64,000 bases of DNA from Polytrichum commune (lineage: Eukaryota > Streptophyta > Polytrichopsida > Polytrichales > Polytrichaceae): the NCBI GenBank assembly GCA_950295325.1, contig OX485808.1:31516527-31580526 (forward strand). Reading direction: 5' to 3'. Positions 1 through 64,000 of the stretch are shown here, one piece after another (positions within the stretch are counted from its first letter, which is position 1; the number at the start of each line of letters is the position of its first letter). A model generated the notes under the pieces. That model saw only the letters and a list, made by a program, of their open reading frames with translations, was not told where the DNA came from and searched no databases. Made by a program: the position numbers and the translations under genes.

Positions 1-1065
1 GTGGACCCGTCCTCCACATATTTTTAACAACCCTTGACACCTTCTCCCCACGCACGATGAAATTGTCGGTACTTATTAAGCTTATTCGCACAGGAAAGCA
101 AGCTCACAAGGTAGCACAATTGGTGCAACACCGGGACAATAGAAGATACGGCAGGCCCCACTTGCGGTGCATTGGAATTCGGTGCTTATATAATCTATAA
201 CCTCCCCCATTAGGCAAAATTTGGGGACACGAGCGCCGATGAAGCAGGGCCAAGGAAGTGCCCTTGTTACCTTGCGCACTCAAACCCAGCAAGCCAATTC
301 GGAAGAAGGTTCCAATCCTTAACTTATGCAAATGGAACAAACACAGCTTGGCCTTGTTGGAGTCCCTGCACCCTTTATGAAATTTTTAATGTCCCATACT
401 ATTCAGAGTCATGCAAGGCTATTGAATGTTTACGATACGATTCCTTTGAATCCTTTCCTACCACACTGGTTATCCCAATTAGTGTGGGTTCCTATGCGGA
501 GTCACGTAATGTGATAATAATTTAATGAGATTGCAATATTCTATCTGAACAACAGTATTGAACTTTTGTTAGTGAATATCGAATTCATGAGTAAGTAGTT
601 ATTGCACTGAGTAATTTCAAATAGTAACACGCACTAATTGGGATAATCTATGTAGCAAAGCTCAACTAAGTTGTTTGGACAATGCTAAACGTAAACGACT
701 TTACTTGCGAAAATCATCCACTCTTTGTAACAACTTAGAGCGTTGAGTAACTCTAAATAGCATATGACTCTAGATTTCTTAATTGGTGTAGTGGTCCCAA
801 GGAAAAGTGGCCCTAGTATGGGCACTTTGCAATCCACATGCAAGTTTGGCTGTTGGATCTAATGGGAACTATCTCATCCAATTAACAATTGCGTTATCAC
901 AAGCCTTACTGTTTAAAGTTTCAAAAGTGGGGTTGAGAAGAGAAACTTATCAAAGATCAAAGTGAAATTTATTTTTCATTTTAAGGGATCACATAGGCCC
1001 TCTTAATTGTGTACATTACAACGCATCTAAAGATCTTTGTATACTACGAACACATTCCAAATTCA
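1..1065. other. Intergenic DNA, no gene recognised
   Basis: I see no convincing coding sequence here. The short open frames on either strand lack recognisable domains, and none continues through plausible splice sites. Composition is ordinary AT-rich plant intergenic sequence until the G+T-rich tract begins near 1080. Confidence 0.5.
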
Positions 1066-3560
1066 ACTACACAAAAAGAAAAAGAAAAAGTAACGCCCGT
1101 AGCTAGGTGCCGGCGTGAATGTGAGCCCGTTAACCTAGTGTTGATCACGGTTGTCCGTGAGTGGGCTCATGTGTTTGTATATGTTTTCCCATTTCATTGT
1201 GTGCGTGTTTGGGGGGGGGGGGGGGGAGCAACATGTGCTTGTTTGTTTTCAAGTTTTCTTGTGTTTAGGACGAGATTTGTGAGGTATTTGATAGCATTCT
1301 GGTGTATATTCCTCATGAGGGTTTTAATGGTTGGTTTTGGGAGTTTTAAGTTGTTAATTCAATTAATGGAGTGTTTGTGTATGGTGCCTCTAACTCCAAT
1401 TGTGATGGTAATGAGGAAGTAGGTTTTCCATCCATTGTTTTGTAAGGTTTTGATTAGAGGGTCGTATTTAATGTGTTTGTGTGTGAGGGCATGATCGGGG
1501 TATCTATCGTGGCAATATGTGAATTCAATGAGTTGGATTGTGAGTGTGGGGGAGGGTGATATTGGTATTTGTGTGTGATTCGGGATGCCGATTATGCATA
1601 GAATGTTTGGTCGTAATTTGGCTTGGCATTGGCATATTATTTGGGAACATGTACATTTAAAGAGCTAGTCTAGGAATGTTTGTTTGGGTGGTTTGTTGTT
1701 AAGGTTGCTTGCATTGGTCAATGTTGTCAGCCACAAACCCCCACCCTTATGTGTCGTAGTCCGGGTGAGGGAATACCGCTCACATTACATCCAGTAGCCT
1801 CCATTGACCCTTATACCTCAATCAAGGTTTGATGAACATGATTTCCGGATGTAGCGTATGGTGGTTGTTGTTGGGTTGTATATTTTTTGGTTTTTTTGGG
1901 AATATAGTTATGTGTCCTTGTATAAGCCATAGGATTTCAATTTCAAAGTCTTGTGGTGGGGGTTGTAAGAAGTTGGTTAGGTGCAGGAGCTTATTGTGGG
2001 AATATCGGTTTCCTAGCCAATAGAGTCATTCTGTAGTGACGGTGGCCATGTAGTTTCCACCTTGGTCGTATATGTGGGACTCTGCGTCTCCTATTTGTAG
2101 GCTCGGTTTATTTGCGAGGATGTCATCGTCTAGGTTGCACTTTTGTGTGAATAACTTGAGGTTAATGATCTTTAGTGGGGGCGTATGAATTTGTTGTCGT
2201 TTGTTTGGGTTTGGTTGAGGTATGTAGCGTAGGTTTGGGTGGTTTTTTTTTTGGTTTTTTGTTTTAGAGCCTTCATATGGCATTGTAGTAGATTGTGGTC
2301 TAGTAGTATGTTGTCAAGTTGTAGGAGGCCTTCCTCTATGCGCCATTGTTGTGTGGTTCCTCTCGGGGTTTGCCATTGCCATAGGTATGTTAATTTGATG
2401 GCTTGTGCCCCCCCACTTATCTTTTATGGCAGTGGTTTTTGCATTAATTATGGCGGGGATTGTTTGCCCTAGTATGGGTGGTGGTGGGGTGTTTAGGTTA
2501 TGTGCGATGGTTGTGGGTGTCCATTGTGTTGTTTGTGGGTGGTTCCAATGGACTGTGAGTGTTGGCGGGGGAGGAAATAGTGAATGGGCTTGTTGTAATG
2601 CATCTTTGTTGATTTTGGGTGTGTGTTTATGTGTGGTTCGGAATTCCTCTGAGGTTAGCATGGCTCCAGTTTCTTTTTCGGGGATTTGTGGTAGCGTTGT
2701 GATACCGAATATCTAGAGTTTATCTAGGATTGTTTGGATTTTGTCTTTGCATTATTTGTGAGGTTGGCGTATGTCGGGTTGGATCTCCATGCTTGCTCTA
2801 GTGGGGTATTTTTGATGGGGAATGCGCGGTTTGTAGTGGTGGCGTGTATTTCGTATTCTCTTTGTAGTAGGAAGAGTGTTATGGCGATGGGTGACTTGTT
2901 CATGCTTGTTGCTTAAGTTTGGGGAGGTGTAGTGAGCCTCCGTATTGGGCATATATGAATTTGGTTAGGCCTTGGTAGATGATGCCTAGTTGCCCTAGGT
3001 TGTTGAGGGCTTATATTAGTGGTGACTTATGTAGTTTATGTAGTTTGGGAGGAGTGAGGTCATGTTTATGCCAAAATTTTGTGTGGGAGGTGTGGGAGGT
3101 GTGTGAGGATGTTTTCCGTGCTTTTGGGTACATTGCAGATGTATTTAGTTAGTTTGCTAATTGTTTTGATTAACTTCTTAATGTTAGGTTTGGAGAATGG
3201 GACTACGTAGTGAGTGTATGCAATGTGAGGTTGAATGACTGTGTTTTTGTTTGAGGTTGGCTAGAGAAATGGTTAGTAGTTTACTATGTTGTTTGGTTTT
3301 TTGGAGTGTGGTTTCTTTTTGTAGATTCCATTTGAGTGATGGCATTAGGTGGATGTTAAGGTATGTGTGTGGTTGATTTTGTGTGAGGGTGGGGAAATTT
3401 TTGGATTTGTATGTGATGTTTTGCGATTAGATGTATGCCTTGAAGGTGTTGGGTTTAAGTTCAAATTTATTGGGGCAACATGCGATGGCACATTTTGATA
3501 GATTAAGATCCATATATGACCATTCTTCAAATTTTTGTAGTTTGAGTATTTGTCTCTATT
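1066..3560 (-). mobile_element. Decayed LINE (non-LTR retrotransposon), 3' half
   Basis: The plus strand is strikingly G+T-rich, so the minus strand reads as an A+C-rich former coding strand. Minus translation near 3300-3420 gives YLNIHLMPSLKWNLQKETT, matching the YLGIxL...W stretch that follows the palm of LINE reverse transcriptases, and further RT-thumb-like text continues downstream. Many stops and frame changes show it is dead. The 3' end lies near 1066-1090, where the minus strand ends in a T-rich (CTTTTT) tail. A G run at about 1211-1226 interrupts it. The catalytic palm is not in this piece. The family assignment is inference from this motif and the strand bias. Confidence 0.5.
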
Positions 3561-3574
3561 TTTTATGAGTAGAA

Positions 3575-3935
3575 CTATTGCTAACAACAAAAATATGCAT
3601 ACACAACCAAATGAACCTCCCATTGAATTTACAATCCCCACATAAACTACAAAGGGTCCTACAAAAAACAAGTGTAACATCCATATAGATACATACCCCA
3701 TCAAACCTACCCCCCCCCCCCCCCACACTACCATGTCAAATTCTCTAACACATGGAAAAACGCCCCCAAATCAAAAACCCACACCCTTATAAACATCCTC
3801 ACAACCCCACTACTAGCCAAATACAACCACATCCATCCCCCTTAAATTTCACCCAAAACAATGCATGTCCACGGATGATTCTTTCATCCCACCCACCTAA
3901 AACCCTGAAGGCCAAATAGTGGACAATACTACCGG
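3575..3935 (+). mobile_element. Inverted A+C-rich piece, probably the 5' part of the same LINE
   Basis: Strand bias flips abruptly near 3560. Here the plus strand is A+C-rich, like the coding strand of the adjacent LINE piece, and includes a C run at about 3710-3724. A 5' segment inverted relative to the 3' segment is what twin priming of a LINE produces. No domain is recognisable in this segment, and I found no clear target duplication. Confidence 0.3.
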
Positions 3936-3956
3936 ATTAGGAACATACAACCCCAA

Positions 3957-4900
3957 TGTCGCACACCTCTCCATGAGGAGCGCCCAAAACACCATGGGCA
4001 CGAGGGGGACTTTGGAGTGACACCCATGACTTGTGACACCGTTGGTGAGAGGGCCCAAGTGATCCTAGTGTAGGTAAGGGTGTTGGGAATGCCTCCCACC
4101 CATGGAAATTAGGATTCACGAGGGTAAGGCCATAAGCTATGCGTAGCTTATTGCATGCGGACTTTAAAATGCTCAAAAACACCTTAATAAGATATGTGAG
4201 TTATGAGATATGACAATTTGAGTGGGGCACTATCCCAGGACAACGCCCTAGGACGACAATGGCCTAGGAGTGGCTATCGGGACTGCCAAGGTTTGAACAT
4301 GAATAACTTCTTGAATACTTGCCCAAATGGGGCAAGTGAGGAATGGTTGCATGTGAGCATCAAAGATCATACAAGGAAGTTATGTTATTTTGAAGTTGTT
4401 GGGGGCCTCCAATCCAAGAGGCTAAGGGAAAATGTCTACTTGGCCCCAACTCTTGGTAGAGAGACAAAAAATTTCTTGACATTTAGGTAGGGGCCCTACG
4501 AAAAATCCTGGAGCCTTATATGAGTGAGGCGGTGTGGTTGGCCAAACCCACTTGAGGCCGAACGGCATGGCCTCCACGGGTATTAGCCCAACATGGGGGC
4601 CTAGTTGCCTAGTTGCCTAGTATGATTTAGGTTGTTATAGTGTTGTTCCGGCAAGATGATGATCAAATAAAAAATGAACTTCCATGGATGGAAGTCCACA
4701 TCTAAGCATTGATTAATGATTAAGCGGTGAGTCCCGAATTCAAGTATATGAGGGTTGGTCCCCCACTTATGAACTAAGAGGTCCGCAGTATTGAGAGCTA
4801 ACCATTTGCATGGCAGAACGCGAAGGGTTAGCACTCGTGACCATTACTAGAATTGAAAAATGACTAGGATAGTTAAAGGGGGCTAGCAAGGGTTGCAACA
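3957..4900 (-). mobile_element. LTR-A family, solo LTR, copy A
   Basis: This 944-bp unit begins TGTCGCACACCTCTCC and ends GGTTGCAACA, so it has TG...CA ends. It matches in reverse the unit at 23615-24568 and in direct orientation the one at 32518-33459 along its whole length. Flanks are cccaa and ctaaa, so the 5-bp target duplication is at best degenerate. No coding sequence is evident. Calling it an LTR rests on the ends, the length and the clean 5-bp duplication of copy E. Confidence 0.65.
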
Positions 4901-6775
4901 CTAAACAACAAGACTAAAATATCAGAAAGACTTCCATGCTACCAAAACATCCTATACACAAAGCTTAATGCAATATTCATTGCCATCATAGTCATACAAA
5001 GTACCCAACTAGACACGTACATAAATACAAATAGCCTCATTAGCATATTTTTAATCAACAACCATATTCATAACACAACACAACATCACCATCCAAACAA
5101 ATTACTAATAATAGAATTCGTAAAACAAATACATTGGATCCCACCTTAATGAATTTGGAAACTACTAAAACACCACCAAAGCCCACCTCTTCAAAGAGGT
5201 AAAATACCTTAAGTTGCATCATGGACAACCGCTATCAACATTAGGTCAAGGACCTCACATTCACGCTAGTACCTAGTTACATGTTGTAGTCTAGTTTTTG
5301 GTTACAAACAAACCCAGGGATCCACTGAGAGAAGACTTGAAATGTGATCTTTATATCGTCTAGGTGTCTCATATAAGTTTTATTAGGAGAACACAAGGTT
5401 ATTTCACTTTATTTAGGGTTATGACTTACAATTGAATTATGGGTGAGGGGTAAAAGATTATAAATCTCTCCCTATCCGTACTTGCAACTGTGACGGTCAC
5501 TCACCTCACTTTATTTACCCCGTTAATAATCTGGTTGTGAGTTCATTTTAATTGAACTAGGTGCGGTGCATTAACATAGGCACAACCATCGTCCATTGAT
5601 TTGCATAAAGTATCTCATTTGTCTTTGTTTACCAAAGCCGAGGGCACTTTGACGTAATCAATGGTCTCGTGTTAATTAGATCTACTTAATTTGAACTTGA
5701 AATATCATTACAATTCTTGCAAATTCTTTTTTAGTCAAGATAATTAATTACTCAGTCCATTGCCTAACTAATGAATAGAATAATTAACAAGTGGACCAAG
5801 TGGTACAGTCTTTGTCTTTACACTAACTTCGGTATATTAGAACATGCTCCTCCCACATTGCTCTTCATCGTCACTGGCCATAGTCTAGTGCCCTTTCGGC
5901 ACTATCTTCAAATCTGCCAAAAGTTAGAAACTCTTGAATTCGATGGCACAAGACACTTGAGTCGATAGCCTCTCCTGCTTCCCTCAGACTTACACTTCGC
6001 TTGTATCTTCTTCTCCTATTGACCTAGCTAATGGCTTGGCCAGAGATGATTGCCTCAACCGTTCAGAGATTACAAATTGAATTCTGACTTATTAGACTAT
6101 GGGGTGAAGAATGGTTTTTGGATCAATTCAATTGACACCATGAATCCTACCAATCTCAAAGTAGGAATCATTACAAGTTAATCGTAGTCTCCACAAAATG
6201 ACACGGTGATCCTTGTTTTATCCAATTTTTCTCCATCTTAGACCATAGTATGGCACCCAAGAGAAGTCACTTAATGCACAATATAGAAATTATGATTTCA
6301 TCACCAAAATATCGACACACACACTTTCCCAAAGACTTATCGAAGAATCGCATGTTACCAATTACTCAATTTCAATAACATGTGTACTTTCTACCCAATC
6401 AGCATGTGGGCCAGTTCACTCACCCTGGCCACACCTTCTTACGCTCAATCACAAACAATCAATTTGCAATCGGATAGTGCGCATAGAGAGAAAGAAACAT
6501 ATGTAGCATTTTAATTCATTGGATTCAAATTGGCTCAAATGCCAAACAATTCAATGTAGTCAAATACTGCAGGTCAATAAATACACCAGACTATTGGCCT
6601 CTCTGCAATATCAAAGAAAATTAACTCCACACGTCAATGGCCTGAAATTTGCAAAAAAAATAAAAAAATATCCGCCCTTCTCCCTCAAGTATTCATACTA
6701 TATAGTTTTTCAGGGTTGCATCTTAGCAACCCTCCCTATCAGGTCATAGTCTTAATAAATTTGCCCCTTTCCTAT
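4901..6775. other. Gene-free stretch
   Basis: About 1.9 kb of AT-rich DNA with no long frame, no recognisable protein motif and no clear match to the other repeat families in the window. The LTR-A copy ends at its left edge and a transposon-like inverted end begins at its right edge. Confidence 0.5.
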
Positions 6776-6778
6776 CTC

Positions 6779-6808
6779 TAGAGGGTAGATGCATGGTTGA
6801 GTGGCTCA
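6779..6808 (+). repeat. Outer left inverted end (L1) of a candidate DNA transposon
   Basis: It contains GATGCATGGTTGAGTGGCTC, matching the reverse complement of the right end near 21850-21874 at 25 of 26 positions over the core. It is followed by an AT-rich spacer and a CCATACCC motif also seen after the second left end near 11448. TAGA lies just outside on both sides (ctctaga here, tagagct at the right), a possible 4-bp target duplication. Confidence 0.55.
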
Positions 6809-7149
6809 ATACCAGACCATACCCTGTTTTTTTTAACTCCATACCCTTCAAATTGTATGACCACACGTGTAAAAGAACCGTCATCCAAATCTGCTCCGTC
6901 ATTCATTCGACCATGATGGAGTTTCAAACTTGTTGGCGGGCATGTGTCACAGCCGTTAGATGGAACCCGATCGTGTGGCCCTGAATGAGTAGGGTTTGAA
7001 GAGCATGGTCTCCCTTTGTCGCATGTGTTGTCCTCTCTTCCCGGAGGCCTGTCGCACGCGGAGCTGTATGCTGTCACGTTTTGTCGCATTCGAGAGTCGA
7101 TTACGGAGACGTCCTCTTAGGCTGTTACGGTGACGTGAAGGTGTACGCC

Positions 7150-10100
7150 ATGTCCGACTCGGAGGACTCGCGGGAGGAGCTGGAGGAGAGGCTACGCTGT
7201 CCAAAACGAGGTGCGAAGAAGAGCAGCTGGGTGGATCCACTGTATGCTTGTCAGCCTGAGATCCTGTGGGATCGAAAGTCAGTAGTGACAAGGGATTGGT
7301 TTGCAGAGAAATACAACTTGTGCAACAGAGGAATCACCCCGAAACAGATTAAGATTGGGCACCATTTAGAGGAGGCGGATGTGGAAAGCTTGTTTGGGCC
7401 GCGGCAGAATGGCAATGGCTATCGATACGCTACAATGGACGAGGAGTTTGTGCATAAGGTGGAGACAATGTGGATGATTTGCCACCAAAAAACAGTGGTG
7501 CCCAACACCCGCATGGTGAACGTCTCCGAGGCAAAAGGGTTTGCGTACGAGATTGTGAAGAAAAAAGAAACTAACTGGGCCCTTTTCGCAGAGTGGACCT
7601 GTCGGGATCAGTTGAAGAAGTTGCGGGCAAAGGAAGAGGACGCCGCAAAGTCCAAGGGGATTTCTCTGAAGGGAGAGGTGGATTCGGAGAAGGAGTGTCA
7701 GCTGGGCAAAGAGAATTGCTCGCGAGATCAGGTGCCCGGCTCCGGGATCAATTGTGCAGGCATCATACCGCAACGAGGTCACAAAATATCTTTTTTGGGA
7801 AAAATTGCTAAGTCTATCGGAGAATGGAGTCTGTGCTTGAAGACGTTGGATCGGGAGTCCCTGGGCTTGGATGGGTACGTGCAGGTTCTCTTCGCCGAAA
7901 AAGAAGAGGCCAGAATGACCTTGCATAACGTCTCCGGCCAAGTGGAGTATGGCCGCAAGCTCATTTCCGACGCTCAATCGAAGCTATAGGAGTTGGAGGC
8001 AGAGCGGGATGCCTTGAGGGCTAAGCTGGTCTCGGTGAGGCCAGAAGACAGTGGGCTGGTCTTCATACACCGAGATCTTGAAGGCCTCCAGCTCCAAGTG
8101 GATGCACAAAAATCAATTCTGGCCGTGTTTGAGGAGACTTGCGGTGGTGGGCAGGCAGAGATAGTGGAGTTGGCGAAATTGACCGCTGCTGAGGAAGCCT
8201 GGAGCAACGCTAAGACGAGGCAGTTCTTGTGGAGCCGTCACCGACTTGCACTCCAATCTCAGCTGCGAGGCATGCGGGCTGGCTACGAACGTCCCACCAC
8301 AACACCTGTGCCGTTGCCGGCTATCCACAGCGACTGGGGTCAGGAGCCTATCGCCACTCACACAATCCAGGTGGGTGTGTGCCCATTTTGTTTGCAGGGC
8401 TTTCAACCGGCGTGGGATTGTCGCTTAGCCTCCTGCCGCCACGCTTACCATTCATGGTGTGCACTCACGCATTTCAGTGAGTCCACCAAATGCATCCACA
8501 AAGACTGTGCCATGGAGATGCACAAGGATTGGTGGATCTGCACAGGGATTCAGAAGCCCGTGGTGGGGAAGGATGGAGTCGTCATGGTTGCAGCTTGGGA
8601 GAGAGCACCTCTTACACGTAATCCCCTCACTCCCCTCATTTTGTGTCCATTTTGAGTTTATCATGCTGCTGTTGGTACATCGTTATGGTTTGGGGACATC
8701 ATGTTGGTTTAGGTATATGCTGTGTACTTTTTTGGGGGGGGGAAACATAACCACACCTGCGTGTTCCATGGTTGTGGAAATTGGAGGTTGGCACTTGCTT
8801 CGCTTGCACTCCTGGACTCCTGGACTTTGTAGCTGCACACATGGATTAGTCGTGAGCAAAATCCACTTCTCTCTTCTGATTGTGGGTTGGACGTTGTACT
8901 TGATGGGAATTTAAGAATACATGAGGCGTTTTATGGACCCTGCATTGTTTGTATTGATTGGAAGAAGCCAACATTCAGTAGTATGTAGGGTTCATGGGTT
9001 TCAGTGTTAGGGTGTGGTGGAAATGGACTTTAATCCCTCTCATGTCCAGGTCCACACAGAGAAAAAGAGGAGTTAGGGGTTACTTTGAAAATTCTGGCAT
9101 AGTTCAGAAGGTGTTTGTTGTGGTATTGATTGTATTGAGCCAATATGATGTTGTATGTACTTCCAATGGTCTTCAGTGTTTAGGGTTAGGTGGGAATGGG
9201 CTTCAGTCCCTCTCATGTGGATGTCCACTGACATCAAATGTGAAGTTTAGGGTTCATTTGAAAATTTTGGCATCGTAGTATACCAGTGCAGAGGTTTGCC
9301 ATGTACTATAGGGTTTGTGGACAGTGCAGTGTTCAAACTGGCTTCTTAGTGATTGTTGGAGTTGATTATGGAATACACGGGACGCCCTTCAATGTCTATA
9401 ACTTTTGGAAGAGTCTTATGGAAGCATCATATAGAAATTTTGACTGTGTTGGGACAGTCCTGGATGTCAAAGAAGGGGAATGGATTTCTATATATCCTGG
9501 GTGGATAACCATTGACTTGTATGTAGAGTTCGATGTGATATTGATATATTGTGGCTTACATGGACTTTGAACTCCAGGAAGTGGATGTGTACTGACTACT
9601 AATGGGTGTGGTCATGGAAGGGTTTGTCACCGGGGTTTATGGGATCGCAATTCCTATATTGCTAAACCCTGTCATCATCTCTGGTTCCCTAATCGTTGTC
9701 TGTGTGCAGACCTTGGACAAACCTCCCGAACGATTTCTGGGGTTGATAAGGTGCGGGAACCAACTCCTTCACGTACTCCAAGACCCTCCGTTGGAAGCTT
9801 TCAAGACTTGGCCGGCAGGATGCCCCGCCAAGATGACGATGTGGCCAACATGGTAACCCCCCCACCGAAACCGCAGCCACATTCCAGCCGAATGGCACCT
9901 CCTGCCACTCGTGAGCTCGCAGTTCCAAAAATGCAGGCACCCGTTGCGCAATATGATTCCATCATATTCGAGACCGAGGCTGACGCCACTTCCGATGAGT
10001 TGCAGTTTCAAGAGAGGCGCACAAAATCCAAAAACAACGTGCAGTGGGAAGAGAGGGTCTCCTGCGGTGACGAGGAAGTCAATGGGCGGTTGAAGAGAAA

Positions 10101-10491
10101 AAAGGGCCACCAACGGGTTCAGCCACAGGAGAAGGAGGTTCGCATCAACTTACCAGAGGCAGACGTATCTCAAAAGAGGAAGTCGAATCTGGGCAGTTCC
10201 AAGCGAGGTACTCAATCACAGACCCCTCGTGATTTTGAGGGCGACACTGTGGAATTCTCAACGGACGAGACCGACGATGGCGGGGGTTCGGAGGATGATT
10301 TTCAAGACAGGGAAACCCTGTCCCAGCTATGTTTTAGGCAGAAGGACTCCCACATTGATCGGTTCCTGAGAGGTGAGAGTGATGAAGATGACCGCACAAA
10401 TTCACCTGTGAACAAGGGGAAGAAATTGACCCTTGCTAAGCGAAAACCTATTTCCACGAGGACCAGATCGTCCCAGCGGCAGAGGCCTTAA
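7150..10491 (+). pseudogene. Coiled-coil/RING-like zinc-finger protein, two exons, one in-frame stop
   Basis: The first ATG in frame is 7150. Exon 1 is 7150-8617 (donor C|GTAATC) and exon 2 is 9710-10491 (acceptor tgtgtgcag). The split codon CAC restores the frame, giving about 750 codons. The only break is TAG at 7987-7989, with the same frame open on both sides. Order: conserved-looking N-terminal block (about residues 30-170), coiled coil (about 260-340), then a degenerate RING finger near 410-460 with CPFC, ASCRHAYHSWC and CIHKDC. Exon 2 is charged, with acidic runs and KRK-type basic patches suggesting a nuclear protein. Similar CxxC...CxHxYHxWC proteins occur as multicopy genes in mosses and lycophytes. 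Function unknown. It lies just inside the outer left end of the candidate transposon. Either a one-base nonsense lesion or readthrough is possible; I favour a lesion. Confidence 0.6.
8985..9295 (+). repeat. Imperfect tandem repeat inside the intron
   Basis: Two units about 180 bp apart share a core with tcagtg, ggtgGgAATGG, CCCTCTCATG, a short spacer and TTTGAAAATT.TGGCAT. A weaker third unit follows near 9550. They lie in the 1,092-bp intron 8618-9709 of the RING-like gene and carry no reading frame of note. Confidence 0.45.
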
Positions 10492-11444
10492 GGATTCAGG
10501 TTTAGGGGTCTTTGCATATCCTATGGGAATTTTGTCTGTGGTTGGGCAGGAGGTTGCAGTGAAGATTGCATTATCTTCACGGTTTTGTGATAGTTGACTC
10601 TAGGGTGATGGGAAAGGGCTTTATTCCAAGATATAGCTAGGTAAGAGTCAGCTGTCAAGCACTGAGAGCTTGTCACTTGGCTTTATTCTTGAATCAAGGT
10701 CCTTGATCTTATGAACCTTGAAATATGGAATTATTTTTGAACCTACAAGGAAATAGAACGTTCTTGAGTGTCCTCATGTATTCTTTGAATTTCTTCTTTT
10801 GCGATTGTCCTCAAGTATTCTTTGAAAGTCTCCTCTTGCATCTCAGGTGCCCAAGTGGAATTTCTATGCATAGAATTGCAGGCCCTGTTTTATTATAAAT
10901 GTCTCAAATTCAAGTACAGTATGAGAATGTCATGGTACATCTAAGTGGAATTTAAAACTAAGATGATGGCATTTACCCTATGCTGTGACATTGTTTTGTT
11001 TTTAGAAGCTGCCATGGTCTTATGATAACATATAGAACATATTATCCATGTCTGGGATGATCAGAGAGTGGACCTGTAGCCCCTGTGAATTGGCTGGTAA
11101 TTAGATGGCATTGGTAGTGCCAAGTCGAACTCATTCTAAAAAGCTGTTTTTTGGTTTGAGTATTGGATGAAGAACTGGTTTTCCACATAAAGTTCATCGC
11201 TTTTGAAACAATGGCTGCTTGAAATTCAGTCGCCTCGGAACATTTGGCTATGTTTTCGGCACAACAGGCTTGAAGATGAGTGAATGCGCAGGAACACATG
11301 GGAATTCAAGCAACCCCAGGTGTTGGAGTCTAAGCGATGGGAGCAGTGTCAAATGCCCTTCAATGCAGAGAATTATGGTTCAAAAATCCTGGGCCAAAGA
11401 GAGGGAGAAACCTCACCAACAGAGAGGTAGATGGGACTCAAAAC
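10492..11444. other. Downstream region of the RING-like gene, no gene
   Basis: About 950 bp with no coding signal that I can support. It probably contains the 3' untranslated region. It ends at a second copy of the transposon-like left end. Confidence 0.45.
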
Positions 11445-11446
11445 CC

Positions 11447-11480
11447 CTAGGGTGGATGCATGGTTGAGTGGACCAATACC
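11447..11480 (+). repeat. Inner left inverted end (L2)
   Basis: Starting at CTAGGGTGGATGCATGG, this is identical for 25 bases to the reverse complement of the right end that finishes near 21874. It also aligns for about 85 bp with the outer left end at 6779, including AATACC, CCATAC, a T run and a second CCATACCC. CTAG is palindromic and sits at both outer edges, so it may be target duplication or part of the inverted repeat. Confidence 0.6.
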
Positions 11481-11680
11481 GGTCCATACTTTTTTTTTTT
11501 AAAGTCCATACCCCTGAAAGTTGAGACCGAAGACACTCAAAGTTTCAGCACTCTTGTTGCTAAGTGCTGGGTCCGGAAACTAAGATTATGAGATTCAATG
11601 TTCATACAAAAGTAAGAACAATTACAAAGTTAAAGAAATGGATAAACAAACAACTCTATTACTAATTACATAAATATATA

Positions 11681-12945
11681 CTAGTAGAAACCTTTTGCTA
11701 CTCCAGTTCCCTGAGAATGCTCCTGAAAGCATCACAATGAAGAAAACTATTAAAATTCATCATAAAATAAATAACAATTTTAAACAATTTTAAAAATTAA
11801 CAACATAAATGAATTTCCTTACCCGTCTAGCTTCATAAGTTCTCTTGGCTTTGAAATACGCCAGTCCAATTTTGCTTGAAGGATTATCCAGACTTTTTTT
11901 CAAGCGTAACATAAATGACATTTTTTGTACCAAAGCAATACCTAAAACACCAACTTGAACTGGTCGCGTTGTACAATGAACAGTAGTCTTTAAATTTAAA
12001 AGAAATGCTGCTCCCGCTGTTAGTGTACACCGTACCTTGTATTCTGGGAGCCAGAAACTTGGTTGTTCTTCCACCTCAAGCTTCCCATCAGGAAAAAACC
12101 ATACTATAAACCCATATCCATAGTCGGTATCATCGTCATGAGGACAACAATAATAATCCCTAGTAACTGAAAATAGAATAAAAGGGGTGTTACCAAAATG
12201 ACCGTCTCTTCCCAAAAGACCTTCATTTTCAAAGTTCTTGTTCAAAGTCTTCATAACATCGGGAAATGAAATTTGAAGCCATTTTGATACTTCCTGAATA
12301 AAAATCTCTAACAAAGCATATAAACTCTCATGGGGATGAATAAACCATCCACATGAATGGTTCTCATATTGCCCATACATGACCATCCTCGATCCTCCCT
12401 TTGATTTACCTCTGTTGGTATTTTTTCCGTGCTCCTCAAAAATGGATGTCATTGCATAAAATCTTGAATGATCAGATACTGGAAAAACATTCAACCTCAA
12501 AACTCCCAATAAATTTCCAAATCCATCCACCATACGTACCAGACCTTCCATTGTCTTAAAATTTTTCTTCTCTTCCTCAAAATCATACTCACTTGATTCA
12601 TAGTATTTCTTCTTTCTGAAAACTTTGAAAATCTCCACTGTATAGTCCGTTGAAGAAGAAAATGGTTGATGCTGGGACTTGAAATGTCGCTTCATCCTTT
12701 TAAAACTGAGGTTGTTGTCCATAGGCTCCAAACAAGTTAAACACACGAATGTATTGTTACTTTTTATCCATTGAAAGTTCCAGGATTCTAAAATATATTT
12801 CTTCAAAATCAGCTCAAGCATCCTCTGATGCTTGTTACCCAAGGTATGGCGCTCGATGTGTTTAGCTTCGTTGGTGATCTCAATGAGACATATATCACAC
12901 GTTACATTAGCCTTGGAACCTTGATCCTCATTTTTGTCAATGATC
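11681..12945 (-). CDS. Two-zinc-finger TET/JBP-like 2-oxoglutarate oxygenase (5' end incomplete)
   Basis: Main exon 12945-11823 starts after an acceptor (gatttag) and ends at donor CGG|GTAAGG. A 100-bp intron leads to a last exon 11722-11681 ending in TAG, total about 388 codons. Two C2H2-type fingers come first (CDICLIEI...HIERH and CLTC...HFKSQH), as in BED-like DNA-binding modules. A double-stranded beta-helix block follows: TPFILFSVTRDYYCCPHDDD gives the HxD pair (about residues 268-270) and TVHCTTR the distal iron His near 322. TPF, the Y-GF after HDDD, and the FWLPEY strand match the TET/JBP layout. The usual 2-oxoglutarate Arg is not obvious. TET/JBP enzymes oxidise methyl groups on DNA bases, so a role in modifying transposon or host DNA is inferred. 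No upstream start is in frame in this exon, so at least one 5' exon is missing; a 91-nt open segment near 13430-13520 is a weak candidate. Confidence 0.6.
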
Positions 12946-13138
12946 CTAAATCATTCAAAACCAATAACTTATTAAAATATATGTTTTGAAAGTGCAAAAT
13001 CAAACTATGACATCATCAGGAGCATTATTTAGAGAACTAAACTACAACTCCAGATAGATAAAATGTTGATTCCTTATTGGAATACATTATCATATTCATG
13101 ACCAAATGCAAGAGGACGGCGACAATGACACCCTCCAT

Positions 13139-13343
13139 CTAATGCCTAACACAATATACATATTCACTATATTATCATGGTTGCAATTTCTAAGAGACTA
13201 GCACCATAAACTTCACACTTTAAGAGAGGCCAAGTCTTTACCACAAGGACACTGTGCATAGCACACATCGTTGCAAGATTTAAGAATTATGACCTCCCCC
13301 AAAGTATGAACTCTATACGCAAAATGTCATTCAAATATTTCAC
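13139..13343 (+). repeat. 205-bp direct repeat, copy 1
   Basis: Matches 13620-13826 with only a few differences, 481 bp apart. Both start ctaatgcctaacacaatata and end atttcac. The repeat lies upstream of the oxygenase exon on its strand and shows no coding potential. It looks like a local segmental duplication. Confidence 0.8.
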
Positions 13344-13619
13344 ACATATTCACATGCATATTTATAACAAATTGGTCGTCATCCACCTCAACATACACTT
13401 TGGCCTTGAAAAAAGAAGCACTCACCGATATGAACACTAGTAAAATCAACTTCCAAAGAAAACCGTGAGTTTGCAAGCTCAACTTCTAGTAAAAGTAGTT
13501 CTGAAAGCTTTTCACGCTAGGACTTGATAAATACTCTTTTTCTTCACCTACAAAAGAATAAAACCATTAATGTCAAACCATTAGCACAAATGAAGTTAAT
13601 GCCAATTTAACCTACGTAT

Positions 13620-13826
13620 CTAATGCCTAACACAATATACATATTAACTCTATTGTCATGGTTGCAATTTCTAAGAGACAAACATCATAAACTTCACACT
13701 TTAAGAGAGGCCAAGTCTTTACCACAAGGACACTGTGCACAGCACACATCGTTGCAAGATTTAAGAATTATGACCTCCCCCAAAGTATGAACTCTATATG
13801 CAAAATGTCATTCAAATATTTCACTC
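13620..13826 (+). repeat. 205-bp direct repeat, copy 2
   Basis: Second copy of the segment at 13139-13343. The interval between the copies (13344-13619) contains a minus-strand open stretch ending at a GTGAGT donor-like site, which could be an upstream exon of the oxygenase gene, but I cannot join it in frame. Confidence 0.8.
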
Positions 13827-13959
13827 AAGTACACACAAGAATGAGTTGTTATTGTACAAGATAATGGAGTGGTCAACAAGGTAGTCAGTGCCTTCATCCT
13901 CTGTCTTCATGTAATAGACTCTGTATGCAATCAGGAAAACCATCAATTAATGCTCTCAT

Positions 13960-14336
13960 TCTTTTGCTACCTACAAGTGCAGAAGATAAGGTAGATACAT
14001 CTTATGCTAACACCAGCCTTATTCAAACAGCTACTTTTGGGTGCCTCTATTTCCAAAAGTTTGATGAATGAGCCAATTTTTCAGCCAGTGATTTTTGTAC
14101 TCATGAAAAGCACATGTGGCAAGTCCTGAATTTCTTCTACTAGTGCAAGAAATCTAATGAGAAACTTGACCCTCCAGATTTGATGTAGAGGTATCAACCC
14201 ATTCTTCTAAAGAGGTATCTAATTTCTCTGCAATAGTACCTAACCATGCCTGCACAAGTTCAGTTGACATAAGAATTTGAGATTCAAATAAGACGTTTCT
14301 ATTTTGACTACGTCTACATGGTTCCCGTGCAAACAT
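13960..14336 (-). pseudogene. Degenerate coding stretch, function unknown
   Basis: The minus strand gives an open block (about 60 codons, 14336-14154, with LVQAWLGTIAEKLDTSLEEW). In a shifted frame a second protein-like block follows (LIRFLALVEEIQDLPHVLFM), then further text after a stop. The continuity of sense across one frameshift and one stop suggests a decayed exon rather than chance. I do not recognise the family. It sits between the oxygenase and transposase genes and could be a former exon of either. Confidence 0.3.
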
Positions 14337-15049
14337 TTCAACTCAAAATGTCTCCTCACAACAAATTGGCCTGCGCAAAAAGAAACTTCATTTCATGCGA
14401 ATTCTGACATGCTTGATGCACGATGTAATTTGACTTGATATTCTTCAGCTACATAAGATGCCAATGCACGTTTACTTTCCAATATTCCAAAATAAAGTTA
14501 GCCTCGAACTACATTCCTAATATCCACTCGATTGTCTCTCCGACATCTATATCTACATCGCGCACATTATAATTCTGAAAAGAGCTTTAACATTAGTGCC
14601 ATTGAATTTTGACAGTAAAAGGTGCAACTTTTTGCCAATGCAATTGCCAAGGATTTATTTATTTATTTTTAATGACAATGTATGGTTGCATCGAGAGCAG
14701 TCGATTGAAATTAAATGTGGTTCATTTTGAGTTCAGTGGTAATTGTTCGAATTCGGTTGTTGTTGCATGACGTCCATATCATGATACAAAACCCAAGATG
14801 CATGGCAGGTCACGCGTCACTACTATGTCAGTTGTTGAGACAGGTTGCGTAAGCCTTCCCCGCCCATTAATATTCCAAATAAATCACCAAGGTTGCCAAA
14901 GAGGTTGTTGAAGATTTAATATCCGTGTCTTGGAAAGACTTGTTCAGAACAAAGGTTCATAAAAATAACTCGAATTCTACATCTTCTTTCATACCTTAGG
15001 TAAATATGCTTACTTCGGTGTCTTTCTTAAACAAACACCTATATTCCAG

Positions 15050-15320
15050 TAGTGTATGGTTGGGTTTAAAGCTAAGTATGAACACCAAAAACACATGCGT
15101 CATAAAGAGATTAAAGTACATGCTCAAAATCGGTTAACCATTCTAGACAGAATAGTCAACATTAACCAGGAGCAACTATTTGATCATTTAATAACTCAAA
15201 ATTCTTCACTTAACAAAGTGGAAGATATTCATACGAGCTCGGAAAACCATCAGACAAGTAGCTATGGGCATGATATGGAGTTGTTAATCATCTCGCACAA
15301 AGTACAAGTTTCATGTTCGG
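15050..15320 (+). repeat. Dispersed repeat family R, copy 1
   Basis: Shares an ordered set of blocks with six other copies in this window: ATGCTCAAAAtCgGTTAACCAT, TCTAGaC, aGTCAACAT, TTGAtCATTTAATaA, a CTTCACTT-type block, GATATTCATAcGAGCTC and ATGGGCATGATATG. Divergence is high. The open frame through it has no recognisable domain. Confidence 0.5.
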
Positions 15321-15981
15321 ACAAAGAGTGCAGAAAGGAATTTGTCTGTTTAATACCTGCTTACCTTATATTTCCTCTGTAGTGAACGCAGGAACAAATA
15401 AATACAGGAATCTTGGTCCTCTCCAGCACCGCTACTGAGTAAATCTCAGCATAACAAATATGAGGATCAGTGTTCCAAAATTTGCATGCTTGCAGGTCAC
15501 TTAATTCAAGTATAAGATGATCCCTGCAGCTTTTGAAGCTACAGTACCTTCACAGAGAAGGTACACAGAAACTGCAATGTTTTTAATACTTGCTCCACTT
15601 GACCTAGTTCGACGAAGCTGCAGTTGCCGATTCACCCCAAAAAGAAAGTGACTACGTTTCCACAATGATTCACTGCATCACAGCTCACAACAATACCTAT
15701 AAGAGATACAAACTTGGATAAAGACTACACATATTGTACACCATATCTAGTTTAAACTCTTGATGAAATCCTAAATGCCAAATGTACTAATATTAGGTGT
15801 TCGGGTTCTCACCTTTGGTCGATCTTCCTAGCTAGAACTCTGTGTGTCTCTAACATCACACCTCGAAAACAGATGTAGACAATTCACAAATCCCTACAGA
15901 CTTCTCAAACAGCAATTAAATCTCACATGGTGATATCTTACAAGAAGACAACTGACAACTAACAACACTCATATGTAAGAC

Positions 15982-16454
15982 GCAAATCTGAAGGAATACA
16001 ACATTGAATGTTGCTATTATATAGATTTTTCTTTATTTGTTTTATCTGCGGGAGGAGTGACGGAGCCGCGCCGGGAGGCAGGCAGCGCGGGAGGCAGGCA
16101 GGCAGGCGGGGGAGTGACGGACCAGCGGCGGGAGGCAGGCAGCGCGGGAGGCAGGCAGGCGGGGGAGTGACGGAGCAGCAGGGGGGGGGGGCAGCGGCGG
16201 GAGGCAGCGAGAGGGAGGGAGCGCCGGGAAGCAGCGCCGGGAGGGAGGGAGGGAGGCACTCCACCCCGAATACCCAAGTGCGTGGAATTCCATTTGTATC
16301 CAATCCTTTGAATCCGCTCGTAAATAGATGAAGATATATGCGTAAATAGATAAATAGATGAGATAAATATTTTTACCCTAACCCCTACTTTTAGTCGGGA
16401 CGTGTGGCAGAGGGGTTCTAGCAAATCTGAAGGAATACAACATTGAATGTTGCT
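15982..16454. repeat. 34-bp direct repeats flanking a 405-bp GC-rich insert
   Basis: An exact 34-bp repeat starting GCAAATCTGAAGGAATAC occurs at 15982-16015 and 16421-16454. Between them lies a strongly purine- and G-rich block (16053-16258) made of GGCAGGCAG, GGGAGG and GTGACGGA units, repeated about every 60 bp, in otherwise AT-rich DNA. Long frames on both strands here arise only from the repeat and are not genes. Confidence 0.75.
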
Positions 16455-16897
16455 CTTGCAACGCTCCAAAAACTCTTCCCTGCATCTTGACGGCTACACG
16501 TGCTCGATGCGCACATGAAGTCGGTTCTGGATGATCCTGTTTCCGACCTGTAACCAATCATGCATTCAATGCTTGGTGAGATTCTTTTCTACATATTCAC
16601 GGACACAATTGCCTGCATACGTAACAACCGTGGTTCCGCATACTCGGATTTTAGCTTGTAAACCAAACGCAGATGGAACCAGAGGATAGAGGCGTTCTGA
16701 GATTCCAGCTTGAAACCATACTTTAAACATGATTAGTGCATTTAAATGATCATGCTCTCCAGGGTCTCAATAAAAATTCTCACCTTCATAGTGGGTCATC
16801 GTAATCGTCTCCCAAATAGGAATCCAGAACTTGACAACCCCCTCCACTGTGGAACTTAGGTTTTACCTGCAAGAAAACCCAGAATACCCTAAACCCT

Positions 16898-19800
16898 TCA
16901 CGCCTGCTCCAAAATGGCGTCTTCCACTTTCCTCTGGAACTTGTACACGGGGTCATTACCAGACACACGGTGATCACACATTGACATCGGAAATTTGACT
17001 GCACAAACATGATCTGCCAAAATGTGTGCCCTATTTGACTTTCTCAAGAGGACATACGTATCAGCGCCTAAACCATACTTCTGGTAGTAGAGTCCCTCAA
17101 GAACCTGATCTCCAGGTTCGAATTCCTCACCCCACTTGCAAACAAAAGCTGTCTTACAAGTGTAAGCTTTCCTAGTGCATACAAGAACATAAAAATCCAC
17201 ATTTTCTTCATTATCAGGGGAAGCTGCAATAGCAAAGTTATCACCCACTTCGATTATTGAAGCAAAATATGTGCCATTTACACCAACATGATGCCAATCT
17301 TCCACCGAAAATTCATTCAACTGGACATTCCGAACATAAGCAGCATTCAATGGCACTAAGACCTCCAATTCCCAGTCCCCAGCCCAAGCTTTATTCTCAC
17401 ACTCCTCCCAGTTCCCTTCAATACATGAGAAACAAAAACATGCCAAATGGCGCTTCAACAACTTACCAGCCTCCATGCTGCCGACGGACCGAATAGAGTG
17501 CAGATTTCTGCACCGGGGTATGGGCTCACAATCGTACTCGTGTTCCTTGTCAACATCTCCTTCCAGAACATGCCAAAATGTTCTATTCACAGGCCTCCTA
17601 TCGCCATAGACAGTTTTTGGGCGGCCACTCAACTCTTTCCTCAAGTAACCGACAACATCTTCAGCGCACTGTAACTTCGGGCCATTTATATCCAATTGGG
17701 CAGTTCGAATGTACCGTTTCAGGACAGCACCTGCTCCATCGTGCAGTCCTTTCCCATGTCCTGTTCCGAAAAAAGACCACATGCACGTGCAACCACCAGT
17801 AATCTCTGGATACCGAGCTACAAAGTACCACGGGACTCGACTCTTAAACTGATTTGCACAGCCATCGCTCCATATCCAGTGATGTTTGGGTATGAAACCC
17901 CCCTGAAGAACGCTTTCCCAATGCAACATGAGGCAGTGTTGCACAAAATAGCTATCATGTTTCATATCATCACTTATGTAGAAATGGTAGGTCGTGATAT
18001 TACGTGTGCTCTCATCATGTGGATCTGGGTGAGGATTTCGGATATATGCTATGTGTACAAGGATACTAATTTGGTAGCTATGCCAGTGCATGGACTGGAC
18101 TTCATTTTGTACCTCAAAAGAATAATTTTCAGCATAGTCAATGACGGACACCATTGTGTCAGCGGGGGAGGTCCTCAAGCAAGTCCTAAATTGTTCATCC
18201 TCCCACTTCGCCACAAAACTATGACGCACAAAAAATTGGAGTTTTGGCTTGAGGTAGTTGATTAACTCACGCCATGTTGTGTCTTTGTAAACCAACTGCA
18301 ATTTCTTTCGTTGTAGACCTTTCCTCGTAGTGATAGACTGCATCTCGTAATGCTTCCAGTGCACAGTTATAGGAGAGATTCCATCCTCTTCGGTAGGACA
18401 CATGGGCAGAATGTCCACACCGCAGCACATACATTCACCAAACAAACAATCCTTTGCATGCCACGCCAAATTAGGAGGTTTTGGGCACAACACTGCATCT
18501 GAAATGGTTGTCAGACCAGGATACACAAACACTCCCGCAACACATTGCCCCACATTTGATTCACTGAGACATACCTCACATTGACAAGCACAATCTACTT
18601 TGTTGTGTATACCTGATTTTGTCCTCAGTTGAGTAAAAACAGATAGCAATTCCTCCATTTCTACGTGGTATATACAACAACACACATTTCGGTCATGCAA
18701 TTTTTTCACCCAATATGGTTGCAAGGAATCAAAAACACTCTTACCGACAATTACATCGGGATGGGCCTCACGGAAGCGCATATAGAATGCCATCTGTCAC
18801 AGGAATACACAAACAAGACATTCAGCAAACGTTAATCCTTTACAAGTTCCTGTAGAACTCCATAGAGGTGTTGTACAGTCCACACCCTCATATATTTCAT
18901 GCAATAACTCCCTAAAAATCCATGACCCTCAAACCCTAGTCCTCACCATGGGTGACTGTCTACAGATTGTACAATTACACTACGCTACTTCCATATACTC
19001 ATGTGGAAGTCCATATACTCCCACACACTGCATATAACGTCTCGAGTAGTCACACATATTCAATACTTTACTCACCGAAGCGCATATAGGACGCCATATG
19101 TCACAGGAATACACTATTAAGACATTCACCAAAAGTTCTGGGCTTAAAAATGCCTGTAGATCTCCATAGAGGTCCTGTGCAGTCCACACGTGCACATATT
19201 TCCTGCAAGAACTTCAAGAACATCCATGACCCTCAAACAATGGTCCTCACCTTGGGTGACTGTCTACAGGGTTTGCAAATACACTGGCCTGCTTCCATAT
19301 ACTGATGAATAGGAAGTCCATATACTCCCACACAATGCTTATAACGTCTCCATATACCCCCACACAATGCATATAACGTCTCCATCAGAGACACATATTC
19401 AATACTCGACTGCATACACTCCAAAGGAACGGTGAGAAATCCCATCGATGTCAATTTAGCAAATGCCCATATGTAAACATTCCATAAATTGACAATTCCC
19501 TCCCATACTCTATATGGGGTCCCTGTAGCATATCCACCGTAGTACATCAATGGGAGGAGAAGTAAATAAACTCCAATATTTCCTTATGAAGACCCAAGCG
19601 GATCACCCTGAACTCCCACCCATGCGTGAAAAGTTCCACAGAGTCCAGAAGTTGCAATGCCGTCCCTAAACCACAACGAAACTGATGGGATCCCATATGC
19701 ACAGTACCGGTATGCGTTTTATAGAGAAGTAGCCAGATTGCACACTCATGGCTTCAAATGACAAGCTAATACCCCAAACATGCACAGATCTAGGTGTACT

Positions 19801-21076
19801 CCTTGGTCCCTAGAATCAGTTGGAAGAGAAAACCAGCATGCTCAATATAACCCAGAATATCACCCTAAAATCCAAGATTCGAATTAAAGCCCACTGCATT
19901 CAATGTCGCAAGGAAAACCTGAAATCCTAAGAACATATGTGACCCCTAAAACGCTCATCACATCAAATCAGGCAGATAGCCACAAGACTGAAGCCAATGG
20001 AGGAACGCACTGTCACCTTTCACCGATCCACCGAAACCCTAAACCCTTCATACCCTAGCACAGAAATTGCAAATTTCTACAACTTAAGTGATAGGTAGGT
20101 CCATAGCCAGATTGCACACTCATGGCTTCAAATGACACGAGAATACCCTAAACAGGCACAGATCTAGGTGTAGCCCTATGACCCTGGAATCGGTAGGAAC
20201 CCTAAACCAGCACGAAATTCGGAGACCCTCATTACACAAAAAAAAAAGCAAGACGACATATGACATAGATGTGAGAGCGCCCACCAGAGATTCCAACAAA
20301 TATTGAGCATGGTGTTGAACGTATGTTTTTGGAGCAACCCACTTCCTTACAACCTCCTTGCGATTCGGGCTTGGCCGTGTCTCTGCAGCCCACCACGTAG
20401 TGACAATGTCTTTCACCATCAGAGATGTCGCATCGCTCCTTACCTTCCTGACGGACAAAGTCCACTCCATATGCACAGAACTGACCATGGTCGCTCGCCT
20501 CTGTGTGGCCATCGCTACATTGCGGGGATGAACCCCAAGCAGGTGAGCTGTCTGTCGGGCAGAGACTCGCTGTGGATTCGTCACAGCGGCTGTGAGGATA
20601 GCATGTTTGGTAGCTAAATGTGCCTTTGTCTTCGAAGTCTTCACCTCCGACAGGGATTGCAGCAAACTGGAAACAATTGTCTCTCGCGCATCTGTTTCAC
20701 TGCAAACCCTTCGTGACCGAAGTGGCAGGAGATCCCTCGTCAACTTATTGTTCCACACGGACTGCATTACTGCCTGCTTGTGTGGAAGCAAGCGCCCTCT
20801 TCCTCTCAAAGTCCTTTGAACGCAGCTCAAGATTGCACGAACGTCCTGGCGCACCAATCTGCGGTTGACGCCATCAGCATAGGCGTCATCACCCTCTGAC
20901 CACGATCCTGCGTCCACGTTGACACGCACAGAGTTCACAGCATTTTCTCTCCTCCGACGCCGTGATTCGCGTTGGCGCTCCCTCGCCCGCTCTTGCGCAA
21001 CATCCAGTCTAGCCCTCTCCACAGGGCCCTCTCTCCGAATACCTGCTCTCCTATCTCTCGCTCTCGCACTACCCAT
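16898..21076 (-). CDS. DDE-type DNA transposase, two exons, about 895 residues
   Basis: Exon 1 runs 21076 (first ATG) to 20285 with donor CTG|GTGGGC. The intron is 18794-20284 with acceptor tgtgacag. Exon 2 is 18793-16898. The join is in phase. Residues 1-60 are Arg-rich; a helix-turn-helix lies near 167-192 (SARQTAHLLGVHPRNV); SPNRKEVV is near 228. A Cys cluster (CACQCEVC) is near 331-339. The catalytic-type core has three conserved Asp blocks: DYAENYSFEVQNEVQSMHW (Asp 483), WSDGCANQFKS (Asp 574) and FFGTGHGKGLHDGAGA (Asp 616). These blocks recur in uncharacterised, TE-like proteins of animals and plants. The C-terminal 150 residues look like a reader-type beta domain. Frame is intact, so activity is possible. 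Three Asp as the metal-binding triad is inference; the superfamily is not assigned. Confidence 0.7.
18775..19410 (+). repeat. About 300-bp tandem duplication at the intron/exon 2 edge
   Basis: The segment from 18775 (gcgcatatag, exon 2 start plus its acceptor) is repeated from about 19077 with the same order of blocks: GTCACAGGAATACAC, TCCATAGAGGT, CATGACCCTCAAA, GGGTGACTGTCTACAG, CCATATACTCCCACACA. The duplicated piece includes a decoy copy of the splice acceptor of the transposase gene. Confidence 0.7.
19731..20221 (+). repeat. Direct repeat pair of about 117 bp in the transposase intron
   Basis: 19731-19848 and 20105-20221 both start agccagattgcacactcatg and share CAGATCTAGGTGTA and AACCAGCA. 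The spacing is 374 bp. Telo-box-like AACCCTAAACCC motifs sit between them (near 20035). No coding content. Confidence 0.65.
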
Positions 21077-21846
21077 TTCGGCGTGCAAGCGTCACTCAAG
21101 CTGAACCTTAAACCTCACTCTTCATGCACATGACGAGCACCTGCAGGTTTGAACAAGAGACATGCGAGCTGTAACGAGCAACGCAAAACTGCTCCGGAAC
21201 GTTTTCAGTCCCTAAACCCTAAAACAGAGGGTTGTAGTCCACGTGGCGCGTGGCACCAGTCACTGTGCACTCCACCCTACAACTAAAGTCATCCACATCC
21301 ACTCCCACAGTCGGTGGGACCCGAAAACGCTGCTTCCATAACTGTAGTATAGCAAGTAAAAGCGGGATTTTTGACAAGAAGCCCACTTGAAGATATTGTA
21401 CATTAGTAGTTTCCCGAAAAAAAATAATGAAAAACGATTATTTTTGCTCCAAGTATGGACTTCCAAAAAAACGTCGTCATTTAGCCTACTTAAGAGTCCA
21501 TACCAACTGTATTTCTACACATAATGTGGAAAAAAACATCACTACTATGGACCTCATAGTGGATCACATAACATACATAGTCACTCCTAGTAAAATGCCC
21601 AAAAATTCTAGACGTTTACGCCAAAATTCCTAAACCAAAACCTGTTGACCACAGTCCATATTGTATTTTCAAAAGTCCATCACCCTTAATTGAAGAAGAA
21701 TTTCATGTAAAGGAATATGTGGTCATCTACCTATTCAAGTTACCATTGTGTATCCCAAATCTCACATCCATAGCTTCTATCAATTGTATGCAACGTGGCT
21801 TGCAATGCACGGGGGTACACTGTAAAATAGGGTGTGACACAGAAAG

Positions 21847-21877
21847 TGAGCCACTCAACCATGCATCCACCCTAGAG
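21847..21877 (-). repeat. Right inverted end (R) of the candidate DNA transposon
   Basis: Plus strand reads gtgagccactcaaccatgca followed by tccaccctagag, the reverse complement of the left ends at 11447 and 6779. It lies about 770 bp upstream of the transposase start on its strand, which is a usual place for a transposon end. Confidence 0.6.
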
Positions 21878-21989
21878 CTATGGTCTTTCATTTAGCACAT
21901 GTGAATTACTTATCTAGCTATATTTAGTTTTTTCCATTTGATTTTCTATTTACAAGAACAAAATGGAAAAATTGGCTCTACACATGCGT

Positions 21990-22330
21990 TATGTTTTCTT
22001 TTATTGTTTTATTGTCTTTGAGTGTATTCTTGAGGGAGGTTTTTGAGGATATGTGTAAATGGGCTTGGGTTTGTTTCTATATCTCCACCTAATACTATGA
22101 GTGTGGCATTATTTCATGTTTAGTATTGTGCAACTTTGATTCTTTGGGATTTGAGGTGTATGTGGGTTATGTAGTAGAAGTTGCCTATGTAGTTTGTGAT
22201 GTATATGGGTGAGGTTAGGGGGGTGGATTTTATTTGTGGTGTGTGTTGGGTATTGTGTATTTTTTGGGTGTGTGTGGTTATGGTTTCAATAAGACACGTG
22301 TCGTTTGGTGATATTTCATACGAATCAGCT
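21990..22330 (-). mobile_element. LINE 5' fragment with 2A-like GDIETNPSP motif
   Basis: The plus strand is G+T-rich, as at 1066-3560. The minus strand encodes LIVLGGDIETNPSPFTHIL at about 22045-22100. Many LINE ORFs begin with the same GD(V/I)ExNPGP motif just before the endonuclease domain, and in some it works as a 2A ribosome-skipping sequence. Here the penultimate Gly is Ser and upstream stops are present, so the piece is decayed. It abuts the right end of the DNA transposon and has no endonuclease left. Confidence 0.5.
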
Positions 22331-22640
22331 AACCTAAGTGACCTTTCTTTCGAATGTCCAATCTAAGGTTCACACCTAACCAAATACCACTCAAATACAA
22401 ATGTTTGATTAAGACACGTAATTGAGGTAGGCCCACTTCCGTTAACCTATATATGTCTAAGAGGTCCATTTTGAGCATGTCATAGATAGGATTTGAGAAA
22501 TTTCGATGGTATTTTCAGCAAAAAATCAAAGTTGACTATGTATGAAATTAACCCCATTTATCATATACATGATTCCAATTGGAACATTCATGTAGAAAGA
22601 ATTGAAAGAAGGTCCTAGTTTAAACAAATGTCATACATAC
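22325..22640 (-). repeat. Repeat family R, copy 2 (reverse)
   Basis: Plus strand CACCTAACCAAATACCACTC is the reverse complement of the ATTTGAGTGGTATGTGGTTAGG-type block in the plus-oriented copies at 56880 and 62890. A nearby gacacgtgtcg block also recurs in copies at 52060 and 56160. Confidence 0.45.
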
Positions 22641-22699
22641 CAGGTTTATGTAATCACCGTGGTCACATATGACTTAATTTTTATTCAATCCTTTAATAG

Positions 22700-23260
22700 G
22701 TTATGGTAAACGTGGATTCAAAGAAAGAAAGAGAAACTCCGGTCTACAAGGGGCCGGCGTGAATAAAGTGTCCGTTCGTAATGCCAATGAACCCGATGGC
22801 CACTGGACAAGGGGACACTGGGACAATACTACTCTCCCCTTTCGAGGATGGACACTATAGTGACACACTATACTAGTTCCTAGCTAGCCACTAGTGCCTT
22901 GAAGATACCGGACATGGTATCCCCCCAAAGGGCTTTGAGGTACCCATACAACAAGGTCCAAGGACCCCCCACCATAGTTGGGTGGACTAAGGTGGTGAGC
23001 ACCACGCCGGCATGGGGAATAGAACCCACAACCTCCTCATTGGGGGCCATGAGCCTAACCACCAAGCCAAGGCCCGTGGTGCCTAAACGTGGATTCAATA
23101 CCATATACCTTGTACCATTCAAGATATTATGTCAAAACTTGTCGAAGGTGATAAATTTTAATAAGTTATGGTAAATGTGGATTCAATACCATATACCTTG
23201 TACCATTCAAGATATTATGTCAAACCTTGTTGAAGGTGATAAAATTAAAGGAAACATTTG
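22700..23260 (+). repeat. About 80-bp tandem repeat, split by a SINE
   Basis: Two units, each with GTTATGGTAAAYGTGGATTC, then CCATATACCTTGTACCATTC, then a GATATTATGTCAAA block and GAAGGTGATAAA, were adjacent before the SINE inserted in the first. The second unit starts near 23165. Pre-insertion sequence can be read by removing 22722-23083 and one 15-bp duplicate. Confidence 0.7.
22722..23083 (-). mobile_element. tRNA-derived SINE with 15-bp target duplication
   Basis: Read on the minus strand, it has a Pol III A box (GGCTTGGTGGTTAGG, 23068-23054) and a B box (GGGTTCTATTCCC, 23027-23015) in tRNA-like spacing near its 5' end. Perfect duplicates of TAAACGTGGATTCAA at 22707-22721 and 23084-23098 flank it. 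The 3' end is T/C-rich (TTTCTCTTTCTTTCT), as in plant SINEs with T-rich tails. Length is 362 bp. The last 60 bp before the tail share ATTCACGCCGGC and neighbours with the 3' end of the LINE at 1066. Confidence 0.85.
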
Positions 23261-23614
23261 TAGAGCGGTTCCACTGTAAACTAGTTGAGAGCAGACTCCC
23301 ATATTTGAAGTAATTCAAAAATACCTAACTTTATTGAATCAAAATCATCCACATGGCGGAACATAGTAGACCTGGACATGAGCAAGAAGAGTAGTTTAAT
23401 CAATTTAAAAACCATCCGAAGTGGTGTTAAAGGGATCATAGTGATTTTTTCATGATCATCTCATGGTTGCATAAAACATTAAGGGTTAAGGGTTAGTATA
23501 TGTGTTGACAATTGCTACTCTAAACGGAGTAACAATCCACACGATTGGCCGGATGGGTGGACTACTCTAGTTCCTTTAAACAATGACCTTCTAATTCTTA
23601 TAATGCGAGATACT

Positions 23615-24568
23615 TGTCGCACCCCTGGCTAGCCCCTTAACAATTTTAGTCATTTTCCATTTCTAGCAAGAGTCACGAATACTAACATTTCGCATTCCGC
23701 CATGCTAATGGTTATCTCCTCCTACCCCGGACCTTATAATTCATAGGAGGGGAATCAACCCTCCTACTTTGTTTTCGGGACTCACCCCTTAATTGGTAAC
23801 CAATTCTTAGATGTAAACTTCCATTCATGAAAGTCCAATCTTATATTGATCATCGCGTTGCCGGAGCAACACTATAACAACCCGATCATACTAGGCAACT
23901 ATGCCCTCACATTGGACCAAAGCCCATGGAGGCTATGCCGTTCGACCTCGGGTGGGTGAAACTACACCACCTCACTTATATAAGCCTCTAGTACTTTTGG
24001 TAGGCCCCTTACACCATTGTCAAGAAACCTTTTGACTCTCTACCAAGAGTTGGGGCCAAGTAGATATTCTCCTTTAGCCGTTGGGCCTAGAAGCCCCCAA
24101 CAGCTTCAAAAGACCATAAGTTCCTTGTATGATGTCTGATGCTAACAAGTAACCATTCCATTGTCATCTACGCTTCATGTAGATGCTGATGGACTCCTCA
24201 CTTGCCCATTTGGGCAAGTAATGAGGAAGTTATGCATGTTCAAACCTTGGCAGTCCTAGGAGCCACTCCCAGGCCACTACTGTACCAGCGCCCCACTCAA
24301 ATTGCCATATCTCTTAGCTCACACCTCTGATTGAGATGTTCTTGAGCATTCTAGAGTTCCCACGTCATAAGCTATGCATAACTCATATTCTTATCCTCGT
24401 GACTCCTAGTCTCCGTGGGTGGGAGGCATTCCCAACGCTCGGGGCCCTTACCCACATTAGGATCATTTGGGCCCTCTCACCAACGGCGCCACAAGTCCCG
24501 GGTGTCACTCCGGGGTCACCTTTGTGCCCATGGTGTTTTGGGCACTCCTTATGGAGAGGTGCACGACA
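23615..24568 (+). mobile_element. LTR-A family, full LTR, copy B
   Basis: Begins TGTCGCACCCCTGGCTAGCC and ends GAGGTGCACGACA, 954 bp, the reverse-strand counterpart of copies at 3957 and 32518. Flanks (atact/gaagg) show no target duplication, because copy C is fused directly after it. Confidence 0.7.
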
Positions 24569-24577
24569 GAAGGGGAC

Positions 24578-25981
24578 TGTCACCCAAAGTCCCTCACCCT
24601 TGATTTCGTCCTAGCCCGAGTGTGAAATGTTGGACTGACACATAATAACTCCCTCCTCGGTAGTTCAATGTATAATTCCAATACACCGTTGGAATATACA
24701 TAAAATACACAACTTGTTATGAGCTTAACCCATATCATGTCATTTTATTATCTTTGATTTCGGGCAAGGTTACATCTTTAGCTTTCTCCAACGTCCACCC
24801 GGCCGTCTTTGCCACACACGCCTTCAAGGATTTACCTCGTTCGAATCTAGTCATAGCCGTTGATTCCTCGCTAGTACATGATACCTCGCGTGTTGTTTCC
24901 ATGAGCACTTAAGCTTAAGTATTAAGAAATACTTGTCTAACTTATTGTAGTCTCCTCTCCACAAGCCTTCACAACTTCCTCCCAAGTTCAACCTTTTAAT
25001 GGAGTTACCAACCAATTAGTTGAACCAAGTGGTCTAACTTAGTAGACTAAGCCCCGCTACTAACTGAGCTTATATAAATTACTAACCCAACAAACTTAAA
25101 CACTATAAATCTAAGAACTAGAAATCTAAATGTTATAAATCTAAATACTATAGATTGAATACTATGAGCTAAACATTTATCTCTAAGTGCATTAAGTCAA
25201 ATGCTACGTCCCAACAATCACTCTTAAATGTAAATGTAAACTTGCAATTCCTAACAATACTAGATGCTCCAATACTTCATAAATGTAATTTCTAAATGCA
25301 ACAAAACTAAATGCTCCAATATTTCATAATCATAATCTTGTAAGTCTAAATAATTATAAGTATGGATATCATGAATCCAAGTACTACAATTTGAAGACTA
25401 TAAATCACACTCTAAATTTTTCCAACCCAAGCTACTCCTAACAAGAAGTCAAGTCCACATCAAGGCTAACTAGTCTTGGTTTTTCACCCTAAAACCATGC
25501 ACACACACGTGCTTCTATCTTGCTTTCTATACACCCACACTTATAACACGTGGGGTGCCAAGGAGCATGAAGGAAAGAGGGAGAGAGAGGGAAAAATGAG
25601 GGCTTATATAGTGAGTTGAAAGGGAGTAGGTGAGCACCCCCAAGGCTCAAGATAAGCCTTTTGTAATCCTCCCCTACTTTGTAGGCTCTCATCTTATCTT
25701 CTAAGTCTTTGTCCCTCAAACGAACAACATAGATCCTAATTCAAACATTTAACTCAAGGAACTACCATTGGTTCTCCACCTACTACGCTCACCAACTAAG
25801 GAACTTCCTCACACTACTAATCTTCTAATCAATCTACTCCACGCAAGCCTAATGCTTAAACATAACTTCCTTCAAACTTCATTCTTTTTATATTTTTGTG
25901 AATAATCAATAAACATTAAAACATAACTTCTAATGGTCTCGAAGAATTAAGAACACATGTGAGCACCATTTTGGGCTCACA
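24578..25981 (-). mobile_element. Solo LTR related to the gypsy LTR at 35807
   Basis: 1,404 bp, flanked by perfect 5-bp duplicates GGGAC (24573-24577 and 25982-25986). On the minus strand it starts TGTGAGCCCAAAA and ends GGGTGACA. Its first part aligns with the gypsy 5' LTR at 35807-37550 (TGTGAGCCCAAAA, a TATATAA-type promoter stretch, TTATAAGTGTGGGTG-like block). No internal region is present, so it is a solo LTR left by recombination. It belongs to a related but distinct family. Confidence 0.75.
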
Positions 25982-26171
25982 GGGACTAACCCTCCTACAC
26001 TTGCATTTGGGATTCACCCCTTAATCGGTAACCAATGCTAAGATGTGAACTTCCAACCATGAAAGTCCAATCTTTAGTTGATCATTCTATTAGTGGAGGA
26101 ACACTATAACAACCCGAATCATACTAGGCAATCTTGCCCCCATGTTGGAGTTATGCCCGTGAAGGCCGTGC

Positions 26172-26913
26172 CCGGGTAGGGCACTTGCGAAAATTTATTA
26201 AATCATGTCAGAAAGATTGTAGGGTATTTTTTATTCATTTGTGAGAAAAATTATACAATTCTTTGAGATAATGAAGCACCACTTCAATTACAAAGTTGTG
26301 TGTATAAAACAATAAGGGTACCATATAATACATCAATTCGTCTAATTCTTTCAATCAAAAATAGGGTTGGGAATAATAGGTAGAGAAAAAAAATATTGAG
26401 GTAGAGGTATACAATGCATTTTATGGTGGTCAATGGATGAAAAACTATCCATTTTCAATCCAAATTCCCGAATAAGCTTAGATGTTCATATTTTTTATTT
26501 TGGTGTTTCTCTCAAGTCTGTTTGCTTCAAGTTTGTTTGATTTGAACATTGTTTGATGTATGTTTTAGAACAATAGGAGGTCCTAATAATGCTTCAAGTT
26601 TTTATGTTTTGGTACATTGTTTGATGTCTTCAGTCTAGACATGGTTTATTGAATTTTTAGTACAAACTTTCAAGAGTCCTATGATTCGTCATTCATGGGG
26701 TCAAATACAAAAATTAGAAGGAACATGGGGTACTAGAAACTAATTCACTTGCAACTTTATAAATACAAATAGGGTCATCTAAACTGACAAAATTTAGATT
26801 TCTATGTACTGATAGGGTGTAAAGAATTCCAATTTCTTAGATAAATAGCCACATGATAAACACCCTTCCATCGCAAATGGGTTATTAAATACATGTATGA
26901 GTGCCCTACCCGG
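26172..26913. mobile_element. Mutator-like non-autonomous DNA transposon
   Basis: 742 bp bounded by 14-bp perfect inverted ends CCGGGTAGGGCACT / AGTGCCCTACCCGG, inserted in LTR-A copy C. Flanks AAGGCCGTGC and GAGGCCATGC agree at 8 of 10 positions and match a single site in intact LTR-A copies, giving a 9-10 bp duplication as in Mutator-like elements. The AT-rich interior has no coding sequence. Confidence 0.65.
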
Positions 26914-28859
26914 GAGGCCATGCTATTCAGCCTCGGATGGATTTGGCAACCACGTTGCCTCACCCATATAAATGTTCTATATAAATTCTACAATTTTTTT
27001 CAGAGCCCCTACCCCACTGTCAAGAAGCCTTTTGTCTCTTTACTGGGCCAAGTATACATTTTTCTATAGCTGCTGGAATTAAAATCCCCCAACAGCTTGA
27101 GAACATAATAACTTCCTTGTATGATCTTTGATTCTCATATTTGACCACTCCATTGTCATCTATGTTTCACGTAGATGGTGATGGATTCCTCACTTACCCC
27201 ATTTGCATAAGTATTTAGGAAGTTATGCTTGTTCAAACTTTGGCAGTCTCGGGAGCCATTCCCATACCATTGTTGTACCAGGGCATTGTCCGGGACAACG
27301 CCCCACATCAATTTGCCATATCTCCTAGCTCACACCTCCGGTTAAGGTGTTTTTAAGCATTTTAGAATTGGTACGCCATAAACTATGCTTATGGTTTTAT
27401 CCTTGTGGCTCCTAGTGTCCTTGGATGGTGTGGTACTTTTGGGCCACCCCCTTTCGAGGGAGCCTAAAAGTATCACACAAGCCCTTCGGTGAAGGTGGCC
27501 TGCACTTGCAGGTGCCCAAGCCGAACCCGGATGATAGGTGTATAACGTGAGTAGTTAGATTTTTAAGGAAGATTAAATATGCGTCATAGTACCTCCGGAG
27601 GTTGGGCCTTAGTTTTTTACTAGTGTGGCTCTAAACTCCACTAACAAATTTCATATCTAATTCTAACCTTAACCTACAACCTATTTTACGCGCAGACGCA
27701 CCAACCTTGAAACCAAGGCAATCCTAGTTTGTAAATTAGGATGGTTTTGATACACCCAACCGGGTGTGACTCATATCACCCTAACTCAACGAACGGAATA
27801 ACGACAATTTGATAGACCATTTAATTCTTCCTATTTCTTTATTTAGTTCTATTTAGTTTTCTAAGCGGGGGAACTTGGCCTAAGTCCCATCCTTCACACA
27901 AATTCCTTCTTAATTACTTACTTTCGTTTGCACCTCCTACTTCACTACATTCACATATTAGGCATAACCCCTTACCTGGTTGGTGCACCTCTTACCTCGG
28001 AACCTTCTAAGGCCTCGTGCAGGTCCTTTGAAGGTTGAGTGACATCTCAAACCCATTCGAACATCAATGGTTCGAAGGGTGGTATCATTCTACCGAGTTA
28101 AGTTTCCGATTCGGGTCTCTTGCCAACAAGGGTTCACGATTTATTTTGTATGTTTTGATTGTTAAATGTGTTTACACTGGATAGACCACGAAATGCAACT
28201 CAATGGGACCAGGGTGACGGGCGACCTGTAGGTTCAACCTGTTGCGCAATTTTCATAAATTAGGGCCATTACTCCCAATTTATGGGACCAACAACATAAT
28301 AGTGGATTCGCGGGTCATTAACCCCACCTTTCCACCAACAACATTCAGAGTGGTCGTGTCGGTGATTAATCTAACTTACCACACACGAAACTTGCTAATA
28401 AATGAAGCTACTACCACAAAACATACCAAGGGCCCCGAAAACAATGGAGTTGGGTATTCCCTTGGCGGTCAAGTGGTCAAGCCACTTGACCTTACGAGAT
28501 AGGTGAGTGGATTTATAGATGCGTACCTTAGCCGCGCTCCCTCCAACCCTAAATGGAAGGCTAGCGTTAGTAAATTTACCTCAATTCTCCTCGGTTGATT
28601 TGGGCTCGATGTAGGCCGAGCCGCTACCTCCTTCCTTGCTCCACTTCCCTAGCGTCGACCTTGCCTCCTTCTTTGTAACTAGTTTGGTAGTAAGCGTACC
28701 TTAGTTAACAATTAAAATATAAAGTATTTATTCTTCACTGTAATTTAATCCTATGCATAATATTTATACTTAGTGCACCTAATTATCTTTCCAATGATCT
28801 AAAAATCATTTGAATTGGATAAGAAATGCAAAAGTTATGAGGGTTGGAAGTGTGAGGTC

Positions 28860-29640
28860 GATTCAACCAACCCTTCCAACCCACCTATCTAACTTCTAAC
28901 TTCAAAAATTCATAGCACATTCCTTACTACTTGGATCTAGGCTTTCCTTATACCATTGGAAAACTATGAACAAGTTCTAACTAGGAAAATTATGACATCA
29001 GCAGGTTAAGCTAATAGAAATTCAGCAGATTCCTTGTAACACAGCAGTCAATCAAGAAGACTTAAACTATGTATCTCACCTTCAACAATTCATATCTAAT
29101 TTAAATCTTACTCAATTCAAACATTCTATATGACCCTGGAGAGATATTAAAAATATGTGTTTGATAAAAATATGTGATTAGAAAGGTAAGCCGAAGTGAA
29201 CCCAGGAGATCCTCTGTAATGCAGCAGTCAACCAAGAAGGCTTAGACTATGTATCTCGCCTTCAACAATTCATATCTAATTCATATCTTATTCAAATCAA
29301 ACGTTCTATATGACCCTGGAGAGATATTAAAAATATGTATTTGATAAAAATATGTGATTAGAAAGGTAAGCCGAAGTGAACCCAGGAGATCCTCTGTAAT
29401 GCAACAGTCAACCAAAAGTTCTCAAATTATGTGTTCCATCTTACACAATTCATATATAATTCAAATCATGCTCAAATCAAATGTTCTAAGCCATTTTGGA
29501 ACGCTACACAAAAGTTCTATTTGGGAAAAATATAACTTCTTGGAATTAAAATTCCTATTGGGCTTGCAGGTCTGATCCAGCAGCCGCTACCCACAAGACC
29601 ACCCAGTTTTTCTACTCCATCTTTGAAAATCCATAACTAA
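28860..29640 (+). repeat. 180-bp tandem repeat, about four units
   Basis: The two best units (29161-29340 and 29341-29520) are exactly 180 bp apart and share GAAAGGTAAGCCGAAGTGAA, then CCCAGGAGATCCTCTGTAAT and AACAATTCATATCTAATT. More diverged units lie on both sides. It sits inside the large solo LTR. The length resembles satellite monomers, but a short array within an LTR is the simpler reading. Confidence 0.75.
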
Positions 29641-29874
29641 TTGTCATCTTAACCAAATCACAAATGGGAAACGGCTATGGATAGCTATAGGAAATCTCTC
29701 TAAGATAAAAACTATAAGTATCTTTTTCTAGCTTCTGAACTAAGCCTTCAGGGCATTGGCAGATGAGGTCTACAATGCCTCCACTCAAAACTCTACCATC
29801 CAACCTACCTCTACAAAAGAAGGAATCATTTTGTTGGTGTGTTAATAAACACACATTCTAACTAGGAGAGAGAG

Positions 29875-30095
29875 TAGAGGAGGTTCTCAAGCCTTTCCTT
29901 TAGGCCATTGAGAATGCATGCTAAAGGATTTTTTCCTAACTACATTGAAGCAGGGCTTCGCCCAAACATTAGAGGAAGAAAGAGTAGAGGAGTTTCTCAA
30001 GCCCTTATCTTAAGCCATTGAGAATACATGCTAAAGGATTTTTTCCTAATTATATTGAAGCAGGGCTTCGTCCAAAAACTAGAGAAAGAGAAAGA
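29875..30095 (+). repeat. 110-bp tandem duplication
   Basis: Two units 110 bp apart share GCCATTGAGAATRCATGCTA, AAGGATTTTTTCCTAA and TTGAAGCAGGGCTTCG. Located in the large solo LTR. Confidence 0.75.
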
Positions 30096-30842
30096 GCTAC
30101 AAGGTGGAAGGAGGGGTTTTTAAACCCTCTCACAAAAAAGTTGGCCCCCTCCTCCACCGGATCCATTTTTCAAACTCTTTCCCGAAATTTTGGCTCGGGG
30201 GTTTTCCCGGTTGAGGTTGCCACCCTCTCGCCGAGGTGGCTCCGACAGGTACCTTAGAAATCTTTCTAATTTTTCCGCCATCGAGTTGGCAAGGGGGCAA
30301 GTGGACAAGTAGCCCCCTTGCTCTCTTTCTAATTTTCTTCAAAAATCTTCAAGCCGAGTTCGTCTTCTTACGCCGAACACCTCCAATAGTCTTGTGTGCC
30401 TCACACTAACTAATAAACTAACACTTGCTTAGCTAGCATCTACTAACATTTGCTTAATAGCTAGCATCTACTAATATTTGCTTAGCTAGTTGCTTTTACT
30501 AGCTAGCATATTTTTTCTACTTTGCTATCTTCTAGCACTACTTAGTTTCATTTTGACCTTCCTTCTTCTAGGCTAAATGCTAAATGAACTAATTTTCCCT
30601 AAATTCCCTATCAATTCTAACTTTTAATGCTAGCATTCTAACTAAAAGTGATCCCGCGGAGTGGTGGACCATTCAAAGGGTTCACAGATGGAAGGCGTTC
30701 CCAACCCCCGAACCCCTCATCTACACTAGGATCATTTGGGCCCTTTCACCAATTGCGTTACAAGTCTTGGGTGTCACTCCGGGATCCCCCTTGTCCCCAT
30801 GGTAATCTGGACACTCCTCATGGAGAGGTGTGCTACAACACT

Positions 30843-31130
30843 AGTGCATAACATTAGTTCGGAACATTAACTCAGAATACTAATGCAGAACACTAACGTA
30901 GAGCCTATTGCAAATGATTAATGTAAAAGATTAATGCAGAATACTAATGAAGGACACTAATGCAAAATACTAACGCAAAGCCTCACATAGAATCTAATGC
31001 AATAGGAAACTAATATAAAGCATGAATGTAGAACATAATGCATAAGCTTAATGTGGAGGCTATTGCAGAAATAATGTAAAGATTAATGCAGAACTCAATG
31101 TAGAAAACTAATGCAAGATTATCACAAAAA
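30843..31130 (+). repeat. Degenerate short-unit minisatellite
   Basis: About twenty loose repeats of a 13-15 bp unit like ACTAATGCAGAAC with frequent variants (actaacgtag, attaatgcag). No coding signal. Confidence 0.6.
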
Positions 31131-32517
31131 CCAATGAAGTAAATATGAAATAAAAACTCATACAATCATAAATTTAGGATATCAAAAGCTAATACAACTA
31201 GAAAATAACATAATTCTTCAATAGGGTTCAAAAATTATTTTATTTAACATTAAAAATATTTATAAAAAAATATCCAATATTTTTATTCCTATCTTTCTAA
31301 ACATGTTGTGCCCTACCTACATGATAAAGGGACAAAAAAATAGTTCTAATCATGAGAGTGAGAGAAAAAAATAAGCCTCCGCACTCTCCTTTGGGGGATT
31401 ATTCCTTCCAATAACAAAGCCTTATCGGTCGTAGATTTAACCATACCCATAACTAACAGATTGCATTTACGGCCTCCATCACCTAGCCGCTATTATCTAA
31501 ACTACTAGATCCAACGGCCTTTGTTCGCCATCTGTTTGATTCAAGAGCCTTCAATCGCTTGACACCATCATTTGGTCATCACCCTCCTATGTTTACGCTT
31601 TTATCTACTAAACATTTCATCCGCTCGACGTCACCCTTCGTTCGTCGTAGTCTTTCATTCGACGTTGTCCTACATTATTCTTCGTTGTCATTCGCTGGGT
31701 TTTGTTGTCATTCATTTATTGTCTAGATTTCTTCATAGTAACTAGTTGATGTTAATTAAATTGTGAACCTTTAACTCCCTTTCTAATTAAATTGTGAACA
31801 TTTAACCCAACCGCAAGCGGTTTAATTAATTTACACGGGTAAGTTGTAAAATGTAAAATGTCTCCTAAAAATTAATTGAGAATGTTCTACACACATATAC
31901 GTAGTTAATTTTTTTCTATCCGCCTACAAATTATTCATGCTTTACCTCTAGTTTAATTTAAGATAGCACCAGTCAATGAAACCAACCAGATTCGAACCAG
32001 GGTTGGTCTAGACCTAATACTAGTATTTTACACAACTCGCATCCATAGATGGATGTCTTAAAATCTAGTAGTCACTTATATATTGACTATTTCTAATAAT
32101 TAACTTCATTGTTTTTTTAGACCGTGAGCCTTAATTCAAACCATGAGCAATTTAACTGGCTCACAATATCCAACTGGTTCATATATGTAGAATGTCAAAT
32201 AAAAATGAATATGTTAAAAATTTGACGTGGTATTTTTTTGGACCTAAATCCAAGATCGTATACTTTGATTGGCCATTTATGTTCTCTATTTTACATGACT
32301 TTACTTGCACCCACTGCTTGGGTTGGTTGTGAGGGCTGTTTAGCTCATAGGTGAAATGAACAAAAATGTTCCATCTTCGTTTCTCTCAGGTATCAATGTC
32401 CACTTCAACATAAAGTCTTCTATTCGTACACATGTGTCATTGTTGTCTATGTTTATAATGACAACCAAATATGGTTTCTTTGTCAACACTGCAAATTGTT
32501 TGATTGTGTTTCTATTT
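31131..32517. other. Gene-free stretch
   Basis: AT-rich sequence with no supported gene or clear repeat. It ends where LTR-A copy E begins. Confidence 0.45.
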
Positions 32518-33459
32518 TGTAGCGCACCTTTCCATGAGGAGTGTCCACAACATCATGGGCACAAGGGTGACCCGGGAGTGACACCCAAGACTGATGGCGC
32601 CATAGGTGAAAGGGCCTAGGCGATCCTAGTATAGGTGAGGGCCTTGGACGTTGAAACCTTGCCACCCACGGAAACTAGGAGTTACGAGCCATGAACATTG
32701 AATAGCTTATGGCATCTAGATTCTATAATGCTCAAGAACTCCCCAATCGGAGGTGTGAGTGGGACATTGCCTAGGAACAATGCCCTGGGATAGTAGTGAT
32801 TTGGGAGTGGCATGCGAAACTGCCGAGATTAGAAGAACCATAAATCCCTCATTATTTACATGAAAGGGACAAATGAAGAGTCTATCGGCATCTACATAAA
32901 GAGTGGATGTCATTGAAGTGGTTGTTTGATAAAATCAAAAATCATGCAACAAAATTATGAAGGTTTGAAGCTTCTGGGGGACTCTAGTGCCACCGACTAA
33001 GGGAAAATGTTTATTTGGCCCCAACTCTTAGGAGAGAGACAAAATGTTATTTGACGGTGGGGTAGGGCCCTGCTCAAAGTCCTAGAGGTTTGTATGGGTG
33101 AGGCGGCGTTGCTGGCCAACCCCACCCGAGGCAAAAAAACACAACCTCCAAAGGCGTTGGTCCAACACGGGGGTATAGTTGCCAAGTATGCCTCGGGTTG
33201 TTGTAGTGTTGGTCTTGCAGCACGACGATGACTCTAGGGTGGACTTCCATGGATGGAAGTCTACAATTAACCATTGGTTATCTAATAGGGGAGAGTCCTG
33301 AATACATGCGTAGGAGGGTTGGTTTATGAGCTAGAAGGTCCAATGTATGGGGACCTAACCATGCATATGTGTGGGATGTACATGTTAGAACTCCTGACAT
33401 TTGGTAGAGTTGCAAAGCGGTAAAAATAAGTTAAAGGGGGGCTAGCAAAAATTGCAACA
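32518..33459 (-). mobile_element. LTR-A family, solo LTR, copy E
   Basis: 942 bp from TGTAGCGCACC to ATTGCAACA, flanked by perfect 5-bp duplicates TATTT (32513-32517 and 33460-33464). This copy gives the exact ends of the LTR-A family and shows it is a retrotransposon LTR that inserted by integrase. No internal region remains. Confidence 0.8.
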
Positions 33460-35806
33460 TATTTGGTCTGGTCAACTGCACACAACAAACTTGTGTCAGC
33501 CCATATTCATTTTCAAATCAACTCACTTGTTTGTTTTGTGCCTCGTTTGGAGTGTTACCTTTCCGTGGATCTTGTGCTGTAACATCCTATATTCTTTTTT
33601 ATATGCTTCGATGGCATTACAATTGGTTCTTTGCTCTCTCCTTCCTCCTTTGTGCTTTTGGTAGTGCTTGTGCTCTTTATCACCTTACTTTTCTTGCATC
33701 TCATTCTTACTTTGTATACGGACATTGATGTAGCTACAATGTCCACCAAACATCCCGTTTGCCACACACAAATCAACAGACATCCACCTCAACCCAATAA
33801 AACACGTAACATGCAATCACAATTGCCTAACACACACCCTGCTACGCCCACGAGTTGCACTCAAGGCGTAGCTAGTCAAACATCCGCTTGTCCAATATCC
33901 ATACACGCATGCCATGGTAGACCTGCAAGTGAGCTTGTGGTTATTTCCTTGTGCACATCAATAGATGGTGCAAATTGCTATAAATACTGCCACAAAGTTG
34001 TCTTAGACCGCCGAGTATAGTGTTGACAAATGGGATTAATTTGAAGGTTGGGATCATTGACCAAAATGCAACCTCAGAAGAAAAGAAACAATGCTCTTGG
34101 AATAAATATGCACCTACAAGTACACATTTAAACAATGACTTCTTGGCCATGCTCAAACCTCGCCCGGGGCCTGTGAGCAAGAATCTTCAACCCCTCTTTG
34201 ATTGCGTCCTAGTCCGGGTGGTGAGTCATCCATCACATAACCTAACTATTCACTTTCGCATGCACTTTCATTACTCCAATTAATTGTGAGAGAAATGGTG
34301 TGAATGACACCTTTTTCATTAACCAAACGAGCATTCACAAATGGTTGATCACCAACCAATGCCTATCACCTTATGGATCATTTGAGTTCCTCCCACATCC
34401 TAGCCTAAGTGTGCCATTCCCCCACAAGCGGGGGATCCGGCTCATTCTCTACCTCACAGCCCTTGTTCACTACCTCATCAATTATTGGCATCCATTCACT
34501 TAACCCCAACCTCAACACATGATGTGTATCTTAATTAAGCAGCCATTTGTGTTGCCACTACTGCACTGAGGGTCGCGGTGCTACTAGACAGTTCGGTCTC
34601 TTCGTCCTCCTCTGTTGTTCTTCATGACCGACCAGGCCTAGCCGCCGTAGCTCGGTCACCACCTCCCTCTCGTCCACATCCCATGCAGTCATTTGGGAAC
34701 TTAGCCCCTCTCCAACCATGCGGCATCTGGACCGACCCCTTCGAAGCCGACAATGACGAGGACCGGTCGGTGATCCTCCTCTCTTCCACACTGTCTTGAA
34801 CAACCCTCCCAGCAATTGAGCGTCCCAACACCGAATGAGGACGACCTCACATTGGGTGACCCGTGTGGCCACCTTCTTCCAGACACGGCGTGCAACCCCC
34901 AATTTCATCCACCTTACTTATATGCAATGTCGATCCCCTGCCACCCTCGGCTTCAATAAATCATCAGCTCGTTGTTGCGTGTTCACAAATGCAGTAGCAC
35001 CACCTGCTGACTCTCTATCCCACGCTTCCATTCTTCCTCTATCCCTCCTGCTTGACAATTAGATTTACTTACTCTTTTTCCCTCCGGCCGATCCTCAATT
35101 CAGACCGCCGCAGGCTGTAGCTACACCACACCGATCCAGTTGGTGTCTTCTTCTACTTCCTACAGTATAAGCAAAACTCTCTCACTCCAAATATTTCTTT
35201 CTTTTGAAAACAGTTTCAACCAAAACTCACTACCTCATTCCTGCCTCAGATTCCAATGTGCAGAGTACTATTGCCACGATTAAATTATGTTAAACATCAT
35301 GACTAACCTGAAGGCGTACACAATCTAAACTATTGGGTTGCCCCCATTTTTGCACACTACAAGGATTCCGGCATTACTTCCCTGATTCACATCTCGCTAG
35401 CATCCACAAGCGCTCGTACAGGGCAACCCCGCCTCATCACACATCCAACCACACTACATCTTCTTCCACCGCATTCGGCCCTCGCGTCATCAGCGCACCC
35501 TCAAGTCCCGACTGCTGCACCACTTTGATATCCAACAGATTAACTCACACCTTTTCACCTGCCGCCAGATTCCGATCCTGGGAGAGCGAGGTTAGCCCAA
35601 TGGCCAATCCAGCTCAGGAGTGGTGCCCCTACAACCATCATCGCCAATCCATCACCCTCCAATCACGATTTTCTTTCTCGACTACGCATCCACCCCCCTT
35701 TCCTTTACCCAATCAGCATTCCGTTAACACCGAAGCGTTTGTGCTCACCCGTCCGAGGTTGAGGCAGTGCTTCCGCCTCCCATCTTGAGTCTCCCTCTCC
35801 CCTTGC
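33460..35806. other. No gene recognised; C-rich part from about 34550
   Basis: Between 34550 and 35790 the plus strand becomes C-rich and several frames of 100-150 codons stay open, but they overlap on both strands, show no known domain and lack credible splice or start context. I treat them as chance frames. The gypsy 5' LTR begins at the right edge. Confidence 0.4.
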
Positions 35807-36502
35807 TGTGAGCCCAAAAGGGTGCCCACATTTAGTCTTAGACCCTTGAAACGTTAGTTGATGCACTTTGAAGTAGCATGTTACTTCACAAAAATATAAA
35901 AAGAGTGAAATGTTAGTCTTAGAAGTACCATGTTGTAAGAGGCTAGGATGTGAGTTGTTATTGTGTTTTTACCTTCGGAAGGATTTGAGTGAATGAGGAT
36001 AGGTAAGGAGAACTTGGATTGAGTAGTTAGTGAGTAGGCTAGTACAAATGGATGGAGACAACCAAAGTGACTCAAGAGGCAAGTGCATTCGAATTGGGAT
36101 GAATGGAGGATCACATGGAGCGCACAAGTGGACCACCTCATCATGGCCACTTAATGGGGAAGGCCCAAGGAAGAATGCAAGGTGGAGGATAAGCAAATTC
36201 TCAAAGCACCAATCAAATCACGAGTTAAGCATCGTGGTTTGAATTAAGTGGTGAGCGACGATTTGGGAAAGTAAGGGGAGAAAGTTATGGCGGCGGAAAG
36301 CGAAGGAGGCTAAGTTTGGGTTGAAGCATCCCAAGTTTGGTAAAGTGTGGTAGGTAGAAAGCCAAGGCTAGTTAAATGTTCGAATTAGGATCCTTGTTGA
36401 TCATTTGAGGGAGGAAGGCTTAGAAGATAGGATTGGCGCCTACTAAGTAGGAGGAAATCTCAAGGGCTTATCGTGAGCCTTGAGGGTGCTCACCCCCTCA
36501 AG

Positions 36503-36516
36503 CTTACTATATAATC
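36503..36516 (+). promoter_or_regulatory. Candidate TATA box in the gypsy LTR
   Basis: ACTATATAATCC lies about 1.05 kb before the LTR end. The related solo LTR has CTATATAAG at the equivalent place on its strand (near 25605). Conservation of this motif in both supports its being the LTR promoter. Confidence 0.4.
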
Positions 36517-37026
36517 CCTCATTCTTCCCTCACTCATCCTCTCTTTCCTTTGTGCTCCAAAGCACCCCACGAGTTATAAGTGTGGGTGTGGGAAGCCATA
36601 TTGGAGCACATGTGTGTGCTTAGTTTTTAGTTTGAGAGCCAAGGCTTGTTAGCCTTGAAGAGGGCTTGACCTCTTGGTAGAATTAGTGTTGACGTGAAGG
36701 ATTTTAAAGTTAATTCATGATTCCAATTTGTGGTACTTAAAGTTCATGTTTTGAATACACGTGGTTGCAAGTTCCATGTTTAAGAGTTGAGCACTTGATG
36801 TTGTGATGAGTGCAAAAATATACTTGTGTAGATTAGTTAGTCTTAGTGAAGTTAGGAAATTCTCTCTCCCCCTCTCCTCTCTAGGATTTTAGGATTTTAG
36901 GATTAGAGAAGAATTGTGTGATTAGAAAGGGGTTGTTAGTAGAATTAGGGAAATTAGGTAGGAAGATTAGTTAAGGGCTTGAATAATTAGTGAGGTAGTT
37001 GGGGATTACAACTACAAAGTTGTGGG

Positions 37027-37290
37027 TTCATGAAGGAGCTGGGTTTATGAAGGAGCTGGGTTTGTTTAGTTAGAAAGTAAAGAGCTGGGTTTATGAAGGA
37101 CCTGGGTTTGTTTAGTTAGAAGCTAAGGAGCTGGGTTCATGAAGGAGCTGGGTTTATGAAGGAGCTGGGTTTGTTTAGTTAGAAAGTAAAGAGCTGGGTT
37201 TATGAAGGACCTGGGTTTGTTTAGTTAGAAGCTAAGAAGCTGGGTTTATGAAGGAGCTGGGTTTGTTTAGTTAGAAGCTAAGAAGCTGGG
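37027..37290 (+). repeat. Minisatellite within the LTR
   Basis: About eight units built from GAGCTGGGTTTATGAAGGA alternating with CTGGGTTTGTTTAGTTAGAA and AAGTAAA or GCTAAG, giving higher-order units of about 20, 45 and 65 bp. Confidence 0.85.
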
Positions 37291-37554
37291 TGGACGTTAG
37301 AAGCAAACAAAGACAAAATAGCACCCGAGCATAAGGAGGTTAAATAGTTAACTTGTGCATTCTCCACATACGTATTGAAATCGTACATTGAGTAGTTAAA
37401 AGTGAAATTCCAGTTAAATCCAAGACCACTTGAAGGGTGAACCTTGCACTATGGACTCATCCAAGTCCAAATCCAATACCGCGGAGGAATGTGAGCCCAA
37501 ACCCACTACTCGGACTACGGACGCTTAAGGGTGGGGGGTTTGGCCTCACATAAT

Positions 37555-37573
37555 TGGTGCGTCTGCCGGGAGC
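37555..37573 (+). promoter_or_regulatory. Primer-binding site of the gypsy element
   Basis: TGGTGCGTCTGCCGGGAGC begins 4 bp after the LTR end. The TGG start and the GCCGGG core resemble the tRNA-Asp-type sites (TGGCGCCGTTGCCGGGGA) of plant Tat and Athila elements, with several differences. The exact priming tRNA is not determined. Confidence 0.6.
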
Positions 37574-38461
37574 GAAGCGGAAGGTAGTTACAAGACTTGG
37601 AGGCGACTAGGAGACTTGGAGGCAACTAGGAAAAATTGGAGACACAAACTTGAGAGAAGGGAAGGAGCACCCGAAACTCGGTAAGTATTCTCTCTTTGGG
37701 TTACATTTGAATTCATTGTATTTCAACTATTCCTTGGAATGAATTGCATTGTCAATTACGCAAATTCATTTTTGAGGAAGGAGCGCGGCGAAGGTACGTC
37801 CTCAACCTTTTTGGGAATTTGCTAAGAACTTAAAATGAACTTATAACCGAGTAGCTCATTAAAACATTAGAGGGTAAATTCACCTTAGGACATTGAACTT
37901 TGACACTCACCTCGGGGTGAGTCTCAAAGTTTTGGGAGTTGTCATTTCATGCTCTAGATTAAATTAATATTTCACAAAGTTTATGGTGTTGTTACATTGA
38001 GTCACGATTGAGGGGAGTGCTAACTCACAGGGGGATGCGATTGCTCAAGGTATGTTTATTTCTTCAAAGTGAACTCATTAACGAATTAAGGAATGCCTTT
38101 TGTACTCGTGATTGTTGTTATCCGTTGTAGAGGGTAATTCCCAAATTGTGGATGGTGTGAGAAGTTGAAGGGTGAAGCCTCGACTTTTAACATAATCTAC
38201 TCGGAAGGTCACCCCCTCACAATCGGTATTGTGGTGAGTGTTAATTTGCGGGAAGGTGCGGAGGTGATGCTCCGACTTAACCAAAAAATTAACATGAACA
38301 TGCCTATCCCCTATTGGGATTCTTTCACCTAAGTGGGCTTGCAGGTTCTTTTCCTCACCTCCTAAAAAAAAATTATAACCACACCAAGACAAGTGAAAAT
38401 ATTAAGAGGGGAATTGCTAGGATTATGTGTGGTCAAGTGAGGGTCGATCGATTCTTATGGA
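37574..38461 (+). other. 5' leader of the gypsy element
   Basis: About 890 bp of untranslated leader between the primer-binding site and the gag start codon. No conserved frame. It probably carries packaging signals, but none can be seen directly. Confidence 0.5.
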
Positions 38462-41400
38462 ATGCAAGGTAGGACTCGCTCACAAAAACCAAGTTTGATA
38501 GTAGGACTAGAGAAATCTACTCGAAAGAGGCGGTCCTCTAAAATCAGTGATAGATTAGAACAAGATAATGTTAGAATAGAGAGTTGTTTGAACGTCGAAC
38601 CTAGGACTAGGTCAATTCTAGACACCTTAGAACTTGGAGCTCAACTTGAAGAGGAGATCACTCCCTCCAAATTGAGTGGTGAAACTTCTTCGGAAAATTA
38701 CACACTTAGAGAAGAATTCCCGGTAGAAGTTGATAGGGGATTGTTGAATAGTTCACCGGTCACCATGGCCGAGGAACGGGGGATGGATCCACCACCCATA
38801 CCCCCAATTCCGCCCATACCTCCTATACATCCAATAGACCCATTGGTTAGGCCAAGAGGCCTACCAATTGTGGTTCCACAAAATTTAGCGGCGATGGATA
38901 TGCCATCTCATCTCCCTAAATTTTATGGGACCAAGGATGAGGACCCCTCTCGGCACATGGAACGGTATATCGAACGGTTGGCTAGCTTCCTCATAACCAA
39001 CCCGGGTTATTGGTTAGTGTGGTTTCCTACCACTCTAGAGGGGGAAGCCTATGAATGGTATCGGGATCATGCCGAGGGACATTTTAGGGGATGGAAACAA
39101 TTACAAAGGGAGTTTCTTAACGAATTTAGGCCGGAAGTGGGTCAAAGTACCGCATTAAGGGCATTGTCGTCATTGAAGCAAGGAAGGGAGGAAGAAATTT
39201 CGGCTTACATTAGGAGGTTTGATTTAGTGTGCACTAGATTTGTGGGTACCATGCTCAACGACGACACGCTAAAGCAATTTTTCATTCAAGGGTTTTTTAA
39301 GTCCGGAACTATTAGGGGTGTTCTAGAAAGGAATCCCTTGACCTTGGCGGATGCCAAGCGTGCGGCTAGAGATATTGAAAACTTGGATAAAGATCACGAA
39401 AGGCTATGGAGAAGGGAGGATGAATTGATCCCACAATTCATCCCCATACGCCCTAGGGTGGTAGCGGTAGAACCCGCTAAGTATGAGAACCAAATTCCAT
39501 ATGCCATTGTGGACACCGGTCCCCGACCTTTAGCGGTTAGGGAACCGGCACCTCTTTTGGCACTACCGGCCCCTAGAACGGATCCACACTTGGAGGAGGT
39601 TGAGAGAAGACTAGGTGCTAGCCAACTAGGATTCCAAGAGGCTATGATAAAACAAATGCAAAGCCTCACGGATCAAATGTCATTAATGATCCGGAGTCAA
39701 CAACCGGGGCCTCCACCCCCGGTTGAGTCGGGTAGGCATTCTTCCGGATTATGGTGTGTCCAATGTGGCCAACCGGGCCACACGCGTCAATTTTGTAGAA
39801 GTGGACAAAACCGTGACCAAAGAGGAAACGGTAACCCACCTCAACAAAATCAACGAGGTCAAGCGCCACCTCACTATGGAAATGGAAGCAATAGAGGACC
39901 ACAACCTAGAGGGCAAGGTGGCCAAAATTTAGAGAAGAAGGAATTTCATCCCTTTTGTGGAAGGTGGCACGCTCAAGGACAATGTTGGTCCGAAGGTCAA
40001 GAGTTTAATTGTAGCAATTGTGGAGGAAGTCATCCCTCGGATACGTGTCGCCAACCGGACAAAATAATTAATGTCCCTTACCCGGTGGCTAATCCACAAC
40101 AACAAGCAAGGGATAATATGCGAGGTGCTAGGCCACAAGGAGTACCGGCCAATGAACTTAGGCCACCTAACTTATACTATGACCATAGTAATGCTAGGCA
40201 AACTTTTCATCCACCGGCGGGCTTGCAAACTACAACCGGTTACATTCCAATACAAAATAGACAAGGAGTTCCACCTAATGGTAGTAACGGGAGACAAGCG
40301 CCTCCAACGGATCCGGGACCATCTAACTCCCAAGATGTTAGGTTCATGGATGGAGTGTTGGAGGCCACATGTGATGACATGCTTCCTCTCCCAACGAGAA
40401 TTGGAGAGGAGCAAAGTCAATGGCCTCCTCACACCAATGCTATTACATATGAGTTAGTGAAGGGTAAGGGTGTGGTTGAAGAAGCACCTGCACTAGCGGT
40501 AACTACTAGGGCTAGGAGAGGGGATGCCCCGTTGGAGGTAGGAATAGGAGAGCAAGGAAATTACTCTTCGGATGAAGAGATTAATCTCTCCGAGTTGGAT
40601 AGGGTAGCTAGAAGAGCTACTAAGGATGTGGAGAGGGAAAATATAATTTTACAAGATAGGGAGAGGACTAATGCGGTACATGACTTGGATAATAGCGATG
40701 TGGGTGAATGGGAAGGACCGGGGGTTCCCGTAGACGAATTCGACGTAGTGGGTAATTCTAAGGTGGAAAGATCTACCGGGTACGACTTGTGGGCGGACCT
40801 TAGTACACTCAAGGCGGATATTACTTTCGGCCAACTATTGGAAATTTCACCCACGGCAAGGAAAACATTAAAGGAGGGAATGCCGGTACACAAGAGGATG
40901 AGGAAGGTGAAAGCTAAAATAGCCGCTAGGATCCAATCACAAGGTGGAAGAGACGTGAAAGCTATAGAAATAGAAGTTGTTATAGTAGATAAGGTGGTTC
41001 CTAATGTGCTAGTCGACGGAGGGAGTAGTCTAAATATACTACCGGAGGATACTATGAAAAAATTGGGACTTGGACTCACGGGGCCTTCACCTTTGGTCAT
41101 AAATATGGCAAATCAAAGTTCGACTACGCCTTTGGGGATGATCAAGGATTGTAGAATGACTACGGGAGGTGAGGAGTACTTGGTCACCTTCCATGTCATT
41201 AAAATGCACTCCAACAAGGACACCTTCCCCATTTTGCTAGGTAGGCCTTGGTTGCGGATGGCGAATGCTATGGTCAATAGGGGTGGACCTAAACCATCCA
41301 TCACTTATGGTCCGGAGGGTAATAGGGTCATAGTGTCCATTGGTTCATTAGAAGGATGGATGAAGAAGGAGATGTATTTGCCATTGGAGAAGGAAATTGA

Positions 41401-44347
41401 TGACTTAAACGAGAATGAGATTGGCAAGGCATTGGTGGGAGTCGTCCATCCCGAAGGTCAAAGGGTTGTTATAGATTCGGGCTCGGGAAGTCTAGGTCCT
41501 AATTTTTACAATTATGGGGATAATGGGGATTATGCCCAATGGCCAAGGGAGTACCCCGAGTCCGAGGTTGATGTAATGGTTACATTTCACCAAGTAGGCT
41601 TAGGGAGTGAATTTCCTAGTGTTAGTTTAGGAGAGGGCTCATTGTTGGAGCCATGTGAGGTGCTCACCGAGGAAGAGTGGGTTAGCGGTGGGTTAACACC
41701 TTGGGTAGATGACGTGGAAGAGGGTGAGGTTAGTTTAATTCATGTAGATGGGACTCAAGAGGAGGATGTGATTATTGAGTCATCGAAATTGGAGGAGCCT
41801 TTACATTTCAAGACCACGTCTACGGGGATAGTTGTAGGTCAAGATGTGAAAGATTACCCCAATGTGCCTTCCGATTGGTATCGGAACAAAGAGGAACAAG
41901 CACATGTGTCGGAAGCGGATTGGCGGTACGTGGATGTGAAATTAAAGAATGGAAAAACCCGACAAATGAAGATGGGCTCCAAATTGGGGGAGAAAGAGGT
42001 TAGGGAGTATAGCAATTTGGTGGATGAGTTTAGTGATACTTTTGCATGGTCCTACGATGAGCTTAAGGGAATTCCTAGGGAAATGGTAGAGCACCGGATT
42101 CCTTTAATTCCGGGGGCGAGGCCAATTAGACAAAAGGAGAGGAGGATGAATCCTCAATTGCAATTGTTGGTGAAAGCGGAATTGGAAAGGTTATTGAAGG
42201 CCGGGTTTATCAAGCCGGTGGAAATCACGGATTGGGTTTCTCCTATGGTCTTAGTAAAGAAAAAAGATGGGAAATTAAGGGTTTGTGTCGACTATAGGAA
42301 ATTGAATTCGTGCACACAAAAGGATCACTTCCCCTTACCTTTTATCACCTTGTTGCTTGAGGAGGTTGGAGGTCATTCGCGATATACCTTTATGGATGGG
42401 TATGCGGGTTATAATCAAATTTCCATAGCCCTCCAAGATATCCATAAAACGGCTTTTACTACACCTTGGGGTACTTTTGTGTGGGTAGTGATGCCATTTG
42501 GGTTATGTAATGCCCCGGCTACTTTCCAACGATTAGTAATGTATATCTTCACCGACTTGTTGTTCAAATCCATGACCGTCTTTGTGGACGATTTTAGCAC
42601 ACAAAGTAATGTGGATGATCACCTACATTGTGTTAGGGAGGCATTGGTTAGGTGTAGGAAGATGAGGTTAGCATTGAACCCGGATAAGACATTTTTGGGA
42701 GTGAATAAGGGAGTGTTGTTGGGTTATGTTGTTAGTGAGAAAGGTAGAGAACCCGATCCGGATAAGATTGCGGCCATAAGCGACTTGGCAACTCCAACCA
42801 ATTCCAAGGGGATCTCTAAGTTGTTAGGACATGTGGGATGGTACCGGGAACTTATTCCTAATTTTTCAAAGATAGCGGTGCCCATTACCCATTTGCTCAA
42901 AAAGGATGTCAAATTCGAGTGGACGGATGCTTGTCAAAAAGCCTTTGAGGAATTGCGGGATAGGTTGAGCACCTATCCGGTGTTGATACCACCCAATTGG
43001 GGTAAACCTTTTCACGTCTATTGTGATGCTAGTAATGTGGCAATAGGGAGTGCGCTTTGTCAAGCAACGGGAGAAAAAGAGAAGGATCAACCTATAGCTT
43101 ATGCGAGTAAGCAATTGACCCCCGCCGAAAGAAACTACTCTACAACGGAGAGGGAGTGCCTAGCCATGGTGTTTTCCGTTAAAAAGTTTAGGCATTACCT
43201 CATGTGCAACCCGGTTGTATTTTTTGTTGACCACATGGCTATCAAGTATCTAATTAACAAGGCGGAGTTAAGTGGTAGGTTAGCTAGGTGGGTTTTGTTA
43301 TTAGAAGAATTCGACTACACGGTGGAATATAAACCGGGTCGTATGCATTTACAAGCGGACCACTTGTCTAGGTTGTCGGAGGAGATAGGAAAAAATCCGG
43401 TAAATGATATGTTAGTAGATGATAGCCTCTTTGTGGTCACTTCTACACCGGAGTGGTATGCGGGCATAGTGGAATTTCTAACAACCCACAAGTTGCCCAA
43501 AGAGTGGACAAAAGAAGAGAGAAGGAAGGTGAGGGTAAATAGTAGGCAATTTGTTGTAGTGGGCCATAGGTTGTTTAGAAGGGGGTCCGATGGTATTTTA
43601 CGACGATGCGTGTCAAAAACGGAGGTTGAAGCGATTTTAATCGCTTGCCACGATAGCGCTTGCGGCGGTCACTTCTCGGGTCAACTCACCGGGCAAAAAA
43701 TACTTAGAGCGGGCTACTTTTGGCCTACACTATTTAAGGACGCCCATGACTATGTAAGGAAATGCGACGCTTGCCAACGGTATGCCCGAAACGACCTTAG
43801 AATGGAGATGCCTTTACATGTATCATTACCCTTAATTCCTTTCGAAAAATGGGGCATCGACTATGTGGGTGAGGTCCATCCCCAATCTTCAAAAGGAATG
43901 AAATATATTGTGGTGGCAACCGAGTACCTCACCAAGTGGGCGGAAGCCAAAGCGGTGAAGACCGACACGGCGGAACACGCGGCAACATTTATGTACGAAA
44001 ACATAATTTCGCGGTTCGGGGTGCCGAAGATCCTAGTAAGCGATAGGGGTACTCACTTTTTGAATGACTTGATTCGAGAGATGACAGAGAAATTTAAAAT
44101 TGATCACCGGAAGACTACTCCCTACCACCCACAAACCAATGGACAAACGGAAAGGGTTAACGGAATTTTGGTGAGTATACTACGCAAGACGGTTATAGAC
44201 TCGAAGCGGGATTGGGATACGAAACTAACGGCGGCACTTTGGGCATACCGTACAACCTATAAGGTAACTACGCGTGCTACACCATTTTCCTTACCCAAAA
44301 TAGTAGCACGTTCCTCTCCATCAACAATCATGACAATTGGAAAATGA
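38462..44347 (+). CDS. Ty3-gypsy gag-pol polyprotein, single frame, 3'-truncated
   Basis: One uninterrupted frame of 1,961 codons from ATG 38462. Approximate order: gag (residues 150-310, EGEAYEWYRDH), zinc knuckles (C-x2-C-x4-H-x4-C near 429; a variant near 515), aspartic protease (VDGGSSLNIL near 849), reverse transcriptase (VCVDYRKLN near 1272; catalytic FVDD near 1373), RNase H (YCDAS near 1519), integrase HHCC zinc site (near 1730) and DDE core with Asp near 1797, Asp near 1858 and Glu 36 residues later (D-x35-E). All key residues are present. DGGSSLNIL and the primer site point to the Tat/Athila side of plant Ty3-gypsy. Sense ends after TTRATPFSL (about 44288); the last 18 residues are unrelated read-through into flanking DNA. 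The integrase tail, polypurine tract and 3' LTR are gone, so it cannot move on its own. Confidence 0.92.
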   Translation: MQGRTRSQKPSLIVGLEKSTRKRRSSKISDRLEQDNVRIESCLNVEPRTRSILDTLELGAQLEEEITPSKLSGETSSENYTLREEFPVEVDRGLLNSSPVTMAEERGMDPPPIPPIPPIPPIHPIDPLVRPRGLPIVVPQNLAAMDMPSHLPKFYGTKDEDPSRHMERYIERLASFLITNPGYWLVWFPTTLEGEAYEWYRDHAEGHFRGWKQLQREFLNEFRPEVGQSTALRALSSLKQGREEEISAYIRRFDLVCTRFVGTMLNDDTLKQFFIQGFFKSGTIRGVLERNPLTLADAKRAARDIENLDKDHERLWRREDELIPQFIPIRPRVVAVEPAKYENQIPYAIVDTGPRPLAVREPAPLLALPAPRTDPHLEEVERRLGASQLGFQEAMIKQMQSLTDQMSLMIRSQQPGPPPPVESGRHSSGLWCVQCGQPGHTRQFCRSGQNRDQRGNGNPPQQNQRGQAPPHYGNGSNRGPQPRGQGGQNLEKKEFHPFCGRWHAQGQCWSEGQEFNCSNCGGSHPSDTCRQPDKIINVPYPVANPQQQARDNMRGARPQGVPANELRPPNLYYDHSNARQTFHPPAGLQTTTGYIPIQNRQGVPPNGSNGRQAPPTDPGPSNSQDVRFMDGVLEATCDDMLPLPTRIGEEQSQWPPHTNAITYELVKGKGVVEEAPALAVTTRARRGDAPLEVGIGEQGNYSSDEEINLSELDRVARRATKDVERENIILQDRERTNAVHDLDNSDVGEWEGPGVPVDEFDVVGNSKVERSTGYDLWADLSTLKADITFGQLLEISPTARKTLKEGMPVHKRMRKVKAKIAARIQSQGGRDVKAIEIEVVIVDKVVPNVLVDGGSSLNILPEDTMKKLGLGLTGPSPLVINMANQSSTTPLGMIKDCRMTTGGEEYLVTFHVIKMHSNKDTFPILLGRPWLRMANAMVNRGGPKPSITYGPEGNRVIVSIGSLEGWMKKEMYLPLEKEIDDLNENEIGKALVGVVHPEGQRVVIDSGSGSLGPNFYNYGDNGDYAQWPREYPESEVDVMVTFHQVGLGSEFPSVSLGEGSLLEPCEVLTEEEWVSGGLTPWVDDVEEGEVSLIHVDGTQEEDVIIESSKLEEPLHFKTTSTGIVVGQDVKDYPNVPSDWYRNKEEQAHVSEADWRYVDVKLKNGKTRQMKMGSKLGEKEVREYSNLVDEFSDTFAWSYDELKGIPREMVEHRIPLIPGARPIRQKERRMNPQLQLLVKAELERLLKAGFIKPVEITDWVSPMVLVKKKDGKLRVCVDYRKLNSCTQKDHFPLPFITLLLEEVGGHSRYTFMDGYAGYNQISIALQDIHKTAFTTPWGTFVWVVMPFGLCNAPATFQRLVMYIFTDLLFKSMTVFVDDFSTQSNVDDHLHCVREALVRCRKMRLALNPDKTFLGVNKGVLLGYVVSEKGREPDPDKIAAISDLATPTNSKGISKLLGHVGWYRELIPNFSKIAVPITHLLKKDVKFEWTDACQKAFEELRDRLSTYPVLIPPNWGKPFHVYCDASNVAIGSALCQATGEKEKDQPIAYASKQLTPAERNYSTTERECLAMVFSVKKFRHYLMCNPVVFFVDHMAIKYLINKAELSGRLARWVLLLEEFDYTVEYKPGRMHLQADHLSRLSEEIGKNPVNDMLVDDSLFVVTSTPEWYAGIVEFLTTHKLPKEWTKEERRKVRVNSRQFVVVGHRLFRRGSDGILRRCVSKTEVEAILIACHDSACGGHFSGQLTGQKILRAGYFWPTLFKDAHDYVRKCDACQRYARNDLRMEMPLHVSLPLIPFEKWGIDYVGEVHPQSSKGMKYIVVATEYLTKWAEAKAVKTDTAEHAATFMYENIISRFGVPKILVSDRGTHFLNDLIREMTEKFKIDHRKTTPYHPQTNGQTERVNGILVSILRKTVIDSKRDWDTKLTAALWAYRTTYKVTTRATPFSLPKIVARSSPSTIMTIGK

Positions 44348-45444
44348 AGGTCCAATCTTTGTGCAGTTTAATCCAATTGTCTATATTACGAACTTCATTG
44401 TCATGTATTTTCCATTCGTCTTTAAAAAAATCAACAATCTACACTACAAATGTTTTTCAACACTTAAAAGTTTGTTTGTTTTTTCTTTTTTCTTCCCCCC
44501 CCCCCCTTTGGAAAACCCTCACAATCACAAGCTTGCAATTTGGTACCGTGCTTCATATAAATTTGCCTTGCATTAAGTCCATAGCTCAATCTAAGCTCAA
44601 TTTACTTCATCATCCCATTTGACCATCTAGACGTCTACAGTGTTAGTCTCCCCTTGAAGTGAGGATTGTGATTATCATGAATCGGTTGACCATCCAAATG
44701 GATCTTCTCATAATAAGCAATCTCAATGACATGCAATATCAAATGAAATTTAAATAACCACATTATTTTTAGCTTTAAATTCTAGTCAAACCCTAAACCC
44801 TAGACAAAAAGAATCTTACACCCTACAAAATTACAAGTTATCTAACATGTTCAAAAGATGTGATTACATGAAGAAACGAATCACATAGGACTCCAATATT
44901 GTCATTGGTGTGAATTATGGTGTTACTTTATTTTTGAGTTTATTTACATATATTTAAAATCTTGAAACAAACATTACATAATTACATTATTTAAGCTTTA
45001 GGATATCATAGACAAATATAAGAGAAATTTTTATAAACTTATGTCTGTGATTTTAAAATACAACATTATGAAACATAAATGCTTTAAGCTTGAATTTGAT
45101 TTTATATTTTAATATGTTCAGTACATGTGATATATGTCATAGTTGGTTGTCAAAGAATATTCTTTCATAATGTTATAATTCAAAGCAGGTGATAAGTATT
45201 GATGGGATCACAATATTTTGTTTGCAATGAACTTATGAACTAATATTATATATTTAGACTCATTTATTGGTTATGAGTGAAGCGTAATGAATGCGTGAAA
45301 TAATGTCACATTAGGATATTTACACAAAAATAATATTACAATAGGGTATCAACATTAAATTTTACACCATAAAAACGAGTTATCATATTGCGGAAATTAG
45401 GTTACAGTATGGAGTAGTGAGTTTGTAATTAGGATTCGACAATA

Positions 45445-46030
45445 CTGTGCCTCTTACTTGTACTCTAACCAAGGCATTTGAGCCCACCTAACTAGATGAA
45501 TGTAATTCAAAAGTTTCATATAATAATACTCCACAAATCAATATTAAAATTTAATATCTTTGATTTAAGTGTTTGAATTGACACAATACAATGCTACAAT
45601 AAAGAGAATAAATTTTTATAAGAAAATGTATGCATGATTTTCAACTAGATGAAGATACAAAATCAAAAGATTACTTGAATTTCGAAGATATAAGCAATCA
45701 CACAAGCGAGGTGGATAACTAGTGAAAATCATTAAATGTAAGTCAACAAACAACATTAATAGATTATCCAGTTTAACAAGAGGGATTCAAAGCCACATCA
45801 TGTACATCCTCTCACCTACTCCGCCTCAATAATCTTGGAAAATGTCAATCCAAGACTATCCTGCATACATGCTTTGTTCTATGAAATTAGTAAAGAAGGG
45901 ACAAGGAAGGCCTATTTGCCAATTTGCAACCCACTATTTGAAGAAACCCCATCCCATCTACCCATTTAACCCATCTAGAGTTTGTTATTGGATGAGCTTA
46001 CGTAGACATTATTGATCATTGGGGCTTGGA
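45445..46030 (+). repeat. Dispersed repeat family S, copy 1
   Basis: Shares ordered blocks with 47785-48032: CTCTAACCAAGG, TTCATATAATARTACTYYA, TTTAAGTGTTTGAATTG and CCCATCCCATCTACC...TTGGATGAGCTTAC..AGACATT. Copy 2 lacks about 330 bp of the middle. A third partial match is near 47355-47405. Confidence 0.5.
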
Positions 46031-47784
46031 TTTCGTAACATCTATGTATTCTTATTTTGAAGCCTATGACAACGGACTTTCATTTTTTGAAACAACAAAG
46101 TTTATTTATGTGATTTAAATCACTTAGTGTAATATGACGCCTTGTCTAAGGGCTCTTGTTTTTATAATGACTCAAGTCCGGACTAATGAATTAATTGTAT
46201 ATCTATATGTTTAGCTACCCACAACTAATATGCCTCGAGTCTTAATAACGGCAGCCATAAGCACTTCCGGTCCTACCCGCCGACACAAGGCACTTCATAA
46301 ATGACCTTTATGGCACTATCCTCTTCTTCCTTTATCTATCCTCTGGAAGTTCTTGGTGATTGTGACTCTTGGCTTGTAGAATATGTGTTTTGTAACTCTC
46401 GATTTGTTTGAGATTTCTTTGTGGCTATTAGATTATGCTTTGAGGAGTTTTGGTTTATGTTCTTCGTAGTTATGATATTTCATATGTAACCTCATACCTT
46501 TTGTATTTAATTTTAGTAACTTAGTGATTTCTCTTAATTTAGTAGATTGTAACCATTTTAAATATTTTATAGTCTTCTAGTTTTGAATCATTATCGGATC
46601 TCTCATGAGTTTTCATCACTCTCGGATTCCTCTTAAATTTTACATCCCATTCTTAGTTCCTTTACTTTGAATCATTATTAGATATTTCTTAGTTTCTTCA
46701 CTTTAAATCCTTATTTGAATCTCTCTTAGTCTCTCAACTTTGAAGCCTTATTGGATCTCTCAAAGTCTCATAGCTTTAGTCATTAGTTTTTGATCTTTTA
46801 CTTTTATTTTAATCTCCTTCTTAATGTTTTTAAGTAATAGGTTTCATTCCTAGTTTCTTCACTTTTAATTATTATTCGATATCTCTTAATTATTATTTTA
46901 TTTTTAGAATAATTTTCTTTTAAAAGTTTAAAATTTGAAGCATCATTGGAATTCTCTTGGCCTCTTAACTTTGTTCTCAATATAACTTACTCAAAATTGA
47001 TTTGATGATCTTGAACTTATTTTGGTTTCAAAAGAAAAACAAAACAAACAAAACAAAAAGAAGAAGAAGAAGCTATTGACAACTCCACCATATGTGGTTA
47101 TGTTTTCCATCAATACTACCCAAATGGATTTTTTTTTTGTTATATATTTTCTTATGATACCCCAACTTAGGCTTAATTAATATCAACTATGAACTTATAT
47201 GTTTACAACACTCTAATATAAGACCATAACCTAAAATTTAGGATTGGAAACACAATAAAGTACAATATCATGTGATAGCATATATCACAATCGGCACCTT
47301 AACTATAATGTGGATGTAGACATGTACATAAGGTAATATAACATTTAGAATATCCACTGTGACACATGCTTTTGGTTGATACCCTAACCACGACCAAGTG
47401 TAACACATGTGTAAAAATGTGTATGAAATGCATTATTATCAAATCAATATACTAACCTAGATATTATCAACTCAATTAAAATATATATATATACCTCATC
47501 ATGTTGATTTATGGAAGAAATTTATTTGAAAGTATAAATTAAGGCCTTTAATAGTAAGAAATCAATGGAGAAAATGTATATGCTAAATAATAATCTAAAT
47601 CCTAACAAACTGTCATAGATTGAATGGGATGTATTCATGGTATCTACAATAATTCATAAAAATGCTATGTAATACTTAAAAAGATGAATATTAAATAGAA
47701 TGTATGAATCAATACATAATAACTAATAAATGTATTATGGAATTAGGATAGGATATGAGAGCATTGGTTATGTGGTTATGGTAT

Positions 47785-48032
47785 TGCATGTAACACATGC
47801 TCTTGGTTAATATCCTAACCGAGGGATTCGAACCCACTTAACCAATGCAATGCAATTTAACAATTTCATATAATAGTACTTTATATGACATTTTTTATAG
47901 TTTAATGTAAGTGTTTAGATTGTCACAATAGTATGCCTCTAAAACAAGTCCCATCCCATCTACCTGATGAACTCATATGGATTTTATAATTGGATGAGCT
48001 TACAGAGACATTGTGAATCTTTGGGGTATCCC
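47785..48032 (+). repeat. Dispersed repeat family S, copy 2
   Basis: Shorter partner of 45445-46030, with the same block order. It includes ggattcgaaccc, which looks like a Pol III B box in reverse, but no tRNA fold or A box accompanies it. Confidence 0.5.
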
Positions 48033-48470
48033 TGCCCTTGATGGTATGATATCGTTTATTTTTAATACCATTTTGGCGTTTAAAATGAAGATTTCACAAT
48101 TTTTGATATTGGTAGGGTGTGGGTATTCGACAATATTTTTCTTTTCGATAGCATTTGAGTATACCATGCAAGAACCTTCATACTTGGGTAAAGTTGCCTT
48201 GGTATCAATAAGGTTTAGAATGGCAAACATATGTTTCACCTTGACATACTCATCAATTCTCAATATTTGATTAGTTCTAAAATCTTGATACCCTGGGTAA
48301 GTTCTTTCATACCACTATTGATGTTGTTTATGGATACCCTTGCATTCATCTATATACCAAACCAAACATCTGAATAAACTTCAAACTTCCAACCTTAAAT
48401 CGTTCAACCCTTAATGTTTTCTGAGACCACATTGTCGCGGTCTTGTAGTTGGGGGTAGCACTCCCTTAGC

Positions 48471-48796
48471 ACTACACTAAATAGAATATTTAGTGTTTGA
48501 TTATATTTAGTGTTGTTACCACCCTACCTTGCTCAACATTCATTTTCAATTCCTTGACAATTAGTGTTAGACATAAATGTGCCGCTACCTTCCCTACTCC
48601 CACCTCCCTTATTATATCATGCTTTTTCATGTCCTTACTAACACTAAATTCAAACATGTAACTTCCACATATTATCATAGTTGATATTTAGTGTTAGAGT
48701 TTATGTTTAATGTTACTTACTTCATAGGGTTATTGATAATTAGTGTATGTGTTCGTATTTAGTGTATCAAACACTAAATATCCTATTTAGTGTAGT
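48471..48796. mobile_element. MITE with about 30-bp inverted ends
   Basis: Left end ACTACACTAAATAGAATATT and beyond (TTAGTGTTTGAT) is the inverted complement of the right end (ATCAAACACTAAAT ATCCTATTTAGTGTAGT), with one mismatch. 326 bp, no coding sequence, with repeated TTTAGTGT motifs inside each end. The left flank gives CACTACACT, hinting at a CACTA relative, but no 3-bp target duplication is clear. Confidence 0.6.
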
Positions 48797-49573
48797 TGGA
48801 GGTCTTTTTTGAAAAGATTTTTTTGAGGAGAGTATGCAAGGTTCATTTCATTAATGATGTTTTGAAAAATGGATTTGGGTGTTCTCATACTATTTATGGT
48901 TCTTTATTGAGCTCATAGCCAACCTCCCAACTGGCGATCAATTTCCCAATGAAATCGCTATATTCTTGAAAACTATTGACTTGTCAATCCTCGAATGGTA
49001 TTTATCTCCAAGAAAGATTTGTTGGGAATTTTCTTCTCTATTCACACAAAAAATCTAGAGTAAAAATCTTGCAATTATTTAGATATTAATTATGAAAGAA
49101 TAAAAATTAAATAATTCATATTAAATGCTAGCCGTATTATTTGTGTTTCAAATTTGGCATGTGTATCACCAAAATGATTATGTATGCATGATAGAAAGAT
49201 AGAAACACAACATCAGCTTTGATGAACTAAATGGCAAGTTTTCGATCTCATCAACAAATGTTGGTGACACTCTGCACTAAGGATCAAAATCTTTCATATA
49301 ATTTAAAATAAATCATACATAACACAAACATATGTTTCAAATATTTTGGACATATTAAATGTCATCTTCATTTTATGAACTTTTTCTTAAGTTTTTTGTT
49401 TGAAAATGCTTGCATAAAGCTCATGACTATTTAGAGAAGGTCCAACCATACAGATGTGTTCTTCAACTTTCTGTCAACAATTTTGCTTCACGAATGTTTC
49501 ATAAAGCAAGCTTGCAAATCTCACTTTATAGCTGATCTTCAACATACATAAAACTACAGGGATAATAAGGGTT

Positions 49574-49587
49574 AAACCCTAAACCCT
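49574..49587 (+). promoter_or_regulatory. Telo-box upstream of RH1
   Basis: AAACCCTAAACCCT lies about 210 bp before the RH1 start codon. Telo-boxes (AAACCCTAA) are enriched in promoters of plant genes for ribosome biogenesis and translation, which fits the role of RH1. A (CATTG)n stretch lies near 49730-49748. Confidence 0.5.
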
Positions 49588-49793
49588 GGCACCTTCACTA
49601 CCCAAGCAGAGAAGCTCAGGAACTTAGGTAGGTGAGGCGGGAGATGATTCGGAGAAGCAGGTGATGGGATTTGTAAATTGGAAACCTCGTGAGCTTGCGA
49701 GGAGCTGATTGTGAAGAGGCACACAACAACATTGCATTGCATTGCATTCCTAAAAGAAAGAAAGAAATATAAAAATAAGCTTTGGGGTTCGCC

Positions 49794-52700
49794 ATGGCGG
49801 TCGCCGGCGATGAGAGCATCGTGGTCACTTTGCCGGAGGCCATGACTGCGGGAACTGTGGCAGTCGACGCCCCCAAAATCAAAGGTCCTCCCATTTTGCC
49901 ATGGATGCGAAATCCTGCGGAGATTAACGCCCATGAGCCACAAAATCTCAGTAAAGTCCCTCTGCTGGATTCCAGGTCAGTTTTGCTGCAATTGAACCTA
50001 TTGCAGGAATTCTGTTTTGCTTTGTTTTATTTGTCTTTGGTGTCATTATTTGTTTGGACTGGTTGTGTAAATGAATAAGGCGGTGATGATTTCAGGAACT
50101 TGGCTATCGATGTTATTTTGACAGGGTTTAGGGTTCAGGGTTGGATTCCAGGTCAGGCTTGCTGGAATTCTGTATTTTTATTTGGTGGCATTTTTTGTTT
50201 GGATTGCTTGTGGAAATGAAGGAGGCGGTGATGATTTCAGGAACTTGGTCATGGATGCTATTTCGACAGGGTTTAGGGTTTAGGGTTTAGGGTTCAAGGT
50301 TTTGGTTTGGCGGGTATCACTACAAAACGTAAAGTTCATATTTCATCAACATTGATTTCACAATTATTCAATCACATCAACTACAACATGAAAACATTGT
50401 CTATTAAACATATGGTTGGAATTTCGATCATAAAGGCGAAGTCCTGCGGAAATTAACGTCTATATGTCACAAAATCTTAGTAAAAGTGTCTCCGTTGGAT
50501 TCCAGGTCAGTTTTTCTGGAATTGGTATTATTTGTCTCACAGGATTGCAGGAAGTCTCTATCGCTATTGTTGTTGTTGTTGTTTTTTTTTTTAAGATAAT
50601 AAGTTTTGTATTTGTTTTTGGTTTTTTGAGTGACATTGTTTGGATTGGTGGTGTAAATGAACAAGGTGGTGATTTCAGGCACACGATTATGGATGTTGTA
50701 CTTTGACATGGTTTTAGGGTCTTGGTTTGGTGGGTATCATCACAAACCTCTCAAATCATATCTCATCAACACTGATTTCACATTGATTTAATCACATCAA
50801 CCTACAAAATTGAATCAATGCCTACCAAACACAGGGTTGACAGCAGTTGTCCTCTTTGTTTCTTTATTTTATTTGAGAGCTGCAAGATCTACAAGGTTGA
50901 ACTATGAGTTTATTCAATGTTGTCCAAATCACTAGCTAAATGTTGAGTTGGCACTGAATAGATATTACACGCTGAAGGGTACGTATCATCAACACTGACT
51001 CAATATTAAATGCTGGTCACTTGCATTTTGAGATGATGTGCAGGCTGCAAGAGGCACTGCAAAATGCTGGAATTGATGCACTTTTTCCCGTCCAGGTTGC
51101 GGTTTGGAATCAAGTGATGGGCCCCGGTGGGTGTGAGCGGGATTTGTGTGTTTGCTCTCCCACTGGAAGTGGAAAAACTCTCTCTTACGCGTTGCCCATC
51201 GTTCAATTGCTCTCTACACGAGTCCTCTGCCGGCTCCGAGCCCTTGTGGTTCTTCCAACAAGAGACCTTGCCATTCAGGTCACTCACTTCATGCCTTTGA
51301 GATTTATTTTAATTCTAATACAGGTTGGGAGTTTCTCCTTTCAGTCAGAAAGTTGAAGGAAGTCTTGACGAAATTAGCGTGACCATTTCTAGTTCATGCT
51401 TGCAATCTCCCATGAGTGCTTTGTGCTGCAAATGAGCGTTGCTTCACATTGCGCTTTATGTTTGTTGGGTCCCCTATTGAATTTGGATTCTTTAGCACTA
51501 GTACCCCTCTCTCTCATGCCAGAAAGGTTTAGCAAAAGGAAAAATACCAAAAGAAGGAATTTAAATCCTGACAGAAGTGAAGTGTTTTTGGGCCACCGGC
51601 TCACATGCAACCTTGTGACGATTGCACAAGTGAAAGGAGAAGTCCACTTGAAGAAGGTTGCCCTATGAGGACCTAAAGTATGTGGGTGTTATTTGGTTTG
51701 ATTTTCACGTTCTCCAACTTCTACCGATTGGGTTTACACAGTGAAACTTATGTTGCACTAGCAAATGTACGATGAAGCATCAGCAAAAATTGGATTGAAA
51801 ATTGGACCTTCCCAAATTTAGTTATCATTATTGGAAGTGCATGTTTGTTGATTCCTTAAGTGAATACATAGGTCCTCCCAATTATGTTTTTTTATTATGT
51901 ATGGAGTTTTTTTTAACTATAACTTAAAGACGTAGTCCAATCTCTTCTAAACAAGTGTCTTCTTGGTGTTGGTTCTTTGATCCTCACCCAACTACAAACC
52001 GATTATGAAAGTAACTGAATAACACCTGCATACCTTAATCCAATATCTTTTATAAACACGTGTCTTTTTCGTGCGTGTTCTTAGATCCACACGTAGCCAC
52101 AAATCACTCAAATACAGGTTTCCAATTAAGAAAAGTAACTGAAATTGACCTCCATACTGTTAAGAGGTAAAAGAGGAGAGGGAGAATATCTGGTTGAGGT
52201 AGGACTGAGTACGCATGAGAGCAAGGAGACTGTGAATTTAGTTTACTGATTTATTCATTTTGTGTCTGTCTACTTCTCAGGTGAAAGCTGTCTTTGACAC
52301 TATAGCTCCAGCAGTAGGTCTTTCGGTTGGCCTTGCTGTGGGGCAATCCTCAGTTGCAGCTGAGGCTGGCGAGCTTGTGAAGGTGCATTCGAAAATGGTG
52401 CACGCTTTTGAGTCTGATGAACCTCTTGGTGGGAATCGACCAATTGTGGAGAGCAAAATTGACATTCTTGTCGCGACACCTGGTAGATTAATGGATCACC
52501 TCCGAGGCACCACCGGTTTCACTATAGAACATCTGCAGTACCTGGTATGCATTCCTGTGTATAACAAACAGTCTAACAATTTTTTTTTGTTCATCACATC
52601 ACAAACTTGTCAATTCATATCATCAACATTGATTCAATCACATTGAACTACAACATTGAACCAAAGCCTACCATAATTTACAAGGTTGACTTTGTGAGTT

Positions 52701-55700
52701 AAATCTACGTTGAATGGATTATTAGCTAAATGCTGATGGGTTAGCGTTGAAATGATATTAAATCTTGGAGGGCATGTAACAACAGGTGCTGAAACCCTAT
52801 TCTAAGCTGACAGAATGGAATGCTTGAAAAGGGAATGCTGATTGTTACATCAACCATCCTTGAAATTTAGACCAATGCCAACCAAAGATAGGGTTGCAAT
52901 TTTAATCTTTTTGTTTTTGAGTTTACAATGGAAAAACTAAAAAGGTTGATTCCTGAGTTGAATTTATGTTAAATGGATTGCTAGCTCTATGTTAGGGTAG
53001 CACCAAAAAGATGTTAAACCTTGAAGGGTATGTATCAACACTGACTCAATATTAAACACCGGTCACTTACATTTTGAGATGAACACAAGCTTATTTTGGC
53101 ATGCTTACGGATACCATGATGTGGAAAGTTTGAAAGAAGTTGTGATACAAGTGATGTGCACATGAGTAGTCTAATGTCATAGAGTGGGCTGAATGAGACG
53201 TTGTAGGTTGTGGATGAGACAGATCGACTTTTGAGGCAAAAGTATCAAGACTGGCTACCAAATGTGCTACAAGTAATTCAAGTACCTGTGAATGCATATG
53301 GTGATAGGAGAAAGCTGACATACCATGCTCAAGGGGTTGGAGCTGTATTAACAAAACGACGCTGGTGAGTGTCCGTTTCTTTGGGTTCCATGCCTCAGGT
53401 GCAAGATTAATCATGTGGTTCTTTACGTTCTTGCGTAGGGTTTGATATTAAATTTATCCTTTAACTCAACATGACTTTTGGTCAAGAGTTGGTTGTTTCG
53501 CATACAACACCTTCTATTCGGTAAGTTTGTGGTGCATGCTTGGAGGTAGTGTGGAGGTTTGAACCGAGAACATCCTCTATTGGTTCATGGAGGATTAAAC
53601 TCATTTTGACATGCCAAGAGGTGCTAAACTGAGTTTGGCCCTCAATGAACCGAAATAGGTTGCTCTTCATTCAAATTCAAACGCTATCTCCAATCATGCA
53701 CCGCAAGTGGAAAGAAATTGTTGATTTTGTATGCAAAACAACTAGTGGAAAATCATAGGGGACCAACTTCTGACATAACTCCTTATTAAGGATAACTCTA
53801 TTAGCTGCCAGGTGTTTGCAAATGTGAAACTCTCTGCATGTTTGACATTTGGCCTTTGGTTGATAACAAGAAAAACAAACTGTACAATGAAAAAGGATTG
53901 ATCAGATTTATTAGCTTGGGCAGTTCCTTTGGTGACATGGCAAGTTAGAAACTGGCTTTTCTGGGATTTCAGGTGTATAGAGCGGGGTTTGAAAGGAAGG
54001 CCACATCCAAGGGTTATGAAGTTTGTGTTGTCGGCCACATTAACCCGAGACCCTGCTAAAATTGCTCAGCTGGACCTTTACTGTCCAATGTACATTGCCC
54101 CTAGTGCTGAAGAAAATCGATACCAACTTCCTAAGCAACTCAAGGCTTTCAAGCTGGTAAGACTCTGTAAGCAATCATCTGTGTTATTAGCAAGTGTCTA
54201 TACTAATCACAGTTATAAATTGTGAAAATGATGGAGAAATCAGTTATTTCCAGTGATGAATCTTGCTAAGACCACTTTGTATCATCTGTGTTTATCTTAA
54301 CTGCTGGTATGATTGTATTATAAGAGCAATAGTTGGCGGTTCCCCATCTTGGTTATCAATCTCAAACCATCAAATTTTCTTTTGTTGTTACAGTCATTTA
54401 ATCTATAACTGTCCTCTTAAAAGAATATTTTAATAGAATGTAACTGGTGATATCATATTAAACATTGTTTTGACTCTTGAAATAGAGGTATCAAGTATGG
54501 ACATTTGTGGCTTCCCAACTGAAAGGTTATCAATAACATTTTCTTCGGAAAAAATTATGTGGCAGATATCAATAATGGTCGGTTCCTTAATTTTTGAGAC
54601 CTGCAGATATCTGAAGTCCATAACAGAGTGATAACTGGTGACAACATGTATAACTAGTGAAACACTGGAAATAACACACGTCTGCTGTCTTTGCAGGTGA
54701 CAAGAGCCAGCAAGAAGCCCTTGGTGTTGGTGGCTCTCTTGGAACAGTTTGAAAAACAACCAACAATTGTGTTTAATGCATCATTGGAAGCAACTCACCA
54801 ACTCTTCCTGCTTTTGAGATCATTCTATGGCGATCAAAATTCTCGAGTTGCAGAGTATTCCAGTATGCAGCCACAACATGTCCGAAGGTATATTTGATCC
54901 ATAATCTATCTCTTTTACCCAGTGTCAATTTTGAAAAATTGTGAGTTGTACAAAATTACTCATTTGTTTGCACATGTAGAATATTAACAAAGAGATTCAG
55001 AGAACAATGTCTATATTTAAGATAAGTTTGGCCTTTGAGAAATTCCTACTAGTACAGTACTTCTCAATGTATTGCTTGACTTCGTTTCTTGACCCTGAAG
55101 CGTCTGAAATACCCTACCTGGACCTCTACATGCACAGAATGTTTGTATGAGCTGCATACTTCCATTTTAAGCTAGTTGTGTAATATGTAACCCCTACCTA
55201 AAATTAACTCATTCATCAAGTGCATTTTACAAATCATTTCAAATGCCTTATTGTTATCAATACAGACATGATGCAAATACATACTTAGTATATTGATCAT
55301 CAATATCACATATGACTATTTTGATTTTCCCCTTGACAGAAGATAGTGTAGGAAATAGAACTTTAAACCCATAGATATAAAAAATATTGATTTTAAGACG
55401 TGGTGAGGAATTGTAGAAATTGTGTATATAGGTCGCACCATTGAGCCCCTTACAACTTTAAGGGTTAACGCATTGACCAGCATCCGGCCACCTCTTATCT
55501 CTGTTACCCTTAATTGCCTGTTGAGGCCTCACAGGGCTTTTTGCTGATCAAAGTTGAATTACACCTTCAAGACGATTTCAATTGTTTCTGAGCTCAAGTA
55601 ATGAAAGTCACTTCTTGAGGTGTACTTACTATTCCACTTTACAGATGTGAAAGTTTCCATTGAGTTTGGCAGATGAAACTGTGGGTTGTTTGTTGTGTAC

Positions 55701-57490
55701 TGCAGGAAATCGTTGACCGATTTTATGGAGGGCAAAGTGCAGGTGCTGGTGGCATCAGATGCAATGACTAGAGGTATGGATGTGGAGGGTGTTGCCAACG
55801 TCATAAATTATGATGTTCCGGTCTACGCAAAGACTTATGTCCATCGTGTGGGCCGCACAGCGCGAGCTGGGCAAGCTGGCCGAGCATTTACTCTTCTGAT
55901 CAAGAAGGAGGTGACCACCTGGAACATATCCCTTCTAATGAGCAAATGTATGTAACAAAACTTTTGTTACATAAGCAAATCTTCGATAAAGCATCAACAA
56001 ACATTGGATTGAATATCAGGCCTTCGTTGACTTAGATAAGGTTATCAAAATGCAGATGTGCTGATTCCTCTAATAAATACCTAGACTCCCCCATTGTGTT
56101 GATTATAGAGTTTGGAGTAGTTCATAAATTCTCAGGGTGTAGTTCAATCTCTTTTAAGCGCGTGTCTTTCTCATGTCTGTTCGTAGATCCACATCTAACC
56201 TCAACTCACTCAAAGATAGGTGTTCAATAATGAAATTAATCGAACAAGGCTTGCATACCTTGCCTTGGAGGGAGTCCGACAACTTTCTGGGCGACTATTA
56301 CAGATTGGAGGGTTTCGGTGTTCTGTACATTTGAAAATATCACTTTTGAGTATTGAATTACGCTGGATTCTAAATGCAAATATTTCTGTGCAAAACACAG
56401 CAAGCATAAACCTTGATTCTGAGCTTACAAAGAAAATGGTTCTAATCTTGTTGGAGGTTGTCACATGTTTGTGGTTTAGGGTTCACAAGTATGGCACCAG
56501 CTTGATTCTAAACCTCCCATTTCTTCACCTCATTTGGTCATTGAAATGTCCTGTCAGGCTCGCCATTTCAAGAAGGAGCTCCTCAGCAAGTTGGAAAATA
56601 ATGTGTGCGAGGACTATGAGCAACCGACCTCTCTCATGGAGGAACTCCTACCACGCCTAAGTGCAGGTACCTAAGATCCTTGCCTTTCTGCTCATATTTT
56701 CTCCATTGAAGCATTTGAAAGCATGTCATTATATCCTCCTGTGTTCTAAAGCAGTGTTTGTCAACTTTCACCAAACATAGAACTTATTTTCTGGCAGTGA
56801 GTGGAAATTAAGAAGCTTGTGGCCCACACTATTCACCATAATCAATGTAGTGTAGGGGTAAGGTGTGCGTGCCTTACATGGTCACTATTTAATCAGACAG
56901 CTATATTTGAGTGGTATGTGGTTAGGTGTGGATCGAAAAGAGATAGGACTATGTGCTCAAAATCTGTTAACCATTCTAGGCTCAACATAATGGGGCGACC
57001 TATTTGACCATTTAATGAGCACGAGAATCTTCACTTTGATAGTAAATAAGATATTCATATCAGCTCCAAAACCTGTGAGGAAAATGGCTATGGACACTAC
57101 CTGGATCTGTTAATGTGAAATACTCCACCCAATTTGAAAATCCGAACTTCAAGCTTGGGACCAATCTTGAGCCCAAAACTAAGGTCCATGAAGGCGTGAT
57201 TTGGAGCCCAAGTTTTTGGATGCAGACCCTAGCAAAAACTCATCCTTAGTTTCGTCTCTCTGGTGTCTGTCCATTTCGTTCTTGGCTGGTCCTTGCCCTC
57301 TGCTTCCATACTTGCGTAGGTGATTGGTAATTATTTTTATCATTTACTGGAAGTTACCAGCAGACAGATGACAACAATTCTTTTCCTTGTTTACATTTCA
57401 GCTCAGGAGAAACTCGAGAAGGAGAGTGGCACTGAAGATTTGACCAAGGAAGGTGGAAAAATGTCAAAATCTGAAGCAGACCAGGGCTGA
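49794..57490 (+). CDS. RH1: DEAD-box ATP-dependent RNA helicase 1 (Dbp6/DDX51 group), nine exons
   Basis: Exons: 49794-49975, 51044-51278, 52281-52544, 53207-53364, 53973-54156, 54697-54887, 55706-55910, 56558-56666, 57402-57490 (TGA). All junctions are GT-AG and in phase, giving 1,617 nt and 538 residues. The start ATG has a good context (gccATGg). Motifs: FPVQVAVW (Q-like), SPTGSGKT (about 101-108), LPTRDLA, TPGRLMDHL, DETD (230-233, the DEAD variant of this group), SAT (about 300), ASDAMTRGMDV and HRVGRTARAGQ (about 451). All helicase motifs are intact. Plant RH1 has the same length, the same DETD and the same flanking GPGG/ERD sequence. The yeast and human relatives act in early 60S ribosome assembly in the nucleolus; that role is inferred here. 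The terminal 45 residues are charged. Introns hold repeat families R and T. Confidence 0.95.
49909..50735 (+). repeat. Tandem duplications of exon 1 end and intron 1 of RH1
   Basis: The exon 1 tail plus donor (49909-49980) recurs at 50439-50510 with the same blocks: CCTGCGGARATTAACG, CACAAAATCT, TTGGATTCCAGGTCAG. A shorter repeat of GATTCCAGGTCAG is at 50143-50155. Each is followed by related intron sequence (GGCGGTGATGATTTCAGGAACTTGG, then TTTAGGGTT). The copies keep the splice donor but do not keep the reading frame. Confidence 0.7.
50269..50294 (+). repeat. Short interstitial telomere-type repeat
   Basis: Three and a half units of GGGTTTA within RH1 intron 1. This is the plant telomere motif. 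Single degenerate copies occur nearby. It is too short to mark a chromosome end. Confidence 0.8.
50740..51040 (+). repeat. Repeat family T, copy reaching the exon 2 acceptor
   Basis: Blocks ATCAACACTGATTCA, ATCACATCAACCTACAA, CCTACCAAACACAGGGTTGA, CAAGGTTGA and TCAACACTGACTCAATATTA recur in order at 52600-52770 and 52850-53085. It runs to within a few bases of the exon 2 splice acceptor (51043). A partial copy is at 50335-50430. Confidence 0.6.
51905..52170 (-). repeat. Repeat family R, copy 3 (reverse), in RH1 intron 2
   Basis: GACGTAGTCCAATCTCTTCT and GTGTCTTTTTCGTGCGTGTT with ACAAATCACTCAAATACAG match the reverse of the plus copies (TATTTGAGTGRTWTGTGG). The block is doubled within this copy (near 51920 and 52040). 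Confidence 0.5.
52600..53085 (+). repeat. Repeat family T, two further copies in RH1 intron 3
   Basis: Two tandem, diverged copies (about 52600-52770 and 52850-53085) of the sequence at 50740-51040. The second ends TCAACACTGACTCAATATTA, then CACTTACATTTTGAGATGA, as the first does before exon 2. Confidence 0.6.
56105..56260 (-). repeat. Repeat family R, copy 4 (reverse), in RH1 intron 7
   Basis: GTGTAGTTCAATCTCTTTTA, GTGTCTTTCTCATGTCTGTT and AGATCCACATCTAACCTCAA align with copy 3 and, in reverse, with the plus copies. Confidence 0.5.
56875..57130 (+). repeat. Repeat family R, copy 5, in RH1 intron 8
   Basis: TATATTTGAGTGGTATGTGG starts a run of blocks shared with the copies at 15050 and 62870: ATGTGCTCAAAATCTGTTAA, CCATTCTAGG, GATATTCATATCAGCTCCAA and AATGGCTATGG. 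Confidence 0.55.
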
Positions 57491-58379
57491 TGGGACATTT
57501 ATAGGTATAACCTTTTGCTCCACGTCGGAAACGGCCAGCAATGCATGCACTGGCATCATTTTTACTCCAGCCTCTTATTTGCTAAACCCTAACCCTAAAC
57601 CAGTTCGATTTGCAAAGCACATTGTTGTGGACAAATCTCAAAGTCAAAGTGCTGGATGTCCCAGCAATGCTACATCAGCAACCCAAGGCAATACACAGGT
57701 TTGGCGCTTCAGTGCCAGAAATGCTAATATCTGGAGGTGACACATGGATAGTTGTAGAGGTCATAGCTAATAGATGTGCCACGTGGCAAATTGTTAAAAA
57801 AATGAATTAGTCTTTGCCGAACCTGCTTATCACCTACAGTATTGGTCAAGGGTTTACTGGAAAACGGGAACTGAAATCTGGCTGCACTCAGAAGGCTCTT
57901 CTGCGCAATTTTTGCAGCACCTTGCCCTTGAAGAGGTCTTGGGACAGGTTACCCTCGAATTCACTTGTGAAGAATGAATGCAATCAACTGCTTTTCCTTG
58001 TGGCTCGCAGTACCTCTACTGGCAACATCAAAGTGAATCCCTGGAAGTTGTCCAGTTTCGCTTTTGCAGGAACTGCGAGTTTGTAGTAATTGAACGCACT
58101 AGCCATGGCGTACCACAAAATCTGAAGTGACCATCACCTGCACAATTCCCAGACTCCAGATGATGGAGATGAGGAGTTTGTCCAGCATCTGGATGTAGGT
58201 TTCATGTGTCCACATTTTGGCTAATTTAGACCGAGAGTTTCATAGAGGACTTTACTGCTCTTCTCTAATTTTCTTTATCAGATTTGAACTCAGTGTGATG
58301 TGAAATGGTCTGAATGCAGCTGGTAACATGGAGCCAAATGGGTTCATGTTCATCAGTAAAGGAAGTGGGTCTAATATGG

Positions 58380-58580
58380 TCAATCTTCTTTTTTGGACAC
58401 CTGTACTTGAGTGCTATATGGCAAGACTTGTCATCAAGAAAGGGCACTAAAGAGACGTGTTTGACTTTAACAATTTGACTATGTGCCCAAGATATAGACA
58501 CCATTGTAGGTCTAATAGTTAACATGATTGGTAAGACCAATGTGATCTCTTAAAAGAGAATGGGATATTCACTTTGTTGT
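58380..58580 (+). repeat. Repeat family R, copy 6
   Basis: CTTGAGTGCTATATGGCAAG, GACTATGTGCCCAAGATATA, TAACATGATTGG and GGGATATTCACTTTG follow the block order of the other plus copies, with strong divergence. Confidence 0.4.
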
Positions 58581-59282
58581 TTTATAGCTTTAGCATCTCA
58601 ACTCTGATTCTGAAACTTGAAATGACTATCTGCATGATTTGCAATTGCTAATTGGAGAAGACAATTTCTGGTTCTACTCAACAGACAAATTGCCTCTGGA
58701 CTGGGACATAGCCCTGTATGTTGGACACTCTTGGAAGTTTTTCGCACTTCAAATTGAGATGAGGAACCCATGCCACAATAATATTTTTGGTGCACTTACT
58801 AGCAAAATGAAAAACTCAAATATGTTCTCAATTCTAACTACATGAAGCTTCTAATTATATTTGCATACATATTAATGTTCATGTTTTGGACTTTGCCAAA
58901 TCTGTTGGTCCTAAGGAAAAGCTGCATCCTGTTCAAGGGGGTGGGGGATGCATTTTGGCACACAAAGTGTGAAGGACTGAAGGGAGAGATTGCTGTTGTG
59001 AATATTTCTAAGTACTAGAGTAGCTTCGTCTCCTTGGTCTCAAAACCTGTGAAAATTTACAAGAGCATGAAATTGATACCATGTATATGCACCTGGTCAA
59101 GTGTGCAGATGGCCCAAACAACTAGACTTGCGTATTCAATGCCAATGGATCTGATAACAAGGTTGACTTCTAGAATAGTATGCATGGCTTGCAACCAAAT
59201 GATTGTAATAAATATTAAGACATTAGCATGCATATCCATCGTGTTAGTTTGTTCCCTTAGTAAGGTGACATTGGCAGATACG

Positions 59283-59470
59283 CCTACAGTGCCAATGGCA
59301 ATCACCAGAAAATCTCAACTCACTCAGGATTAGCACTAGATTACATTGCTGAGCTCTGCACAAGAAACAACGGAACCTACAGTGCCAATGTCAATCACCA
59401 GAAAATCTCAACTCACTTGGAATTAGCACTAGATTACGTTGCTGAGCTCTGCACAAGAAACAACGGAACC
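59283..59470 (+). repeat. 93-bp tandem duplication
   Basis: Two units exactly 93 bp apart (59283 and 59376) share CCTACAGTGCCAATG, TCAATCACCAGAAAATC, GATTACRTTGCTGAGCTCTG and CACAAGAAACAACGGAACC, with about four differences. Recent duplication. Confidence 0.9.
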
Positions 59471-60390
59471 GGTGGAGTCATAGAACCATGCAATCTCAGA
59501 ATTTAGCTTAGAATGAACATATATTAATCATGGATGGAGTGTTGAACATATGTTGAGAAGTTTCAATAAGTAATAGTATCCTTTGAATTGCCAGCTCGAC
59601 ATTCATGGGAGGGTCCACATAATTATTCAGTGACAGATGCATTAGCATGTCATTATAGTAGTAGCTAGTAGATTTGAATTACTGTATTCCCGCACTTTCT
59701 GGTTCTCTTACCGAGCAATAAAGGTAGATGAGCTGTAGACTTAGTTAAGTTCTTCAGCTTATAGACATGCTCCAGTATGCAGACACAACCGTGAGAAGCT
59801 ATGGCGTTATATTTCTTGATTACTGTGCAGTAAACTCATGCTATTTCCTCAATCCACTTTACCGCTGTGTATTTGCAAAATGGAGTGCATACGCAAAGGC
59901 CAGCGAGTGTCTGCAGGAGATAGTAAAGTGTATAGCAATTGGTATTATTAGTAGCCGTCGTTACAAAACATTATTCTCTAGTAAATCGCAGTGTAGCATT
60001 GGTAGTAAAATTATTGCAATCGTATACTACACACATTAATCACACTTAAGCTTAATATATATATATTAACATCCTTCAAAATGCTGTCAATGATCTTCAC
60101 GACATCCATGCTTTCCCATTGTCCGGTATTGTCTAGTTGGCAGGTGGTGATAATCATCTTAGTGCGACATTACCATTAAGCAACTTCGACAAGACGTTTA
60201 GCAGCTGCATGAATAATCTTCACCATGGGTCTTCACCCCGAGTGCACGTGCTGTAGTGAGTGGTAAGCTGATCGCGTCGTGCCGTCGGGCTCCGGCTCCT
60301 TCCACATATCCAGGACCTACAGTGGTTTTGACTAGGGGTCCCTTCCATTAGTTCTTCTTCACCTTGGCGTGGTAATCTATTTTGTGATTT

Positions 60391-60729
60391 CTAATGCATC
60401 GAAGCCACACTAGCAGTAGTCTCTCCTACTTCACCACTGACCTCCAGGGCAAGTTTTCTGCGCTTTGCTGAACGTTCATCATCATCAGTGGATTCATATT
60501 CATCACCGTACTCCTCCAGGTCCTTCGGAACCACCCGATCTCTAGGATTATTCATAGGAGGTTCTGTAGCATTATTTATAGGAGGTTCAGAATTGATCTC
60601 ATCAATACTCCTTTGACGTTCGAGGTGGAATCGCTCCGTGCCGGAAGGTTCTTCAGACTCTTCTGAAGCTCCGTGTGCAGGAGAGTCCCGGTCCTTCTCC
60701 ATTTGCACAGGACCTTTCATTTTATCCAT
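60391..60729 (-). CDS. Short acidic protein with basic patch, function unknown
   Basis: From ATG 60729 the frame is 112 codons. An alternative ATG at 60702 (104 residues) aligns with the start of the related gene at 63919. The protein is rich in Ser/Glu/Pro, has an acidic run (EEYGDEYESTDDDE) and then a nuclear-localisation-like SAKRRKLA. No known domain. About 540 bp upstream matches, in reverse, the region before 63919, so the two are a divergently arranged duplicate pair. Whether more exons follow downstream cannot be told. Confidence 0.5.
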   Translation of the reverse strand: MDKMKGPVQMEKDRDSPAHGASEESEEPSGTERFHLERQRSIDEINSEPPINNATEPPMNNPRDRVVPKDLEEYGDEYESTDDDERSAKRRKLALEVSGEVGETTASVASMH

Positions 60730-60759
60730 GGCACATTTATAAATTACCACTTCGTCGCA

Positions 60760-61284
60760 ATAGACGTTGTCACCACCACTTTAAATAATTAGCGCAACCT
60801 GCTTTCTACGAGGAGCAGTAGGCAATTCACTCTTAACAAAATTCACCAGCAAAGCTAGCTAGGGTGCAATCAATCTCCAGGAACATGATCGGATACAAAG
60901 GCAGGCAGAGGAATGAGCTACGGATCAATCAATGCTCCAAGCCCACGGATCAATCATTCCAACAGATTTCACCAGCTGATGTGGCTAGGGTGCAATCGAT
61001 CTCCAGGAGGATGATCGTATGCAAATTAACGCAAGCACTGAAACAGCTAGCTACGTACAGATCAATGCACAAATTCGATAGTCCCGGCACACTTCAACCG
61101 CAAAAAGTTCCAAAATCAAAGGCAGGGTGCAATACGATCTCCAGAAGCACGATGAGCTACAACGGAGAGAAAGAGAAAAGATATTTGAAAATGGATTCCC
61201 GCCCATTTGGGGCTAATTGTGCTTCATAAACAGATTGAGAGTGTCATTTGTAACTCATAACCGGTCATCCTCCCACTCCAAGGT
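60760..61284 (-). repeat. Left arm of a large inverted repeat (upstream region of the acidic gene)
   Basis: Reverse-complement partner of 63397-63900, diverged but with the same block order. Within the arm, a module built around CTGGAGATYGATTGCACCCT and TAGCTAGCTTTGCTGG (minus strand sense) occurs three times, near 60870, 60990 and 61125. Its outer edge has ACCGGTCAATCC-like sequence in both arms. It is non-coding and probably carries promoter and leader sequence. Confidence 0.7.
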
Positions 61285-61474
61285 TTTATTCAATAACTCG
61301 ATTAAACTGCTCCCCTCAAGTTCTTCATCCACCTCCCTTCATGTGCCAATTAGTTCACAACGTTAGGCTCAACTGACAACCAAATGAAGAGAAGTGGAGA
61401 TAAGTCTATGCGCTTCTAGTTAGTCTAAAATCCATGAGGTTTAGGAATCTTCAATCTTTGCTTGAAAATAAGAA

Positions 61475-61970
61475 TGCTAAAATACACTCTAAACTCCGTA
61501 GTATCACACATGTGGCAACCAAAGTGCACGTGATATTACGGAGTTTTTTAGTTTTAACATGGATGCATGATACTATAGAATTAGTGTAGCATGTGACATT
61601 ATGTAATAACATAAAGGAGATGTGAGGACAATTTGAATTTGTTCTCCCGTCACTTATGCTAGTGTGGTCCACTCCACTTGGCCTTCCCTGATGATGCATG
61701 CACCAATATTCAACGAGTGGCATAAGAGGAAGAAGAATAAGAATAAGAAGGTGACACTCCACATGTTGACACATGGTGCAATGCGAGGGTGTGGGTTGAC
61801 TTCTTCGATGGTTTGCATTAATGACATATTTCGTTATGTAAGGGAGAAAAATGTAACAATAAGGAGTGAGATTTGAACTAGAACATCTGTTCCCTAGGGT
61901 TTCGGGATATTATAGAGTGTGTGATATTATGGAGGCTGATATTATGGAGTTTAGGGTGCACTATGACCAA
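61475..61970. mobile_element. Possible MITE with diverged inverted ends
   Basis: Left end CACTCTAAACTCCGTAGTAT and the reverse complement of the right end GCACCCTAAACTCCATAATA agree through a roughly 30-bp stretch with several mismatches. A further copy of the motif is internal (TGATATTACGGAGTTT). No target duplication is clear. Confidence 0.35.
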
Positions 61971-62869
61971 TGTTGATTTTGTTTCACTTTTTGAATTTTA
62001 TAAATACATGTAAAATTGGAAGTGTCATGATTCTAATGACGAGGGCTCTAAAGTTCATCACCTATGTCACTACACTAGCTATTGTTTTTAGCATCATATG
62101 ATATTTTATATCACTGTGGTAACTTTTCTAATGACATTTTTTTATTATGAATATAAAGTATTGTCTTCCCAACTCATTTTTAGTTTAATCAAGTGCTGAT
62201 CATTGCAACAAAGTTTGCGATATTTTGCATCCTAACTATTCTGTAATGATATTAACTGACATTTAAATATATATTTGGGCAAAGCACTTGTTCAAAAATA
62301 ATAAGGGATGTGCACTTGTGGGGACAAAAACAATAGATGACAACAACAAAAACAACAAGACAACAACCATAACTTTGAATGTTTTTATTGCATGTTTGCC
62401 AACCACCAATGTTTGTGTAGTTTTGCGATCTAGTGTACGTCATATTGGCGGTGGGCATTATCCATAATTCATGCATAAATTCAGGTATATTTAAATCTTA
62501 GTTTTTCTCATGGATGTTTGAAATTGGGATGAGAAATCACTTAGTAAGTGAAAATAATTGCAACATTGTAAATCTATTATGCCTCTAATTTTTTTTTGCA
62601 AGAAACGATAAAGAATTTTAAGTCAAATTTAGTATTAATGACACTACATGGTAGTTTTACCCTTGGTATTGAGCAAGACAAATAGATTGGTGACACTTAA
62701 TACAATATTTAGTGTAAAATCTTGCCTATTCGACCTAGACAGATGATACCATTAGCAAATGGTACAGTTTGCCTCCATCTTAGACATTGGCACATAAGTT
62801 GTGAAATTTAGTGGTTTTATAATGGATCCTCCATGAATAAGGTAGACAACCCTTAATAACGGTTGCTTT
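61971..62869. other. Gene-free stretch between the divergent genes
   Basis: AT-rich DNA with no supported gene, motif or repeat match. A block ttagtgtaa...tagacagatg near 62700 is reminiscent of the TTTAGTGT motifs of the MITE at 48471, but too short to assign. Confidence 0.4.
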
Positions 62870-63140
62870 TGTTAGAAGGACACTTATATTTGAGTGGTAT
62901 GTGGTTTGATGGGGCTCGAAGAATGGACATCATCAAGACATGTGTTCAAAAAACATTGGACTACGAACTCAAAAAACGATAATCATTCTAGACGCACTAG
63001 TCAACATAGTTTGGGGGGCCCATATGACCCATTCAATAATCAACACAAGAATCTGTGCTTTCATAATGATAAAGACATTCATATGAGCTCCAAAATCTAT
63101 GAGGAAAGTGGCTGTGGCCTCGTTTCGGATTTGCTAACCA
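62870..63140 (+). repeat. Repeat family R, copy 7
   Basis: TTATATTTGAGTGGTATGTG, CATTCTAGACGCACTAGTCA, GACCCATTCAATAATCAACA, GACATTCATATGAGCTCCAA and GAAAGTGGCTGTGG match the copies at 15050 and 56875 in order. It is the best conserved of the family. Confidence 0.6.
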
Positions 63141-63396
63141 TCTTGTTGCTAGAATTGTGTGTTTCATATTCTAGCGGAAGTGGGCTAGTCGGAAAAAGTA
63201 ATCGTTTAAGACCCATATACCTTATAAGGTATGCATGTGATGTGATCGGTAAAAAACTCATGGCAATTTCGACAGACTCAAAAGTGCCACGTGTCACAAA
63301 ACCATTTACCAAACCGCATTAGAGTCCATGTGGCACAACAAATGAATGAGGATTTGAACCTGCCATTGTACTACTCGGCACTGACGAATCCCTGGA

Positions 63397-63918
63397 ATTG
63401 AAGGATTGACCGGTTATCAGTCATGACACTCCCAGTTCACATGACTCACAATTTGCATGGGCGGGAGTCCGTTTTCAAGTTCGCGTCCTCGTGATGCATG
63501 GAGATCAAATTGCACCCTGCCTTTGCTGTTGGAGGTTTTGAGTTAAATTGTGCCGCGACTAGATACTTTGAGCATTGATCTGTAGCTAGCTGTTCCTTTT
63601 CCTGCTTTGATTGCGTAAGATTATGCTCCTGGAGATACTCCACCCTAGCCAGGTTCGTTGATGAATTCTGTCAGGTTTAATTGATTGTGCCGGCAGATTT
63701 TTGAGCATTGCTATTGATCTGTGGCGAATTCCTCTACTTGCTTTTGTATCTGATCATGCTCCTGGAGATTGATTGCACCCCAGCTGCCTTTGCTGGTGAC
63801 TTCTGTCAGGTTGATTTGCTTCCTGGTCCTCGTAAAAGTGGATGCGGTAATTAAGTGGTGGTCACAACGTCGAACTGGTGGCTAACGTGTCAAGGGTAAA
63901 GGGAAAAGTCCTGTGAAA
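63397..63918 (+). repeat. Right arm of the large inverted repeat (upstream region of the partial gene)
   Basis: Partner of 60760-61284. Carries the same module three times: near 63500 (ATGGAGATCAAATTGCACCC), near 63625 (GCTCCTGGAGATACTCCACC) and near 63755 (CTCCTGGAGATTGATTGCAC), each followed by an AGC-TTTGCTGG-like stretch. It then matches the left gene through its 5' leader (AAGTGGTGGTCACAACGTC, AAAGTCCTGTGAAAATGG). Confidence 0.7.
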
Positions 63919-64000
63919 ATGGCTCAGGACAGTACCCCATCTCCTGAGAGCGATCTAACACATGAGTCGGATATCTCGCTGACGGATGATGAAGAAGAAT
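63919..64000 (+). CDS. Start of an acidic protein gene, cut by the window edge
   Basis: ATG at 63919 opens a frame that stays open to the last base (27 codons). It begins MAQDSTPSPESDLTHES and ends in DDEEE, so it is Ser/Asp/Glu-rich like the protein at 60391-60729. The start ATG aligns with the second ATG of that gene, and the leader before it is the same. Function unknown. Confidence 0.5.
   Translation, partial: MAQDSTPSPESDLTHESDISLTDDEEE

Follow-up and report, generated by a model that had tools for sequence, protein, structure and literature searches.

The window, a 64,000-nucleotide stretch of the Polytrichum commune genome, contains a complete and genuine DNA transposon of 15,090 bp at positions 6783-21872, which starts with GGGT and ends with ACCC. 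Its two 26-bp terminal inverted repeats (TIRs), the left one GGGTAGATGCATGGTTGAGTGGCTCA (6783-6808, plus strand) and the right one at 21847-21872 (minus strand), are 96% complementary. They are flanked by the 4-bp target site duplication (TSD) TAGA, at positions 6779-6782 on the left and with identical bases at 21873-21876 on the right. TIRs, ends, and TSDs were compared with those of sister copies, which are 97 to 99% identical to the window element. Perfect 4-bp TSDs were found in the sister copies at C4:8.18M (AATA), C1:24.06M (AAGA), and C4:24.31M (TTGA), and also in a related element at C6:32.75M (CACA); none was found at the ends of the copy at C3:27.96M. The terminal motif occurred 25 times in the 408 Mb of the assembly when up to 2 mismatches were allowed and was absent from the reversed control. 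The original prediction had placed a transposase between inverted ends, which these TIRs and the TSD bear out; the element is larger than that prediction had it and also has a third gene, with a RING finger (7000-10491, plus strand).

The transposase is encoded on the minus strand. Its large C-terminal exon (16898-18796) is intact, codes for 632 amino acids, and has 79 matches genome-wide. A probable N-terminal exon (20232-21091), suggested by where it lies, by its strand, and by its being partly conserved among sibling elements, encodes a basic, helix-turn-helix-like stretch (VSARQTAHLLGVHPRN). Relative to a sibling that is 84% identical, the transposase showed a dN/dS of 0.05. It had no match in Pfam at an E value of 1 or lower, KDZ included, and none in the PDB. 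Since the Pfam KDZ model was unmatched and the TSD measures 4 bp, the element is not assigned to KDZ, which agrees with the non-KDZ transposase that had been proposed. The TSD of Zisupton elements is 8 bp long. The transposase could be of the Sola type, the agreement being seen in the 4-bp TSD alone.

The RING-finger gene consists of open reading frames at 7000-7989, 7990-8655 (which carries the RING finger; zf-RING_2, E = 7e-4), and 9571-10491. In the window copy, an in-frame TAG at 7987-7989 splits a frame that is 551 amino acids long in most sister copies. The RING gene and the transposase, on opposite strands, occur together at over 20 loci, with identities as low as about 25%. Because of this genome-wide co-occurrence, we consider that the basic element has two genes. 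The idea that the left 4.7 kb had been added outside an older element was rejected, as the RING gene travels with this transposase throughout the genome. Elsewhere in the window, a single frame of 1968 amino acids (38441-44347, plus strand) resembles an intact Ty3/Gypsy gag-pol polyprotein.

The remaining gene lies on the minus strand at 11790-12950, where a stop-to-stop frame of 386 amino acids encodes the putative oxygenase, with H271, D273, and H325 as iron ligands. All the motifs of the original prediction are present in this frame: two C2H2-type zinc fingers at 12660-12910 (CDIC...H...H and CLTC...H...H, to which the Pfam zinc-finger models match weakly), a TPF motif, and a C-terminal domain with HDDD, the strand YGYGFIVW, LPEYKV, and VHCT. 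In sister copies, the frame starts at an ATG (MRIKVAKANVTCDIC...) directly 3' of a plausible splice acceptor and is open from there to the stop. Therefore, no missing 5' coding exon is required. An ATG a few residues upstream of the first CxxC was also found in two other families described below (family D and L068/L069). This repeated layout suggests that the coding sequence probably lies in one exon, with at most a 5' untranslated exon besides. The window copy has lost 1 nucleotide a few codons after the ATG of the sister copies, which puts this ATG out of frame, and it is probably a damaged copy. Two sister copies, one of them L002, have the full frame and all catalytic residues, the intact genes lying at C4:8.19M and C4:18.82M; the others, like the window copy, carry frameshifts, stops, or deletions. 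Within the element, divergence is highest in the oxygenase block, whose dN/dS is near 1 among copies. An equal ratio was obtained for the transposase when recent copies were compared; this value is therefore uninformative on function, neither favoring nor opposing selection, and gives no support here to recent purifying selection.

Copies of the oxygenase gene were found at nine loci on six chromosomes (C1 to C6), accompanied by the RING gene at all nine and by the transposase at eight. Two of these loci, C1:24.07M and C1:24.14M, form an inverted pair and may represent one duplication. Thus, lying inside one transposon bounded by TIRs and TSDs and present at nine loci, the oxygenase gene moves with the element, in agreement with the original prediction of a mobile element that brings its own enzyme. 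The closest relatives (C1:58.0M, C1:10.95M, C6:32.75M, and C1:54.2M; transposases 94%, 91%, and 84% identical) encode the transposase and the RING gene and showed no oxygenase match, which argues that the oxygenase is the recent cargo of one subfamily. The oxygenase segment has a GC content of 36%, compared with 45 to 54% in the core genes. The left border of this AT-rich segment is marked by an internal, extra RING-side terminus (GGGTGGATGCATGGTTGAGTGGACCAATACCGGTCCATAC; 11450-11519, plus strand), the first 40 bases of which match the RING-side terminus of a related element at C6:32.78M (L080). On the simplest reading, one subfamily recently captured the gene, which then spread; loss of the oxygenase from the sister elements is a possible alternative.

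Further observations concern the structure of the copies. The segment at 14396-16448 is present in three copies and is missing or replaced in others, being a separate recent repeat nested inside the element. Among three copies, the region 14283-16283 mostly showed a divergence of 0 to 0.6%, compared with 2 to 4% for their oxygenase blocks; part of this region is a separate recent repeat, which accounts incompletely for the mosaic of divergence. Within the nested segment, positions 16051-16260 hold GC-rich tandem repeats of the GGGAGGCAGGCAGC type. The inverted pair on C1 consists of two element copies about 54 kb apart (G000:C1:24062754-24078456 and from C1:24132893 onward), whose oxygenase scores are identical and which share a flank at one end; it may be a large inverted duplication or a feature of the assembly.

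The window protein had no relevant match in direct searches of Pfam, NCBIfam, and the PDB, apart from the weak zinc-finger models, and the Tet_JBP family (PF12851) that the original prediction had named was not matched directly. The link to this family runs through relatives. The genome contains two further families homologous to the window gene, with their iron ligands in the same alignment columns, so that the HxD...H signature is retained across the window family, family D, and L068. Family D (L015-L018 and L042-L063), mostly decayed, is dispersed over about 14 loci on C1 and C3 to C7; it has one C2H2 finger and a single intron, which separates HxD from the distal histidine. The L068/L069 family comprises an intact-looking gene at C2:604k and decayed copies at C1:71.7M and C7:37.9M, has two fingers and several introns, and is homologous to both other families. 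The window gene matched family D with an E value of 4e-9 by phmmer (3.6e-5 in a six-frame search of the genome), and a profile of family D and L068 found the intact sister copy L002 with 69 bits. The spliced D protein, in turn, matched Tet_JBP at 1.5e-7 (31.2 bits, the curated Pfam cut-off being 34.9) and Tet-like (PF20515) at 3e-4, and L068 matched PF20515 at 5e-4.

When joint profiles of the three families were searched against the PDB, the sole oxygenase matched was CMD1, with E values of 9.7e-7, 4.2e-6, and 4.4e-7. As a control, a fragment of CMD1 was searched against these sequences together with 12,000 shuffled ones: it found family D and L068 at about 5e-6, and no shuffled sequence scored better than 0.4. 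The profile of the window family alone did not reach CMD1. No relatives were found in the viral contigs and phage genomes that we searched. AlphaFold gave low-confidence models, with a pLDDT of 36 (full protein, 23 rows) and 31 (core, 26 rows), too low to show the double-stranded beta-helix of the superfamily. Taken through this chain of relatives, the placement of the oxygenase domain in the TET/JBP superfamily, as a distant member, is well supported by the sequence comparisons. The prediction of a TET/JBP-like oxygenase with two zinc fingers thus holds at the level of the superfamily. A canonical TET that makes 5hmC or 5fC is not the likeliest form of it: among the matches proposed (TET2, JBP1, and CMD1), it is algal CMD1 that was found as the best one, and the arginine that binds 2-oxoglutarate (2OG) is absent.

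Several copies of family D have kilobases of flank in common, with minisatellite-like repeats, and family D, as these shared flanks suggest, probably travels on another mobile element. L068 (G000:C2:604268-605922) is a TET-like gene of low copy number that has introns and two zinc fingers. Another locus, G000:C2:1128016-1128408, lies above the PF20515 cut-off (70 bits) and shows stops in the read-through. Both are possible TET-like genes of the plant host.

We compared the residues of the three families with those of CMD1, taking the roles of the latter from its published description (PMC7854593) and the correspondence from sequence alignments. The iron triad H271xD273...H325 has the right spacing and aligns with the triads of family D, L068, and CMD1. 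D276, at H+5, corresponds to CMD1 D350, the aspartate that contacts 5-methylcytosine (5mC), and is also an aspartate in family D and L068 (a tyrosine in the decayed copy L015). An aspartate contacts N4 of 5mC in CMD1 and NgTET1, where TET2 has an asparagine (PMC7854593). W284, at H+13, corresponds to CMD1 W358 and is invariant in all three families. In CMD1, this tryptophan fills the space of the 2OG-binding arginine, excludes 2OG, and binds vitamin C (PMC7854593). In the vitamin C site, S261, T263, and T327 correspond to CMD1 S335, T337, and T399. The threonines at H-8 and two residues after the distal histidine are kept in all three families, single decayed copies aside, and L068 has a glycine at the position of Ser335. 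The position of the arginine that binds the C5-carboxylate of 2OG, aligned by spacing and not by structure, is occupied by V335 in the window family, glutamine in family D, and asparagine in L068. An invariant R-G-x-x-K about 100 residues before HxD aligns weakly with CMD1 Arg244-Phe245/His249, the Phe and His being unmatched, and the equivalent of CMD1 F416 is not aromatic. With the 5mC-recognition aspartate and the 2OG-excluding tryptophan kept and the 2OG-binding arginine absent, the enzyme appears closer to CMD1 than to a canonical TET, and vitamin C is its predicted cosubstrate.

The assembly has matches to the LEAFY SAM domain at four loci; LEAFY being a family of streptophyte plants, they place this genome among these. 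A MET1-type methyltransferase is encoded in the same assembly; therefore, there is methylation for an element to escape. CpG transitions among copies occurred at 1.8 times the non-CpG rate, a weak sign of methylation. Contamination of the assembly by fungal DNA was considered and rejected on the basis of the chromosome-scale contigs (seven large ones account for the bulk of the 408 Mb), the copies on six chromosomes, and the presence of LEAFY and MET1. The C5 cytosine methyltransferase family (PF00145) had at least 123 genome-wide matches above the cut-off (353 candidates), many of them outside the window in repeated frames of up to 1386 amino acids (e.g., G000:C6:16196865-16197134 and C2:22814200-22814538). 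These repeats probably correspond to a retrotransposon with a DNA methyltransferase, and methyltransferase-bearing retrotransposons have been described in charophytes and dinoflagellates (PMC5890265).

With moderate confidence, we interpret the element as belonging to a two-gene plant transposon, with transposase and RING gene, of which a recent subfamily gained a zinc-finger, CMD1-like oxygenase that would counter host silencing. We infer the activity and the anti-silencing role of the oxygenase from the activity of CMD1 and from the precedents of fungal TET-bearing transposons (PMC12730594) and of VANC (PMC5735166). The zinc fingers would bind the DNA of the element itself, where the oxygenase would modify 5mC, either with vitamin C, as CMD1 does, or by oxidation. 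This modification would lift or prevent silencing by the host and so aid transposition; it would bring about by chemistry the effect that VANC proteins have for the VANDAL transposons of Arabidopsis. A narrower version, which we put forward tentatively and regard as rather unlikely when taken by itself, is that a zinc-finger-targeted, vitamin C-dependent enzyme of the CMD1 type turns the 5mC of the element into a hypermodified base, 5gmC or one like it, and thereby lets it escape silencing. Described as an intermediate of 5mC demethylation, 5gmC is correlated with active transcription (PMC12458080). If this were true, plants of this lineage would have an unrecognized DNA modification brought by mobile elements.

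The gene could also be a passenger that brings no benefit, a host or transposon gene that was caught between the transposase and the RING gene and is in decay. The near-neutral dN/dS among copies, several of them broken, the highest divergence in the element, and the transposition of the nearest sister elements without an oxygenase are consistent with this. However, two copies retain the full frame with every catalytic residue, the transposase is equally neutral among recent copies, and the subfamily that carries the oxygenase is the one present at nine loci, so that we hold a mere passenger to be unlikely, if still a serious candidate. A canonical, 2OG-dependent TET that makes 5hmC, 5fC, or 5caC on the DNA of the element and feeds plant base-excision repair would also fit the TET/JBP homology, the kept HxD...H, and the 5mC-contact aspartate, and enzymes of this type are known from TET-bearing transposons of fungi (PMC12730594). 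Against it stand the V, Q, or N at the position of the 2OG arginine and the invariance, in three families, of the equivalent of the 2OG-blocking Trp358, and we consider it improbable.

The substrate might instead be RNA or another molecule that is not DNA. Some TET relatives act on RNA, and the first finger, U1/matrin-like and weakly similar to fingers of the ZMAT2/Prp11 type (E values of 0.06 to 0.3), could contact it; yet the conserved aspartate that contacts N4 of 5mC and the association with a DNA transposon make this quite improbable. That the similarity to TET/JBP arises from chance matches of short motifs is very improbable indeed, although the window protein has no significant direct match, given the mutual homology of the three families, the shuffle controls, and the independent matches of the relatives to PF12851, PF20515, and CMD1.

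The favored reading, a transposon whose recent subfamily gained a CMD1-like oxygenase, offers a concrete, recent, and multicopy case in which to test whether plant transposons and DNA methylation are engaged in an enzymatic arms race. The intact sister copies can be expressed and assayed, and the sister elements devoid of the gene are natural controls. To our knowledge, TET-bearing DNA transposons are known only from fungi, where Iyer et al. reportedly described such TET/JBP-bearing elements in 2014. Fungi are the sole hosts covered by the survey of such transposons published in 2025, whose text makes no mention of moss, Sola, or zinc fingers (PMC12730594). We found no plant TET-bearing DNA transposon in the open literature, to which our search was largely confined. 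According to PMC6949463 (section 7), TET-like enzymes in plants lack functional evidence; beyond Chlamydomonas, the activity of CMD1-like enzymes has been called unexplored (PMC11065753).

Among the systems already described, CMD1, the vitamin C-dependent TET homolog of Chlamydomonas (PMC7854593), resembles the oxygenase in HxD...H, in the equivalents of D350, W358, T337, S335, and T399, and in the absence of a functional 2OG arginine. The putative enzyme of the window differs in its two N-terminal zinc fingers, in its location on a transposon, and in having no clear match to R244-F245-H249, in place of which it has R-G...K. VANDAL elements of Arabidopsis (PMC5735166 and PMC10398659) are likewise plant transposons with an extra anti-silencing protein, a role shown for VANC and proposed here. 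Compared by description, VANC is a sequence-specific anti-silencing protein that is not described as an oxygenase. Sola2 elements (PMC3627910) have in common with this one the 4-bp TSDs and a long transposase (about 890 amino acids), and they too take up cargo (Fanzor1). The likeness is one of TSD and transposase length and of cargo uptake; the TSDs found here are not restricted to AWWT, unlike those of Sola2. The nearest parallel in cargo is provided by the fungal DNA transposons in which some subfamilies, bounded by TIRs and TSDs, carry a TET/JBP gene (Kojima 2025, PMC12730594). The moss element differs from them in its plant host, its transposase that matches no Pfam family, its RING partner, its 4-bp TSD, and its putative CMD1-like zinc-finger enzyme; within a kind of transposon known from fungi, the plant host and the predicted CMD1-type enzyme are what is new here.
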